Shown piece by piece: positions 1 to 64,000 of a stretch of DNA of 64,000 nucleotides. Source of the DNA: Gracilaria domingensis (taxonomy: Eukaryota; Rhodophyta; Florideophyceae; Gracilariales; Gracilariaceae); NCBI GenBank assembly GCA_022539475.1, contig VCMS01000042.1, forward strand, positions 370,583-434,582, given 5' to 3'. Numbering within the stretch: position 1 is the first letter of the stretch; the number at the start of each line of letters is the position of its first letter. The position numbers and the translations under genes were made by a program. Below the pieces are notes generated by a model. That model did no database searches and had not been told where the DNA came from. It saw nothing but the letters and a program-made list of their open reading frames with translations.

Positions 1-322
1 TCGCGTGTTTTTTTAAGACAGTATTTCAGCCGTTGCATTGGTAGATTATGGCGCTGACTCCAGCGCTATACCATACAGACTCTGTATTACAGAGTGATCG
101 AAGAGATTTTGAAATAAGACCCAACACTTAAAGTTACCACTTTTGACGCCCCAATTGGGCTGCGTGGCGCGTTCAAGAATATGAGCATTGACTGTACTGC
201 ATCGAAGTCAGTCAAAATGTGTGTCACTATTAAATTGTCTTTGCCAAACATACCTCTCCGTATCTGTAGAATATAATTTACCGTCATGGACACAGACGTG
301 GACAAAGTCCTTCTCGAAAAAG
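1..322. other. left flank, no gene seen
   Basis: No open frame here resembles a known family and no repeat boundary was found before position 323. The stretch is best described as unassigned sequence at the edge of the LTR nest. Confidence 0.4.
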
Positions 323-404
323 TGTAGAGCAAATCGTGCTCGCCCAATACACGGACATGATTTTCATAAATCTCTGGCAGAAATAATTACGGGTACTTAG
401 AAAA
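323..404 (+). repeat. family-A LTR, 5' end fragment
   Basis: The 82 bases starting TGTAGAGCAAATCG align with the start of the complete family-A LTR at 2686, sharing the stretch around gtgctcgccc and ttttcataaa. The copy is broken at 404 by insertion of a family-B LTR and resumes at 1295. The last five bases (gaaaa) correspond to ggaag/gaagg in the intact LTR, so this is the left target-site copy with two G-to-A changes. Confidence 0.8.
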
Positions 405-1294
405 TGTAGAGCAAAACCTTCTTTTGCGGGAAAAATCGCTGATGGCAACTCATAATTGTTACATTCGGTGGAACATTAACACCTCTCGGTTACGAGTATC
501 AATAGAGAGAATTCACTCAATCTAAAGATTCACCGGAGTAGGGTATTGTTTTCTGACACATGTAGTGCGGCCACCTTATGCAGACGCCTCTTTCGTTAAG
601 GAGGTACAGCGAGGCACACGTGGTTCATCCTGGTCACGTTGTCGGCAATGAATAGTAATCTTGGGGTACCTTAGTGACATTACATAAGCAACGGCCACCG
701 CCGTTGGCCCCACTAAGTAAATTCAAAAAAGAAAAATCTTGGATCTAACAAGTTCCGCTTGTGACCGATTCTACTTCATTGCAGACGGAAGTGCCACCAT
801 TCCGGTATATTTATCCTCCGTTACATGTCAAGAAACCACTGTTCGTACATTACGGTGCTAACTTTTGTCATTATCGTTTCTTTCTGCGTTTTTACTTCTA
901 CATTGTTTACCAACGGTTGTCGTGTGTCCTGCTTTGTGTTTACAGGTTTAGTTAGCGTTGTTTTCGCGATCTTTTTTTGCTCCTCGGGCTCTTGCTCCAT
1001 ACAAACGGTCTGATCGCCCCATTTTTTCCACCTCTTTCCCGCCGCTAACTCGGATCTTCCCACTGCCGTGGTGTGCCCTGCCCACTTAGGCCCGCCACAT
1101 AGGTGGGTTCCCCGACTTCACGTCCGTCTGAGAGGCAGGAAGAGATCCCCGGAGTTACGCCCGCCACATGTCGACCTCAACAGAGGGTTGTTCCACTTAG
1201 CCGCCCGACATAGAGAGCAAGTCTGAACACCTCGAGTGGTTACCGCGCACGCGGGTGGGTTTTGTCTCCGCCCGTGGAGTGGTTTTGCACTACA
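405..1294 (-). repeat. solo family-B LTR inserted in the family-A LTR
   Basis: The 890-bp segment starts TGTAGAGCAAAACC and ends GGTTTTGCACTACA, a terminal inverted repeat of about 14 bp with canonical TG...CA ends. Read on the minus strand it aligns along its length with 1547-2391 and with 25745 to about 26580. It is flanked by GAAAA at 400-404 and GAAGG at 1295-1299, which fits a 5-bp target duplication with two transitions. No internal region is present, so this is a solo LTR left by LTR-LTR recombination. The short frames inside it are not genes. Confidence 0.8.
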
Positions 1295-1546
1295 GAAGGT
1301 ATAAGTATGGGGCAACGGATGGGATACTTTTTTGCAGTATTGAGGTATGTCGCACTGAGGGGTCGGCCATTACGTGGCGCAGATGATTATTGGTCGCGTG
1401 TACGCGTGTGTAGGAATGGGGGTGTTCACAGATGTTTTGTTATGATTTTCGGATATTTTACTGGCCGCTGCCGCAGGGTGTCACGTGTACGACGTGTATG
1501 GACCTGTTCAGGTTTGCATTAGATTATTTAATTTCGTTTAACGAAT
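1295..1546 (+). repeat. family-A LTR, continuation after the nested insertion
   Basis: This segment aligns with about 2761-3011 of the complete family-A LTR, including the shared stretches gtattgaggtatg, tattggtcgcgtgtacgcg and ttactggccgctgccgc. It stops at 1546, where a second family-B LTR begins. The 3' third of this family-A copy is missing. Confidence 0.8.
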
Positions 1547-2391
1547 TGTAGAGCAAAACCACTCCGCGGATGTAGACAAAAACTACCCGCGTGCGCGGTA
1601 CTCTCAAGGTGTTCAGCCTTGCTCCCTATGAAGGGTGACGCAGCGGAAGAGCCCTTTGATGAGGTCGACACTATCCGGGCGTTATTCCGGGCGACCTCTT
1701 CCTGACTAACAGACGGAGGTAAGGGATGAACCCAAAAGAGGCGGTAGTAACCGTATCAACGGGAAACCCAAAGGGATGGGGGAAATAAAGGGGAAAACAG
1801 GCTGTATGTAGGGAACACAGACCCGAAAAAGGGGAACAGCAGAACAACAACAACAACAAGAAACCTGTACACACAGGGCGGAGAACAACCGTAAGAGCGA
1901 GAAAACCAACAGCAAAAAACCGAAAAAAACAATAAATATAACCGTAGGTAAACGGGAGCTCCTCAGAGACGCGAATTGAATAAGTACTACCGTAGACGGC
2001 ACGGAAGCTCTCCAAGATGGAGTCGCGATCCCGCCCAGGCGAGGTACTTAGAGCCGAACACTCGGTTGTCTTTACTTCCCAGGAGGGTGACCGTGAGGCC
2101 AACCCTTAAGTAGGGATCAGTATACTATCTTACAGTATTAACTATACCGGTACACGTCCGGACAATAGACTACACGTGTCCCGTGCCCCTCGGCTCAGAG
2201 TGAAATCCGCGTGCGCGGACACATCCACCACGTGGACACCTGATGTGTCCACCATCCAGGACAACAATCTATACTTTGTCCTGCGACCGTCAACTCAATC
2301 CTCAAGATTCTGAGGTAACACTCCGGGAAACCCGGTAAACCTGCAAAAAGCAGCGCGAGCACGACCAGAAATCCGGGCGTTTTGCTCTACA
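1547..2391 (+). repeat. family-B LTR, probable 5' LTR of a truncated element
   Basis: The segment begins TGTAGAGCAAAACC and ends GCGTTTTGCTCTACA. It shares long blocks with the minus-strand LTR at 405-1294 and with the copy at 25745. It is followed by about 295 bp of non-LTR sequence containing a short ATG frame, so it is read as the 5' LTR of a family-B element whose interior was cut by the family-A insertion at 2686. The five bases before it (cgaat) do not match the bases after it (tctcc), as expected when the other end is missing. Confidence 0.7.
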
Positions 2392-2462
2392 TCTCCCGCT
2401 CCTCAAGATTCGGGAACCTTTCCGAATCCACGGGTTTCTTCCTCGAAGAGGCGAGGAGCACA

Positions 2463-2555
2463 ATGTCCGAGAATTCGGTCGAAGCGAGCGAAATCGAATC
2501 CGATATCCCTCCTCGGTTCACTTCGACAACGAGCGACAATCCGTACAAACGGTGA
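2463..2555 (+). pseudogene. possible gag start of the truncated family-B element
   Basis: An ATG 72 bp downstream of the family-B LTR opens a 30-codon frame (MSENSVEASEIESD...) that ends in TGA. The frame stays open beyond the TGA until close to the family-A LTR at 2686. The position, just after an LTR, fits the N-terminus of a gag protein, but no gag motif is visible. The assignment rests on context only. Confidence 0.3.
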
Positions 2556-2685
2556 TTCAACACGATATCCAACCCAACGACGCTAGTATATCCACTCAGT
2601 GGTCATCACCACAAGTTGTGGAGTGACAAACATATCCGTAGCAAACGGGTTACTGGTGGAACGGTCCAGTCCCAACACACCCCAC

Positions 2686-3655
2686 TGTAAAGCAAAACGT
2701 GCTCGCCCGGTACACGGGGATGGTTTTCATAAACCCTGATAAGGATGATTCCGGGTACTCGGAAGGTATGAGTATTGGCCCACGGATGGGATGCTTGCGG
2801 CAGTATTGAGGTATGGCACCCTGAGGGGTCAGCCATGACGTCGCGCAGATGAGTATTGGTCGCGTGTACGCGTGTGTAGGAATGGGTGTGTTCACACATG
2901 TTCTGTTATGATTGTCGGATATTTTACTGGCCGCTGCCGCGGGTTGTCACGTGCACCACGTGTATGGACCTGCTTAGGTGTGCATTAGAGTATTTAATTT
3001 AGTTTAACTAATTTATCGGTTACGATATTAGAGGTGACCTCCCGGTCACCTCCTCCTTCAGTAAAGGGTAACCGAGTTCGGTTCTGAACTAGTTCGCCAT
3101 CGCGAAGTGTACAACTCCAGCCGGAGGGTCACCGCGTACGGTACGAGTTAGCTTCATCCCTCGGGATCACTCAGGCAATACTGACCATTGTGGTTTTGCC
3201 TTCGGGCTTATTTATTCCGTGTCTTCGGACTTTCTGTTTCTTTTACTGTGCAGTTGTACTGCTTTCACCACAATTGGTAGCGTTTCCGTCTCTGTATAGA
3301 GTTATGCCGCGTGGGCTTAATACACAACCCCCGACTTCGGTGGCCGGGTCTGTTGCCGCTTGTCGCACGCCCCGCCGAGGGTTCCTTCTTTGGTTTTCCT
3401 TTCTTTTTCTCCCTTTTTACCTAGGGCTTACACCGCTCTACGGTACCTTTACTCCCGACCATTCCGTCACTTTTCGCCGGATTCCTGGATCAGGCCCGTT
3501 CACCCATCAACCTCCGTAGGTATATCCCGTACCACGGGCCGTCTTACACCCGCACTATCCGTGTTCGGAGGGCTCACCACTGAGTTAACCTCGTCTAGAG
3601 GGCAAGGACTCGAACGCCTTGAGAGATGATCCCATCGCTGGCGTTTTACTCTACA
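2686..3655 (+). repeat. 5' LTR of the family-A gypsy element
   Basis: The LTR runs from TGTAAAGCAAAACG to CGTTTTACTCTACA, giving a 14-bp inverted terminal repeat with one mismatch and a length of 970 bp. Its first 320 bp are duplicated in the fragments at 323-404 and 1295-1546. No TATA box or poly(A) signal can be assigned with confidence. Confidence 0.85.
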
Positions 3656-3657
3656 AG

Positions 3658-3675
3658 TGGTCTCCCGACCTAGAA
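3658..3675 (+). promoter_or_regulatory. putative primer-binding site
   Basis: Two bases after the LTR, the sequence TGGTCTCCCGACCTAGAA begins with TGG, the complement of a tRNA CCA end, at the position where an LTR element's minus-strand primer site is expected. The matching tRNA cannot be named without the tRNA set of this genome. Confidence 0.5.
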
Positions 3676-3872
3676 CGGGTTGGATTCTTTCTTTCGTTCT
3701 CGTTCTTGTCGAGGAGTCTCACGATTAGTGATCAATTGGTTTTTGGGAAGCTACTGTGGAACAGTGGACTCTCTAGAGTGTTTTATTTGTTGTTCGTTAC
3801 TTACTCCTTGGAGTATTGAGACCTCTCGTTGTTAATTTGATCTTACCGCTGTTCGTTACACCGTGGCCCGGT

Positions 3873-5549
3873 ATGACGCCACCTGCGGCGAACTTTCGAA
3901 ACTGTGCGGCCAGAGATGCTGGTGTGCCTCCGCCTAGGCCTCCGCGTTCTCGCGCCTCCGTACCTGCAAGGTCGCGTGACAATGAACAGGTCCCGGAACA
4001 CCGGAGAGCTTCGTCAGTCACGTCGGGTCTGATGGCCGCTTCTACGGGAGGAGCTCCGCCCGTTACGGGTACTCCGGCCACGGAGAGACGAGACGATGTG
4101 GTTGAAACCCCTGGATACTCGTACCTTGAGGCTCAACTTCGTGTCAGTCAGCTCGCGCAAAACTCGTTGTTCGAGGATCTGCAGTATCTCAGACGGAAGC
4201 TTGACCAAGCTGAAATCGGAGATCCGACCAATGACATTCGTGTCTTACGTCAAGACGTGAATTCCATTTTGGAAAGTCTGGGTGCACCAGTCGCTTTTGT
4301 TCAAGCTTACCATTCCTTTATTCAGGAGCATCGAGCTGAAATCGATCTCCTAGCCACTCGTTTGTCTACTCTCGAAGAGATCATCCGGATGGATAACGCA
4401 TCTGATGCGAAGAATGCTAAAGAAGAAGCTTCTAAGCGCCCCCAGACACGCCAGTCTCCGTATCACGGGAATCGACGATCCAAAACGGAACTCCGTTACC
4501 ACTCGGATTCGTCTAGTTCCAATTCCAGCGTTCGCTCTGTGAAACCTACTTCATCCAGTTCTTCGGACAGGGAGGAAGACCGAGAACGGTATGGGAGTAG
4601 ATCCCGCGGAACGAAGTCGAAGGCAACATATGCCACTCAAGGATTGATTCGCTCTCGCGAGAAAGGTAGACGTCATCTTGGACTCAAGGAGTTGAAACCA
4701 ACGAATCTCCTCTATAGAAAGCTGTTATCGTATCGTTATTACCGATTGGATGATTCATCGTCAAGTCGCACCTCGCGAAGCACCGGTAAGGTGAAGGACC
4801 ACATCAGAAGATTGAATGTCGTCTTTACGAAGAAATTAGATGGCGAAGATCCAATTCTGGTACTAGACTTTCTGGCCCGCTTTGTGCAGGAAGCCGACAT
4901 TCTCGGTATGAACGAGGGGAAAGCGTTTCTCGCTTTACCCTATTTTCTGTCAGAGATGAATGAAGATCAATTTAACTCGGTCTGAGGGTCGTCCCGTGCA
5001 TCTGAGGGAGGTGTCAGTTGTTGGCCGGAAGCGGTCCAATATCTCCTGAGGTCCTATGCAACAGGAAACGCGATTCCGAACGCGACGCTCGCTCTACGAG
5101 ATACGAAACAGAAGACTGAAGAGACCGAAACGGTTTACTCAACTCGGTTGAATAAAGCGTTTCATCGCTGTGGAAATGTGTACTCCGCCCAGGAGAGATG
5201 CATGATGTTCGTGGATGGGTTGGACCCTTCTATCAAGGCTTTGGTGGCGCGATATCGCGAAGAGAAACGTAAAATTACGTATCTCGAATTGGTCGAGTAC
5301 GCCCAGGCTGAAGGCGAAGTCCTCCGTGCTCGGCGTCCGCCGAAACTCCGTCGCTCAAGGGCGTTGCTCGTCGACGAGTCATCTCCACCTCTGTCCTTGG
5401 AACGTGGAAACTCCGTGAACCCGGATCTGGATAACGTCTACTTCGTTGGAAGTGCTTCCGATTCGTACGGGTCTTCTGACATTCCATCGTCGTTGACTCC
5501 GACCTCGGAAGGTGACCCCGCGCTCTATTTGGGAGGAACACGGGTATAA
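3873..5549 (+). pseudogene. gag region of the family-A gypsy polyprotein
   Basis: The first in-frame ATG after the LTR is at 3873. The frame codes for a proline/arginine-rich N-terminus, a helical stretch with leucine repeats (about 4150-4220) and serine-rich linkers. A capsid-like segment follows, spanning the TGA at 4983 (near LDFLARFVQEADILG and, after the stop, WPEAVQYLL and LNKAFHRC). A second stop (TAA) lies at 5547. Both stops can be read as single transitions of CGA and CAA, and the frame is otherwise uninterrupted. In an intact element Gag packages element RNA into cytoplasmic particles. Confidence 0.75.
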
Positions 5550-7520
5550 GCCACCCCACTCGCTTACGCGATCAACGGCAGCCGTTTCTCACGCCTAGAA
5601 TGGGTGAATGCGCAACCGCAACGACGGCCAGATGGTAATCGATTTTTCGATAAGTCGGTGACGACCATCTGTCATATTTGTTACCGACCCGGTCATATTG
5701 CACCTGTGTGCATGTTGCCCGCTCGGAAGTTACCTAAAATTATCGGGTGGTTTGAGTCCTTGTCACCAGCTCAGCGTGCTCGTGTTCCGTGTAAGAATTA
5801 TGAAGAGCAAAGGGCCAAGTTTGGCAATCCTGTTACAGGACAGAACGTTCGAACTGAGCAACCTCGGAACCAGGCTGAACAGGTAACTGTGACCAACCCC
5901 GAACCCGGGTATTCTGTTCCCACTCTGAGCAGAGTTTGCCGTCGCCGGCCAACCCCGCCCAGAAAAACTAAACTTGGGAATCCCCCTGCGGGAGGGGCGT
6001 CTCCTGAGCCGAAGTCGGAGACGCCCGAGGCGCCGCCGCTTCGCTCCCAGGTCACTTTCCTTAAGAGGAAGAACCTTGCGAGGAAGATGGCTCAATCTGA
6101 CGTGGACTCAGAGTTTTTAACGGTTCTCCGTCGTCCTTGGGTACGGTCCCGAAATTTCCGTAACCCGGATAGAGTCCTTGTGATGGCCAAGAGGAATTAT
6201 AAGGTTTACGCCGACCTCCGCTTATCACACCAGTTTATGGTTCGTCAACTGTCTGTGTTGGACACGGGCGCTGCGCCCAATCTGATTCGCTCTTCGTTAG
6301 TGCCCCCGGCACTTCGGGAATTCGTTCGCTATGGTCCAGGCTTGGATATCGCTGACGCGAACAACAACCCGCTGCGCACGGTTGGTTACCTAACTCTCAC
6401 AGTGAGACTTGGCACCTACGTGCTGAAACTTGAATTTGTTGTCTGCGATTCACTCGCTGCACCGGTTATACTCGGTTGTGAGTTTTGCGACCGCTTTGTC
6501 GAAGCGATACGACCAAGGGCGAAAACCGTGGAAATGAAAGACGGTACAACCATTCCGATTGTTCGGAAGCCGTTGAGGCGCGCAGTCCGGAAGCGCGTTC
6601 CATTACCTGTGGCTCAGGAGGTTCCAAACGTTGATCCGAAATCAACAAAGCTTCGCATAGCGATATCCGTTTCAATCCCGCCGGAATCCCAGGAGTGGGT
6701 GCACTGCATCTCCAAACAACATGGAATTCGACTAGTTCAACCGTCCTCATCGTTATACGATCAGCGACAGCTCGCTTTAGCTAATGGTGTTGTTTCTATC
6801 GAGCCCGATCAACCTTTCAAGGTACTGGTTGCCAACTTTGGCAAAACCACTAAGTGGCTAGTCAACACCAGGTACCGGATTCGGTCCTGCGCCAAGGAGG
6901 GGGAGGTGCGTCCTGGAGACCCCGTTTTGTCGGATTCCTCCAGAAATGGAAACTCCGCCGTACCGGAAGCAGTTGCTACTGAAGAGGTGAATCTAGTTAG
7001 TTCGGGTGACGAACGACCGTTCAATCAGGTTAAATCAGCGCTGCGCCCTGGCACAGAACAGACGAATCCTGTTGAGGAATTAGAGAAGTTGAATCTGGAC
7101 CATGTCCCAGCGTCTCATGCCGAAAAGTTGCGAGACATGCTCAGAGAATTTACTCCCATGTGGGACGGTTCCCTTGGAACAATTGGAATTACGAAGCACT
7201 GTATTGATCTGCTCCCAGATACTCGCCCAATCGCGCAACACCCGTATCGGGCAGGCCCGAAAGCGCGGGAAGAAGAAAAGTCTCAAGTCGAGAAGATGCT
7301 ACGTGCCGACGTAATTGAGCTAGCTCAGTCGCCATGGGCATCGCCCGTTGTACTTGTTCCGAAGTCGGATGGATCGTGGCGTTTTTGCACCGATTACAGG
7401 CGACTCAACGCCGTTACCATCAAAGACGTGTATCCGATTCCACAGATGGATGAGTACATCGACTCGCTGGGAAGAGCCAGAGTATTTACCACCCTTGACG
7501 CCAATTGGGGCTACTGGTAG
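5550..7520 (+). pseudogene. zinc knuckle, protease and N-terminal RT of the family-A gypsy element
   Basis: The same frame continues from gag. A CCHC zinc knuckle (C-x2-C-x4-H-x4-C) lies at 5670-5711. The retropepsin active site DTGA is at 6261. The RT domain begins near 7140 and shows the gypsy hallmarks ELAQSPWASPVVLVPK, WRFCTDYRRLNA, YPIP and TTLDANWGYW. A TAG at 7518-7520 replaces the glutamine codon expected after GYW in the gypsy family, which is a CAG-to-TAG change. The protease cleaves the polyprotein and the RT copies element RNA. Confidence 0.9.
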
Positions 7521-8444
7521 GTTCCAATTCGAAAGGAAGATCGCGATAAGACCGCGTTTGTATGTCATCAAGGACTGTACCGTTTCAAACGGATGCCCTT
7601 CGTGCTAACGAATGCTCCCGCTACGTTTCAGCGCGCGATTGACATTCTGTTGGCCAGACTCCAGTGAAAGACTTGTCTTGTGTACTTGGACGACATTGTC
7701 GTATTTTCCAACAGTAGAGATGAACATATCTTCCATGTGAAGGAAGTGATGCAGGTTCTGCGTGACGCAGGTGTTACCTTGAAGCTCAAGAAATGCGAAT
7801 TGTTTACCGACTCGGTGAAATACCTGGGCCACATTATCCGCCCAGGGAAACTCTCGGTCGACGAGGTAGGGGTCAAGTCGTTGAAGGAAGCGAAACACCC
7901 GACAACTCAAACGGAACTCCCATCATTTCTCGGTTTGTGTAATGTCTACCGTCGGTTCGTCCCGAATTTCATTGATATTGCAGCTCCTCTCAACTCTCTC
8001 CTGAGGAAAGGACAGCCAGTTGAACTGGAACGATTCGGCGATGCGGAAGCATCCACCTTTTCGTGGTTAATCGACTCTGTTACCTCTCCGCCGATTTTGG
8101 CGTTGCCCACTCCAGGGCTTCCGTATGAATTTGATACTGATTCCACTGACCACCAAGTGGGGTGTGCATTGTTTCAAGTCTCGAAGGAAGGCGAGCGACG
8201 TCCAGTTGGATACTGGTCTTGTTCATTGAGCGTGCATGAGCGTAATTACTCAGTCCTTGAGAAAGAGTGTCTCGCCGTCGTTTGGGCGCTGTCTACTTTA
8301 AGACCCTATCTCATGGGAACCCATTTTCAATTACATGCCGATCATTCGGCTCTCCGCTGGCTTATGGAGATCTCTGAGCCGTTGGTTCGCCTTATGCGTT
8401 GGCGTCTCCGTCTATCGAAATTCGATTCTGATGTCCGGTACTAA
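7521..8444 (+). pseudogene. RT palm and RNase H of the family-A gypsy element
   Basis: The frame is still the same. The RT motifs RMPFVLTNAPATFQRA and VYLDDIVVFS (the catalytic YxDD at about 7680-7694) are present, followed by the thumb motif NVYRRFVPNF and RNase H with FDTDSTDHQVGCALFQ (about 8130), LEKECLAVVWAL and DHSALRWL. A TGA at 7665-7667 sits where the family has tryptophan (a TGG-to-TGA change). A TAA at 8442-8444 interrupts the typical Y-x-RGT motif before ALSRL. Confidence 0.9.
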
Positions 8445-9240
8445 CGGGGCACCCTGAATATGCAGACTGATGCGCTTTCGCGCTTAGGAACGTGTGGTGA
8501 AGCAGAACCTGTCGATGACTACGATATACCATGCTTCTTGGTGGAATACTGGGAGGAAGACTCTGAAATTACGGATGACGTCTGTGACGATATTCTCGCC
8601 GCAGAAACGGTCGAGCCATTTGAACCCATTACCGCTGAAGAGGTAATACGTGAACATCACGGGGATCCTTTCTATACTCAGATAAAGGCCCGATTCAACG
8701 CGGGATTTGAGATACCGTTTCTAACCAACGATCAGGGATTCCTTGTTAGGATTGTTAAGCCACACCCTCAAATTGTGGTTCCACACTCCCTACAATGGAG
8801 TGTTCTCCATATATCCCACTATGCAAAGATTGGGGGACACCCTGGTGGCAGAAGGTTGTATCTGACTCTCCGAAGAGACTTTTATTGCCCAGCTATGGCA
8901 TTCGACTGCTACGCAGTACGCCGTTCATGCACGGAATGCGCCAAGAACAACGTCAAACTCCGACGAAATTCGAAGTCGATGACGCTGTTTCCAGCCCGAG
9001 CTCCTGTGGAGTTCGTCGCTATCGACATTCCGGGCGAATTAATTCGAACCGCCCGCGGTCACAGATATCTCCTCGTTATCACGGACAGGTTTTCGAAGTT
9101 AATGCGAACGGTTCCGTTGAAGCGGATCACTGCAGCAGCAGTTGCACAAGCATTTATGACGCATTCGGTCTTCACTTACGGACCACCCGTTGATCTGCTT
9201 TCAGACAATGGCTCGCAGTTTGCGTCAAAGTTCTTCATGT
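8445..9240 (+). pseudogene. integrase N-terminal and catalytic region, family-A gypsy element
   Basis: The frame opens with the RNase H/integrase junction motif TDALSRL. It then holds the HHCC zinc module (HISHYAKIGGHPG... CTECAKNN, about 8808-8945), the first catalytic aspartate (VAIDIPGELI, about 9025) and the second (LLSDNGSQF, about 9203). Near 9240 one base is lost and the frame moves, because the residues after KFFM continue only in another frame. Integrase inserts the cDNA into the host genome. Confidence 0.9.
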
Positions 9241-10399
9241 TTGCCGTATCTTGGATGTCAAGAATTTGCTTACAACAACCTATCATCCCCAGTGTAATGG
9301 GCAGGTAGAACGATTTAATCGTACAATGCTGAACGCATTACCATCCTATGTTGCGGATCACCCAAAGGATTGGAACTTGTACACCGATGCTATTACGTAC
9401 GCGTATGACACCCAGGTGCATCGGGTAACGAAGCTTTCGCCGTTTGAACTCGTTCTTTCGAGGATACCGCCACCGGTAGCAATCGAATCACAACCGACGC
9501 TAGCTTCTTTCCCGTCACCACGGATGTACAAGGGCACCTGGAAAAATTGGTTAACCAAGATAGTACCGGTAGCCTGGAAGGCCATAGACAAGACACAGCT
9601 TACGTACAAGCTTAATTTCGATCGCCAACTTCGCGGTACACCAGTGGTGGTAGAGCGAAACAGCTTTGTGTTCCTTCGGAATGAGTATTACAATCCTGAC
9701 AAGTAAAAGAGACACAAGCTCTCTCCCATCGCTGATGGACCACATCGCGTTATTTCTGTTAATCCGGATACTGTCGTACTCGACATTGACGGAAGTCCTG
9801 AACGAATCTCGCGTGACCGCGTTGTGCCCGCCCCGACGCCACCCGCAGCTACCGGGCCCACCTCAACCAATACCCAATCAGAGGATCCTCAACAGGAGGC
9901 AGAACTGTCAACAATCGCTACACTACCGTCGCGCCCGGCGATTCTTCCGCACCCGGATCGAGGATTAAGCGATCTACCTACAGTAGGTCCTTCTGTCCAC
10001 AGAACTGAACTTACTACTACTTGGACGAATTCCAACGACTCTGCATGAGTATTTACAATAGTAATCCCCCCACCTGATCTCCTGATGGAGCCCGTTGCGC
10101 CACCTAGGGAGGGGGAAAATACCGCAGCTGCTGCGAATAGCATTGACGCTCCTGTATCGCCCGGTTCCCCAACCACGGTAACTGTGATCCACACTGACAA
10201 TCCAGTCGCTCCCGTAGGGGAATCTAGTGGCACGGTGGCCTCGACGCGCCCTAATCGCGAGAACCCTGCTGTATCGTGGGCCGATATCACGGATGATGCT
10301 TGTACTCCCCGAGAGAGGCGGAACGTCGGAAACTCCGCAGTCATGTGCGTAGAACTTATTGGCATGCTCTGCACCTTGACGAGAACAACAGATTGTTGA
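9241..10399 (+). pseudogene. integrase C-terminus and tail, family-A gypsy element
   Basis: After the frameshift the frame shows YHPQCNGQVERFN with the third catalytic residue (glutamate), then YAYDTQVHR and the GPY/F-like segment LSPIADGPHRVISV after a TAA at 9704-9706. A TGA at 10046-10048 follows. The remaining acidic, proline-rich tail ends at TGATGA by 10399. No chromodomain motif is visible in the tail, unlike the second gypsy element in this window. Confidence 0.85.
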
Positions 10400-11733
10400 T
10401 GATCAAAGCATGATCCTGAAAACGGTCAAAATTTCCTATTGAGAGCAAGCGTTTAAACAGCTTTGTGCCATAGCAACATGTTACGCTTGATTTTTTGTAA
10501 TTACATCAACAGTCTTAAGATCGTACTAGAACCAGTTTGGCAAATCTCCATACCGCTGCTTCTTGTCTTGCCTTATGACCCCAACCATGTATCTGCTACA
10601 ATTCAATGCACGTTTCTTACCTTACTGTGATTCTGGATGCTTTCAAAAGGGCAGCAATCTTTCGCAGCGGAGAGAGGGAGTCGGATGGGGCTCAAGAACC
10701 GGTTTAGCCAAGTGGTTCCGCAACAGAGATCTGGTAAATCTTAGATCTAGCCGAGGAAACGTTAAAGTTTCCCGATGACGGCCTAAAGCCAATCAACACT
10801 CATTGTTCCCGCGACCTTTCTCGAAAATACAAATATATTTTTCTCACTTTCTTCAAACCTTTTGGTCTTTTGCATAGCACTTCAAACGTCGAAGATTCAA
10901 ACTCTCTCACACCCCTTTCAACCGCTGGATTATCTCTTGCTCGACGCTGCAGGTACCACGGCCGTCATCTCCACTGTCCGCCATAATCGTCCGCATTTCC
11001 GCACTTCTACGCCCATCAATATCGACGTCAGTGTCTCTTCTGTGTTCTACTATCGCCCTATCTTCCGACTGGGAACTGCCCCCACCGCCCTGTCTCTTCT
11101 GCGTGGCTATCGCTGCCGCTTTGTCGTCGTGTCGATCACTTGTCGCTATTGCGATCACCCATTCGTCGTTGTACCGCATTCTGCCACCAAGCTGGCAGAA
11201 TGAAGACCACTACACTTTTGTTCTGCCCAGTAAACTAACTGTTGATGCAAATCGTGTTTTCAACTGGATTTTCAGGGCTTTGTTGCATTCCACGTCTTCC
11301 GAGACCTATGAATCACGCACAAAGTATCAGAATCTGTTTTCAGCTTGCCGAAGTCGTAAGTATGTTACGTGTCCTTGGCATCACGCATTCATCTCAATCC
11401 CCCGCTCAGCCGCTACAATGAAGAGTGAACCACAGTAACAATCTCTGTGATGGTATCTTCAACATCCCTGGGTTGCATATGAGCCGCAATTGATGCGATT
11501 AGAACGTCTGCTTTGGAGAACAGGTACAGAACTATAGGCACTGCGTACAAAATGCACAACTTTACTCTTGATCAAAACGTCAATGAGAAAAACCTGCCTA
11601 AAATCCCATAACAGAGAGATATCGACTCCACAAATCTTCAACAGTCAAAGGCAGGATACTGATGAGGAACCAACCTGTCATTCACACTCATGATTTAAAT
11701 TTGCATCATAAACCCGGCACGCCGGTTTTAGAA
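10400..11733. other. no recognisable gene
   Basis: No 3' LTR is found here. Frames of 90-135 codons exist on both strands at 10862-11438 (plus) and 10907-11179 (minus) without any family motif. A possible 5' splice site GTAAGT follows a plus-strand frame near 11355, so a small exon cannot be excluded. Nothing else is recognised. Confidence 0.4.
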
Positions 11734-12894
11734 TTAGTCTCTGTATCGTTTTGGCAAAACACGTTCCCGGTTTCGTTGCTTTGTCGCACTTCTAGCTTCT
11801 TCCGTTGCAATGTTGCTAGACGCAGGGCATTCACTGTTTCCATTGGTAGTTCTACTGCTATTGTTGGCAGTTTGGGGCTTCTTGGATGATGAATTGTCTG
11901 TTGCGCGACTACTCTTCTTTAGGTTGGAAGTACGACCCTTGCTTTTCGTGGTAGATTTAGTCTTCATACACGTATTCTTCGCCGGTGATATTTTATGTGC
12001 TACCAGATGGTTCGTTTTCTCAGTGGATGATGGTGGTTCTATGACCACGGGTTCTATCGAAGATGATTGACCGATATCTAAACCAGAGAAATTGTTAACA
12101 TCGTGATGATCTCCATGAACCTTGATGATTTCTTCCGCGGAAGAAATCGAATCAGATGAGCTCGCTGGAATGCGTTGCTCGAGTTCATTCGCGAATTGCA
12201 ACTCAGATGAAGATTGCCTCGAATTAAGAGATGATGTCTTCGGGAATTCATCACCACGGGTCAAAGAGTTCACATGGACGTGACTCTTCTCAGCTTTCTT
12301 ACGCGACTACGCCTTTCTCTGACGAGCCTCGACCAAGTTCAGGGCCTTCTAGGTAGCTGCTACCTGTTTCTCGCGCATACCTATGCTGATCGGTGCAGCG
12401 CTTGATTGTTGGGCATTACGCTTTGGGAGTGCTCTGGAAAGCTCAGCCTTCCTGTTGCATAGTTTGCTCTTGAGAGCCTTGTGCGCAGCCTCAAGGTCTG
12501 CTGTGGCTACTAAGTGCAGGAAATTTTCAGCCAAACGCTGGCAAATACGACGAATCTCCTGCTGAAACTCGTACTTTCTGCTTGACATGATCATCTGAAT
12601 TTATTCAAGTGAGCGCTTGCCATAGAACTTACGCAAAAGCTCAGATGACTCGAGTTTCTTACCTGCGGCTGCAAGCAACCGGTAGGAGTACGTCTTTCCG
12701 TAGCATTCAATCGGCGGCATAGCGTTCTTCGGGTTCTGCTCATTGTATTCATCGATAGCTGCTTTCAAGGTATCGCCGATGTAAACCTTCCCGGATTTCC
12801 TTTCCGAGTGTGGACGTTTGATTATCCCGGGCTTGTACGACTGAATTTGTGTCAAGCTTATCACGCTATGAGCGGAATGTATAGGGAGGGACAT
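11734..12894 (-). pseudogene. broken basic protein, unrecognised
   Basis: Three minus-strand open stretches (12894-12601, 12594-12349 and 12273-11734) lie in exactly the same frame, separated only by stop codons, with one further stop near 12307. Together they cover about 385 codons. The N-terminal part contains a compact charged segment (GKVYIGDTLKAAIDEYNEQN). The middle is a helical segment (RRICQRLAENFLHLV). The C-terminus is serine-rich and lysine-rich with nuclear-localisation-like runs (KSTTKSKGRTSNLKK). The frame is open upstream of the first ATG. No family is recognised. It faces away from the transposase relic that starts at 13565 and might be the second protein of that transposon, but this is only positional. 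Confidence 0.5.
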
Positions 12895-13564
12895 TCCTAC
12901 AGGAGGAAATCGGAATCTCGAAGCTGATTGAAGAGATAGTCCCCTTACTCCAAAACACCCAAGTTAAAGACAGAAGCTGATGGAAACGGCTAACGAAGTT
13001 GAGATATCACAAGATGGTCTGTTGATCTGAGGGGAGGAGACCAGGCCTCAAGCACCGCATTAACCTGTCTCAACAACTATGAGACGGAGGAGCGATTATC
13101 GGGTTCGAGCGTGGAAGAGATGCGTGCAATTACGAAAGGAACCGTGAGCCCTTAAGGAGAGACCGGGGGTACTGGGATAGGAAGGCAAGCAAGGAAAGCG
13201 GGAGAGAAACAAATCCATTTCTGTTCTCGGAACCACCGGTTTCCAAGCGGCTATCGAAGGAAAAGACATGGCCGAAGAGAAAAGTTGTACAATGAAGTGA
13301 AAAATGGATCTCTCTACCTTCAGATTTTAGAACTTTCATCTCTTACATTCACGAAACAGTTGGCCATTGGTCGCTTTGAGGCGTTCAGCTTTCCAACCTT
13401 GAAAACGCTTGGTAACATGCGAATCATTCCTTGGATCAGTTTCGTCTGAGCGACCGAGATATATGAGTTCGTCCGGGTTCAGGTGCTATCCTTCGTACCA
13501 ATGCACATGAGCTTCAGGAAGGGTTGTTACACGTGCTACTGACTATCGACTCTGTAGAAAGGCT
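12895..13564. other. spacer between divergent relics
   Basis: No convincing gene or repeat is seen. The region lies between the minus-strand broken protein and the plus-strand transposase relic and would hold their promoters if the two belonged to one element. Confidence 0.35.
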
Positions 13565-16500
13565 GTGCTCCATTCGAACAGTTCTAGAGTGATTCCAAAA
13601 CCCTTTGAAGTTTCCTACGAAAATGAATCAGTTCTACTTTCTTTAACATCGAGAATTAGATCAGATGTTATTGATAACGTTGAAGATCTGGAAAGTCCAT
13701 TCAAAGAAACGCCCAACCAATTCAAACTTGAATCATCTCAGCCTCAAGAAAATACGGAGAAGAATATCAAACGAGATAATCCAGAGGGGATGAGCCTGCA
13801 TCTCATGCATTTGATGATGATGACGAGATCGAGAGGGATCACAATCAGAATCTTGAAGGGAACGTCCGGGGTGGGAAGGAGGATGCATCCTACGCCTTTG
13901 GAGACGATCAAAATGTCGAGCAACATTATGCACTTGATGAGTTGAGCGTGAGCCCATATGTTCCTGAACTCGATTCCACAAATGAGTCCTGCATCAGTGC
14001 CAGTAGTAGGAGTTCCGAGCCTACCGAGTATCACGATATAGAAACTGGTAGTATGGTGAATGTTTTTTGGCTCTTCTTCCAAGTTCGATGAGGGCTACTG
14101 CCTACCGATGCAGACTAATACGACCTCAAAACTTAGATTGTTCATGGAGAACCACAATTTCCTTCTGGCGTTCGCAATGAAGCATTCCATGGTAACCAGA
14201 TTCATGATGGATGATCTACTAAAGCTATATGGATCGGGATACAAATCTTGGAATGGATTGAGAAAGGCAATTTAGGAGACCTCAGGGCTTCAGGTGACGA
14301 CATTATCGTACTGTTCCAAAGTTCACGAGGCTCTCTCCATGAATGTGGACGGATCTTTCAACCAATGCTCGAATAGGCTATGCCGGAATAACTCATCACA
14401 GATTTCGATGTATACTTCCATTGGGATCTGGGAACGTTTGGAAGCAAGACTCAAATATAAGAACGAGGGTCCAAAGCTTTTCAAATATTTCCAGGCGAGT
14501 CTGCGAGAGCTGCAGGTAGAGAATGAATGTAGGACCCGTTACAAGGACTTCTTTTCTGGAAAGCTGTTTCGCGAGACTGTGCGAAAACTTGGTGGGTACA
14601 GCCGCCTTAAGCACGATATCTTCCTCAGCTTCTCCACTGATGGTGTCTCATCGTTCAAAAGCGCTGATTACAGCTACTGGCTCTATATTCTCTTCGTTCT
14701 GAATTTACATCCTTCGGAAAGACTTAAGCTGGAGAACATCATGCCTGTTACTGTGATACCCGGGCCAAACGCATCTGTCAGCTTAACGTCTTTCTTGAAC
14801 CCACTGTTATCTGAATTGGCGAGTCTGGCGACAGGGCGTTCACTTCGACTATGGAATGGGAAGATTGTCGTGGTTAGAGTGCATTTGCTATTTGTTTTGT
14901 CGGACTTGGCTGCATTGAATAAGCTTTGCAATCTCAGAGGTTATAATGCGATTGTACCATGTAGGTTCTGCTTGATCCATGGTGTGTACTCGAGGCCGCA
15001 CAACCACGTCTACTACCCGAGTGTGTTCCGAAATGATCCCAACGACAAGAAGAGAAAGCTTTGGAATCCTAAAACGTTTGCCGCTGCGCTCAGAGTCAGA
15101 TTTAGTTGCGAAGCTTCAGCAGATTGAGACAGAAACACCCGAACTGACTAAAGGTCAAGTTGAAGATCGATTGAAACAACTAGATATGAGAGAAGCCAGC
15201 TTAGGAAGCCTTATTATGCGATCTCCACTTCTTGTTCCCCCAGAAGTTTCCCAATCGACCTCATGCACCTTCTCTTCGAGAACGTTGCGTCTCACATCGT
15301 TTCAATTTGGTGCGGTGATATTTCCGGGTGTGATGATCTCCATTTCCTCTCCCAACCCAGGAAAATGGAGCAACTGAGCCTACCATTGACCTCCGCTGGT
15401 AGAAGACTTAGCTCTAAGATAAGGAGAACGAGAAAGATTGAAGAGAAGGGGAAATGGAAGGCGACTGAGTTGAAGTCATTTGTACTAGGACTAAGCTTGG
15501 TAGTGCTTGATTGAATGATTCCACCTCATATCATTGAAGGATGGAAGACGTTTGTTGAACTGTGTGAAATCCTGTGTCGTTGGTCTGTAACTGAGCAGGA
15601 CTGGAGCACATGGCTCGCCTTTCGAGAAGATTTTTCGCTCACTACGGAGCGCACTATTTCCAGTACATGCCCGATCGGGTCAATCTCTGCAGGTATATAT
15701 ATCAACTTCTCTTGCACACAGCAGAGTCCATCAAAGAATGTGGCCCGGTCTCTTTGTTGTCTCAGTGAGTGGTGGAGAACTTCGTGGGAGCTCAGAATAA
15801 GGGTAGTAACGCCACGTTTTTGTTCGCAGAATCCGTGGTGGAGAACATCAAAATCCGTGAGTCGACCCTTACTCTATGTATAAGAGACGAATATGGACTC
15901 CCTTCATCCGAAGATCGAGAGCAGGACAGACCTAATCTCCGGCATATTGGCACCGATTCTAGGTCATCTTCGCACATATTCAGACACCCAAAATGCTCAA
16001 AGACTCTGGGGAGCTTTAGAGAGAGCCACGACCTGGAAATGGGAAAGCTTTTGATAGACTTTTACCACCCATCGCTGGATGACAAGCTTCTTAAAGGTAG
16101 TAACATGTTTCCCGACAATGACTTGGTAGTTTGTTGGAGCCGGTTGGTTATTTCAGAATGCGAGAACGGCTAGGTAACCACGTTTGTCGGTTCAAGAGAT
16201 CCAACTAGGACCCTCGATAATAGTATCCACCGTCCTACATGTTACATAGCCGGGAAGTACTGCGGGAATTTGGATGAAGATGACGTTACGGTGATTGATA
16301 ACTTCTACGGACGAATTCTGTTCTCCTTCGAACACAAATTCCTAGGCGAGAGTAGAATGCTCTTTGCAGCGGATTGGGTGACGAAAGACTTGAGTATGGA
16401 AATCAAGGGCAGCTGTACAAGAAAGGATTTGTCTCCGCTGAGAACCAACCTGTCTTCCAAAGCGTTTCAATCGAGTGTGTGACGACCATATCTCACCAAG

Positions 16501-17240
16501 TAAATCTCGTGGAGCAAGTTGTTACAAATGGTAATCGTGAGCAGCGAAGAACGTACTTCATAGATGACATGCGCGAGATTTATCGTAGTCAGAAGAGACA
16601 GCAAAAGGTGTTGAAGGAGAAAACTTTTGTCTTCTTGCAAGGGCTTTGAAAGCAGAATTGCTATTCTTCTGGCTCCCAACGCGAAAAATTCTCGCTGCAA
16701 ATTCGACAGAACGAAGAACTACAGCTCAGTACAGTCGTGAGTTGGTCATTGGAAGAGGGCAAACCCTATGGCTGGTGGAACTGGGGGTGCGAACCAATTG
16801 GTGGAAACAGGATGGTGATTTCGATTGATTTCTGTTGTTGGTTGCTTGCGCTGCCTCATACCATGAGAACATGGTATGTATGATGTTCGTTTTGCATGCC
16901 TCGTAGAAATGAGATGAAAAAGGGTATCCTATGGCGCGTGGATATACCAACTTTACTGATGGTGGACCTCAGAGAAGTGAGAAGATTAAAACATCTGAAA
17001 TTTAGAGTGTGGGACATCTTCTTCCAAAGTGGCAACGCCAGTACTCGAGTAGGTATTACAGGACAAGTCTGGAACGATTTGAAAACAACCTTTACTTTGG
17101 CGAGCTTCGAAAGTGGCGAGACCCATACGTGAAGACCGTCCTCAATCACCTAAGTGCGGGTGTCAAAGCGTACTCAACAGGACGACGTTCGTCACAGTTG
17201 CTTGTGTCCAATATGATACAGATGGAATCATGACGTACGC
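13565..17240 (+). pseudogene. CACTA-type (tnp2/Plavaka-like) transposase relic
   Basis: Fragments in several frames read in the expected order. They begin with an acidic N-terminal stretch (about 13790-14050). Next come FSTDGVSSFKSADYSYW, NIMPVTVIPGPNAS and FLNPLLSEL (about 14625-14815) and a C-x2-C-like segment IVPCRFCLIHG (about 14950). IDLMHLLFENV (about 15255) follows, then a tail with WVVENFVGAQNKGS-type sequence (about 15770). The phrase order of aspartate motif, PGP motif, CRxC and DLMHLL is characteristic of En/Spm-CACTA transposases, which cut and paste DNA in the nucleus. Stops near 14275 and 15514 and frame changes near 15090, 15255, 15750 and 16370 make it non-functional. Terminal CACTA repeats were not located. 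Confidence 0.7.
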
Positions 17241-18309
17241 TTGGTGAATAGATGCTGTCGTTTAGAAGTGTTTCATACTTCTTATCATTGGATCTGTGAC
17301 AAATGGAGGTGAGGCTGTCGTTATCCAGCTGTTGGTGATTTGCATGAGTTCATTAGATTGGCGATGACGAAATGATACATAAGATGGCTCCCAAACCTTC
17401 TTGGTGGGTAGAACCAGAGCACTAGTACGACATGTTACTGATTGACCTCATGTACTTTTGCAATACAAGCCCGTTGAGTCTTTGCAAACGAGTCATTAAA
17501 TTTGCCAAACCAACTTGATACATTTACTTTAAGTCTCATTGTCTTGGTTGTGATGTGTTCCGACCTCAATCATTAGAATTGACACCTTTCCCGCATGCTT
17601 GCCAAAGTAAATATCGTAACATGAGGTTGAAATCACATACACTGATTTGCTGGTCTCATGTGCAAAACCTAATTGATTCTCGATAGTTCAGTGCTTCCAT
17701 CATTACGATTTAATTAAGAATTCAATGCTTAGAGCATCCATGTTCGTTTTGTACCTTCCTGTTGATATGCTATTGAAAGCTCTATTGACACATATATTGA
17801 AGATTGGCAAATCAAATAAAGTCAATTTATTAAAATTTTATGTCGCAAATTCAAAGCAAATCTAATGAAAATTCAGTACCCATAGTTCCGCCTGAGGAGA
17901 ACTAATGGGGTAAAGAGTGATACTTAAGTACAAACGGTGGGTAAGCGCAGAACGCGAACATGTTTCACCTTGTGAAAGTGAGCGAAATGTATGATATGTG
18001 ATTGTACTGAATGAATGATAGAGCTTGTATGAGACGACAAGCCACAAAGTGTGGTGATGTTTTATGAAAAGTAGGTTAAAAAATAGAAATTGTAGAATGA
18101 ATGAAACTGATCTCGAACCTGAGTTGCAAAGTACGAGATACGGAGAGCTTGAATACAGGATTAAAGGAGCCATTTTGGCTTCATAACTGACGTGAACGGG
18201 TTCTATAACTTCACTCGGATAGCCATAATCTTCTTTTTTATTGAGGTATAAAAGAGGTGTGTGTCTGGGAGCGAGAGGTCTGGCGTTACTGAAGTTTTTC
18301 GTGTTCAGA
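17241..18309. other. AT-rich spacer, no gene seen
   Basis: This stretch of about 1.07 kb has no credible open frame. A TATA-like tataaaag lies near 18247, about 60 bp upstream of the epimerase pseudogene's ATG, and may be a remnant of its promoter. Confidence 0.35.
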
Positions 18310-19007
18310 ATGGATTCTCGTTTAAATATAGCGCCATCAATTTTGGCTTCAGACTTTGCTCTCCTTTCAGATGAAGCGAGTGCAATGGAAGAGGCTGGAG
18401 CGGAGTGGCTGCATATAGAGGTAATGGATGGTCATTTTGTGGCGAACCTTACTGTTTGAACCTCTATTGTGAAAGCGCTGCGGAGGCATACGGAATTGTT
18501 TTTGGACTGTCATCTGATTGTATCAGATCCTGTGCGATGGATAAAAGACCTTGCAGAAGCAGGCGCAGACGGAGTCACATTTCATATCGAGAGAGTGGCT
18601 AAGGGACTAGAAAAGTGCGAGGTACCAACTGAGGAGGAGAACGTGGTGTTGAAGGAATTATGTAACCGAATTAAAAGGATGGGAATGCAGGTTGGAGTTG
18701 CATTGCGCCCGAATACGACTATAAAGGTCGTAGAAGCACTTATGAAGGAAGGAGTTGTAGATATGTTTTTGTTGATGACGGTGGAGCTAGGGTTGGAGGA
18801 CAGGCGTTTATGGAGGGTGTTCTTGATAAGGTGCGACACGCAAGGGAGTTGTACCCAATAATAGGGATACAGGTGGATGGGGGTATTAAACTGAGTACCG
18901 TGAAAGGAGTAGTGAAGGCCGGTGCAAACATTTAAGTTGCAGGATCTGCCATCTTTGGCTCGAGTAACCCAGCTCATGTCATAGCTGGTTTTCAAAAAAT
19001 TGGTTAG
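18310..19007 (+). pseudogene. rpe: ribulose-phosphate 3-epimerase pseudogene
   Basis: From ATG 18310 the frame reads as ribulose-phosphate 3-epimerase, the (beta/alpha)8 enzyme that interconverts ribulose 5-phosphate and xylulose 5-phosphate in the pentose-phosphate and Calvin cycles. Visible family motifs are [51 protein letters not shown] and VAGSAIFGSSNP, in the correct order and at the usual spacing for a protein of about 230 residues. It is disabled by a TGA at 18457 replacing the glycine after NLTV, loss of one base near 18795 just before the QAFMEGV segment, and a TAA near 18932. The proline after MTVE is also changed to leucine. No intron is visible. It may be a dead local copy or a retrocopy. 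Confidence 0.88.
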
Positions 19008-19081
19008 AGATAGTAGCATAAAATTATTGTTTATTACAATGTTACCTTTATGTGTTATCAAAACTATATTCTCCGTCTCCA

Positions 19082-19430
19082 TTGGAGATGTATTTCTCTT
19101 GTGTCACAACTGGGAGAGAATGTAAGAGAACATCAATATATCTCCAGTGGATGTTGAGAGGGAGGGTGATCTACTCTACGTGCTATCATTATTACCAATC
19201 CGGTGTGGAGTGGTGACATCTTCCTGTTTTGTCACAACCCACACAGGATGTGACAGAAGAAGAAGATGCTCCCACTCGAGACGGATGGTGAACTACTCTA
19301 AGTACAATCACTACTCTGCAGCTTGCCTCCACTGCGGACATCTTCCTGTTTTGCCATAACCACCGTGTAAGGTTATGGCGGAAGAGAAAATATCCCCGGT
19401 GGAGGCGAGGTGGGTGGGGACTATGTGAGC
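19082..19430. repeat. three diverged tandem units that form hairpins
   Basis: A unit of about 120 bp recurs roughly three times. Units two and three share catcttcctgttttg followed by an inverted repeat: TGTCACA/TGTGACA in one unit and GCCATAACC/GGTTATGGC in the next. The first unit retains tgtcacaac with a weaker partner. The arms differ between units but still pair, so pairing rather than sequence appears conserved. Confidence 0.55.
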
Positions 19431-19646
19431 GCGAAAGAGGGGACAGAAGGGTGACGCTTAAATAGTGGAAGGTGCGGATGTGTACAGTAGATGTTTTGGC
19501 GGAAAATGGGATGAGGGAAACAGGGACAATCATGGTGCTGGATAGAGCCCATGCGATTGGACAGTGGGGATGGATAGCACAGCGTAACTCGATTGCACTG
19601 TATCGCCGAGAAAAGTTCGATCCATCTACTACTTCTTCTTCTGAAG

Positions 19647-19841
19647 ATGTCGAAAGGATACGTGAATGATGAAGAGCTGTTAGAGCTGTTGGAGGAGAAA
19701 GAGGTACCGCCGACGCCGTCCCCAAGGCGGGAAGAGGACGTGATGACGGCGGCTGGTCGGATGTCGCAGAAGAAGGAAGTGGCCGATGAAGGAAAGAAGT
19801 GTGAGGCGAGGGAAGGGGATGGTGATGAGCCAGGACGTTAA
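19647..19841 (+). CDS. small acidic ORF, hypothetical
   Basis: A 64-residue frame starts at ATG 19647 (MSKGYVNDEELLELLEEKE...) and is rich in Glu and Lys with a short helical segment. The sequence gtaaaatg near 19898 and the acceptor-like ...caatgacag near 20057 would allow splicing to the coiled-coil frame at 20064. This link is unproven and the protein is not recognised. Confidence 0.3.
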   Translation: MSKGYVNDEELLELLEEKEVPPTPSPRREEDVMTAAGRMSQKKEVADEGKKCEAREGDGDEPGR

Positions 19842-20063
19842 GGGAAAACTAAAAGAGTTTTCAGGAGACTTGCAGGCAAGGTGACTGGTGTAGTAAGGTA
19901 AAATGACCAACGTCATTGAAAAATAAGTAAGTTTTTTTCTTTCACTGATATTTCCATAAGTGTGATTTTTTGAAAAATTTAAATTCCTCGAAAGTGCCCT
20001 TACATTTTATTGAAAGGCATCAATTTCATTTACCACCGCGTGATCATTCAATGACAGTGGGTT

Positions 20064-20779
20064 TTGCTAGGGAGGGTGGAGAAGGGGGTAGAATTGGATG
20101 TGGACGGGGTCGCAATGGAGAGAAGAGGTGCTGTGCATTTGAGTCAGTTAGAGGTTGGAGACCAGATGGAGAGTGGGGTCGGAGAGCGTGACAGGGAGAT
20201 GCGGTTTGTGGGGGAGATGAAGGAGAGGGTGGTGATGTCGGAGTTGGTAATGAAGGAGCCAGTGGACAATGGCATTGTGGAAATTGTAACGAAAATGGGC
20301 TGTGTGGTGCTGAGTGGGGGTGGTAGTGGTGTTTTGGTTGAGGCGATTTCGAGCCTGCGGAATTCGTTGTCGGTATTAGGAGTGGAGATGAGGAATCATG
20401 TGTATGGGATAGTGGAGTGTGCAGGAAGGAAGGTTGGAAAGTTGCGGGAGGAGAATAGAGTTCTGAACGAGGGGTTCGACGTGCTGGAAAAGGAGGTGAA
20501 GGAGGTTGGCAAAAGGCAAAGATTGGTGCAAGAGGAGACGGTGAAAGGACGTGTGGAGGGAAAGACGGAGAAGGGAGGTACGGGAAGGGTGGTGCGGTTG
20601 GGGATGGGAAGAGCCGTCTGAAGAAGAGGCGTAAGGAGGTGGAGGAGGTGGTGGAGGAGGTGCCGCGGGAGGGAGTCGAGGCTTCGGTGTTGACTGGGTT
20701 TAGGAGTGTGGGGGATGCAGCGCGGACTGCGAAGGGGATTCTGAGCGGACAGGAGGAGAGAAGGTTGAGAGGGATGTGA
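20064..20779 (+). pseudogene. coiled-coil protein, frameshifted
   Basis: A 185-codon frame carries a predicted coiled coil (REENRVLNEGFDVLEKEVKE, about 20440-20510). It shifts frame near 20585 and continues with a basic nuclear-type patch (KKRRKEVEEVVEEV) to TGA at 20777. No family is recognised. The layout (helical region, coiled coil, glycine/lysine linker, basic patch) resembles that of the minus-strand protein at 31963-32775, though direct residue similarity is weak. The long proline/serine-rich frame on the opposite strand is its antisense shadow. Confidence 0.35.
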
Positions 20780-22189
20780 AGCCGTTTTGGGGCGAGGGGG
20801 GTATACAAGAATGGGGAGAGTTGCCCACCTGACTTCTACAAAATGACGTTCGCGGAGACGGAGAGGGAGGATGCGAACGCGTGAGGGGCGAGAAAAGGGT
20901 AAAGAGTGGGAGTGGTGTGGACTGGGAAGAAATGGTGGGATGATTGAAGTGGGATGAGTTGCGATTGGCATTGCAACATGGAAGAAAATGGAAATGCAAA
21001 CTAGCACGATCGCAGATTTGAGAGAGGGTCGTGGAAAAGAGTGAATGGGGCGATGCGGCGAAGTGGAACCTCTACAAAAACTAGGAGACCCAAGAATTAA
21101 ACTGCGCGAGACGGAATTTAATATTCCAAAATTTCTTAACTTTTTGAGTGCCAGCCTCTGCCACCCCCCTAGCGCGCCCCAAATAGCCTAAAACCTAGCC
21201 TAGTTTCCAAAGCGAACAGACTATATTCCACTTTGTACAACACAGACGGTGCGACGGACACACAAGTGCCAGAATTACACTCAATACAGAGCGGAAGCGA
21301 TACCTGAGCCAGGTGAACAATTGTCAACGACGAGGGACAAAAGAACAAAAACAAAAAGAAACAAAACAAGAACAGACCGCCACAGCTGCGAAGACAATCA
21401 AGTATTCCAGAAATGGCGAGACAAGTGCTTCCTAGTTGCCCCTGACGGGTAGTAGTGCCGAAACCACTCCTGGCTACTCTTCTGGAGGAGTTGTAGACCT
21501 AAGTAGGCAGCTATCTACTATAGACCGATCCTAGACAGAATACGACTCAGTTGTCCATTTACTTGGAGGCTCAAGGTTGAGATATCCGCAGCATATATAC
21601 TAGTACTACTTTATCTACGGTGCACAGCTCCCGCGGGTTCTACATGTTGGAGCATAATTCTCAACGGGCGTGGCACGATTATCTGCAGGCCAAATCCAAA
21701 ATGTGGTCGACTATCACACTTCCTACGAGGTATTCACCTATTAGGGTTCCACTAAAAACATCTCAAAATTAACCAAAATGAGATGGAGTTTTCATATCTT
21801 AGCCATGTCACCGCCCATTTTCACCATCTCATTATGAGAACCAAGATACATTCGATAGCGGAAAAGCTATTGCTCCACAAATACTTTGATACGTTTCTAC
21901 GAGTGCTCGTAGATGACTTTCGAAAACCTCAGAACGGAACATCCGTACTTTGCAATGATAATCGACTTCGACGTATATGAGCGTACTTTACATTCTTCAC
22001 CACTGACTGGCCTGCTGCATCGAAGGCTTTAGGTTACGTGGGCATACGGCAACCGTTTTCTTCAGCTTCTGTCTGAAGCTGAAGGATTATGTGCCTTCGT
22101 TGAAGTCATCTTATGCCATTCCTGAGATCCCAAAAGGAACTATGCAGGCAGTGATGTACCCTCGCCAGAAGAACCGACAAGAATATAGT
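20780..22189. other. no recognisable gene
   Basis: Only short frames are present. The stretch 21120-21480 (cctagcctagtttcc to gccgaaaccactcc) has the look of an LTR or leader remnant with A-rich sequence near 21340, but no terminal repeat or second copy was found in the window. Confidence 0.3.
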
Positions 22190-24629
22190 TCATGTGACAT
22201 TATAGACACCACCAAAAGAATCAGACTGAGCTATTTCATTGTACGCCTCGTTCTCATGGTTTAAAGACCCCTTCCTTTGGTATTCTGGACCGCCAGAAGG
22301 CTCACGAAGATCATATGCGCAAAAGAATTCATCACACGCTAAACGGAGTTCAACAGTAAGCAAGGTAGCGTCAGAAATCTGTTGTTTCATCTCATCAGAC
22401 GTGGCACGTGTAAATTGGTGAATCTTTTCACAACATTGAGACCCATTTTTCTGCGAGGTCTTCCCAGTAGTATGAGAACGGTAAACTTATCGCTGGGAAC
22501 AATTTCCATTCGAAATCGATCGTTTCCCTCTTCATCGGGGCATATACGTAGAGAAACAACTTTCCGCGTGATTCTATTCCCTGGTATTCATTTGGGTGCT
22601 CTATGTACTGACTGTGTCTGGTGCAGGGGCTCAAGTGCTTAATCCGAGCCTCTTTTGCGCCGAAATCTGATTTTTGTCGTATCTTTGTCGCATCTATGCC
22701 GCATGGATGGTTGATTTATGGGTGGTGGCCGCACACCACAGGCACAGTTTCAATCTCAAAAATTACGTTCTTTCATTCCGTTACATCTGTCATGATCAGA
22801 TATACATTTGGCACTCATACGACACATATAATGCAAAGATAGGACTTATATACCACCGTGCGCCAAACGAGGCATAGATTAATCAACTGAACCCCTATAT
22901 TATACAACAAGCTCACACACACCACCCAAACGTTCAACTGGAATGGTCGTTTGCAGCCGCAAGTGGCGGGGGGGGGGTTTCTCGCGATTGAGAACGTTAG
23001 AATGTCGCAATAGTTTCAGGCCATGAATAATTGGCCATGAGCTATGCACGAGATCGAAAGGTAAAGCTGTCCTTTTAACATGCATGTCATTAAGAGCGAG
23101 ATTCAACGCGCAAAGTACTATCTTTTGATCAGCAGCCTTTGCACCCCAAGCGTGAAAGTACTTTTTCGCTGGGTGGACTAAAGACAAGCTCAATGCCTAG
23201 AGCGTGACAAAGCGCTGTAGTTCGGTCAATAACAGCTGTTGGAGTCGGTCTTCGGTCATCTAGTATGAGGTTGAGGTCTGGTTGGAGCTCTCCAGACCTC
23301 ACTTTCGAAAAAGCAAACTAATTGTCTGCTTGTTCTCTGCTCCAGAAGGCAGTGTAACGTCTTCAACATGTGACACCTTTAAAACAGTTGTTCTATCATT
23401 TGGGTTTGCACGCTGCGTAAACTTCTTTCGCATCTTCTTACGACGTTCTTCGTTGTCCTCATACCGGCGACCAAATTCTTTACAGGCACGACAGGGGTTC
23501 TCAGTCTTCAATTCCCTCAAAAATGTACCATTCTCTGCGCCTTTGGAATTTGCACGTTTTCCTAGGATAGCGGTCTGGACGTTGGGAGGTTTGACTTTCT
23601 ACGTCTGCTTCACAATCACTCATATGGCTGAGCGACATCATAGCGTCCTGCAAGGAGAACATCGGTTTACCCACGCAAGAATTCATCACACTTTGTTCAA
23701 CTTTATTGAGCTTTGCAGGAACAATGACCGCATTTTGGTTGTTAACGGAGCTGTCATGTACCAAAGAGTCAAGGAGAAATTTTATTTCCATGCGCGACAA
23801 TCCCACTTCAGAAAGCACTGATTTGTTGCTACACATATTGTGGTTCGATGTAAGCTGTAATTTTTATACAGTTTATTGTCTTCTGAGAACTTTTGGCATT
23901 GCGCAGTATCATTACAACAAACATCTGTTCGTGGCTGTATTGAATCCATTCGTGTCTGCGCTCTACTCTGAAACACATCATTGAACCTGTTGGTAAAGAA
24001 ATGAATCTTTTCCCCTGGTTTGCGGATGCACGCAGAGATGGCCGAAGAAAACTCACTTCGCGTTTTACGATCTCCTTCGGGCTCTTCTTTGCGATAAAGT
24101 TCAAGATTGATTCAATCATTGCCTCATTTTTCTTGCCGTTTTCGTTTCCATCAAGAGAAAGATTTCCGCTTCGTTGAGCTCGGTCCAACGGAACCTGTAC
24201 TATAGCATACCATGAGAGATACACTAATAGACCTGCACCCTTACGGACGGCATTTCATTTGTTGTAGACTGCTGCAAAGCGATGCATCATTTACATCCAA
24301 ACGCGTAATGCTTTGTGATATTGGACTTTAGAGGTAACATTTGTGACGAATTTTGGCGCACTACTTATGCTCCCTCCAGATTCAGTAGCGACAACTTCAT
24401 TTGGGCCCATAACTGTGGGAACCGCGGCAGTGTGGTGGGATATGATAAACTTGGGTCGGGAATACTGAAGCGAAGGAGAAGCACTGATCAGCATCAAAGA
24501 TGAGTCGGTGTCGTTATGACTCCGATCATCCTGTTTACTCAGTCCCCACCTTCGGACTGTCTTAAAGCTTTGCGTTGGGCCCATTCGCTTGGACAGTACA
24601 TCACGGAGTAGCTGCTTCCAATTCAGCAC
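22190..24629 (-). pseudogene. possible retroelement gag/protease relic
   Basis: Several minus-strand frames follow each other: 24629-24291, 24224-23829, 23836-23501, 23520-23299, 23193-22900, 22634-22428 and 22390-22190. One shows a C-x2-C segment with a charged region (CRACKEFGRRYEDNEERRKK). The next ends in SSWPIIHGLKLLRHSNVLN, which resembles the flap-to-end motif of retropepsins (family pattern PIILGMDFL...N). The order, gag-like serine-rich sequence and then a protease-like segment, fits an LTR element. No RT is present and the catalytic DTG/DSG is not visible, so the call is tentative. Confidence 0.3.
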
Positions 24630-25282
24630 GTATTGTCAATGCAAACGTTACTGATTCGCGACGTGCTTCATGGCAATGGAAACATTAGATCTCGATCTAC
24701 TAACTGATGCAACCTACAACAGTACTAATAAACAGCTCATGGATGCCAAACCGACTTCTCATTAAGTGCTTGCAAGGTAAAATTGTAGCCATAAATCGTA
24801 ATTTTACACTGGAGTTTCCTCGCCGGGCATATGGAGAGCACCGGAAGCAATCCCAAAAGCTGTATTATTTACTTTAAGCCAACGTTATTAGTATGTAGGA
24901 CAACTCTATCTTGAAACCTACTCCACGTGCACGTAAAATAATAAAGTAGACAATTTGAAGTATTGAATCGCTATGGAGTGTGGTTTACATTACGAATTAG
25001 ATGGGTTGCAAACGCGCTGTCAGATACTGAAGCCGTTAATTTTGGTACTTTTTTGTTCCCTTAGACATTAGAGACAACATTTTGCAGAGTAAAAGCAAAG
25101 CGGTAACTATGACTGACTAAATACCTTCATATCAGCAAATAATTTGACTAACTTAACGGCTAACCACTTCTTGAGATAACGTGTACAAGTATCATACGCA
25201 TCCAAGTGTATAACGCCCAAACCAGTCTCAAGATATGCGTGACTACTTTTTCAAAGGCATGGAACGTACCACATTGTAGAGT
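24630..25282. other. AT-rich spacer, no gene seen
   Basis: No open frame, LTR end or structured repeat stands out in this stretch. Confidence 0.35.
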
Positions 25283-25744
25283 TTGGATGTGAACCATCCA
25301 ATAATGCCCGATCAATCTGATCCAAGCACCAATCGGACTCCCCTTTCAGCAGCTGCCGTTATTCAGACACATGCCGCACAACAATTGAAACGCCGCCGGC
25401 CGTCACAAAAAAATGGTGGAAGCCTCCAAGTTTTCCGTATAGAGTACACTTGCCCCCAAAATTATATGAGATGGTTACCGTCCACACTTTCACTGTCAAA
25501 TGTGCAGCATCTTTCGAAAACTGAAAAATCGTACTCTAACAGAAATATTGTGCTGCATTATGAGACTTATGGTAGAAGTCTTTTTGAAAAGATCCAGAGT
25601 TGCCTGCACTGCAGGCAACTCTGGATCTTTTGTTCAGCAACACTGAACGCCAGTTTCGCTACATTATCAAAAAAGCTAAGCGTCAGCAAACTTTATGGGT
25701 CATTGCTTCAGATATTGCTTCTTTGGGTCGCGAAAGAACAAAAC
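25283..25744 (+). pseudogene. unrecognised ORF interrupted by a palindrome
   Basis: A plus-strand frame opens near 25283 (MPDQSDPSTNRTPLSAAAV...). After the palindrome at 25587-25631 the more protein-like reading moves to another frame (LDLLFSNTERQFRYIIKKAK, about 25617). The frame is then cut by the family-B LTR at 25745. This suggests a coding relic damaged by two events. No family is recognised. Confidence 0.25.
25587..25631. repeat. 45-bp perfect palindrome
   Basis: Arms of 22 bp (aaaagatccagagttgcctg plus ca) repeat exactly in inverted orientation around a single central C at 25609. The structure would extrude as a near-loopless hairpin. It is not part of a longer inverted repeat. Confidence 0.9.
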
Positions 25745-26580
25745 TGTATGGCAAAACCACTCGGCAGGCGGATACGGAAACCACACGCGCGCATTAAACA
25801 CTCATGGACTTCAGCCGTGCTCCCTGCGCGGGGCGGATGAGTGGGAGAGCCCTCTGTTGAAGTCGAAATGTGCCGGGCATAACTGCTGGAGACCCCTTCC
25901 TTCTTTACTGACAGAGAAGAAGCGCGAGAATTTACTGATGGGGCAGGGCCAGAGATTGGAGAAACGCCACAAGAGTGGGAAGATTCGTGCAAGTGGTACG
26001 CAAAAACGGGAAAATGGGAAATCGGGTCGTGTATACGAGAAAGAACTCAAGAAATAGGAGTTGATGGTAGAAACCACAGTAAGTAGACCTGTATACACAG
26101 AACGAAACACACTAAAACCCTGGGAAAATAATTAAAGAATGTTAAACACAGAAACAAACAATAAAAAGAAGTCAATAGCACCATAATATACGAACAGTGG
26201 TTCTTCGACGGGCAATTGGGGATATCTACACCGGAACAGTGACGACTCTCCTGGATATGGCTGTTCATCAGCGGGGCTCTTTAGAGCCAAGATTCTCCAT
26301 GTTGGGGGTTTACTCAGTGGGGGCGACGGCGGTTGCCGTCGCCTAAATATTATCACTCAGTTACCGTAGATTACTAGTCATTGCTGGCACCGTGACCAGT
26401 ATTGGCCACATATGTCTCATTTTACCCCCTTTGATCAGACGGCGTCCGTCCAGGGCGGACACCCTGCATGTCTCCGGAGACCATATTCTTCTCCGGTAGA
26501 CTCCCAAAATGGGCCAATTTTCCGTGGCGATACTCATAAATGAGGGAGTTACCGTCATAACGGATCTCATAGTTACTCAG
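25745..26580 (+). repeat. family-B LTR copy, 3' end degraded
   Basis: The segment begins TGTATGGCAAAACCACTC and aligns with both family-B LTRs at the left of the window. Shared blocks include gaaccactgttcgta(t/c)att(a/t)ggtgct, the ggcggttgccg hairpin near 26335 and gaccagtattgg. The terminal CTACA end is not visible, so the right boundary is approximate. No internal region follows. Confidence 0.7.
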
Positions 26581-26619
26581 ATGAAATGAATATTTGATTG
26601 AATGCACTCAAACTTTTGA

Positions 26620-26820
26620 TTGTTTGGCGGGAAAAAGTAGTCAAGATGAAAGTAGTTTGAAGACTTGTGTCTCGCACAATTTGATTGCAGTCAATATTTT
26701 GAATGTGCGCAGCGTTCAAAAAACATTTTGCCTCTACAGTTTGACTCCAAAGAGCAGGGTAAGTAGTAAGAAGGAATCAAAGTTTGACTGCCAAACATTC
26801 AAAATTTTGACTTGATTTGA
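26620..26820. repeat. short-motif-rich block, possible transposon subterminal repeats
   Basis: The block repeats variants of TTTGAATG/CATTCAAA and TTTGACT, including cattcaaaattttgac near 26798. A similar block with cattcaaattttgaat lies at 30700-30880, on the other side of the hAT relic. hAT elements typically carry clustered short subterminal motifs bound by their transposase, so this may mark an element end. Confidence 0.35.
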
Positions 26821-26892
26821 ATTCTTTCTCCCAATTCCACGTAAAACCAACTCACCTCTTTTTCGGTCAGTATCATTGATTCGTATGGGCAG

Positions 26893-27850
26893 TCAAGCCA
26901 TGCCACATGCCTGCGCTGCCCCCAGGCGCTCGCAGAACGGTTCGAACATAACGTCGAGGCTCTGTGGCATCTGAAAAGGCGCCGCCCGTTGCAGTGGTGG
27001 CCGGCCTGGTGCCCATTGAAGCGCCGGCGCAGCGGCCATTGCAACGCTCGGCGTTCTTGCTGCTTTCCTCCAATCGCTACCCATCGGCGCTGTAATTGAA
27101 AAAATCGATCAAGAGGGCTACTGAGAGTGTGAACGTTGATTACATCGGTTCGGCTCCTTCTTCTACGAAGGAAACGAACGTGGTCGATTTGTGGGCACTC
27201 GACGCAATGCATCACGAACGATTCTAACTCTACAATGGGCACATTTGGTATAATGGCGATAGCCAGAGCGGGCATATGCGAAGGGCGGTACACACGTCAC
27301 AAGCACTCTCACTCGAAATGCACCCATGTTTTCGCTCCGCCGTTTTGTTCTCAATTTCCGAAAGCGCCGAAATGGACCTCAAACCAATATCCACACTTAC
27401 CGATGCATCGTCGACAGTCGCTTGAATTTGTCAAAATGCAACAGTTTGCCAAATAGATGGCGCCCATGCTTATGCCACACACCTGCATTCCATGCGTCCA
27501 AAGTATGTGGCGGCGGCGCTGGCCGCTGTGGTACGCACTGCGCATTGCAAGGAGCTCATGCTGCCGCAGCGGCGTCCATGCATCCACAGCAGCTCCAGGT
27601 GATGTAGTCACCGCGAAGTGATGACTTACCGCCGCATCCGCCATTGCACCACGTTTTTATGCGTTCTGCTCGTATGAAATAGATTTATTCTCTCTAATCT
27701 TCTGTTCCTCAGCAGCACTTCTCGCCTTACTTGCGTCAACCTGGGAAGATGCTCATGCACACTGATTTGTTCAAATGGAACTTGCTGCTGGCAGTGACGG
27801 CATCGTTGTACAATGAAGGCAACCAGCATTGAGTTCCTTGCTTCTCGCAC
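26893..27850 (-). CDS. possible three-exon gene, unrecognised protein
   Basis: Three open segments join at consensus splice sites with matching phase. Exon 1 is 27850-27630, ending before GTAAGTC. Exon 2 is 27525-27401, preceded by ...taccacag and followed by GTAAGTG. Exon 3 is 27089-26893, preceded by ttttttcaattacag. The total is 543 nt (180 codons plus stop), with introns of 104 and 311 nt. Exon 1 contains a cysteine/histidine cluster (CRHCQQQ...VHEH) like a degenerate zinc finger; exon 3 is alanine- and proline-rich. No family is recognised, and short GC-rich exons can arise by chance. Confidence 0.35.
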
Positions 27851-28780
27851 ATTCAGAAGTGTTCTTGACCCTTATGGCAACCTGAATATAGCCTTGGAAT
27901 CTTTGAATTTGAACCAGTAGTCACCAACATGAATCGAATTTGCGGCAGCAGCTTCGTGTCTTTTACATAGAATCTAACTGTGATGTGTGGGCATTAACAG
28001 AATCGCATGGCTTAACACCTTGCCTTCGTTCTGGACACACTTTTGGACTTACAACGTGAAAACTTGAGTGCCAGGACAGCTAGCTTTACCAAAGAGGAAC
28101 TTATGCCAACGAAGCCAAAAGAAATCACTTCTCCCAAGAACACGAGATGCAACGCGAGTTAGAGATCAGCAAGCTCTTCGAGATCCAAGACTTGTTTTCC
28201 CATTGCAGCCTCCAGCATAATGTCCGTCTGTGGAGAAGTAGAGCATAGCATTTGGGATGGAACCCGTGACTTCCACTTGTCGGATTTTTAATTCACGAAC
28301 GTTAGCAGGAACATGCTACAGGTTGCAGTGAAAGAACAGGTACATGTAAACAAAGGCGGAATCTAGTCTGTTCCTCCCCCCAGACAAAGCCATCCGGCTT
28401 CTCAAAAATCGCGTTCTATTTGCGCGGACGATGCGGGATGTCCGAGAACCAATCTTGCAACTATGCTCAAAGTATGATACGTAGCTTCTCTCTTTCTCCA
28501 CCAATTCAAGAGCCCCGTAGAAGGCAAGGCCACAGACCTGACTTTTTTACTTGCACGTTAAGCATCTACCTCTCCCTCTACCACATCTGTCAGTGAACTC
28601 TGACCCTGATTCATATCCGACTCTAGGTTAGCAAATTCCTCAAAGTCTCATAGCTTTTCGACCTTGGATTCCTTTCAATGGCTGTATTTGTTGCTAAAAA
28701 GTCTGTAGCGCTCTATGACTGCAAGTGCAATTTTTCCGCATCCCTTTTTTTGGCAACATAAACACACAGATCAACGATAA
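27851..28780. other. no recognisable gene
   Basis: Only short frames are seen. The minus-strand frame at 28504-28316 may be far-C-terminal debris of the hAT relic that lies next to it, but it has no diagnostic residues. Confidence 0.3.
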
Positions 28781-30492
28781 CATCTTTAATACTTGTTCGT
28801 TGCTGGTTAGCTTAGAATTCCTCCACAATAAAATTGGAACAGCTTAGTCCCCGATACACAGCATGCAGAAATACCTGCATTTTCAAGAGTAGCGATCGAG
28901 AAGTCGGGTTATACCCATCGTAAAAGCGCTTCTTTATTGCGTCCCGCAAAATTTTGCGAGTGTATGTTGATAACGGACACAAATCATTGACATCTCATAG
29001 AAGCGCGGAAAAGTTCTTCGAGAAGAACGTTGCATCCGACGGTTTATAAATTGCCAATGGAACATTGAAATCTAACAAAAGCTTTTTCAGACCACAGAGA
29101 GCTGAAAACGAGTCAATGCCAGCAGGATAAGAAATAGCCTGTGCCTGACCAATAATTTTGCTCACTGGATACATCAAAGAAAAGATCTCTACAAGTTTTT
29201 GTTCCTCTTACATGACGGGAAAAGATTTGAGCTCATTGCTCTCATAATGATTCACCAACGCTTCCCAGATCTGTAAAGAGGGCTGAAACAGCTGCACTGT
29301 AGACAGCCAACGATATGGTACATCTGAAAGCAGTCGTAACCACATACCAGTCCTGTCGATTTTAACTTTCTCAAACTTTCGCTTCATAGTTTGTCTCTTG
29401 TTTAGATGTTCACTACTTTTCTTCACGGCACTCTAATTGAACTTCGAGAAGAAATATTTCTCACACTACCACGTTGCAGAGCTGTTCGAAATGCGTCCAC
29501 CAAAGCACAGTAAGTAAATGAGGAAGGCACGAGTCCTATTTACGAGGCAAAAGCGAACTGCATAATCTCCGAATGTCAGAGCTGCCGTTCGCCGTAGATG
29601 AAAGAAGATACTTAGTGTCAATGTTAAATTCAATAAACAACTTGTTCAACCATAGTTGCAGAATGTCCGAGAACCGTTCGCTTGCAGCCAAAGTTTTGTT
29701 CGTATTGTCGGGAGAAATGATTTCATAAGCCACGTGGGGTGCACAAAAAACAGAGGCAACCCGCAAAATTTGTCACGTGACGTAAGAAATTTCCATAGGT
29801 CTACATTACAATGTAAAAATAGTATTGAAGCGATCCCAACAGCAGCTTTAAACTCGTGTTACAAGTGCAGGGTAGTTGAATTTTACATTTCAACAATGTT
29901 TTTCTTCATAATAACCGCGTGCACTGATGAATTCAACTCACTTCTATGACCCAAGAACCATGCAGACATTCTAAACTCAGGGCATGAGGCCAACGAGAAG
30001 GGCAAGAACTTTCTGATTACCAGCTTGTGAGGTTATGAGAGTGGTACCATGTAGCATTGATGCTTGGAAAGACAGGCTTTTGTTTGGATATATTGGAAGC
30101 AAGATCACGTTTGGAAATATGCATTTTTTTTAACGGTTCGAAACAAGTTTGTGTTGCTTTTTCAAGTGATCGGTAATATTGGTGTAACTTCGACAAAGCT
30201 TGATTCGACTAGTACAGCTTCCTACCAAACACTTCCAGTTCTTCTCGTCTATAGTAATATGTTGCACAATGATTCCAGCATCGAAAATGACTGAACGCGT
30301 TGATCTTTCAGGAGGAAACGGCACAATTCGAAATGACTCTTCCGGAACATATGAGCACAATCGATCAGGATACATATGTGACTTTTTGTTCGCAAACGAA
30401 TCTGCATTGTTTGAAACATCTGCATTAGAATTCGTTTGGGTAATTGTTTCCGCAGAGCTCTGAAAAGTATTATCATTCGTGTGCAAGTTCAT
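28781..30492 (-). pseudogene. hAT-family transposase relic with BED-like zinc finger
   Basis: Minus-strand fragments follow hAT order. The first (30492-30130) has a BED-like finger WKCLVGSC...TDHLKKQHK, that is C-x4-C...H-x4-H. Next comes TANGSSDIRRLCSSLL (about 29590), which matches the TTDNGSN region of the RNase H-like core. DVPYRWLSTVQLFQPS (about 29310) follows, matching the family motif DVPTRWNST. The last is AIKKRFYDGY (about 28945). Stops and frame changes separate them. An intact enzyme would excise and insert its element and leave an 8-bp target duplication. Confidence 0.6.
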
Positions 30493-30961
30493 GTTGTATT
30501 CTGGGTGATGGTTTGATCGTTGATCACACTATGTGAACAGCTTACGCCAGATTGCGCGATAAACGCATCAAAGACAAGAGCAGCAGAGAGAAATAAATTA
30601 TTGTGTTTTTGAATTATATTTATTATTTTATGCAATGTTTTACTTCGTTCAGTTGGAATGTTTTTTCGACATGGTTTGACTGGTGGTACACTCGATATTT
30701 GGAATGCTATCTTATTTTGAATGGATGCGTGAGAAAGCGGTTGAAAGCATTTAAAGTACTTGAATGTCATTTTTGTGAAATATTTAAGTGCAGCCAAATA
30801 TTTGAGTGGTGTAAGCATTCAAATTTTGAATACATTAAAACATCATTTAAATGACTGTAAGCAGTGCTTTGAATGTATATCGTGTCACGGAGAGTCAAAA
30901 GGACCAGCATTAATTTCATCCGAGCATAGTTATGAGACGCATTTAGCGGTTTTCCCCACTA

Positions 30962-31561
30962 ATGTTTTTTGTTCTACAAAACCCTACAACCTCCACAACA
31001 GTTCGACCGAAAATACCTCAAACTGATGCATTTGTTCTCTTTGGGTGTCTCAGTGAGATCTCTTTCTCTGGAATTGGTACCCCAGTTTTTCAACGCTTTA
31101 TCGACATCATGAGAGGACGTGTTTATTTTGCAAGCAAGCAGATATTGGAAATGGTTCTATTGAGCACGTACAGGGCAATTTGCTACAGTTTGAGATGTAA
31201 AGTTATCAAGCGAAGACTGGATCGCTTATATTCGATGAATGGAGTGCATCTTTGCGCGCACCAATTACGGGTGTGACGTGGCATATTTTGGACAAAACAA
31301 AGCTGCTGCGCTTTATTCCGGTTACCATCTTGAACTTCGAAGGCTTATCAAAGAATGTCCAACATTTGTGCGACTTGTTTACGTGAGATTTTTTCAACTA
31401 ATCCTCTTGTTAGATCAGATGATATTTGCATATCTACACTGACTACAGATAGTGAACCTGCTACACCAAAGGCCGTAGACTCGTGTACTGAACAGACGTG
31501 TGGTGTTCGCTGTGTTCTTCACAAGATGGTACTACGTCTGTGTTTCCCGAACGCTATGTAA
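30962..31561 (+). pseudogene. second hAT-like transposase fragment
   Basis: Plus-strand pieces in different frames show the family order. SFSGIGTPVFQRFIDIM (about 31055) matches the hAT phrase around pfs.ve...F. GSLIFDEWSASLRAPITGV (about 31215) matches the first catalytic-aspartate region (FD.WSS). LTTDSEPATPKAV...RCVLHKMVL (about 31437) matches TTDNASNM...RCFAHTLNL. It lies in the opposite orientation to the neighbouring relic, so it is either a different insertion or an inversion. Confidence 0.55.
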
Positions 31562-31962
31562 AGAGGCTAGAATGCTATTTTGTGGATTGAATCGTTAAAA
31601 AATGTGCAAAGAATTGAATGAACGGCTATGTGCAAGACAAAAAAAAATTTTTTTTGGATACCATACTTTCATTTATTCAAGCAATACTACAGAATTTGTA
31701 GAATCAGTGAAAGCAGACATAATTGCTAGTTCACCTCCATGACATGAAAGTTTTTGTACCTAGTATACTCAGACGGATTAGGTGGTAGCTCGATCTGGAA
31801 GCTACCAACGGCACTTGCATACTTGTCGATTGCAAATAAACATAAATAATGAATGTAAACTAACTCTGGCTAGTACAACATTCATGTAATGGTAGTTGCA
31901 CACATCCATTCCCCCACCGCTTTTCTACCTCCATCAACCCGGCAACTACTGTATCACCTCAA
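31562..31962. other. spacer with an A-tract/T-tract
   Basis: No gene is seen. A run of A immediately followed by a run of T lies at about 31640-31657. Confidence 0.4.
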
Positions 31963-32775
31963 TCAAAGTAAAGCACCTTCATCTCCTTCCTCTACCTCCA
32001 CATCCGCGAATGATAGCGTACGAAATTCTTTCCCATCATCATTCTCAACGGTTTCCTCCTCATCCTCCACAACATCCTCCCAGCTCCACTTCTCCTCGTA
32101 TCCAACAACACTGCTCCCTTTCCACACCGGCTTCGGAACAGTCCTGAACCCAACCCGTGTCCTCTTCTTACTATCCCCTTTTCCTTTCTTGTTCTCCACC
32201 TTCGGCTGAATTTCATCCTCTTCTACCCCCACACTCCTTGGTTGGATCGGCCTCTTCTCGCTAACCTTCCTCTTTAGACCTCTCTTCCTCACCAATTCTC
32301 CCTCCATCACCTCATCCGCCCCAAAACTATCCGTCGCAGGTACAATGTCTCTCGCATTCTCGTCCTTGCTTCCGATGCACACTCCTACCCCAACGCCGTT
32401 CACGATCTTCGTCTTCGGCGCCGGAGTTACCGGCGTTCCCTCCACACCCCCTACCCCGCCCTTCTTCCTCCCATTCACCTCCTTCGAGCTCCCCTCCAGA
32501 TTCTCAATGCGTTTCATCATCTTCTTCTGCTCCTCTTTCGTCCCCCTCAGTTCCCTTACCACGAACCCTGTCACCTTCTTCGTCAGTCGACCTACGTCCT
32601 CTCCCATGCGCGTCCCCATCGCCTCGGCACACCCCAGCACTGCAGAGGCCCACCAGTTCAGCTCGTCTTTTTCTTCCTCCTCCTCGAACACACTCTTTAA
32701 CTTCTTGTGCGACCGTACCCCTTCGTCCGACTCCCACGGCCACCTAATGTTCGAACGCGAATCGTCATCGCTCAT
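31963..32775 (-). CDS. charged nuclear-type protein with coiled coil, unrecognised
   Basis: An intact 270-codon frame starts at ATG 32775. Residues 1-40 are acidic with a WPW motif, and 41-98 form a helical segment ending in a coiled coil (TKEEQKKMMKRIENLEGS). Residues 100-135 are glycine/valine-rich, and 160-215 hold basic nuclear-localisation-like patches (RKRGLKRKVSEKRP). The C-terminus is acidic. It is one of the few undamaged frames in the window. It diverges from the membrane-protein gene that starts at 33416, with about 640 bp between them. No known domain is recognised. Confidence 0.6.
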   Translation of the reverse strand: MSDDDSRSNIRWPWESDEGVRSHKKLKSVFEEEEEKDELNWWASAVLGCAEAMGTRMGEDVGRLTKKVTGFVVRELRGTKEEQKKMMKRIENLEGSSKEVNGRKKGGVGGVEGTPVTPAPKTKIVNGVGVGVCIGSKDENARDIVPATDSFGADEVMEGELVRKRGLKRKVSEKRPIQPRSVGVEEDEIQPKVENKKGKGDSKKRTRVGFRTVPKPVWKGSSVVGYEEKWSWEDVVEDEEETVENDDGKEFRTLSFADVEVEEGDEGALL

Positions 32776-33415
32776 GGTCGCGTTGGTAGAAGATCTGGTA
32801 AAAGAGCAAAAGGGATATCGAAAGAAGAGAAATCAGGGAAGCCGAAAAGAACAGAACTCGCTGATCGTTCCTTCGCAAACCGATCACGGTGTACCAAGGG
32901 TAGACGCTTTCGTCCCATGACACTGTAGTACCGCCGCACCCGCTCATATCCGTCCAACCTCTGCATCGCAATTATTTTCATATTTACTAGCACAATTCTT
33001 CACTTTTGAACACTCTCTATGCTTCTCATTCTCCATGTTCTCCCAACCGTTGCGAGAAGGGCGTCCCTTTTCATACATGGTTCATACCAGTAGTATATGA
33101 AATGAAATCCTACCACTACCATCATATCATGATTCTTCCGTCCTCTTCATCGCCCTACGTTTTACTCTTCATGTACTCCGTCTCTTCATAGCTTTTCCAT
33201 CACAGAAGCTAAGTTCGCCACTCGTTTATGAAAACCTTCTTCACTTCAAATTTACAAGCCTTAAAGGAAACAAAACATAGATATAGCTCCTTCGATACAC
33301 CTCTTTATAGGTAATATCTGCTCGTTTCGTTCTCAATAAATATATCTTCTCCTCGCCCCTTCTTTCTTCATTTCTTCTCCTCTTTCCTACCTACTCACAG
33401 GCAGCAGAGCTCACA
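32776..33415. promoter_or_regulatory. divergent intergenic region
   Basis: The spacer separates two intact divergent genes and must hold both promoters. Before the plus-strand ATG there is a pyrimidine-rich stretch ending in ctactcacag (about 33390-33400), which could be the acceptor of a 5' UTR intron, and a TATA-like tttatagg near 33303. No specific factor site can be named. Confidence 0.4.
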
Positions 33416-34618
33416 ATGGCCTTCCAAAACACCCACAAGGTATCGCATGTACAGCTTCGCAACCAAACTGCTCTCATACCTATCCATCTCAACGCATTTC
33501 CCCATAGGACATACATCACCTTTGACGACTGCCTTCAACTGAAGTACGACGTTGACACCGGGGAAGCCACGGTTCGAGGAGTCCAGACCCTTTTATCCCC
33601 CGAACTGCTGGATGAACTCAGTGATGTTTATGACATACTTCACGAAGTTTCAAATCATGACCGAATCCTTGAACATCCTCCCTTCTTCCACACAATTGGG
33701 AATCTTTCAGAGCTACCCAACTACATGTCAGAGGCTCGGTCTTATTCACATAATCCCCTGAAAATGCTCTCGCTATCCTCTCTCTTGGCATTCTCCCTCT
33801 TCGTTTCAGTAGTCATAGGGGCTCTCTATGGGATTATAAAGCCTCTCACAACACACGCTCTTCTCTACGATCGCTCCTCCCGCCAAACACAACTGGGATT
33901 CACCATCCTGTACAGCATGCTCGAAACTATGTTTCACATTATTCTGTTTGAATTGGCATTCTCTCTTCACGCCACAAGGTATGGTAGACTCGCATATGGT
34001 CCAATGACTCCGTCGCACACATCCAGCACCGTTTCGGCACTGAGGAATAAATACCTCGGCATGGGCATCGGTGGGCTTATCGTCCTCAACCTCTCTGTCT
34101 TCGTCACCTATCAGCTCCGTCCTCCTCCAATCGATGTCATGGATTCTCTCAAAACTGCATGTATTTCCTTCTTCCCCGGCGGTTTCTTCTTCGGCTTCTT
34201 CACCATTCTCATGAACACATTTCGGATCTATTTCTCTACAAAACATACGTTCAACAACATAGTTCCGCTCTCCAATCGGGTGGTATACCGGAGAAGAGGG
34301 CTAAATCCGTACTGCCGTTGTATTCTAAACTCGTTCCGGAAAGCTTTGTTCCTTCAGGATTTCCTGCTTTCTATCAGACTTTTTCTGAACAGAGTGGTCC
34401 CAGTTTTCTTCGCACACACACTCTCCGAGTCTTTGGACCCCGAATCCTTTGGTTCGTACAGAGGTATCCCGCCCCTCCTCACAAACACCTTGTTCATTGT
34501 ACTACTTGTATGCTCCGGAGTCGCAAAACACGCACCAAGAATCAACGCAAAGCGATACTTGTGCGCCATTGGTGAGCACCCTAGACCCCCGACACAACAT
34601 CTACTGCCTTCTGGCTGA
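33416..34618 (+). CDS. multi-pass membrane protein, unrecognised
   Basis: An intact 400-codon frame begins at ATG 33416 in a favourable context (cacaATGgc). The first 120 residues are soluble. Six hydrophobic segments follow: about 125-148 (SSLLAFSLFVSVVIGAL), 167-190, 213-235 (MGIGGLIVLNLSVFV), 244-272 (FFPGGFFFGFFTILM), 315-336 and 350-373. The topology suggests a polytopic membrane protein, possibly of an internal membrane because no signal peptide is evident. No transporter or receptor motif is recognised. Confidence 0.65.
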   Translation: MAFQNTHKVSHVQLRNQTALIPIHLNAFPHRTYITFDDCLQLKYDVDTGEATVRGVQTLLSPELLDELSDVYDILHEVSNHDRILEHPPFFHTIGNLSELPNYMSEARSYSHNPLKMLSLSSLLAFSLFVSVVIGALYGIIKPLTTHALLYDRSSRQTQLGFTILYSMLETMFHIILFELAFSLHATRYGRLAYGPMTPSHTSSTVSALRNKYLGMGIGGLIVLNLSVFVTYQLRPPPIDVMDSLKTACISFFPGGFFFGFFTILMNTFRIYFSTKHTFNNIVPLSNRVVYRRRGLNPYCRCILNSFRKALFLQDFLLSIRLFLNRVVPVFFAHTLSESLDPESFGSYRGIPPLLTNTLFIVLLVCSGVAKHAPRINAKRYLCAIGEHPRPPTQHLLPSG

Positions 34619-34895
34619 CGTATTCACCAAGTGCGAGACAAGTAGTATACGAACATAAGTACATAACTGATACATGTTTCAACTAAACAGAATCTCTTCT
34701 CTACAAACATAGTTCCCACTTGTTCATGACGCTCTCCAGGATTGAAGTGTTTGGTATGGTATCCTATCTTACCCTTCAATCTTGGGTAGAGTCGTCGCTT
34801 CCACAATTCTTAAACTTTCTCTCGATTCACAAGATCATTTACTTCGAAACTATATTCGACACATAGATTACTACAAAGTTTCATCACATATTCAC

Positions 34896-37800
34896 TCAGT
34901 CCTCTTCGCCATCCTCAAGATCGTTTTCAATCTCCTCCACTTCATAATTCTCATCTTCGTCATCTTCTTCATACTGTTCTTCCCCTTCCTCTACTATCAC
35001 CTCATCATTTTCCTCCTCCAAATTCGACGGTTCTGGATTCTTCCTCTTCTCCTTCATACTAACCAGGTCTTCATCCTCCTTGAACTGAGGTCGAAAGTGT
35101 TGGTTAAGGTGTACCGCATCCGGGAGGTTGTATTTCTCAGGTACCATGTACATGTGGTAACGAAACAAGGGAATCTCGGGGAATCTTCCATCCTTATTTG
35201 AAGCGCCTGCATGGAACACATCACCTCTTCCAATAAATATAGACTTAGGCGGAACGAAAAACTTCCTCACAAACATCCCCCGTGCCAAACCTTCAAATGC
35301 CTTGGGAGTAACTGCGTAGTGTGTATGAGACCCTTCACATACCCAAATTGGAAACGACACACTTCCGGACACCATCATAAAGTACCCCGGGTTCTTCTTT
35401 TCTTCCAGCTTATCCTCATTCGCCAAGGTCGGGAAATCCGTATGTAACTGCTGCCGCTTGCATCCAACTGCAGTGCATAACACCCTCCCCCCCGTCTTCG
35501 GCGCATACATCCTCTCCTTTTCCACCCTATTATCTTGTAAACCCATTAAAGCACATATCTGTCCCAGTCGGGCATCCAGTAAAGCTCTCTTCTTCACAAG
35601 CACATGTCTTTCTACGGCTGCCTCCATGTCATCCACTATGCCTCTTCTCGTAGTCATGTACCTCCCACCATCTGCGTTGATGATCGGTATCCATGTGATT
35701 CGGTTCTCTGGTATCCTAAGGTCTGGAACCCTCTCGAAGTCCCTTCGGAAGAAGTCCAGTAATTCCACACTAACATCCCCGTCAATGAGCTTGCTCAAAC
35801 TCTCTGTCAGCTTCACCAACTCTCCATCCGATGCAAAGCCGTCCAGAGTACAGAAACCTCTGTCTCGAAGCTCGACGTTCTTCTTCACAAAATAGACATA
35901 CGCAAGAGAGTCGTTCTTCAGTGCATCCCCCCATAACGTCTTCTCGTCGACCTCCATGCCTCCCATTGCCGCGTTCAGGAGTTTATGGCCATGATACGCT
36001 GCATGCCAAAAGACTGCATGGTGCACACTTTCAAAGTCCTTGGGCTCCAACAAGTGGCCTCGGTGTTGCTTCTGGAGATGTATCGCATCCATCCACGGGT
36101 ACACAGATTTAATGACATTCTCCACCCCAGTCGGCCACTTGCTTGGTAAGGTCTTCACCAACTTTAGCCACGAATCGTCACCTTCATATGCTACTTCTTC
36201 AGCCTTCTTCAGACCTGGCGCCAACACCTGCGGTACTGTGTCATCGAACGGGTCAGTGTCCTCTGCCTGTGAGACCACAATTGGTACTCCATCTGAGTCT
36301 GTGTCGCTGCCAATGGATATCTGATGACTTTTCAACAAGTTTCTCACCCCCTTCGCACCAAGACTCCGCAGATGACTGATAACTTCATCCTGAACAGATT
36401 GAATACCCTCCGTCCTTGACTTCTTCCGTTGATTAGGGTTCACGTCTCTCATTGCATTCCTTCGTCGACGGCTTCGTCTTGATCTCCTCATGCTTCTTGT
36501 CTTCGATGGCATATTCTCTTCACTTTCTACATCAGAGTCCTTAGAGCTCTTGCGCACTGGCGCTTTGGCCTTCCTACTTGCCGAACGTGTGGCCATTCTC
36601 TGCGTTGTAGACTCGTCTACCGCTTTGGTCTCAGACTGTGGTTCAGTCGGCGTAGTACCAGTGGCAGGTTTCAACATATCCACCCCTAAACTCTTTGCCA
36701 GCTTATCACGAGCAATCCAGACTCTTCTCGAAATCCTTCCTTCCCAGAGCTTCTTATTCGAAGGTACTTCAATTCGTGCTGCCTGTGTTGCAAGGTACTC
36801 ACGAACGGTGCGCATTTCAAACTTTGTCACTTCCACCTTCATGGCATACGCTTCTTCCAATGTAACTTTCTTCTTCTTCGAAAGCTCCTCTGCCAAAGAT
36901 TGAAGCCTCCTGCAGCAGATAAAGAAGTATTTGCGTACGTCTTCAAAACGACCCGTCAGTTTCGACACTCGCCTCCTGGAAAAGTATGCAACCACAGCGT
37001 CGAGCGTGAAGTGGGTTGTATGCTCATCCATGGTAAAGAATTCATCACTTGATATACAAGAAATTCCAATCTCATGGTAGTCTCCACAAATCCGCTCCAA
37101 ATGTTCCAGCAATCCAGGACTTCTCGCCACCTTCAACCCCATCTCTGCAAATCTTGCCAAATGCTTGATATTGTACTGGCCAATGATACCGCAAACACTT
37201 AGTGCACCTGCGACAGAGGTCCTCGTCATCTTGCTCAAGTCCTTCTTCTCTTCCTCAACCAGGACCCTTATAAATGACACAATAGAATGCACCTTGTCAG
37301 CAAAACCCATAAGACGAGCTTGCTTCAATCCATCGTTTAGCACATTGCCAAGGCTCAAGATTTCCCTCGTGGTCATCTTCTGTCCATCTTTTCTCTTCCA
37401 CAGCGAAACAGAAAGACCTCCACATAGATTCCTAATGTTGGGCATAGATTCACAGAGCTCTTTGAGTGCTACATGACGATGAGCTCCATCAATCAGCACA
37501 CAATTCACTTTCAAGCGATTGTTCTGCACTATGTCCTTCTCGGACACATCCTGAGACAGAACAGCAACGCTCATGGTCCCAAGTGCCTGTAAGAAGCTTT
37601 TGCGTCCAATCTCTTCTTTCAGAGCCTCGACATGATTCCGGAACAACCCTCTCACAGTCATTTCAGGAACTTGAATGAGCTCAATATGGACTTGAACAGA
37701 CACATACTCGTAATGATCTAAGTCAAATACCAAACTCGCTAAACTCGTATCGACATCATCAGGAGGTATCACATCACCTTCATCAAAGAGTTCATTGACG

Positions 37801-38744
37801 TTGCTTCCAAGGCTTTCCTTCACTAGAACCACGTCTTCGTCTTCGTCTTCATCCACGTCAATCACTTCTATTGTCACTCCACTGCGATTTCCAGCCTGAG
37901 TAATAGCTTCCGCAGTGCTGTTCCTCGATGCTCCAGACTGCACAATCGTAGCAGTTTGTTTACGAAATGCCGATACAGCACTCTCTGGGGTCGTGGTCAT
38001 CTTGAATTCTTGCATCTGCTTTCCACCACCGTGAACGTTCGATGGTGTTTTCAGCTTTGGTACTGGCGCTTGTTTCCCGCCTTGGGGTCTTTTTAGCATT
38101 CGACGGGGTTTTCACATGAGCCACGTTCATCTGCATTCGCTTTCGGGCACTGGATGGAGTTTCAGGTTCTACCACTCGCACCCGTTTCCCAGCAGTATTC
38201 GATGGCTTCTCAGGGGCGACGAATTTGGAATTCGGAGCACCCTTGTCCCCTTCATCAGCGCTTACGACGTCACCCACCTTAGACATTAAGTTCAGGTCCC
38301 AGGCGTAGAAACCGGGCCTGTTCATGTCCTTCAATGTCTTCGGAACAGAATCTTCATCGGTACACTTAAAGGGATAGAGATAGGGAGTGTCAAGCTCATG
38401 AGATATCTTCGCTCGCCATATACCAACTACATCTTCCCCTGGTTTTCCCTGCAGAGCATGTCCATGCACTTCCCTTCTGAACGTTGTCTTCCCTCCACCA
38501 GCGTCCACTTAACGAGAACAGCTTTCCCAATCGCTGCTTTGTTCCCTCCTGCCCCTCCCAACAACAAGGTCACTTCTTCGCCTGGTGCGGGCTTCGACTT
38601 CATAGCTGTGGATGCGTTCCCCGTCGCTGCGTTCGGTTCAGCAGTTTTGGTCCCGCTCCGAAGTTGTGGTGCCATGGTTCGTCGAGGCTTTCTCACCTTT
38701 CGAGAGCGTCTCATTTGACCCTTTCCCAGTCCCCTCATATCCAT
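34896..38744 (-). CDS. ParB-like domain / 2OG-Fe(II) oxygenase-like fusion protein
   Basis: The main frame (38099-34896) codes for 1067 residues. Residues 140-330 resemble the ParB/Srx fold, with the signature VLIDGAHRHVALKEL (about 201-215) in place of the family's G-x-H-R motif. Basic serine-rich linkers follow (about 490-570). The C-terminal region about 800-990 shows HxD at 886-888 (LHTDFP), H963 (GDVFHAGA) and R980 (FRYHMYM), the iron and 2-oxoglutarate ligands of Fe(II) dioxygenases. The tail is strongly acidic. Upstream, two further frames (38508-37960 and 38876-38427) overlap it and read as its N-terminus, starting near 38744, with frame changes near 38090 and 38470. These may be sequence errors. 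It diverges from the methyltransferase-SET gene. A DNA- or histone-modifying role is inferred. Confidence 0.65.
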
Positions 38745-39026
38745 TATATGGTGCCAGTGTGTGTGATATACACGAGTCCTGGTGTTCTTCAAATCGTACG
38801 TTTGCTCCCGTGAAGTTGCAACCGCTCGTGTTCGAATCTCCGCCCTTTCTCGCGTGAGCACAATGGACGCAACCACTCACGTTCAAAACGGCTGCAATGC
38901 CCACGTGAGCAGTGTTAGTACAGTTCCTGATGGTTATAAATAGTTGGATCAATGTCTGATTCCGTCCTGATTGACCACTGTCCCCGCCTTTCATCATCTT
39001 TGAACATCGCCCGAGCGCCGTGTGGA

Positions 39027-39098
39027 AACCGCGGTTCGCCGAGTTCATAGCCGAGATCATAGCTATGATCTCGGCTATGAACTCGGCGAGCCGCGGTT
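39027..39098. repeat. 72-bp palindrome in the left arm
   Basis: The two 36-bp halves meet between 39062 and 39063 (gagatcatag/ctatgatctc) and are inverse complements with one mismatch. There is no spacer, so the sequence can form a cruciform or a perfect hairpin. Confidence 0.95.
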
Positions 39099-39520
39099 CC
39101 GGCACGGCGCATCTGACGAAACGCCACGTGTATACCGCCGAAAGGACCCCCCCTGAGGACCCCCTGGAGACCACTTCTACTACACAATGCGCACCAAAGC
39201 ACCTGTTCTCACCCACACCACCACTACCTGGTGGTGTTGCTGGCGTTTATGTGGGCAGTGAATAAGTGACGCCCCGTCGATGGCCGCCGCCCTCCGTGCG
39301 CTGCTCCGCTCCCACCGCATCGTCTCTCCTCCTCAAGCCCTTCCCCTCCGTCTTCCACGCTTGCTACACAATGTGTCCGAAGTGTCATCCGCGTCTCCAT
39401 CGCTCTCCCGTTTATTCGACGTTACTGCCCACATAAACGCCAGCAAGGGGTCCTCCAGGGGGGTCCTCAGGGGGGTCTTTCGGCGGTATACACGTGGCGT
39501 TTCGTCAGATGCGCCGTGCC

Positions 39521-39596
39521 GGAACCGCGGTTCGCCGAGTTCATAGCCGAGATCATAGCTATGATCTCGGCTATGAAGTCGGCGAACCGCGGTTCC
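39521..39596. repeat. 76-bp palindrome in the right arm
   Basis: The halves meet between 39558 and 39559 and pair over 38 bp with one mismatch, at a different position from the mismatch in the left palindrome. The sequence is otherwise the same as at 39027-39098. Confidence 0.95.
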
Positions 39597-39905
39597 CACA
39601 CGGCGCTCGGGCGATGTTCAAAGATGTACGAACCCAGTGTTTTCTACGTTGGTTTTACATACTAGACATATAATGCACTGCACATACTAGGTGCCCCACC
39701 GGTTTGATGTGTTTAGATCCCACTCTCGTCTCTCTATTTCATTACCCGCTTAGTTCTCGGTAATCCGTCGCAACCGCGCTCTCCACCATTGTTTCCGACG
39801 CTTCCCGACGTTTCCGACGCTTCCCACCCATTTAAACATCTCCGAAACTTCTACCGTTTCACAATACTCGTTTACTTCGCGTCCTTTCCGATTCTCAGTT
39901 CTTAC

Positions 39906-42900
39906 ATGGCGTCCACCGGAAATGACGCTCCTCGGACTGTTAAGCAAGTGTGCTGGCCGATGAGAACCACGGCACGGTATCCTCTAGCGCATCCTCTAGC
40001 GCGTCGTTCGATTCAGCCAGCATGGCAACGCGTTTCTTGAAATGTTGGGGGTTTTCATTGAGTTGCAGATGCGTATGCCGCTTCAAGAAGTGGTACTGGT
40101 AATCCGCGTGAAGTTGGGTACACGGAAGTTGTGGAATACGCTGTATCAAACCGTGAACACCTGGCATGTGCACGAGAGTTCATCACCACTGCGGTCAAGG
40201 GTCCTTTCCAAAACTACTCCGCAAAAGAACTCACGAAGATCTGTCTGGACGTGCGTTTTCTGAGCAGGGTCTACAAATATACGCGTATCACTGATCTAGA
40301 CGACGAGAATTCTGATCGGCGCGTGAGAGATTTGTTTACCTGGAGTCTTGAAAAGGATGTCGACAACGGTAACTCGTTCATAGAACGGGCTTTCTGGAAT
40401 GACCTTTTCAAACGACATGGTCCAGGCAGTAAGCAGACGAAGAGAACTACGTTCAGGATTGGGCCTCCCACTCGTTTTCAGCAGTTACTCTATCTCTCTT
40501 TCGTGAAGCATATAACTTCGGAGAGAAATCTCCCAGCGGCGAAGAGAGGAAGGACCGGGAAGGGAACCCATAGAGCTGTGCAGTTCGTCGACGGCTACAT
40601 AGCTTCGAATGAGACGCACGGGAGACGGATGGCACATGCAGTGCAAACGATTTGTAAGGGATGGGATTTCTTTGCCTCAACCTTAGGCTTTGGTGATGGT
40701 GAGCAGATGTTGCTGCCATACCTGCTTGTAGAAAAGAAGTCGCTTGGGTTCCATGTCATTGAATCCCGCTCTGTTGGGTACAGTCCGGAGTCAGCTTTTC
40801 ATACGTTGGGGGAAGAACTGAAACCCACGTTGGATGTAACGACACCGTTTCTTGGGTTCATACTCTTCCGGATACTATCGACGCCAACTTACGGGAGTTG
40901 GCAAAGGAATTCTTGGCAGATTTCAGCAAGATTGTGTTGAATGGCTTCCTATACAAAATGTCCCCAACGTCAAGATGGAATTTGTTGGAAAGCTTCAGAC
41001 CTGGCCGCCCCGCACGAGTACCACCCCGTTTCAATGTATTCTCCGAAGAGTACGTGTCTCCTATTCGTCAAGCGATGTCTGTACATAACTTCCAACCATC
41101 TCGACTTATCCCTAGGGCCGCTCCTTCAGGGCAGGATGGAGGAAGTAATACCGTCACGGTTAAGGTTGAGGACTCGATACAGATTCCGAGCTCCTCCAAG
41201 AGGAACGCCGCAGGGAAAAGCTCAGTTAACTCCGATGTCATCGTCATCCTCGATAGCGACAATGAAGAAGGTGATACACCTGGTGCCTCTGTTGGGGCGA
41301 AAGATAACGTTCCAGATGGGGTTCTCCCCCCTCATGACTTTGATGACACGCGCACGTTAAATGCTCTAGATGTGGTGCGAGGAAGCATGGAGAAGCAATT
41401 CTCAATGCATTGTGTCGGATATGACGAACTGGTGGAGGCCCATGGTACTATCTTCCCATCGGATACATCTTTGGAAGGCAACGTTCAGTTCGTGCTCACA
41501 GACCCACCATATGGCATCCGCGACAGCGAGTACGACGAATTGGCTGACGATGATATGGACAATACTGCGGACATCATGGCATCCATGCTTCGACCAGGAG
41601 GACATTTCGTTTTGTTCTGCAGTATCGACCAGTTTGGAGACTGGGAAGAGATTTTGCGAGAGCACAAGTCGGAGGACGCAAGCGGAAAGAAAACCGCATC
41701 ATTCTTAGTGGATTCGACGCCCATGAACTTCATTCGTTCTCGTTCGAACCCCTTGAAGAACCCTGCGCGTAATACTACTCGCCTGTTTGGGGCGACGGAG
41801 TACGCCGTGCATGGCGTGAGGAATGGAAACCCGTACGCGGAACAGAAGGTAATGGTGAACTATCAGAACTTCAACTACGTTTCAGCTCGCTATCCTGGGC
41901 ACTATTCTATCATTGACCAGGTTCCAAATCTTACGCCTGGGGAGAGTCTCCGATGGAGAGTGAAGAGTGGTAGAAGAATTCGAACCGCGAAGGCTCGTCC
42001 AGAACAAAAGTCGAGGCAGCTACTGATGGAGCTGATAGCGAGGTTCTCGAATCCCGGGGATGTTGTGGTTGATCTCTACTCCGGGACGTTCTCGTGCGCG
42101 CTGGCATGTATGGATATTGAGGGGCCTCGGCGTTTCATTGGATGTGAGCAAGATGAGCAGTGTTTCTCTCATGCCAAGCACAATGCTATTGTGCATTACG
42201 CAAGAAAGGTGTGGCGCAATGAATTGAAGATGAAAGAACCGGTTACGAATGAGGTAGTTCAAGCGTCTTATGTGGTGGATGCCAAATTTCCTGAACGGAA
42301 ACGAAAGACTTCGACTATATGGAATGCACCCAAGGGATTCCCATCGTACCAATCTTTCCCATTCCATATCATGTCGTACCTATCCACCTATTGGAATGAA
42401 CCTGGTCTTATCACTACGTACAAAGAGAAACCGTTCCATGAGTGGCCACTTGCCTTACAAGGGAAGATGACTACGTTGGACAGTCACACTTTACTCTCTG
42501 TCGAGGCGACATCGCTATGGCTCTATGTGAAGAAGTCGAATATCAAACATGCAGCAAGTGGAAATGGAGTATTTACGAGTAGGGCGTTTTCCGAAGGGGA
42601 GGTTATTGGATACTTTTATGGGACCTTGGTGTATCATGATCTAAGCCGACGCAATACCACACATTTGACGTATGGAGACGGAATGCTGGGGGCCACTGCA
42701 TCTCGGTTCAGGAAGTATTGCATGCAAGTGAGGGTGAAGGGGCAAATGTACAACACTCTCCCGCATTATGATACTGAAGTCAACGCTGGTCATGCCTGGA
42801 TAGTTCCTGCTCCTTTCTGTGTAGCGGGCTATATCAATGACGCGTCATATCGTGAAGGTGATGAGGACAAGGAATTGGAAGAAATGGATTCTAACATGGC

Positions 42901-43068
42901 ACGCAAACCAAATGTATTCATTCGCCAGCCACAGAGTATCAGGCTACAACTTTGGGGCTTTTGGAGAACTACAGACTCCTCGTAGTCACGGCCTCAAGGG
43001 ACATTAAGGAGCACGACGAAATTTACGTTGACTATGGACCCACATATCCTTGGGAAAGGTTAACCTAG
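39906..43068 (+). CDS. beta-class DNA methyltransferase / SET-domain fusion protein
   Basis: The gene reads in three frames: before about 40850, then 40850-42930, then 42930-43068. The start at ATG 39906 is approximate. The N-terminal 270 codons are unrecognised. An acidic SUMO-interaction-like motif (VIVILDSDNEE) lies near 41240. The catalytic motif DPPYG is at 41501, followed later by the AdoMet-binding motif VVVDLYSGTFSCALA at 42059. This IV-before-I order is that of beta-class amino-methyltransferases (N6-adenine or N4-cytosine). The SET domain runs from GVFTSRAFSEGEVIGY (42566) through AGYINDAS and KPNVFI to EIYVDYGPTYPW just before TAG 43066-43068. SET domains methylate protein lysines. 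The last frame change is absent from the second copy of this region, so it is probably a sequence error. Confidence 0.75.
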
Positions 43069-43531
43069 GTTCTCAGACAATGTCCTTGAACTTCGTATGG
43101 GCTCAATGTAGTGAGAAAAGCTTTTTGTTGAAGTAAATTGTATTGAACACTTGTGCTATGATTGCAGAAATACTACTCATATGTACACTCAAGCTGTACT
43201 GTGTAACATATTGATGCATATAGTGGTATGAAAGATCGTTGAAAGTGCCGTACTTGTATATGCAGGGCGCAACATCCGGGAAAATCGGACCAAGTCCGGA
43301 ATATGGACCCGGGAAAGGTCCAAAATTGAATGCCGATCCGCCACAAATGCTGCAGAATGCTTTTCTCCATATATGCAGTACGAGGTTAAATTCCCCTCCC
43401 CTTCACATATCAGTCCTGCACACCGAGTACGTGACCCTCACATATCACTCTCAATCATATACCTTCAGTATCGTTCACGTTTCTATATCTGTTCCGTAAT
43501 ACTACCGCGCACGAAGGCCGAAGGATCTCGG
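43069..43531. other. intergenic spacer
   Basis: The spacer lies between the SET stop and the next gene. No gene is seen; it is repeated in the noisy copy at about 48950-49400. Confidence 0.45.
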
Positions 43532-46000
43532 ATGGCCCCTCAACGTGCGGAGCATGCAGGTGGTAAACCGCGAAAGGCATCGGTACCGCCGGAGCGCTGG
43601 GATACTGGGGTGGCCAAACGTAGGAGCGCGGTCGTCTCACGAAGTAGTGCTACTAATGGGAGAGGTAGCCGAGCCGAGCACCTCGTGCTGGACTTCGCAA
43701 ACCAAAATCTTCATCTACAGTATCGGAAGTAAAACCGAGAAGGAGGTCAGGAGCTTCCACATGCACTACGGAACGCACAGTAAGTGAAACCGTTCAAGCC
43801 AAGGATAGTGCAATGCGTGGGCCTGTTACACGCCACATGGCTGCAATGGAAGAGCCAAGGGTCAGTGATGATGGAAATGTAGATGTCAAAGCGATGAAAG
43901 GAAATAAGAGAAGAACGGCTGTACGTCAGAATGTAAGGAGGACAAGAGGCAGTGGAGGAACAGAAGGTCCTCGTATCGATGATTGTTTCGACAAGGTGAG
44001 AACTGCGGATGACAATGCGGAGATGGAAACCGTGGATTGCGCCATCGTGAGAGCCGAACCTAGAGCCGAACCTGGGGATAGGGAGATACCCAGAAGCGCT
44101 GCCGGAACAGAACGTAACAGTTATGATTCGAGAAAAGTGAAGAGGAACGAGAAAATGAATGAGGGTGTCTCTCGTGCCAAGAAAGGCAGTGGAAGAAAGG
44201 AGCGGGAGTCCACGGACGCAGTAGATATCCCAAGTGACGTCGAGGACAAGGATAACGTGGAGGCGAACGATAACGTGGACGCCGGAAATGCAACGCATAT
44301 GGCTCCCATCGAAGGCAGGCATGATTCCGTCCCTCATATTGGGTCCAGACACAAGGAAGACGAAGACGAAGACGAGATACAACCGACACCAGTCACAGGT
44401 GAGTCACAGAGAAACAGGTTCAATCAGGTCAGAAGAAGGACGAACCATGGAAATGAGAATAGACGGGTGGGGAACGATCGGCAACCTGTCATAGCAAACG
44501 CCCGTAGAGAAGTATGGAACGATAAAGATGTTGATCGTGGTGCTTTGTCACGGAGCTTTTCCCTGCATGGTGCAATGGAAGAAGATGAAGATGAATCCCT
44601 TACTCCGCGATACGAGCTTTTGGAAAAGATCGGGAAACTGAAGGGAGATCTGTATCGTACAATAGAGGACAAGCAAAGTCTGAAAATGAGCGTACGACTT
44701 GCTCAGAAGAACATAGAGCAACTGGAGGTTAAGGTCAGAGAACAAGAGGTTCTCATACACTCTTTGAGAGAGGCTCTCAGACGTGGAGGGAAAAGGAACG
44801 AACGTGACAGTAACAAGAGCAGGAAGCAGTACAACATTGACGTGAACGACGAGTTTGTTGGTGTTGCGAAGACCGTCTATGACTCCATACTTCAATACGC
44901 CAAAGACGAGACAAGAGAGCTATGCTTCGAGATGAGTATACCGGCAAGGAACTGGGGCAACCGAAGTGAGACAGTTGGACCTGAGAAAGACGACAGTGTG
45001 CTGGTTGTTGATGGGAAGGAGATAGTGCCACGGTGCCCAATGGATCTTGCCATGGAGATGAGGGCGTACACGCCATCCGTACGTGGTGGGGCGACCATTT
45101 GTTGATGCAAATTGTGGAGACGGAGGTAATGAAGCCACGTTGGGAATCTATCCGAGGAATGAAAATGGAAGATGACTGTGTGAAACAGTTAACGCACGAC
45201 ATTTGTTTGCGCAGAAGGTTGAAACAGGCTTTAAGTGATGCAATAAGTGTTCGAAAACGGCAAGCGAAGGAGAAGTTATTGATGGGACTAGGTTACGACA
45301 TGCTTGTAAGGACCGCGATAAAAAATGATGAAAGGGAGCAGAACAAGTATGAAATACAAACCAGAGAGGTACGTGAAAAACTCCTACCCAAAGATGCAAA
45401 TGGATGTGAGATTCTGTCGTCGTGGAGAACTCAGAAGGTAGAAGATATATGTTTCTCGGGCTTTAACCCATATCATGCAACCGAAGATGAACCATGTGAC
45501 TTGCTTTTTCGGAACAGCCTGAGCTTGGAGGTGCTGCGTGAGTTCATGGGCTACGACGTTTTACAAACAAGTTCGAGGAATACCGAAGAGAGGGATCCAG
45601 TGGATGGAACAATTATGCATCCGGCACGTCTTGATGCTGAATAGCGTCCGTTATTCGCGCGACAGAGTCGGAACGAGGGAGAGGTGGTAAGAGAAAAGTG
45701 TTGTTCTCCAACTTGTTCGGGAAATATCTACCACTGGCACTTGAGAGTATACTGAAGACCGTGAGGGTCCGCATGCAGCAGAGTTATCCAACAGAGTTCA
45801 GAAATGGCCCATCGAATGCTGAAGATGCGCGGCATGGAAATGATGACCGGGTGGGCACTGTGGTTTACTGGATTCCGTCGAAAAGGAAAATGTACCTTGC
45901 TGTCCGAGAAGATGTGTTTATGGGAGAGATCTCTGAGAAGCTCGGAGCTGTACTGGATTGCTATGTTGGATGCTGCAGTCGGGGAGACCGTATGTTCTAG
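43532..46000 (+). CDS. charged coiled-coil protein in several frames, unrecognised
   Basis: The largest frame is 43813-45105 (430 codons). It has a long Arg/Lys/Asp/Glu-rich low-complexity region, an acidic run (KEDEDEDE, about 44355), a coiled coil (EKIGKLKGDLYRTIEDKQ... through EQLEVKVREQEVLI, about 44620-44760) and a globular end. An N-terminal piece starting at ATG 43532 (MAPQRAEHAGGKPRKAS) precedes it in another frame; CAGTAAGTG near 43778 might be a splice donor. It continues in other frames at 45080-45644 and 45690-46000 with protein-like sequence (REFMGYDVLQT, VVYWIPSKRKMYLAVRED). It is downstream of the methyltransferase-SET gene on the same strand. The frame changes may be errors or real lesions. 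Confidence 0.45.
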
Positions 46001-46097
46001 GACATAACTGCAGAGAGGGATGTGAGGGAAAGGTCTGTGCAAGAAGGATTACATGAGGAGAATTGGATAGAACGTCACTAATGCATTATGGTTTACG

Positions 46098-47460
46098 TTA
46101 CGAAAGTTTGGTGATTGGATGGTAGTGTAAACGAGCTCGGGGATTGCGATAGAATCTGTTAATGTAGAATCGGTGGAACTTCCAGTGCAATGGAGGGAAA
46201 AAGGGGCGTGCGGGATAGTTTTGTCGGAGGATGTGTACCGAGCCTTTGATCGAAGAGAATGGGACGAGACCGAACCATGGGGATACAGATGCAGTTGTTG
46301 ACCGTTTTAGAGAATTGGAGGTTTGCAATGTGTGATCTTCCTCGTCATCCGTGGCCCAGCGGACGGAAATGCAGTTCAAGGATTCGTCAATGTTATCCAA
46401 CGGCTCCGTTACCTCGAAGAAGCGAACAAAGGCAAATTCAGAATCGGAATTGCTTTGGTTACATCTGCTAAAGCGAACCAGGGCAAAGACTTTGCATACC
46501 CATGCGGTCGGGAAGTCACAACCGGGAGGAGGAGTTCCATTAACCAGGACGGTAGAGAATTTTGGGGACTTGGAAGGGCCGAAAGAAGTGGTTGCAAAAA
46601 TACGTTCACACAAAGAGACCTCCGGCTCTCGCAGTCTAATGCATTGAAAGTGACGATCGTAGTCATCCAGCGAGGGGCAGAATCCAGAAACAATTTAAGC
46701 GGAGTTAACGACGGTGATTTTGATGTCATGGGGGTTGTCCAACGGTTGAAGAGTTTCTAAGCTTAGGGAACGGAAGGAAGAGAGGGCGTCGCGAGAGATT
46801 TGGTTGATGAACTGCAATGTAGTTTTGGAGAACAAATCTGTGAGAGCAGATGACGGGACGTTTGGATGGGACCGTAGATACTTGTCGGCCGTGATGATGT
46901 CGAAGAGGGAGAATGAACTACCATCACGAACCATGGAGGGACACCGCTGCGACAAACGACTGGCTGAGTTGGTAGACATGGAGAAGTGTTTCCTTACCGA
47001 GATGGAGTGTAAGAAATCCTGCGACTCTTGGATTGAGTCCACTGTTTCCTTATGCGCAGTTGATCTTCTGCGAGAGGTACGGCGGTAGTGGTTCTTGAAG
47101 AGGAGATGCGCGTGCTCGTACACACCTGCATCACGAAATGGAGGCCTCCGTATCGACGGATGTCTGGAATGATGTGATCCAGGAGATGGAATTTTGAGAG
47201 TACGAAAGTTGGAGGCCTGGTATGGACCAAAACTGAGACAGTTTGAGTCTTGAAGTTCTTGATGAGAGTCTCCAAAGAGCGTAAGCGATCATCAGTCCAT
47301 TCTGGGGCAGTGTGGTAGTGAAGAACGTTATTGACGAGATCGACGCTAGAGGTGGAAAAGGGTGGTTATTGGGCGGGAGCAGACTTTCACCGCAAGCAAC
47401 GGTCGAGAATGCACCGATTGAAGGGGAAGGCACCATGTCGAGGGCGCGATTAGTCCTTTG
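46098..47460 (-). CDS. unrecognised protein split over several frames
   Basis: Overlapping minus-strand frames (47436-47131, 47275-46994, 47123-46695, 46729-46409 and 46613-46098) each hold a protein-like segment and join where they overlap. An example is VLVHTRPPTFVLSKFHLLDH, then RKHFSMSTNSASRLSQRCPS, then FAFVRFFEVTEPLDNIDESL. The pattern is of one protein of about 400 residues with four or five indels. It converges on the coiled-coil gene. No domain is recognised. The same segment is present, noisier, in the copy to the right. Confidence 0.4.
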
Positions 47461-47598
47461 CTTCTAGCATTACCTCTGATTCCGTCAGTCGGGGAAGGAA
47501 GCCGTTGAGAGACTTACCCTTTTCAGATGTCTAAGAAATCAATATGAAGCCCTGGAGCCGGGAAACGAGCGTTCGATGGTCAGCTAGGATGGAGTTGG

Positions 47599-47881
47599 NN
47601 NNNNNNNNNNNNNNNNNNNNNNNNNNNNNNNNNNNNNNNNNNNNNNNNNNNNNNNNNNNNNNNNNNNNNNNNNNNNNNNNNNNNNNNNNNNNNNNNNNNN
47701 NNNNNNNNNNNNNNNNNNNNNNNNNNNNNNNNNNNNNNNNNNNNNNNNNNNNNNNNNNNNNNNNNNNNNNNNNNNNNNNNNNNNNNNNNNNNNNNNNNNN
47801 NNNNNNNNNNNNNNNNNNNNNNNNNNNNNNNNNNNNNNNNNNNNNNNNNNNNNNNNNNNNNNNNNNNNNNNNNNNNNNNNN
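47599..47881. other. assembly gap (283 Ns)
   Basis: The run of N is the only gap in the window. The sequence to its right repeats sequence already present to its left, so the gap size does not represent real distance. Confidence 0.99.
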
Positions 47882-50800
47882 GCTGATAGCGAGTTCTCGA
47901 ATCCCGGGGATGTTGTGGTTGAATCTCTTACTCCGGGACGTTCTCGTGCGCGCTGGCATGTATGGATATTGGAACGGGCGTCGGCGTTTCATTGATGTGA
48001 CAAGATGAGCAGTGTTTCTCTCTCATGCCAAGCACAATTGCTATTGTGCACTTACGCAAGAAAGGTGTGGCGCAATGAATTGGTGAGAGCTACGAATGAG
48101 GTAGTTCAAGCGTGGTGGATGCCCAAATTCCTGAACGGAAAACGATAAGACTTCGACTCATAATGGATGCACACCAAGGGATCCACATCGTCAACAAATC
48201 TTTTCCGCATTCCATATCATTGGTCGTAATCTATCCACCTATTGGAATGAACCTGGTCTTAACTAACGTACAAAGAGAAACCGTTCCATGAGTGGGCCAC
48301 TTGCCTTACAAGCGGAAGACTGAACTACGTTGGACAGTTCACACTTTACTTCTGTCGAGGCGACATCGCTATGGCTCTATGTGAAGAAGTCGAATATCAA
48401 ACATGGCAGCATGTGAAATGGAGTTATTTACGAAGTAGGGCGTTTTCGCGAAGGGGAGGTTATTGATACTGGGTTATATGGATTTCCAGTGGTGTATTCA
48501 CATGTCTAAGCGAACGCAATACCACACATTTGGACCGTAATGAGGAGACGGAATGCTGGGGGCCACTGCATCTGCGGTTCGGAGGAAGTATTCGCATAGC
48601 ATAGTGAGGCTGAAGGATCGGGCACAATGTACACACTCTCTCCGCATTATGATACTGAAAGTCAACGCTGGTTCATGCTGGATAGTTCCTGCTCTTTCTG
48701 TGTAGCGGGGCGCTATATCAATGACGCGTCATATCGTAGAAGGCGATGAGGAAAAGGAATTGAAGAAATGGATTCTAACATGGCACGTCAAACCAAATGT
48801 ATTCATTCGCCAGCCCACAGAGTATCAGGCTTACTTTGGGGCTTTTGGAGAACTACAGACTCCTCGTAGTCACGGCCTCAAGGGACATTAAGGAGCACGA
48901 CGAAATTTACGTTGACTATGGACCCACATATCCTTGGGAAAGGTTAACCTAAGTTCTCAGACAATGTCCTTGACTTCGTATGGGCTCAATGTAGTGAGAA
49001 AGCTTTTTGTTGAAGTAAATTGTATTGAACACTTCTGCTATGATTGCAGAAATACTACTCATATGTACACTCAAGCTGTACTGTGTAACATATTGATGCA
49101 TATAGTGGTATGAAAGATCGTTGAAGTGCCGTACTTGTATATGCAGGGCGCAACATCCGGGAAAATCGGACCAAGTCCGGAATATGGACCCGGGAAAGGT
49201 CAAAATTGAATGCCGATCGCCACAAATGCTGCAGAATGCTTTTCTCCATATATGCAGTACGAGGTTAAATTCCCTCCCCTTCACATATCAGTCCTGCACA
49301 CGAGTAGTGACCCTCAATATCTCTCAATCATTACTTCAGTATCGTTCCGTTTCTATATCTGTTCCGTAATACTACCGGCACGAAGGCCGAAGGATCTCGG
49401 ATGGCTCCTCAACGTGCGGAGCATGCAGGTGGTAAACCGCGAAGGCATCGGTACGCGGGAGCGCTGGGATACTGGGGTGGCCAAACGTAGGAGCGCGGTC
49501 GTCTCACGAAGTAGTGCTACTAATGGGAGAGGTAGCCGAGGCCGAGCACTCGTGCTGGACTTCGCAACCAAAATCTTCATCTACAGTATCGGAAGTAAAC
49601 GAGAAGGAGGTCAGGAGCTTCACATGCATACGGAAGCACAGTAAAGTGAAACCGTTCAGGCCAGGATAGTGCAATGCGTGGGCCTGTTACACGCCACATG
49701 GCTGCATGGAAGAGCCAAGGGTAGTGATGATGGAAATGTAGATATCAAAGCGATGAAAGGAAATAAGAGAAGAACGGCTGTACGTCAGAATGTAAGGAGG
49801 ACAGAGGCAGTGGAGGAACAGAAGGTCCTCGTATCGATGATTGTTTCGACAAGGTGAGAATGCGGATGACAATGCGGAGATGGAAACCGAGGATTGCGCC
49901 ATCGTGAGGCCGAACCTAGAGCCGAACTGGGGATAGGGAGATACCCAGAAGCGCTGCCGGACAGAACGTAACAGTTATGATTCGAGAAAGTGAAGAGGAA
50001 CGAGAAAATGAATGAGGGTGTCTCTCGTGCCAAGAAAGGCAGTGGAAGAAAGGAGCGGGAGTCCAGGACGCAGTAGATATCCCAAGTGACGTCGAGGACA
50101 GGATAACGTGAGGCGAACGACAACGTGGACGCCGGAAATGCAACGCATATGGCTCCATCGAAGGCAGGCATGATTCCGTCCTCATATTGGGTCCAGACAC
50201 AAGGAAGACGAAGACGAAAACGAGATACAACCGACACCAGTCACAGGTGAGTCACAGAGAAACAGGTTCATCAGGTCAGAAGAAGGACGAACATGGAAAT
50301 GAGAATAGACGGGTGGGGAACGATGGCAACCTGTCATAGAACGCCCGTAGAGGAGTATGGAACGATAAGATGTTGATCGTGGTGCTTTGTCAGCGGAGCT
50401 TTTCCCTGCATGGTGCAATGGAAGAAGATGAAGATGAATCCCTTACTCCGCGATACGAGCTTTGGAAAAGATCGGGAAACTGAAGGGAGATCTGTATCGT
50501 GCAATAGAGGACAAGCAAAGTCTGAAAATGAGCGTACGACTTGCTCAGAAGACATAGAGCAACTGGAGGTTAGGTCAGAGAACAAGAGGTTCTCATACAC
50601 TCTTTGAGAGAGGCTCTCAGACGTGGAGGGAAAAGAACGAACGTGACAGTAACAAGAGCAGGAAGCGGTACAACATTGACGTGAACGACGAGTTTGTTGG
50701 TGTTGCGAAGACCGTCTATGACTCCATACTTCAATACGCCAAAGACGAGACAAGAGAGCTAGTGCTCGGAGTTGAGTAACCGGCAAGGAACTGGGGCAAC

Positions 50801-53740
50801 CGAAGTGAGAACAGTTGGACCTGAGAAAGACGAAGTGTTGCTGTTGTGATGGAAGGAGATAGTGCGACACGGTGCCCATGATCTTGCCATGGAAATGCAG
50901 GGGTAGCACCGCCATCCGTACGGTGTGGAGGCGACCATTTGTTGAAAATGCAAATTGTGGAGACGGAGGTAATGAAGCCACGTTGGGAATTATCGAGGAA
51001 TGAAAATGGAAGATGACTGTGGAAAACAGTTAACGCCACGACATTGTGTTTGCGAGAAGGTTGAAAACAGGCTTTAAGTGATGCATGGTGTTCGAAAACG
51101 CCATGCGAAGGAGAGTTATTGATCGGGACTAGGTTACGACATGCTTGTAAGGACCCCGATAAAAAATGATGAAATGGAGCAGAACAAGTATGAAAACAAC
51201 GCAGAGAGGTAACGTGAAACTCCTACCCGAGAGATACAAAATGGGATGTGAGATTCTGTCGTCGTGGAGGAACCTCAGAAGGTAGAAGATATATGTTTCT
51301 CGCTTTAACCCATTGATGCAACGAAGATGAACCATGTGCTTGCTTTTTCGGACACCTGAGCTTGGAGGTGCTGCGTGAGTTCATGGGCTACGACGTTTTT
51401 ACAACAAGTTCGAGGATACCGAAGAGAGGGATCCAGTGGGAAGGAACCATTATGCATCTGGCACGTCTTTGATGCTGGATGCGCGTCCGTTGTTCGCAAG
51501 CGACAGAGTCTGACGAGGGAGAGGTGGTAAGAGAAGTGTTGTTCTCCAACTGTTCGGGAATTCTACCATGGCCACTTTGAGAAGTATAACTGAAGAACCG
51601 TGAGGGTTCCGCATGCAGGCAAGTTATCCAACAGAGTTCAGAAAATGCGCATACGAATGCTGAAGATGCGCGGGCAGGAAATGGAATGCCGGGTGGGCAC
51701 TGTGGTTTACTGGATTCCGTCGAAAAGGAAATGTACTTGCTTCCGAGAAGTGTGTTTATGGGAGAGATTCTGAGAAGCTCGGAGCTGTACTGGATTGCTA
51801 TGTTTGGATGCTGCCCAGTCGGGGAGCCGTGATGTTCTACGACTAACTGCAGAGAGGCGATATGAGGGAAGGTCTGTGCAAGAAGGATTCATGAGGAGAT
51901 TGGATAGAACGTCATAATGCATATATGGTTTTACGTTACGAAAGTTTTGGTTGATTGGATGGTAGTGTACACGAGCTCGGGATTGCGCTACGAATCTGTT
52001 ATGTAGCAATCGGTGGACTCCAGTGCAATGGAGGAAAAAGGGAGCGTGCGGGATAGTTTTGTCGGAAGGATGTGGTCCGAGCCTTTGATCGAAGAGAATG
52101 GGACGAGCCGAACCATGCGGATAAGATGGCAGTTTTTGACGTTTAAGAGAATTGGAGGTTTGGCAATGTTGTGGATCTTCCTCGTTCTCCGTGGCCAAGC
52201 GGAGGGAAATGCAGTTCAGGATTTCATCAATGTTAATCCAACGGCTCCGTTACCTCGAAGAAGCGAACAAAGGTCAAATTTCCGAATCCGGAATTGCTTT
52301 GGTTACATCTGCTAAAGGAACCAGGGCAAAGACTTTGCATACCCACGGTCGGGGAAGTCACAACCGGGAGGAGGAGTTCCCATTAACCAGGACGGTAGGA
52401 TTTGGGAACTGGGAAGGGCCGAAGAAGTGGGTTGCAAAATACGTTTCACGACAGGAAAGAACGTCCGGCTTTCGCGCAGTCTAATTGATTGAAAAGTCGA
52501 ATCGTAGTCATCCTAAAGCGATGGCAGAATTTTCAGCCAACAATCGCTAGCCGGAGTTTACATTCTCCGAGCGCGGAGTTAATTGATGTCCATCGGGGTT
52601 GTGACGAACGGTTGAAACGAGTTTCTAAGCTTAGGTACGAAGGAAGAGAGGGCGTCGCCGACGCATGACTTTCGCGTTCGGACTGAAACTCGAACGCATT
52701 GATAAGATTTCTCGTGAGCAAGCAAGTCTGTGGGAGCAGATGAGGGACCGTTTGCGATGGGACCATGACATCAAATCACGCTAGTATCACGTGTCGAGAC
52801 GTTGACTGCACTGTCGAGCACGCGGATAATATGAATCTATCCATCTCGAGAGAACTTCTACTCCGGCAGGGTACACGCGTTGCGATCGAACATCGAAACG
52901 CTGAGGCCGAGTCTGGAGACTCTCGCGAAAAGTTATTTCTGCTCACCCAGTGTAGATGGAGTGCTAAGCCAGAAAGCTCGGTGCGAGGCTTCTCTTCTTG
53001 GTGTTTTGGAATACGTAGTTCTTTCATATCCTCTACCTTTTATGTCGGGTTCTAGTCTGGATCTTCCTTGTCCGAGAGTAGCGGCTACGCCGGTAGTGAT
53101 TATGAAATTAGGAGACTTGCGCGTGCATCGCTAACACGATCCCTGCTAGTCGAGACCTTAGAAATGAGAGTGGGCCTCGGCAGTATCGAGACGGATGTCT
53201 GCAATGATGTCATCCACGGTTATGAGTGGAACTATCTTTTCGCAGGAGATACCGACAATTGTGGATATCATGGTAAGTGGACCTCATATAATGAGACTTG
53301 GTGAGTCTTGAAGTTCTGTGATGAGTAGGTCTACAAAAGAAGTCGTAAGCGGATACATCAGTCAATTCCTGGGCAAAGTGGGTGGCGATTCACGTGAAAA
53401 CGTTTGCCTATTCGAAGATTATTGGTCGACGTATAGCGAGGTGTTACATAGCGTTGGTATATTGGGGTGGAGAGGAGACATTCGCATCTCGCAACCTTAG
53501 CGGAAGTCGATTAGTAGAATGACACGGGAAATTGAAAGGTGGATGACCACTGCTTCCTAGGCGGCAGCGATGATAGTGACCGTTATGGTGGCTATCATAT
53601 GGCAAGCCTCTAGTTAGATTACAGATACAGTGGTGAAACGCAGCTCGCGTAATGTAGTCAGATCTCTTCAACATTCTCTGAGATGTATACGACGACAAAT
53701 CAAATCATGGAGAGCGCCACTGGAGCCGTGAAACTGGAAG
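47882..53740. repeat. error-rich second copy of 42031-47598, probable assembly artefact
   Basis: The segment starts in the methyltransferase motif-I region (gctgatagcgag at 47882 and 42031) and follows the left copy collinearly. It passes through the SET domain (about 48420-48950), the coiled-coil gene (about 49400-51830) and the minus-strand gene (about 51950-53500). It ends at the same edge sequence (ctggagccg.gaaac at 47551 and about 53718). Differences are mostly single-base insertions and deletions spread evenly through coding and non-coding sequence, becoming denser rightward. That is the error profile of an uncorrected long read. Frames here should not be annotated as genes. Confidence 0.8.
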
Positions 53741-56700
53741 CTCGTTCCCATTCGGTATTGTCAGGCGTTATCCGGAATCGAGGTGCGTGAGTAACGCAAT
53801 CAAATGTTCTGGATGGACGAAATGACCTTATGTAGATCCATTGAAGGCACACGGTCAAGAGGCTGAACGGAGAGATATACAGGACTTCAGGCGTCTACTG
53901 ACTCTCGTGGCGAGTTTGATAGAAGATTTAAGAGATGCGCCAAGGTGAAAGTTTGTGAATCGGGGCTTCGAGGAGAGAAGATTGAATAGAGGAGTCGAGC
54001 AGTTAAATGTATGATGTTGAGCAGTTACGAGATATTAGATTCCACGACTAGGAACTTGGTTATGGAGAGAGAGAGAGTGCGAGTCGGAGATACCAGTTAC
54101 TGCAAGCTTTCTATCTTCTGGAGGTTCCCTTGCACCCTGTGTCTACCATTTTGCGCACCGGAGGAGAGCTACGAAAATCTCGCCTATCCAGAGTGCCAAG
54201 CATAGGCTATCCATCGTTTTTCATTCTCTTTGGTTCTGCAAATGTGTGTAAGGGTTCGTCTATGTGACATTAGGATATAGGTAGAGATAGACGTGGTTGT
54301 AGTTATGATTATCGAGGGAAGGACGACATCCGGTCGGCAGGTCTGCTCTGGTGCTTTGTGCCATGAAGTAATCTCGCGAGAATGTCTCTTTGGCTTGCGC
54401 GCATGTCAGCGCTGCTAAGTTCGCGAGATGACTGGATGGTCTCATTCGACGACAGGCTCTTCGCGTCGCGTGCACAGGGACATCACTTCCTTCGGATCCC
54501 GATATTGATACTAGAGGTCTTGAGGTGATGGATTTCTACAGGACTCCATCGGACGATCCTGCATGCCGCAAAGTAGCGGGTCATTGCGGTGGGGGTTGGG
54601 GGAGCGACTTACATAGAGCTTGATCATCATTGTAGAGGACGAGTCCGACAGTGAGAGGTGATGGTATTGTATCCGACGGTCGTGTAGTTCTTGCGCTCGA
54701 TGCAATTCAGGGAAGCGCGTACTATGCAATCAGTTGAGAGGTGATGTGAGAGTATTATCCCGCTTAGTTATCCAGAAGACACTTCTTTCACAGAGGTAGA
54801 GAAGCACTTGATCTGAAGATGCCATCCGTATGAAGCCGAGGTCCGACGCAAAGAGTCTCCTATCCGGCTTGAGCTGCGCGAATCTGTTTCGCACAGCATA
54901 TGTCACGGTCGGGGTGCCGGGGAGAGCATGTCATATAGCTCCGCACTCTCTTGTATATGTCGGGGACGTATAATGTGCGGTGCGGCGTCGAGTGCGAAGG
55001 AGCATAGGGTCGCTCGCTGATTGCTGTACTGTTCTGCTGTCTAATTCTTGATGACTTAGTTCTGATCTAGGATGACACGAAGGAGTTGGCTGTGGAGAAA
55101 TGACTGTAGAGCGAAAGCCCTGTAAACAGATGTGTTAGGAGAGAGAAGCACCTTGAACGGGTCCCTCGCATGGTAGAGGTGATGGCGGAGACCAGTATAC
55201 TGGTCTTTGTCATGGTCATGATGGCAGTTTGACGTCGTCAAGCCCGCAGGAGTAGAGACAGCGGACGTCAGTTCCATTGTGTATAAGACTGTTTTGGTAG
55301 TGCAGTATTAGTAGACATTAATCGGTGCATGCGGAAGCTGATGGAGTGTCTGCGAAGACGCGGCGAACGAAGGGAGAAGTGTGATCTGCCTCGCGAATCA
55401 ATTTGTTGATCGAGCTGTACGTCAGCATGAACCGTCGTATACTCGAGTTTGGTGGCTGATAGAAGAGAATAACGGTTCGGTGAGTTAGCGCATGACTGAG
55501 GGAATTCTCACAGCGATGCTGGAGTCTCTTCTGTGAAGGGTGCGAGAGAGGGGAGAGGCGTTCACCTGATCGAGGCTGTGTGGAAAGGTGGACCGGTGAG
55601 AGAAGCAAGGTCACGCTATTGAGTGTGATTGCGGGTCTATGTCTTTAGCTGATTCTGCTATGACTGCACGATGCGGATTCTGAGGGCGTACGGGCAGAAG
55701 AGCAAAGCTGTACATGTCCATCATGGATGCATTAAGTGCGTATCCCGTCGTTCTCGCGGAGTTGCTACGTTAACTCGCAGCGCGGATGATATTAGAGCGA
55801 GGGGAAGTATGTGCGGGTTGTTCTGTTTGTTGAGGGGGGTCTGGGAGTGGTTCTGTGGGAGTGGACAGTGGGATCACTTCGTATGACAGGTGTTGGGGTT
55901 GACGTCAATGCTCGGGTTTGGGTACTTAGTCATGTGATCTGCATATATATCGGCTTCTGATGTGTGGCGACGAGACGCAGTCGAGGTACTTGTTCTGTAT
56001 GTGAAATTTGAGGCAGTCGGCGGGACAAAAGTTTTGTGCATACGCATAGGGCAATGAGGGAGATAATTGAACATTGCTATGTGAGGGAAGATTGCCTTGT
56101 GCAGAGGAGGTTTGGTGGTGATGGTAGAGCGCAGTAATTTGGCAGACTCCAGAGGGACGAGAGTTCATAGAAGTGTGTTGGTATACGTCCACCTCCATTA
56201 CCCGCTACGCAACGCTGAGTCGCTTTACGTCCTTTTCCTGAATTTCTTATTGTGGGCGAGATTTCCGTACTTTTCTGTTAACACAAACTATTCTACTTCT
56301 ATTTCAGTTGCGGGACGGCGCATTTACGGCTGGCGCGCGCCGATGTGACGTTACAGTGTTGTGCTGGATTGAAAGTTCTTCTTCTGTTGAGCTCTGCATG
56401 TGGCGTTCGCATCATAGAGTCTGTCGCTGGATGGGGAAATCGATGACGAATTGATCAGGGTAAGTTCGAGGGCGTAAATGTTTGATCTGGCGAATCTGCG
56501 CGACTCTGTACGCATGTTTTGCGGCGGCGCGCGGTTCTGTGTGCGAGAATCGAGCGCGAGAGGGTTTCATGAGCTGCAGCAGTGCGACCATCTTGGATTG
56601 GACCGAGTAGTTCAGAGATTTTATATAATAGTTCTCTCTGGATGCGTCTGTATATGTATGTCAACTGTCACACGTAGAGGACTTTGATGTCTGATGTGTG

Positions 56701-57200
56701 TCGAGTCTACACGCGGAACTGTTTAGCGTGATTTTGCGAGAACGCACGGAGACGGATTTGGCAGAGCATGTTAGGCGTGAATGTCTTGGCGGGGGCCTAT
56801 GGTAAGTTCTGAGGAAGCTTTTTGTCGACTTTGATGTGAACTCGCTAACTGGCTAATGTGTGTACTGTCGTATTGCGTAGGGCTTTGGGACAGTTTAGTG
56901 CGTGTTGATGCGAGGTTATTGGTGAGGTAGTTCGGACACATGGTGTAGTGCGTGGTTCATTTGAGAATGTTTCGAAGAGCTGAAGAGTTAGCTAACGGTA
57001 TATCTGTTTTGCATCGCGCCGCGCGGGGCGTTTGCGAACGATGTAGCTGCGTATTACGTTCATGGCGTCTTATTATCAGCGTTGCAGGGATCTTTCGGTA
57101 TCTTGGAAGGTGCGATTCTGGTAAGCCGCATGCGGAAGGTGCGTGGATTACACTTCAATTTGCAAGTTATCAGCATTGATATCACTACGCTTTACAATTT
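53741..57200. other. noisy sequence, not interpretable as genes
   Basis: The error-rich sequence continues beyond the duplicated part with no long frame on any strand. Splice-like and coding-like fragments may be present, but indels prevent annotation. Its last part (about 56810-56990) resembles the clean sequence at about 57480-57660. Confidence 0.55.
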
Positions 57201-57343
57201 CTGTTAGGATCAGAGATTACGTTCTCTCATGTGTACAACGTTGTTCTTCTCTCTTGTGAGGTGAATGTGGATATCAAAAAGAGGAAGACTTGGTTACGAT
57301 GTGGGTGCCGTTGGGTTTCTAGCGGAATCATGCTAATGACCCT

Positions 57344-57453
57344 GAACTCTGACGAACAAGAGTTTGGGGTCATGGAAAGAATGATTACCTCAACGGAGGC
57401 CTTCCAGGTAATCATTCTTTGCCATTAATCCAAATTCTTGTTCGTCAGAGTTC
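57344..57453. repeat. long hairpin with arms of about 48 bp
   Basis: The left arm, gaactctgacgaacaagagt (57344) to gaatgattacct (57390), pairs with the right arm aggtaatcattctttg (57406) to cgtcagagttc (57453). There are a few mismatches in the middle and a 15-base loop around ggaggcc. The shape fits a small foldback element, a small-RNA precursor or a read artefact. Confidence 0.85.
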
Positions 57454-57479
57454 GGTGTGGATGGCAAGGTACGCGTCGG

Positions 57480-57930
57480 GGTAAGTACGAGATGTTTTTT
57501 GTTCGAGTTCTGATAAGAATGCTAACTGGTTACTGTTTTATGTGTATGTGCAGGATTTTCGGGACAGTTTGATTCGTGTTTTCGAGGCTATTGGTGAGGT
57601 AGGGACACATGGTAAGTAGATAAGTGTGCATTTGGGAAAGTTTCGAAGATGGAAAAGTATCTAACGGAGTATTTGACTAGCTTGTGTTTGTGCATGTGCA
57701 GGTGCGTTGGATGGCAATGGATCGGTGGCGGTGCTGGAAATTGTGCATTTGAGATGTTTTCGAGGGAGTTGGGGAGATGAAGATGGCGAAGAATGTTGAG
57801 GTAAGTGTGTTTATTTCCATATTGGGATGGACGAAGAGACTAGGCAACAGAAAACTAACCAAGGGGATGTCTACATTGAGGGCAACGAGAGCATTTCAGG
57901 GTATCTATTCGGTGAGTTTCGATGCGTAAT
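57480..57930 (+). CDS. intron-containing gene fragment, unrecognised
   Basis: Consensus splice sites are dense. GTAAGTACG near 57481 leads to ...tgtatgtgcag at 57553. Exon 57554-57611 (DFRDSLIRVFEAIGEVGTH) ends at GTAAGTAG. The next acceptor is ...catgtgcag at 57701, then exon 57702-57800, ending at GTAAGTG. The exons are short and introns are about 70-90 bp. In the phase set by the first exon, the second contains a TGA four bases before its donor, so either the gene ends there or an indel is present. The 5' part lies in the noisy region. Confidence 0.4.
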
Positions 57931-58433
57931 TGTCTTCCAAATGATACAGGGCTTCTTTGGTGATGTCAGAATGGATTTTCGGGGGTGAGAAGTAGGGTGG
58001 AGATGTGTACGATGACCGGTTTGGACCTGTTTTCATGTGGTGCTATACCTTGCATGAACCTGCAATACTGCATCAATAACATTCATTTCTGCTAGGATGG
58101 AACTTCCACCGTGCTTTCGGACCGATGGCTCTTTTGGACCGATGGACCGGTAGTACTAGTGAACTAGCAGAAATGGAAGTTAGTTCTAAGATTCTAGCAA
58201 CTTTCATATTTCTTAGAAATACCTCGTAGTTTGAAAGTCAAGCCTAGTATTCCATTCAAACCATACTGTAGAATCTGGAGTTTACTCTAGTTTTTCTTCC
58301 ACTTCAAACTTCCACTAATCGCAATTTAACATATAAAATACTAGCATTTTTTTCTGCGATTTTTGGACTGTAAACTAGCATCCCGGAAACACGGACGTAC
58401 CCAGCATTCCCTTCGAGATCTAATCCAGAAGGG
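57931..58433. other. spacer with short inverted sequence
   Basis: The stretch has no open frame. Inverted copies of a ctagcagaaatggaagtt-type sequence face each other at about 58080-58100 and 58160-58180, around two repeats of ggaccgatgg. An AT-rich tract follows (58180-58380). Confidence 0.4.
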
Positions 58434-59587
58434 GTGCCTCGTCGGAAAGTACCCGACTACTATCCCAGAGGGAGAGGTTTTGTGTCGGCATGTCTAGCGC
58501 CCGACAACGTGGAGTTGGATCTACCCGCCATCTCTGACAGTGCGGAAGATGTTTATGCCCTAGTGATGGTCCAACAGGCAACGGAATCACCTATTGTTCC
58601 CGAGGTCGTGGAACCCGTTTTGCCATGGGCGACTGTCCCACTCACGGACGCTGAGACTGTGCAACCTAGAGCCACAGCGCCCACTCCGTCCATGGGGGCT
58701 GCTTCGGGACTGTAGGCACTAGCGTTTAACCAGCGGAAAGCTGTCATATAGAGCGCGCAGTACATCCAGTTTCGATAGAACTCTATTCGGACAGTACGAC
58801 CTGTCTAGTTCCCGAGGTGCTCGCCGCATTCGAGAAACTTGCCGCAGAGATAAGTAGCCAAGATTACAAGGGCCAGTGGAGGCTGAGAGACATTGCGACA
58901 ACGGCCCGTTCCTGGCTGCGTCGCTCCCGAAGGCACGAGTCCCTTGTTGGACAGGCGGCAGAACTGCATCCAGGTCTGGAGGAAATCCTCAAGGAAAGCA
59001 CCCAAAAACTCGAGAAGGATTTGTCAGAGATACTGTATCGATACCAGCAGCGACTCAGCACGGCGGTGGTAGAAGCCCTAAATCAGCGGGTGCAGCCGAC
59101 GTTGCTCTCCTCGCAGGCCTTCGAAGGCTCAGAAGCTCCTGATTCGATCCTCGAAACGGCTTCTAGGCCACCAATGGGAGGATCGCTTAAGCGCCAAAGG
59201 CGAAATTATGGCGCTCCACAGAGAGTTGATGCGCCCAGTGAGGGAGTTGCGATGCTTTCTTCGCCCCATCGGATCCTTCCACACCGCAGGCTAAGCGCGA
59301 GTCCTACAGAAACGGGTGAGAAAGTTGGTGCAAGCGGTCCTAATGGTGAAGATGGTTCAGCACGGATCTATGTTCCTTCCAGAGGTCGTTCCAACAGAAA
59401 GTGTTTCAGCTTCTTCCCGCTGTGCACGGGACCAGCGTCACAGTCGCTGCATGTCGGAGCCAATTTGGGTCAGCCGGTTGCCACGGCAACAATTGTCCAC
59501 CTCTGCTACTGTGGAGCCGTATTGTGCGACTCCATTGGTGTACACGCACGCGAAGGTAGTGCCAAGAGCCATCGGTTGATCAAATAA
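58434..59587 (+). pseudogene. broken gag-like protein, orphan
   Basis: The first frame (58434-58715) is acidic and proline-rich (YYPRGRGFVSACLAPDNVEL). After stops the second (58780-59587) holds a helical segment (LAAEISSQDYKGQWRLRD, LEEILKESTQKLEKDLSEIL) and a basic patch (GGSLKRQRRNYGAPQ). Length, composition and the neighbouring retroelement suggest a retrotransposon gag, but it runs opposite to the adjacent chromovirus and has no zinc knuckle or capsid motif. A decayed host gene is equally possible. Confidence 0.3.
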
Positions 59588-60105
59588 AGTAATTGGTAGA
59601 TTTTTTGAACAGTGCCAACGGTTCCTGCGTGCTTTCTAGCGCCAGTTTGGTGCGCAGTCTCGAAATCGTTTAATTTGGGCTGGAATCAGCGTATTCTAGA
59701 GATTCCGAATCCGGTGTCCGTTCGTCTGTGCGTGGCACAAGAACGGAGATACAGCCAGTTCTTTCTTTTCGGCCGAAAACCCGCCTGGCAAGCTGTTTCA
59801 AAAAATTGTTGCAATTGGTAGTAGATTTTATGGCGCTTCGCGCGGCGTTGCAACCCGCGCGCGCGCTGTAAACAAGCCAGTGATGTGGCGCGTTAGCATA
59901 GTCACCAATTGAGGTACAGTTACGAGTGCGGACAGCGAGAAATTCCGCTAAGTGTATTACTTCGTGAGGATCGCTTCCATCGTGGACAAAGTGGCTACCT
60001 GTCTTACGGGTCATGCGCCCCCTCCTTAGAGGCGCGCTCCATGCGCCCCTGTTTCTTCCAAAACCGTCGGATAAAGTTCGCCGGGATGTCCTACCTTGGC
60101 TCCCA
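59588..60105. other. 3' flank of the minus-strand chromovirus, LTR not resolved
   Basis: On the minus strand a purine run (about 60016-60030) resembling a polypurine tract follows the pol stop, and the next bases tgacccg could start a 3' LTR. The matching LTR end and a second LTR copy are not in the window, so the LTR is not annotated as such. Confidence 0.4.
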
Positions 60106-61050
60106 TTAATCAAACTCCGGTGGATAACCGTACCAACGGACCTTATAGATGACATTACCGTCGTCATCGATACCTGCGGAGAAAATGTGGTCAACCACGT
60201 ACTCCTTAGGTAGAACCTCTTCTGGCAAATCCATCTTATCGAAAGGGCCAAATTCTGGAGGAGGCGGGAGCTCAGCCTTGGCAGAAGGCTTATCGTCGGC
60301 ATCAGAGCCATCGACCAAAGGTTCAAATGCCTCCTCAGGAAGGTCCATCTCATCCAACTGGGCGTAGCCACTGGAGTTAGAGGCACCTTCGCCCGATCCG
60401 AACGGTTTGGTGTGACCCAAGGAGGGGTCCGAGCTTACCGCCTTCGCTGTAGATCCTGGAACGGAATCGGCGGTTACTGAGCCACTGGGAGCGAAGCTGG
60501 GAGCGTTCTTAGCAGGGTCGTCTGGGGAACCGTTGGAAGTATCTGAGCGTGATGGGGAGTCACCTCTTGGAGAGCATGCCTCGTCAGTCAGAGGCTTGGC
60601 CGTTGGCTGCAACTGGTCACCGTCATTGAAGAACGTTTTCTCAGGGTATGTCGTTCCTTCTTCGGGTATCACCGGGGCAGCAGAAACACGGTCAATTGTT
60701 ACCGTGTCCTCTAGGCCATCTCGTTCGATCACAACCGTGTGGGAGGTAGAACGCAAGACCTTGTAAGGTCCTGTAGACTTCGGTAGTAGTTTCCTTGAGG
60801 CTTGTTCCATTTCATCCAATGGCTTCTCCGAGGGAGCCCTGTCCAGATAGACAATCGTTCCAGCCTTGAAGGAAGCAGTGTAGCGAACGGCTTTACCGAA
60901 GTTTGCCTTGTACCTGAGCTGGGCTCGCGAAAGCGTGGTGCGAGCCGTATGGAGTATGTCATCAATCCTTCGGCGTGCATATCGTTTAGCCTGCGTCGGA
61001 GTCATGCCTTCGGTGATGCCCTGAGGGAACCAAGAGGTCTTCACATCCAC
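60106..61050 (-). pseudogene. integrase C-terminus with chromodomain
   Basis: A 314-codon frame covers the integrase C-terminal region (AQLRYKANFGKAVRYTASFK, then the GPY/F-like KSTGPYKVLRSTSHTVV) and an acidic/serine linker. It ends in a chromodomain (YVVDHIFSAGIDDDG, VIYKVRWYGYPPEFD) just before the stop. Chromodomains of chromoviral integrases bind modified histone tails and steer insertion into heterochromatin. This part of the element is undamaged. Confidence 0.85.
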
Positions 61051-61535
61051 GGAGAGACGGAGAGTGGCAAGGGCTGCCGGGTAAGAGTCAGATCAAATGG
61101 CGTGGTGCCTGTGGACTTACGAACCTGAGTATTGTAAGCATAGACCAATGGTTTCACGTAGTCGTCCCAGTCTAGTTGGTGCTCAGCAGTGTAGTGTACC
61201 AAACGGTTAACCAGCGTTTTGTTGAACCGCTCTACCTGTCCATTGGTCTGCGAATGATAAGCTGTCGTCGTGACATGCTTGATACCTAAGGTAGCACAGA
61301 CGTGCGAAAAGGACTTCGACACGAACTGACTACCATTATCCGTCAGGATATAGAGAGGCAAGCCATAAGGTTAAACCCAGTGTGTAAGGAACGCCATTGC
61401 CAAATCCGTTGCGGTAGTGTTCTTGAGCGGGATAGCCCTTGTGCTTCTGGTAAACCTGTCGGTGATAGCCAAGACGAACTGGTTGCCATGCACCGACTTC
61501 GAGAGTGGTCCAAGGATATCCATCGCGATAAATTC
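61041..61535 (-). pseudogene. integrase catalytic core of the chromovirus
   Basis: On the minus strand the first catalytic aspartate region (AMDILGPLSKSVHGNQFVL, about 61520) lies in one frame. After a stop near 61372 the frame 61361-61041 carries LTDNGSQFVSKSF (second aspartate), YHSQTNGQVERFNKTL (catalytic glutamate) and YAYNTQVRKSTGTTPF. All three DDE residues can be seen. Confidence 0.85.
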
Positions 61536-62508
61536 CTATGGACCAGCCGCTGGGAACAACTTGAGCTTAGCCTGATGGCGCACTCGAGTTCCACGAGCTT
61601 TTGCGCTTGAAGCACAGGTCTTCGCCGTGTTCCAAAGGTCATTAGCCAGAAACAGGTGGTAGAAATGCTTCCTAAGAGTCTGGTACATACAAGTACCTCC
61701 AAGATGACCAGCGAACCGTGGGTAGTGGGCGAAGTAGAGAAAGCGAGCGCGTAAGGATTTGGGAATGACCTTCTGGATGGAACCATCCAGCGGAGACCTT
61801 CGGCAGAGTAATCCGAAGCCGTCAAAATCAAACAGGCATCCCTTGGTCCCAACGAGGTGTGCCTTCTTTTTGCAGAACTCGTCTGCTTTCTGAGTCTGTA
61901 GGAGATTTTCTAACGTGATTGGAAGTAGCTCCTTTTCCTCTGCCAGAATTGCATTAGCCTCTAGGTCCAATTTCTCATGCTGGCACTCCTGCGGCCAGTC
62001 CACTGTGTAGACCTCCGTAGGGTCAATCTCAACATTGGAACAGCGTACGGTAGCAACCAGGAAATCATCTTCAGGATCCGTTTCGTACCCATCGAGGTTC
62101 GGCGTTGGTATTTCGTCATCCAGATGGGCGTTGTCATCTCCATCAGTAAATATTCGGCTAAGCGCATCAGCCGATTGGTGTTTAACTCCCGGCCTGTAGG
62201 TTACATCGTATTCGAACTCAGAAAGCCGTAGCCTCCACCTCGCCAGCCTGCTGGAGGCGTCCATCATATTCAATAGACAACGGAGGGAGTGATGATCTGT
62301 CCTGATGGTGAAGCGAACTTTTTCGAGGTAAGGCCTCAAGGTGAGCATTGCCAAACGATGGTAAGGCATTCTCTTTCGGTAGTGCTGTAGTTCCTTTCGC
62401 GCTGTTCAGACTCCTACTCCAGTAACCAATAGGTCGATAGTCTTTTGGAGATTCCTGCTCCTGTAGGAGAACGCATTCAATCTGGCCATCGGAAGCGTCG
62501 GTCTCCAA
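61536..62508 (-). pseudogene. RNase H, connection and integrase zinc module of the chromovirus
   Basis: Frame 62508-62218 has the RNase H start ETDASDGQIECVL and PIGYWSRSLNSAKG. Frame 62369-61536 continues with FTIRTDHHSLRCLL, YRPGVKHQSADALSRI, an acidic connector, and the HHCC module around HYPRFAGHLGG...TCASSAKARG. A frame change separates the two. Confidence 0.85.
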
Positions 62509-62573
62509 AATACAATGTTTATCCGGCTTCGGTAATGCCAGTACGGGAGGATTCAGTAGCTTATCCTTCAGGT

Positions 62574-63430
62574 TTAAAATGATTCGTACTGCTCATCCGT
62601 TAGACGATCGAATTCTGATGGCATACCTTTCTTGAGCATTTTGTTGAGAGGTGCTGCAATCTTCGAAAACCCTTGAACAAACCTACGGTAAACATTACAA
62701 AGCCCATGGAAAGAGCGCACTTCCGTGTGGGTTTTCGGTGGTTTCGCCAATTGGATAGCGTCCGTAGTCCTTTTGGCGACCTGAGGCTTTCCAGGACGAA
62801 CCACCTGGCCAAGGTAATCCATTGAGGCCTGGAAAAAGAAGCACTTCGCAGCTTCAATGTAATTCCAGCCTCACGGAGAATCCTCAGGATTAACTTCACA
62901 TGGGTGAAATGTTCCCGAACGGTTTTCGAAAATATAATTACGTCGTCCAGATAAACCAAGGCAAACTTCCATTTCACTCTGAATAGTATTATATCCATTG
63001 CCCGTTGGAAAGTCGCCGGTGCGTTCATCAAACCAAATGGCATCCGTGTGAAACGGAATAGATCTTCATGGGTTGTGAACGTCGTCAGACACTTCGCGTC
63101 GTCGTCCATTGGTATCTGCCAATAGCCCCAATTGGCATCCAGCGTGGTGGATACCGTTGCTTGGCCTAAGGAGTCCTGGCAATCATCCATTCTAGGAATT
63201 GGATAACTGTCCCGTTTGTTCATCGCATTTAGCCTTCGGTAGTCAATGCAAAACCTTACGGACCCGTACTTCTTCGCCGCGAGAACAAAAGGACTTGCCC
63301 ATTGGGATTCGTGTGGCGGGGCTGGCTCGATGACGCTAGCTTTTGCGCATCTTCGCCAGTTGTTCCGCGACGATCTCGCGTCCCTTAAGACCTGTACGGT
63401 ACAGGTGTTGGTACACCGGCTTGGCGTCAT
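62574..63430 (-). pseudogene. reverse transcriptase of the chromovirus
   Basis: The RT motifs appear in order: ASVIEPAPPHESQWASPFVL, VRFCIDYRRLNAMNKRDSYP, STTLDANWGYWQIPM, FGLMNAPATFQRAMDI and LVYLDDVIIFSKTV (the catalytic YxDD near 62955). A frame change near 62830 leads to MDYLGQVVRPGKPQ and NVYRRFVQGFSKIAAPLN. Another near 63375 separates the N-terminal part. The GYWQIP motif is intact here, unlike the stop at the same place in the family-A element. Confidence 0.9.
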
Positions 63431-63953
63431 CCTTAAGGTCTATACGGTGCTTTGTGGCTCTTATTCTCCCAATTGGCCAGACCACATGGATCTAAATTCT
63501 CGAAGGAGCTCTATAACCTGTGGACGGTAGGATTCGAATTTCTCTCCTAGATTTATCTCCCCCTCCCAAGTCTCGACGTCCTCGCCGTCATTGGAGGTGA
63601 GTTCATCCATGAGGTTTCCATGATGGCCATTGGAGCTGGTAGTGCAATACCAATGACAGTACCCTTGGTAAGCGTACCGGGCGGTCCCGGAAGTTACTCA
63701 TCTTAACCAAAAAGGGAACCCTCGGTCTGCAGTCCATAATTCCATTGCCCATTAAGGAAAGATGACGCTGAATCGTCTTCGGATGATTCTGAAGCGTCAC
63801 CAGACCAGCGGTTTTGCAGTGAGTCAGAGCGGCAATCTGCGTCATGGCGGTATTTTTATCGCCCGTGATAACGAACTTATTGGAAACGGTAATCTCGCAA
63901 CGGAGGGCGACGTGGTGGGCGTTTCGGCCGAGATTTGGAACCGATAATCGCGC
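63431..63953 (-). pseudogene. protease-to-RT linker of the chromovirus
   Basis: The frame 63845-63603 and a neighbouring frame carry sequence such as FLVKMSNFRDRPVRL and GTVIGIALPAPMAIM, typical of the region after the retropepsin domain. The DSG/DTG active site is not visible within the window. Confidence 0.5.
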
Positions 63954-64000
63954 ACTGAGACGGTGCGGTAGAAGGAATCCTTCTTGGAGCCCGGGGTAAT

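Follow-up and report, generated by a model that had tools for sequence, protein, structure and literature searches.

A giant Plavaka-type DNA transposon of Gracilaria domingensis with a predicted DNA methyltransferase-SET protein and a ParB-like, putative oxygenase protein around a conserved palindromic centre

Transposons with epigenetic enzymes, in the literature covered here, carry either TET/JBP dioxygenases (Dikarya fungi) or SET domains (oomycetes). According to the sections of Kojima 2025 covered here, many transposons of fungi (KDZ, Plavaka, EnSpm, and others) have acquired TET/JBP dioxygenases, which are proposed to help them escape methylation-based silencing (PMC12730594). The transposon-borne SET domains cited in the same sections belong to HarbingerS and MuDR of Phytophthora, which represent other transposase superfamilies and for which a DNA methyltransferase (MTase) fusion goes unmentioned there (PMC12730594). 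In Amoebidium, large repeats flanked by Plavaka and containing several intron-poor genes have been described; the parts of that report covered here describe many tyrosine recombinase genes and tandem clusters of up to 50 kb and mention neither an MTase-SET nor a ParB protein (PMC11244446). EnSpm-Plavaka transposons are also reported, in the text available, from a green alga (PMC12633428). A search of titles and abstract openings in the mainly open-access literature returned no description of MTase-SET or ParB-oxygenase cargo in a Plavaka element, and the main text of PMC12730594 contains 0 occurrences of ParB. Here, we describe an element of the red alga G. domingensis that has a conserved palindromic centre and whose cargo appears to pair a fused writer of DNA and histone marks with a putative, ParB-linked eraser. 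It resembles the fungal TET/JBP carriers, as far as these are described in the sections covered, in that both are DNA transposons, Plavaka included, with an oxygenase (a putative one in the element described here) proposed to counter silencing. Unlike theirs, its oxygenase-like protein contains a ParB-like domain and, as in its homologues, gives no match to the Tet_JBP profile (PF12851), and the element adds a DNA amino-MTase-SET fusion.

The window, i.e., the whole stretch of DNA analysed, spans 64,000 nucleotides (C42:370583-434582, on contig VCMS01000042.1), and the genome searched comprises 77.9 Mb in 680 contigs. The initial annotation had pointed to two large divergent ORFs and suggested a selfish element. 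Both ORFs were found in the window, and the object is larger than the gene pair alone, namely, a whole transposon (Table 1). The guess of a selfish element holds insofar as the pair lies inside a high-copy Plavaka transposon, but it had overlooked the transposase, both terminal repeats, and the remaining cargo genes. Comparison of copies placed the repeat unit between ~31.5 kb and 58.4 kb of the window, and the corresponding unit in contig C12 measures ~20 kb. Matching terminal inverted repeats (TIRs) are present at both ends in the window, C12, and C277, with flanks of TA/TA (across an assembly gap), CA/TA, and AA/AA, respectively. A 2-bp target site duplication is therefore clean in only one of the three copies, since only the C277 flanks match without a gap. 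In the text covered, Plavaka elements are reported to generate 2- to 3-bp target site duplications and to end in 5'-TGT..ACA-3' (PlavakaA) or 5'-CATCA..TGATG-3' (PlavakaB) (PMC12730594). The termini of the element contain TGTGTTTCC..GGAAACAC(A/G), but CGTC precedes this motif at the left ends seen.

Table 1. Features of the transposon copy in the window (position 1 is the first base of the window)
Feature	Position	Strand	Remarks
Whole transposon as assembled	31535..58397		TIR CGTCTGTGTTTCC.. at 31535 and ..GGAAACACRGACG ending at 58397, TA/TA flanks; delimited by blastn against other copies
Left terminal inverted repeat	31535..31554	+	
Right terminal inverted repeat	58378..58397	-	
Charged ORF, 270 aa, no family	31963..32775	-	Present again in other copies
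Conserved ORF, 400 aa, membrane-protein-like (by eye)	33416..34618	+	105 match rows genome-wide
ParB-like/putative 2OG oxygenase protein, 1067 aa	34896..38099	-	N-terminal part frameshifted, reaching ~38.88 kb
Left arm of 632-bp inverted repeat	38995..39176		Holds palindrome 39015-39110
268-nt loop between arms	39177..39444		
Right arm of 632-bp inverted repeat	39445..39626		Holds palindrome 39511-39606
N-terminal domain of MTase-SET protein	40131..40940	+	Separate frame here via frameshift
Predicted beta-class DNA amino-methyltransferase + SET, 695 aa	40898..42985	+	C-terminus frameshifted here
Coiled-coil-like cargo ORFs, 430 + 203 aa	43813..45644	+	509 + 349 aa in C12 copy
Plavaka transposase fragments	46098..47436	-	Before N-gap; open 1072-aa frame in copy L026:2579-5797
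Second copy of 42031-46873, ~91% identical	47882..52764		After assembly gap 47599-47881

The transposase was identified in the right arm of the C12 unit, where a 1072-aa frame scores 85.3 bits against PF18759 (cut-off, 26.3 bits). At least 123 matches to this profile occur in the genome (123 scored of 672 candidates), and 31 of the 123 lie within 9 kb of the 3' side of an MTase-SET gene among the matches listed, all 31 on the opposite strand. Two further matches (C61:51020 and C505:9598) are near an MTase-SET on its other side, while many of the remaining ones cover profile positions ~41 to 272 and have no MTase-SET nearby among the matches listed. This comparison set all 123 Plavaka rows against 63 of 72 MTase-SET rows and 50 rows of a second MTase-SET listing. 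Fragments included, the MTase-SET ORF has at least 72 match rows in the genome and the ParB-like ORF at least 50. The element is a giant (~20 kb) cut-and-paste DNA transposon of the Plavaka type, present in dozens of copies. Frameshifts disrupt the copy in the window, as does an assembly gap that is followed by the ~91% identical second copy; stop-free longer frames were found in other copies. Because of this gap and the partial second copy, the window copy is longer than the ~20-kb C12 copy, and its two ends may come from different copies. Retrotransposon-like ORFs, recognized by eye, are also present in the window.

Read in the orientation of the MTase gene, the gene order is charged ORF (-), membrane-like ORF (+), ParB-like gene (-), palindromic centre, MTase-SET (+), coiled-coil-like ORFs (+), and Plavaka transposase (-). 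At least two diverged families exist. The full order is found in the family of the window and C12, and the part from the membrane ORF to the transposase is found in C132. This contig and C231 represent a second family, with proteins ~65% identical to those of the window family; the C231 stretch covered yielded only the ParB protein, the palindrome, the MTase-SET, and a portion of the membrane ORF. A third group, given by position only, consists of 11 MTase-SET rows with 35 to 37% identity to family 2 among the matches listed. It includes stop-free 1055-aa frames in C164, C597, and C47 and, in C296, a Plavaka match ~4.5 kb beyond the MTase-SET on the opposite strand. The link between the two large genes, previously proposed from their layout in a single locus, recurs genome-wide: among the matches listed, an MTase-SET lies within 9 kb of 41 of 64 ParB-protein segments, and all 41 pairs are divergent. 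The other 23 segments, which have no MTase-SET within 9 kb among the matches listed, may be truncated copies or contig ends. The 64 segments combine 42 of 50 ParB rows (8 second fragments were left out) with 22 places from a further 60 rows, and they were compared with all 72 MTase-SET rows of the first listing and 50 of 126 in the second. This neighbourhood analysis also took in 33 of 105 membrane-ORF rows and 40 spacers.

Based on its sequence, the MTase-SET protein is a predicted CcrM-like beta-class DNA amino-methyltransferase fused to a SET domain. Its MTase domain contains DPPY ahead of a D-x-[FY]-x-G-T SAM motif and matches PF01555, and this motif order, together with MTase structure matches, supports the domain as first assigned. 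The structure matches listed for the homologue P0001, in which a region similar to the N-terminal domain is in one frame with the rest, are MTases, and that listing is uninformative on SET. The SET assignment is likewise upheld, with PF00856 scoring 31.1 bits in L026:8829-9938 (curated cut-off, 22.4 bits); the family-2 piece L022:186-1190 reaches 19.6 bits, below the cut-off, and the window MTase-SET ORF gives no match to this profile. In two-domain homologues, PF00856 exceeds its cut-off in six of nine and is sub-threshold in the other three. The MTase domain shares its fold and motif order with the beta-class DNA N6-adenine MTases CcrM and M1.HpyAVI, whereas the element protein has an extra N-terminal domain and the C-terminal SET domain. 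Bdelloid rotifer N4CMT, for which we know of no transposon SET fusion, is a cytosine-N4 enzyme (8s9m and 8s9o), unlike the putative adenine-type MTase here. A viral origin of the pair was considered and rejected: scanning IMG/VR with an MTase-SET alignment retained at least 80 of 93 loci, and all 80 match only within query residues 157 to 454, which is the MTase part.

The N-terminal part of the second protein shows a ParB-like N-domain fold at modest scores. GxHR/GERR is the nucleotide-loop motif of the ParB N-domain. Regarding ParB/Srx membership, the fold and this motif are both present, again at modest scores; Foldseek returned no match to the ParB part at an E value of 0.001 or below. The earlier ParB assignment is retained for the fold match, at this modest level. 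Alignment with two prokaryotic-type ParB-MTases by hhalign gave an E value of 0.0011, with a probability of only 20%. Homology to the N terminus of P0013 was rejected (BLASTP E value, 0.57; hhalign E value, 0.091, and probability, 0.6%), and since it is not significant, we claim no fusion protein linking the ParB of the element to its MTase-SET. A DGAHR motif was noticed by eye in P0013 and P0022. Further along the protein, H886xD888, H963, and R980 are invariant in four of four sequences and also occur in the L021 and L023 copies. The HxD...H...R domain is probably, though not provably, a 2OG oxygenase. For the oxygenase proposed in the initial annotation, the motif was recovered but a fold was not, the domain model having a pLDDT below 50 and comparison with HMMs and PDB structures yielding nothing meaningful. 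When searched with an alignment of the oxygenase domain, viral contigs gave 86 pattern-matching stretches and prokaryote genomes 34, of which not one encodes a relative. A homologue search with residues 636 to 1000 of the protein found three sequences; the search with the first 500 residues found none. P0024 and P0025 each join a ParB-like domain to an N6_N4 MTase (PF02195 + PF01555), as might be expected if the pair were an addiction module resembling restriction-modification, in which DNA would be cut by a ParB-like nuclease domain unless protected by the MTase. We regard such a module as most improbable, given that the ParB-like domain is joined here to an HxD...H...R domain and that scanning of element ORFs turned up no recognizable restriction nuclease family.

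The spacer between the two genes bears out the 632-bp foldback described previously. It consists of two 182-nt arms, 91% complementary and 268 nt apart, each containing a 96-bp palindrome. An 18-nt core motif has four matches in the window against 0.07 expected, a number reached by 0 of 100 shuffles. The innermost 34 bases are identical between the window family and C231 except at two centre positions (AGCT or GGCC), and this identity persists where synonymous sites between the families are saturated; the outer arms differ between families and are still palindromic. In C132, the two half-sites of the palindrome core carry 2 and 1 mismatches. Genome-wide, the core occurs at 118 sites with at most 2 mismatches (0 for the reversed control). 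Of the 50 sites listed, 46 have an element gene no more than 7 kb away, as judged against a hand-picked list of gene ends, and 4 do not. The palindrome, accordingly, travels with the genes. Among 40 spacers, the loop is oriented relative to the genes as in the window in 32, inverted in 6, and unassignable in 2; the 6 inverted loops may descend from one event. A single palindrome, the loop having been lost or never gained, is found in C25 (copy at 324 kb) and C200, and in family 2 one full palindrome is accompanied by a distant, half-like repeat. The parS sites of ParB are palindromic. Together with the ParB N-domain-like fold, this brings to mind a replication, partition-like, or copy-control module, in which the ParB-like protein and the palindrome would serve excision, replication, or segregation in an episome-like stage and methylation would mark the replication state. 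The inverted spacers (6 of 38 assignable) and the single-palindrome spacers are as expected of recombining foldbacks, but ordinary recombination at long palindromes can yield both inversion and collapse, so that no dedicated recombinase has to be invoked. The element ORFs scanned gave no match to a ParA, replicase, or recombinase family, and we consider this module quite improbable.

We propose, with a probability of roughly 0.6, that the cargo is an anti-silencing cassette that keeps the element's own bidirectional promoter, and hence its mobility, alive. The best reading is by analogy with the fungal TET/JBP transposons, with different enzymes. The MTase-SET protein would mark DNA with an amino-methyl group, most likely as N6-methyladenine (6mA), and a histone lysine with a methyl group, and the two marks together would give the element a permissive chromatin signature like that of 6mA plus H3K4me3 at active eukaryotic promoters. 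The ParB-like protein would be brought to the palindromic centre, which lies between the two divergent promoters, and its putative 2OG oxygenase domain would there remove or oxidise a silencing mark; jointly, the two proteins would sustain the bidirectional promoter and thereby transposition. We favour this cassette because of the TET/JBP transposon precedent, the overlap of 6mA with H3K4me3, and the precedent of VirB, an antisilencer of the ParB type whose loading is site-specific according to the text covered (PMC10770331). The ParB-like domain of the element shares the N-domain-like fold of the ParB and VirB CTP clamps and differs from them in its fusion to the HxD...H...R domain. In the parts of PMC12695648 covered here, several unicellular eukaryotes show an overlap of 6mA with H3K4me3 at permissive regions, from which Trichomonas and Naegleria deviate. 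One protein that combines an adenine-type MTase with a SET domain could, by analogy, write both marks. In Acanthamoeba, H3K4me3 inhibitors left 6mA nearly unchanged, according to the same parts, and the two marks therefore need not be coupled (PMC12695648). The C5-methylase profile PF00145 found no match in the genome, with 10 of 14 (prokaryotic) controls matched and exon-split genes able to escape; this fits a silencing mark other than 5mC, without proving it. The genome search with PF12851 also gave no match, the controls being unmatched as well and divergent TET-like types able to escape, and the searches for MT-A70 and chitin synthase, in which neither the genome nor the controls matched, are uninformative. 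Alternatively, the enzymes might act offensively, modifying the chromatin or DNA of the host or of rival elements to silence competitors or steer target choice. The SET domain could equally be repressive, as MTase domains can be, and the retrotransposon-like ORFs seen by eye would be possible rivals. We deem this unlikely, as the conserved palindrome sits between the element's own divergent genes, which suggests action in cis. A more specific and rather doubtful reading is that the ParB-like protein loads on the palindrome as on parS and, as a clamp gated by nucleotide, moves outward over the transposon with the oxygenase eraser while MTase-SET writes paired DNA-adenine and histone marks. If this is true, a eukaryotic transposon would encode a chromatin state that spreads by itself and has a nucleation site of its own. 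Should the chemistry hold, the element would offer a compact, naturally occurring test of whether DNA adenine and histone methylation instruct eukaryotic expression, for which it is suited because dozens of near-identical intact and decayed copies in one genome provide internal controls.

Selection on the cargo was estimated by NG86. Between families, pS is 0.68 to 0.75, and the exact dN/dS values are soft since synonymous sites are near saturation. The ratio for MTase-SET, calculated without the N-terminal part (where dS is incalculable), is 0.05 against C132 and 0.09 against C231; the ParB protein gives 0.14 and 0.13, and the membrane ORF gives 0.13 and 0.10 (the latter over 88 codons only). 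Against C132 alone, the transposase gives 0.12 and the coiled-coil-like ORFs 0.24 and 0.08; transposase and coil values from C200 and C25 were not used, as overlapping matches were summed and codon counts exceeded gene length. Purifying selection between families is therefore about as strong on the cargo as on the transposase, which suggests that the element needs its cargo. Among recent ~97% identical copies, the MTase-SET and ParB genes have dN/dS values of 0.5 to 1.1, with stops in some, so that copies decay after insertion. Taken alone, such values and the frameshifts and stops of recent copies would suit host or viral genes captured by Plavaka and hitchhiking without function for the element. 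Passive cargo of this kind is very improbable, given that both genes are constrained between families like the transposase (0.05 to 0.14 versus 0.12); low between-family values combined with the decay of recent copies indicate that the cargo, like the transposase, is maintained through transposing lineages. Homologues of both genes also recur in other sources, with 24 to 45% identity, and in one of these, P0002 (MTase-SET) and P0027 (ParB-oxygenase) probably lie together, since they share the same contig signature (4 contigs, the longest of 20,528 bases).

The DNA transposon carries a conserved, membrane-protein-like open reading frame (ORF), which is under purifying selection according to its dN/dS of 0.13 against C132, a contig with a second, diverged element family. 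The only family match for this ORF was to a permease, below threshold and in a related copy. Across the whole G. domingensis genome assembly, a search for the C5 DNA methylase family (PF00145) that recovered 10 of 14 controls, and that exon-split genes could escape, returned no match. By eye, the N-terminal part of P0029, a ParB-oxygenase homologue from another source, appears to contain two copies of a small domain matched by no Pfam family; the same domain also seems to be N-terminal in the ParB protein of L021.

Core palindromes at C21:148246, C127:218421, C129:15592, and C184:30018 have no element gene among those listed within 7 kb, and may represent solo centres, decayed copies, or sites near genes outside the matches listed.

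Features of the window
Feature	Position
Ty3/gypsy-like ORFs, one flank	3816-9308
Second repeat	17896-21248
Membrane-protein-like ORF	33416-34618
Duplicated stretch	42031-46873
Assembly gap	47599-47881
Copy of duplicated stretch	47882-52764
Ty3/gypsy-like ORFs, other flank	about 59670-63430

The copy directly following the assembly gap is ~91% identical to the duplicated stretch, an arrangement explained either by scaffolding that linked two copies of the element or by a nested or tandem insertion. The Ty3/gypsy-like retrotransposon ORFs on the two flanks were recognized by eye in the translations. When copies were compared, the second repeat lay in reverse orientation in contigs C231 and C12; in C166 it adjoined the methyltransferase region. 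At C200, 21249-31914 is absent, position 21248 there abutting 31915.
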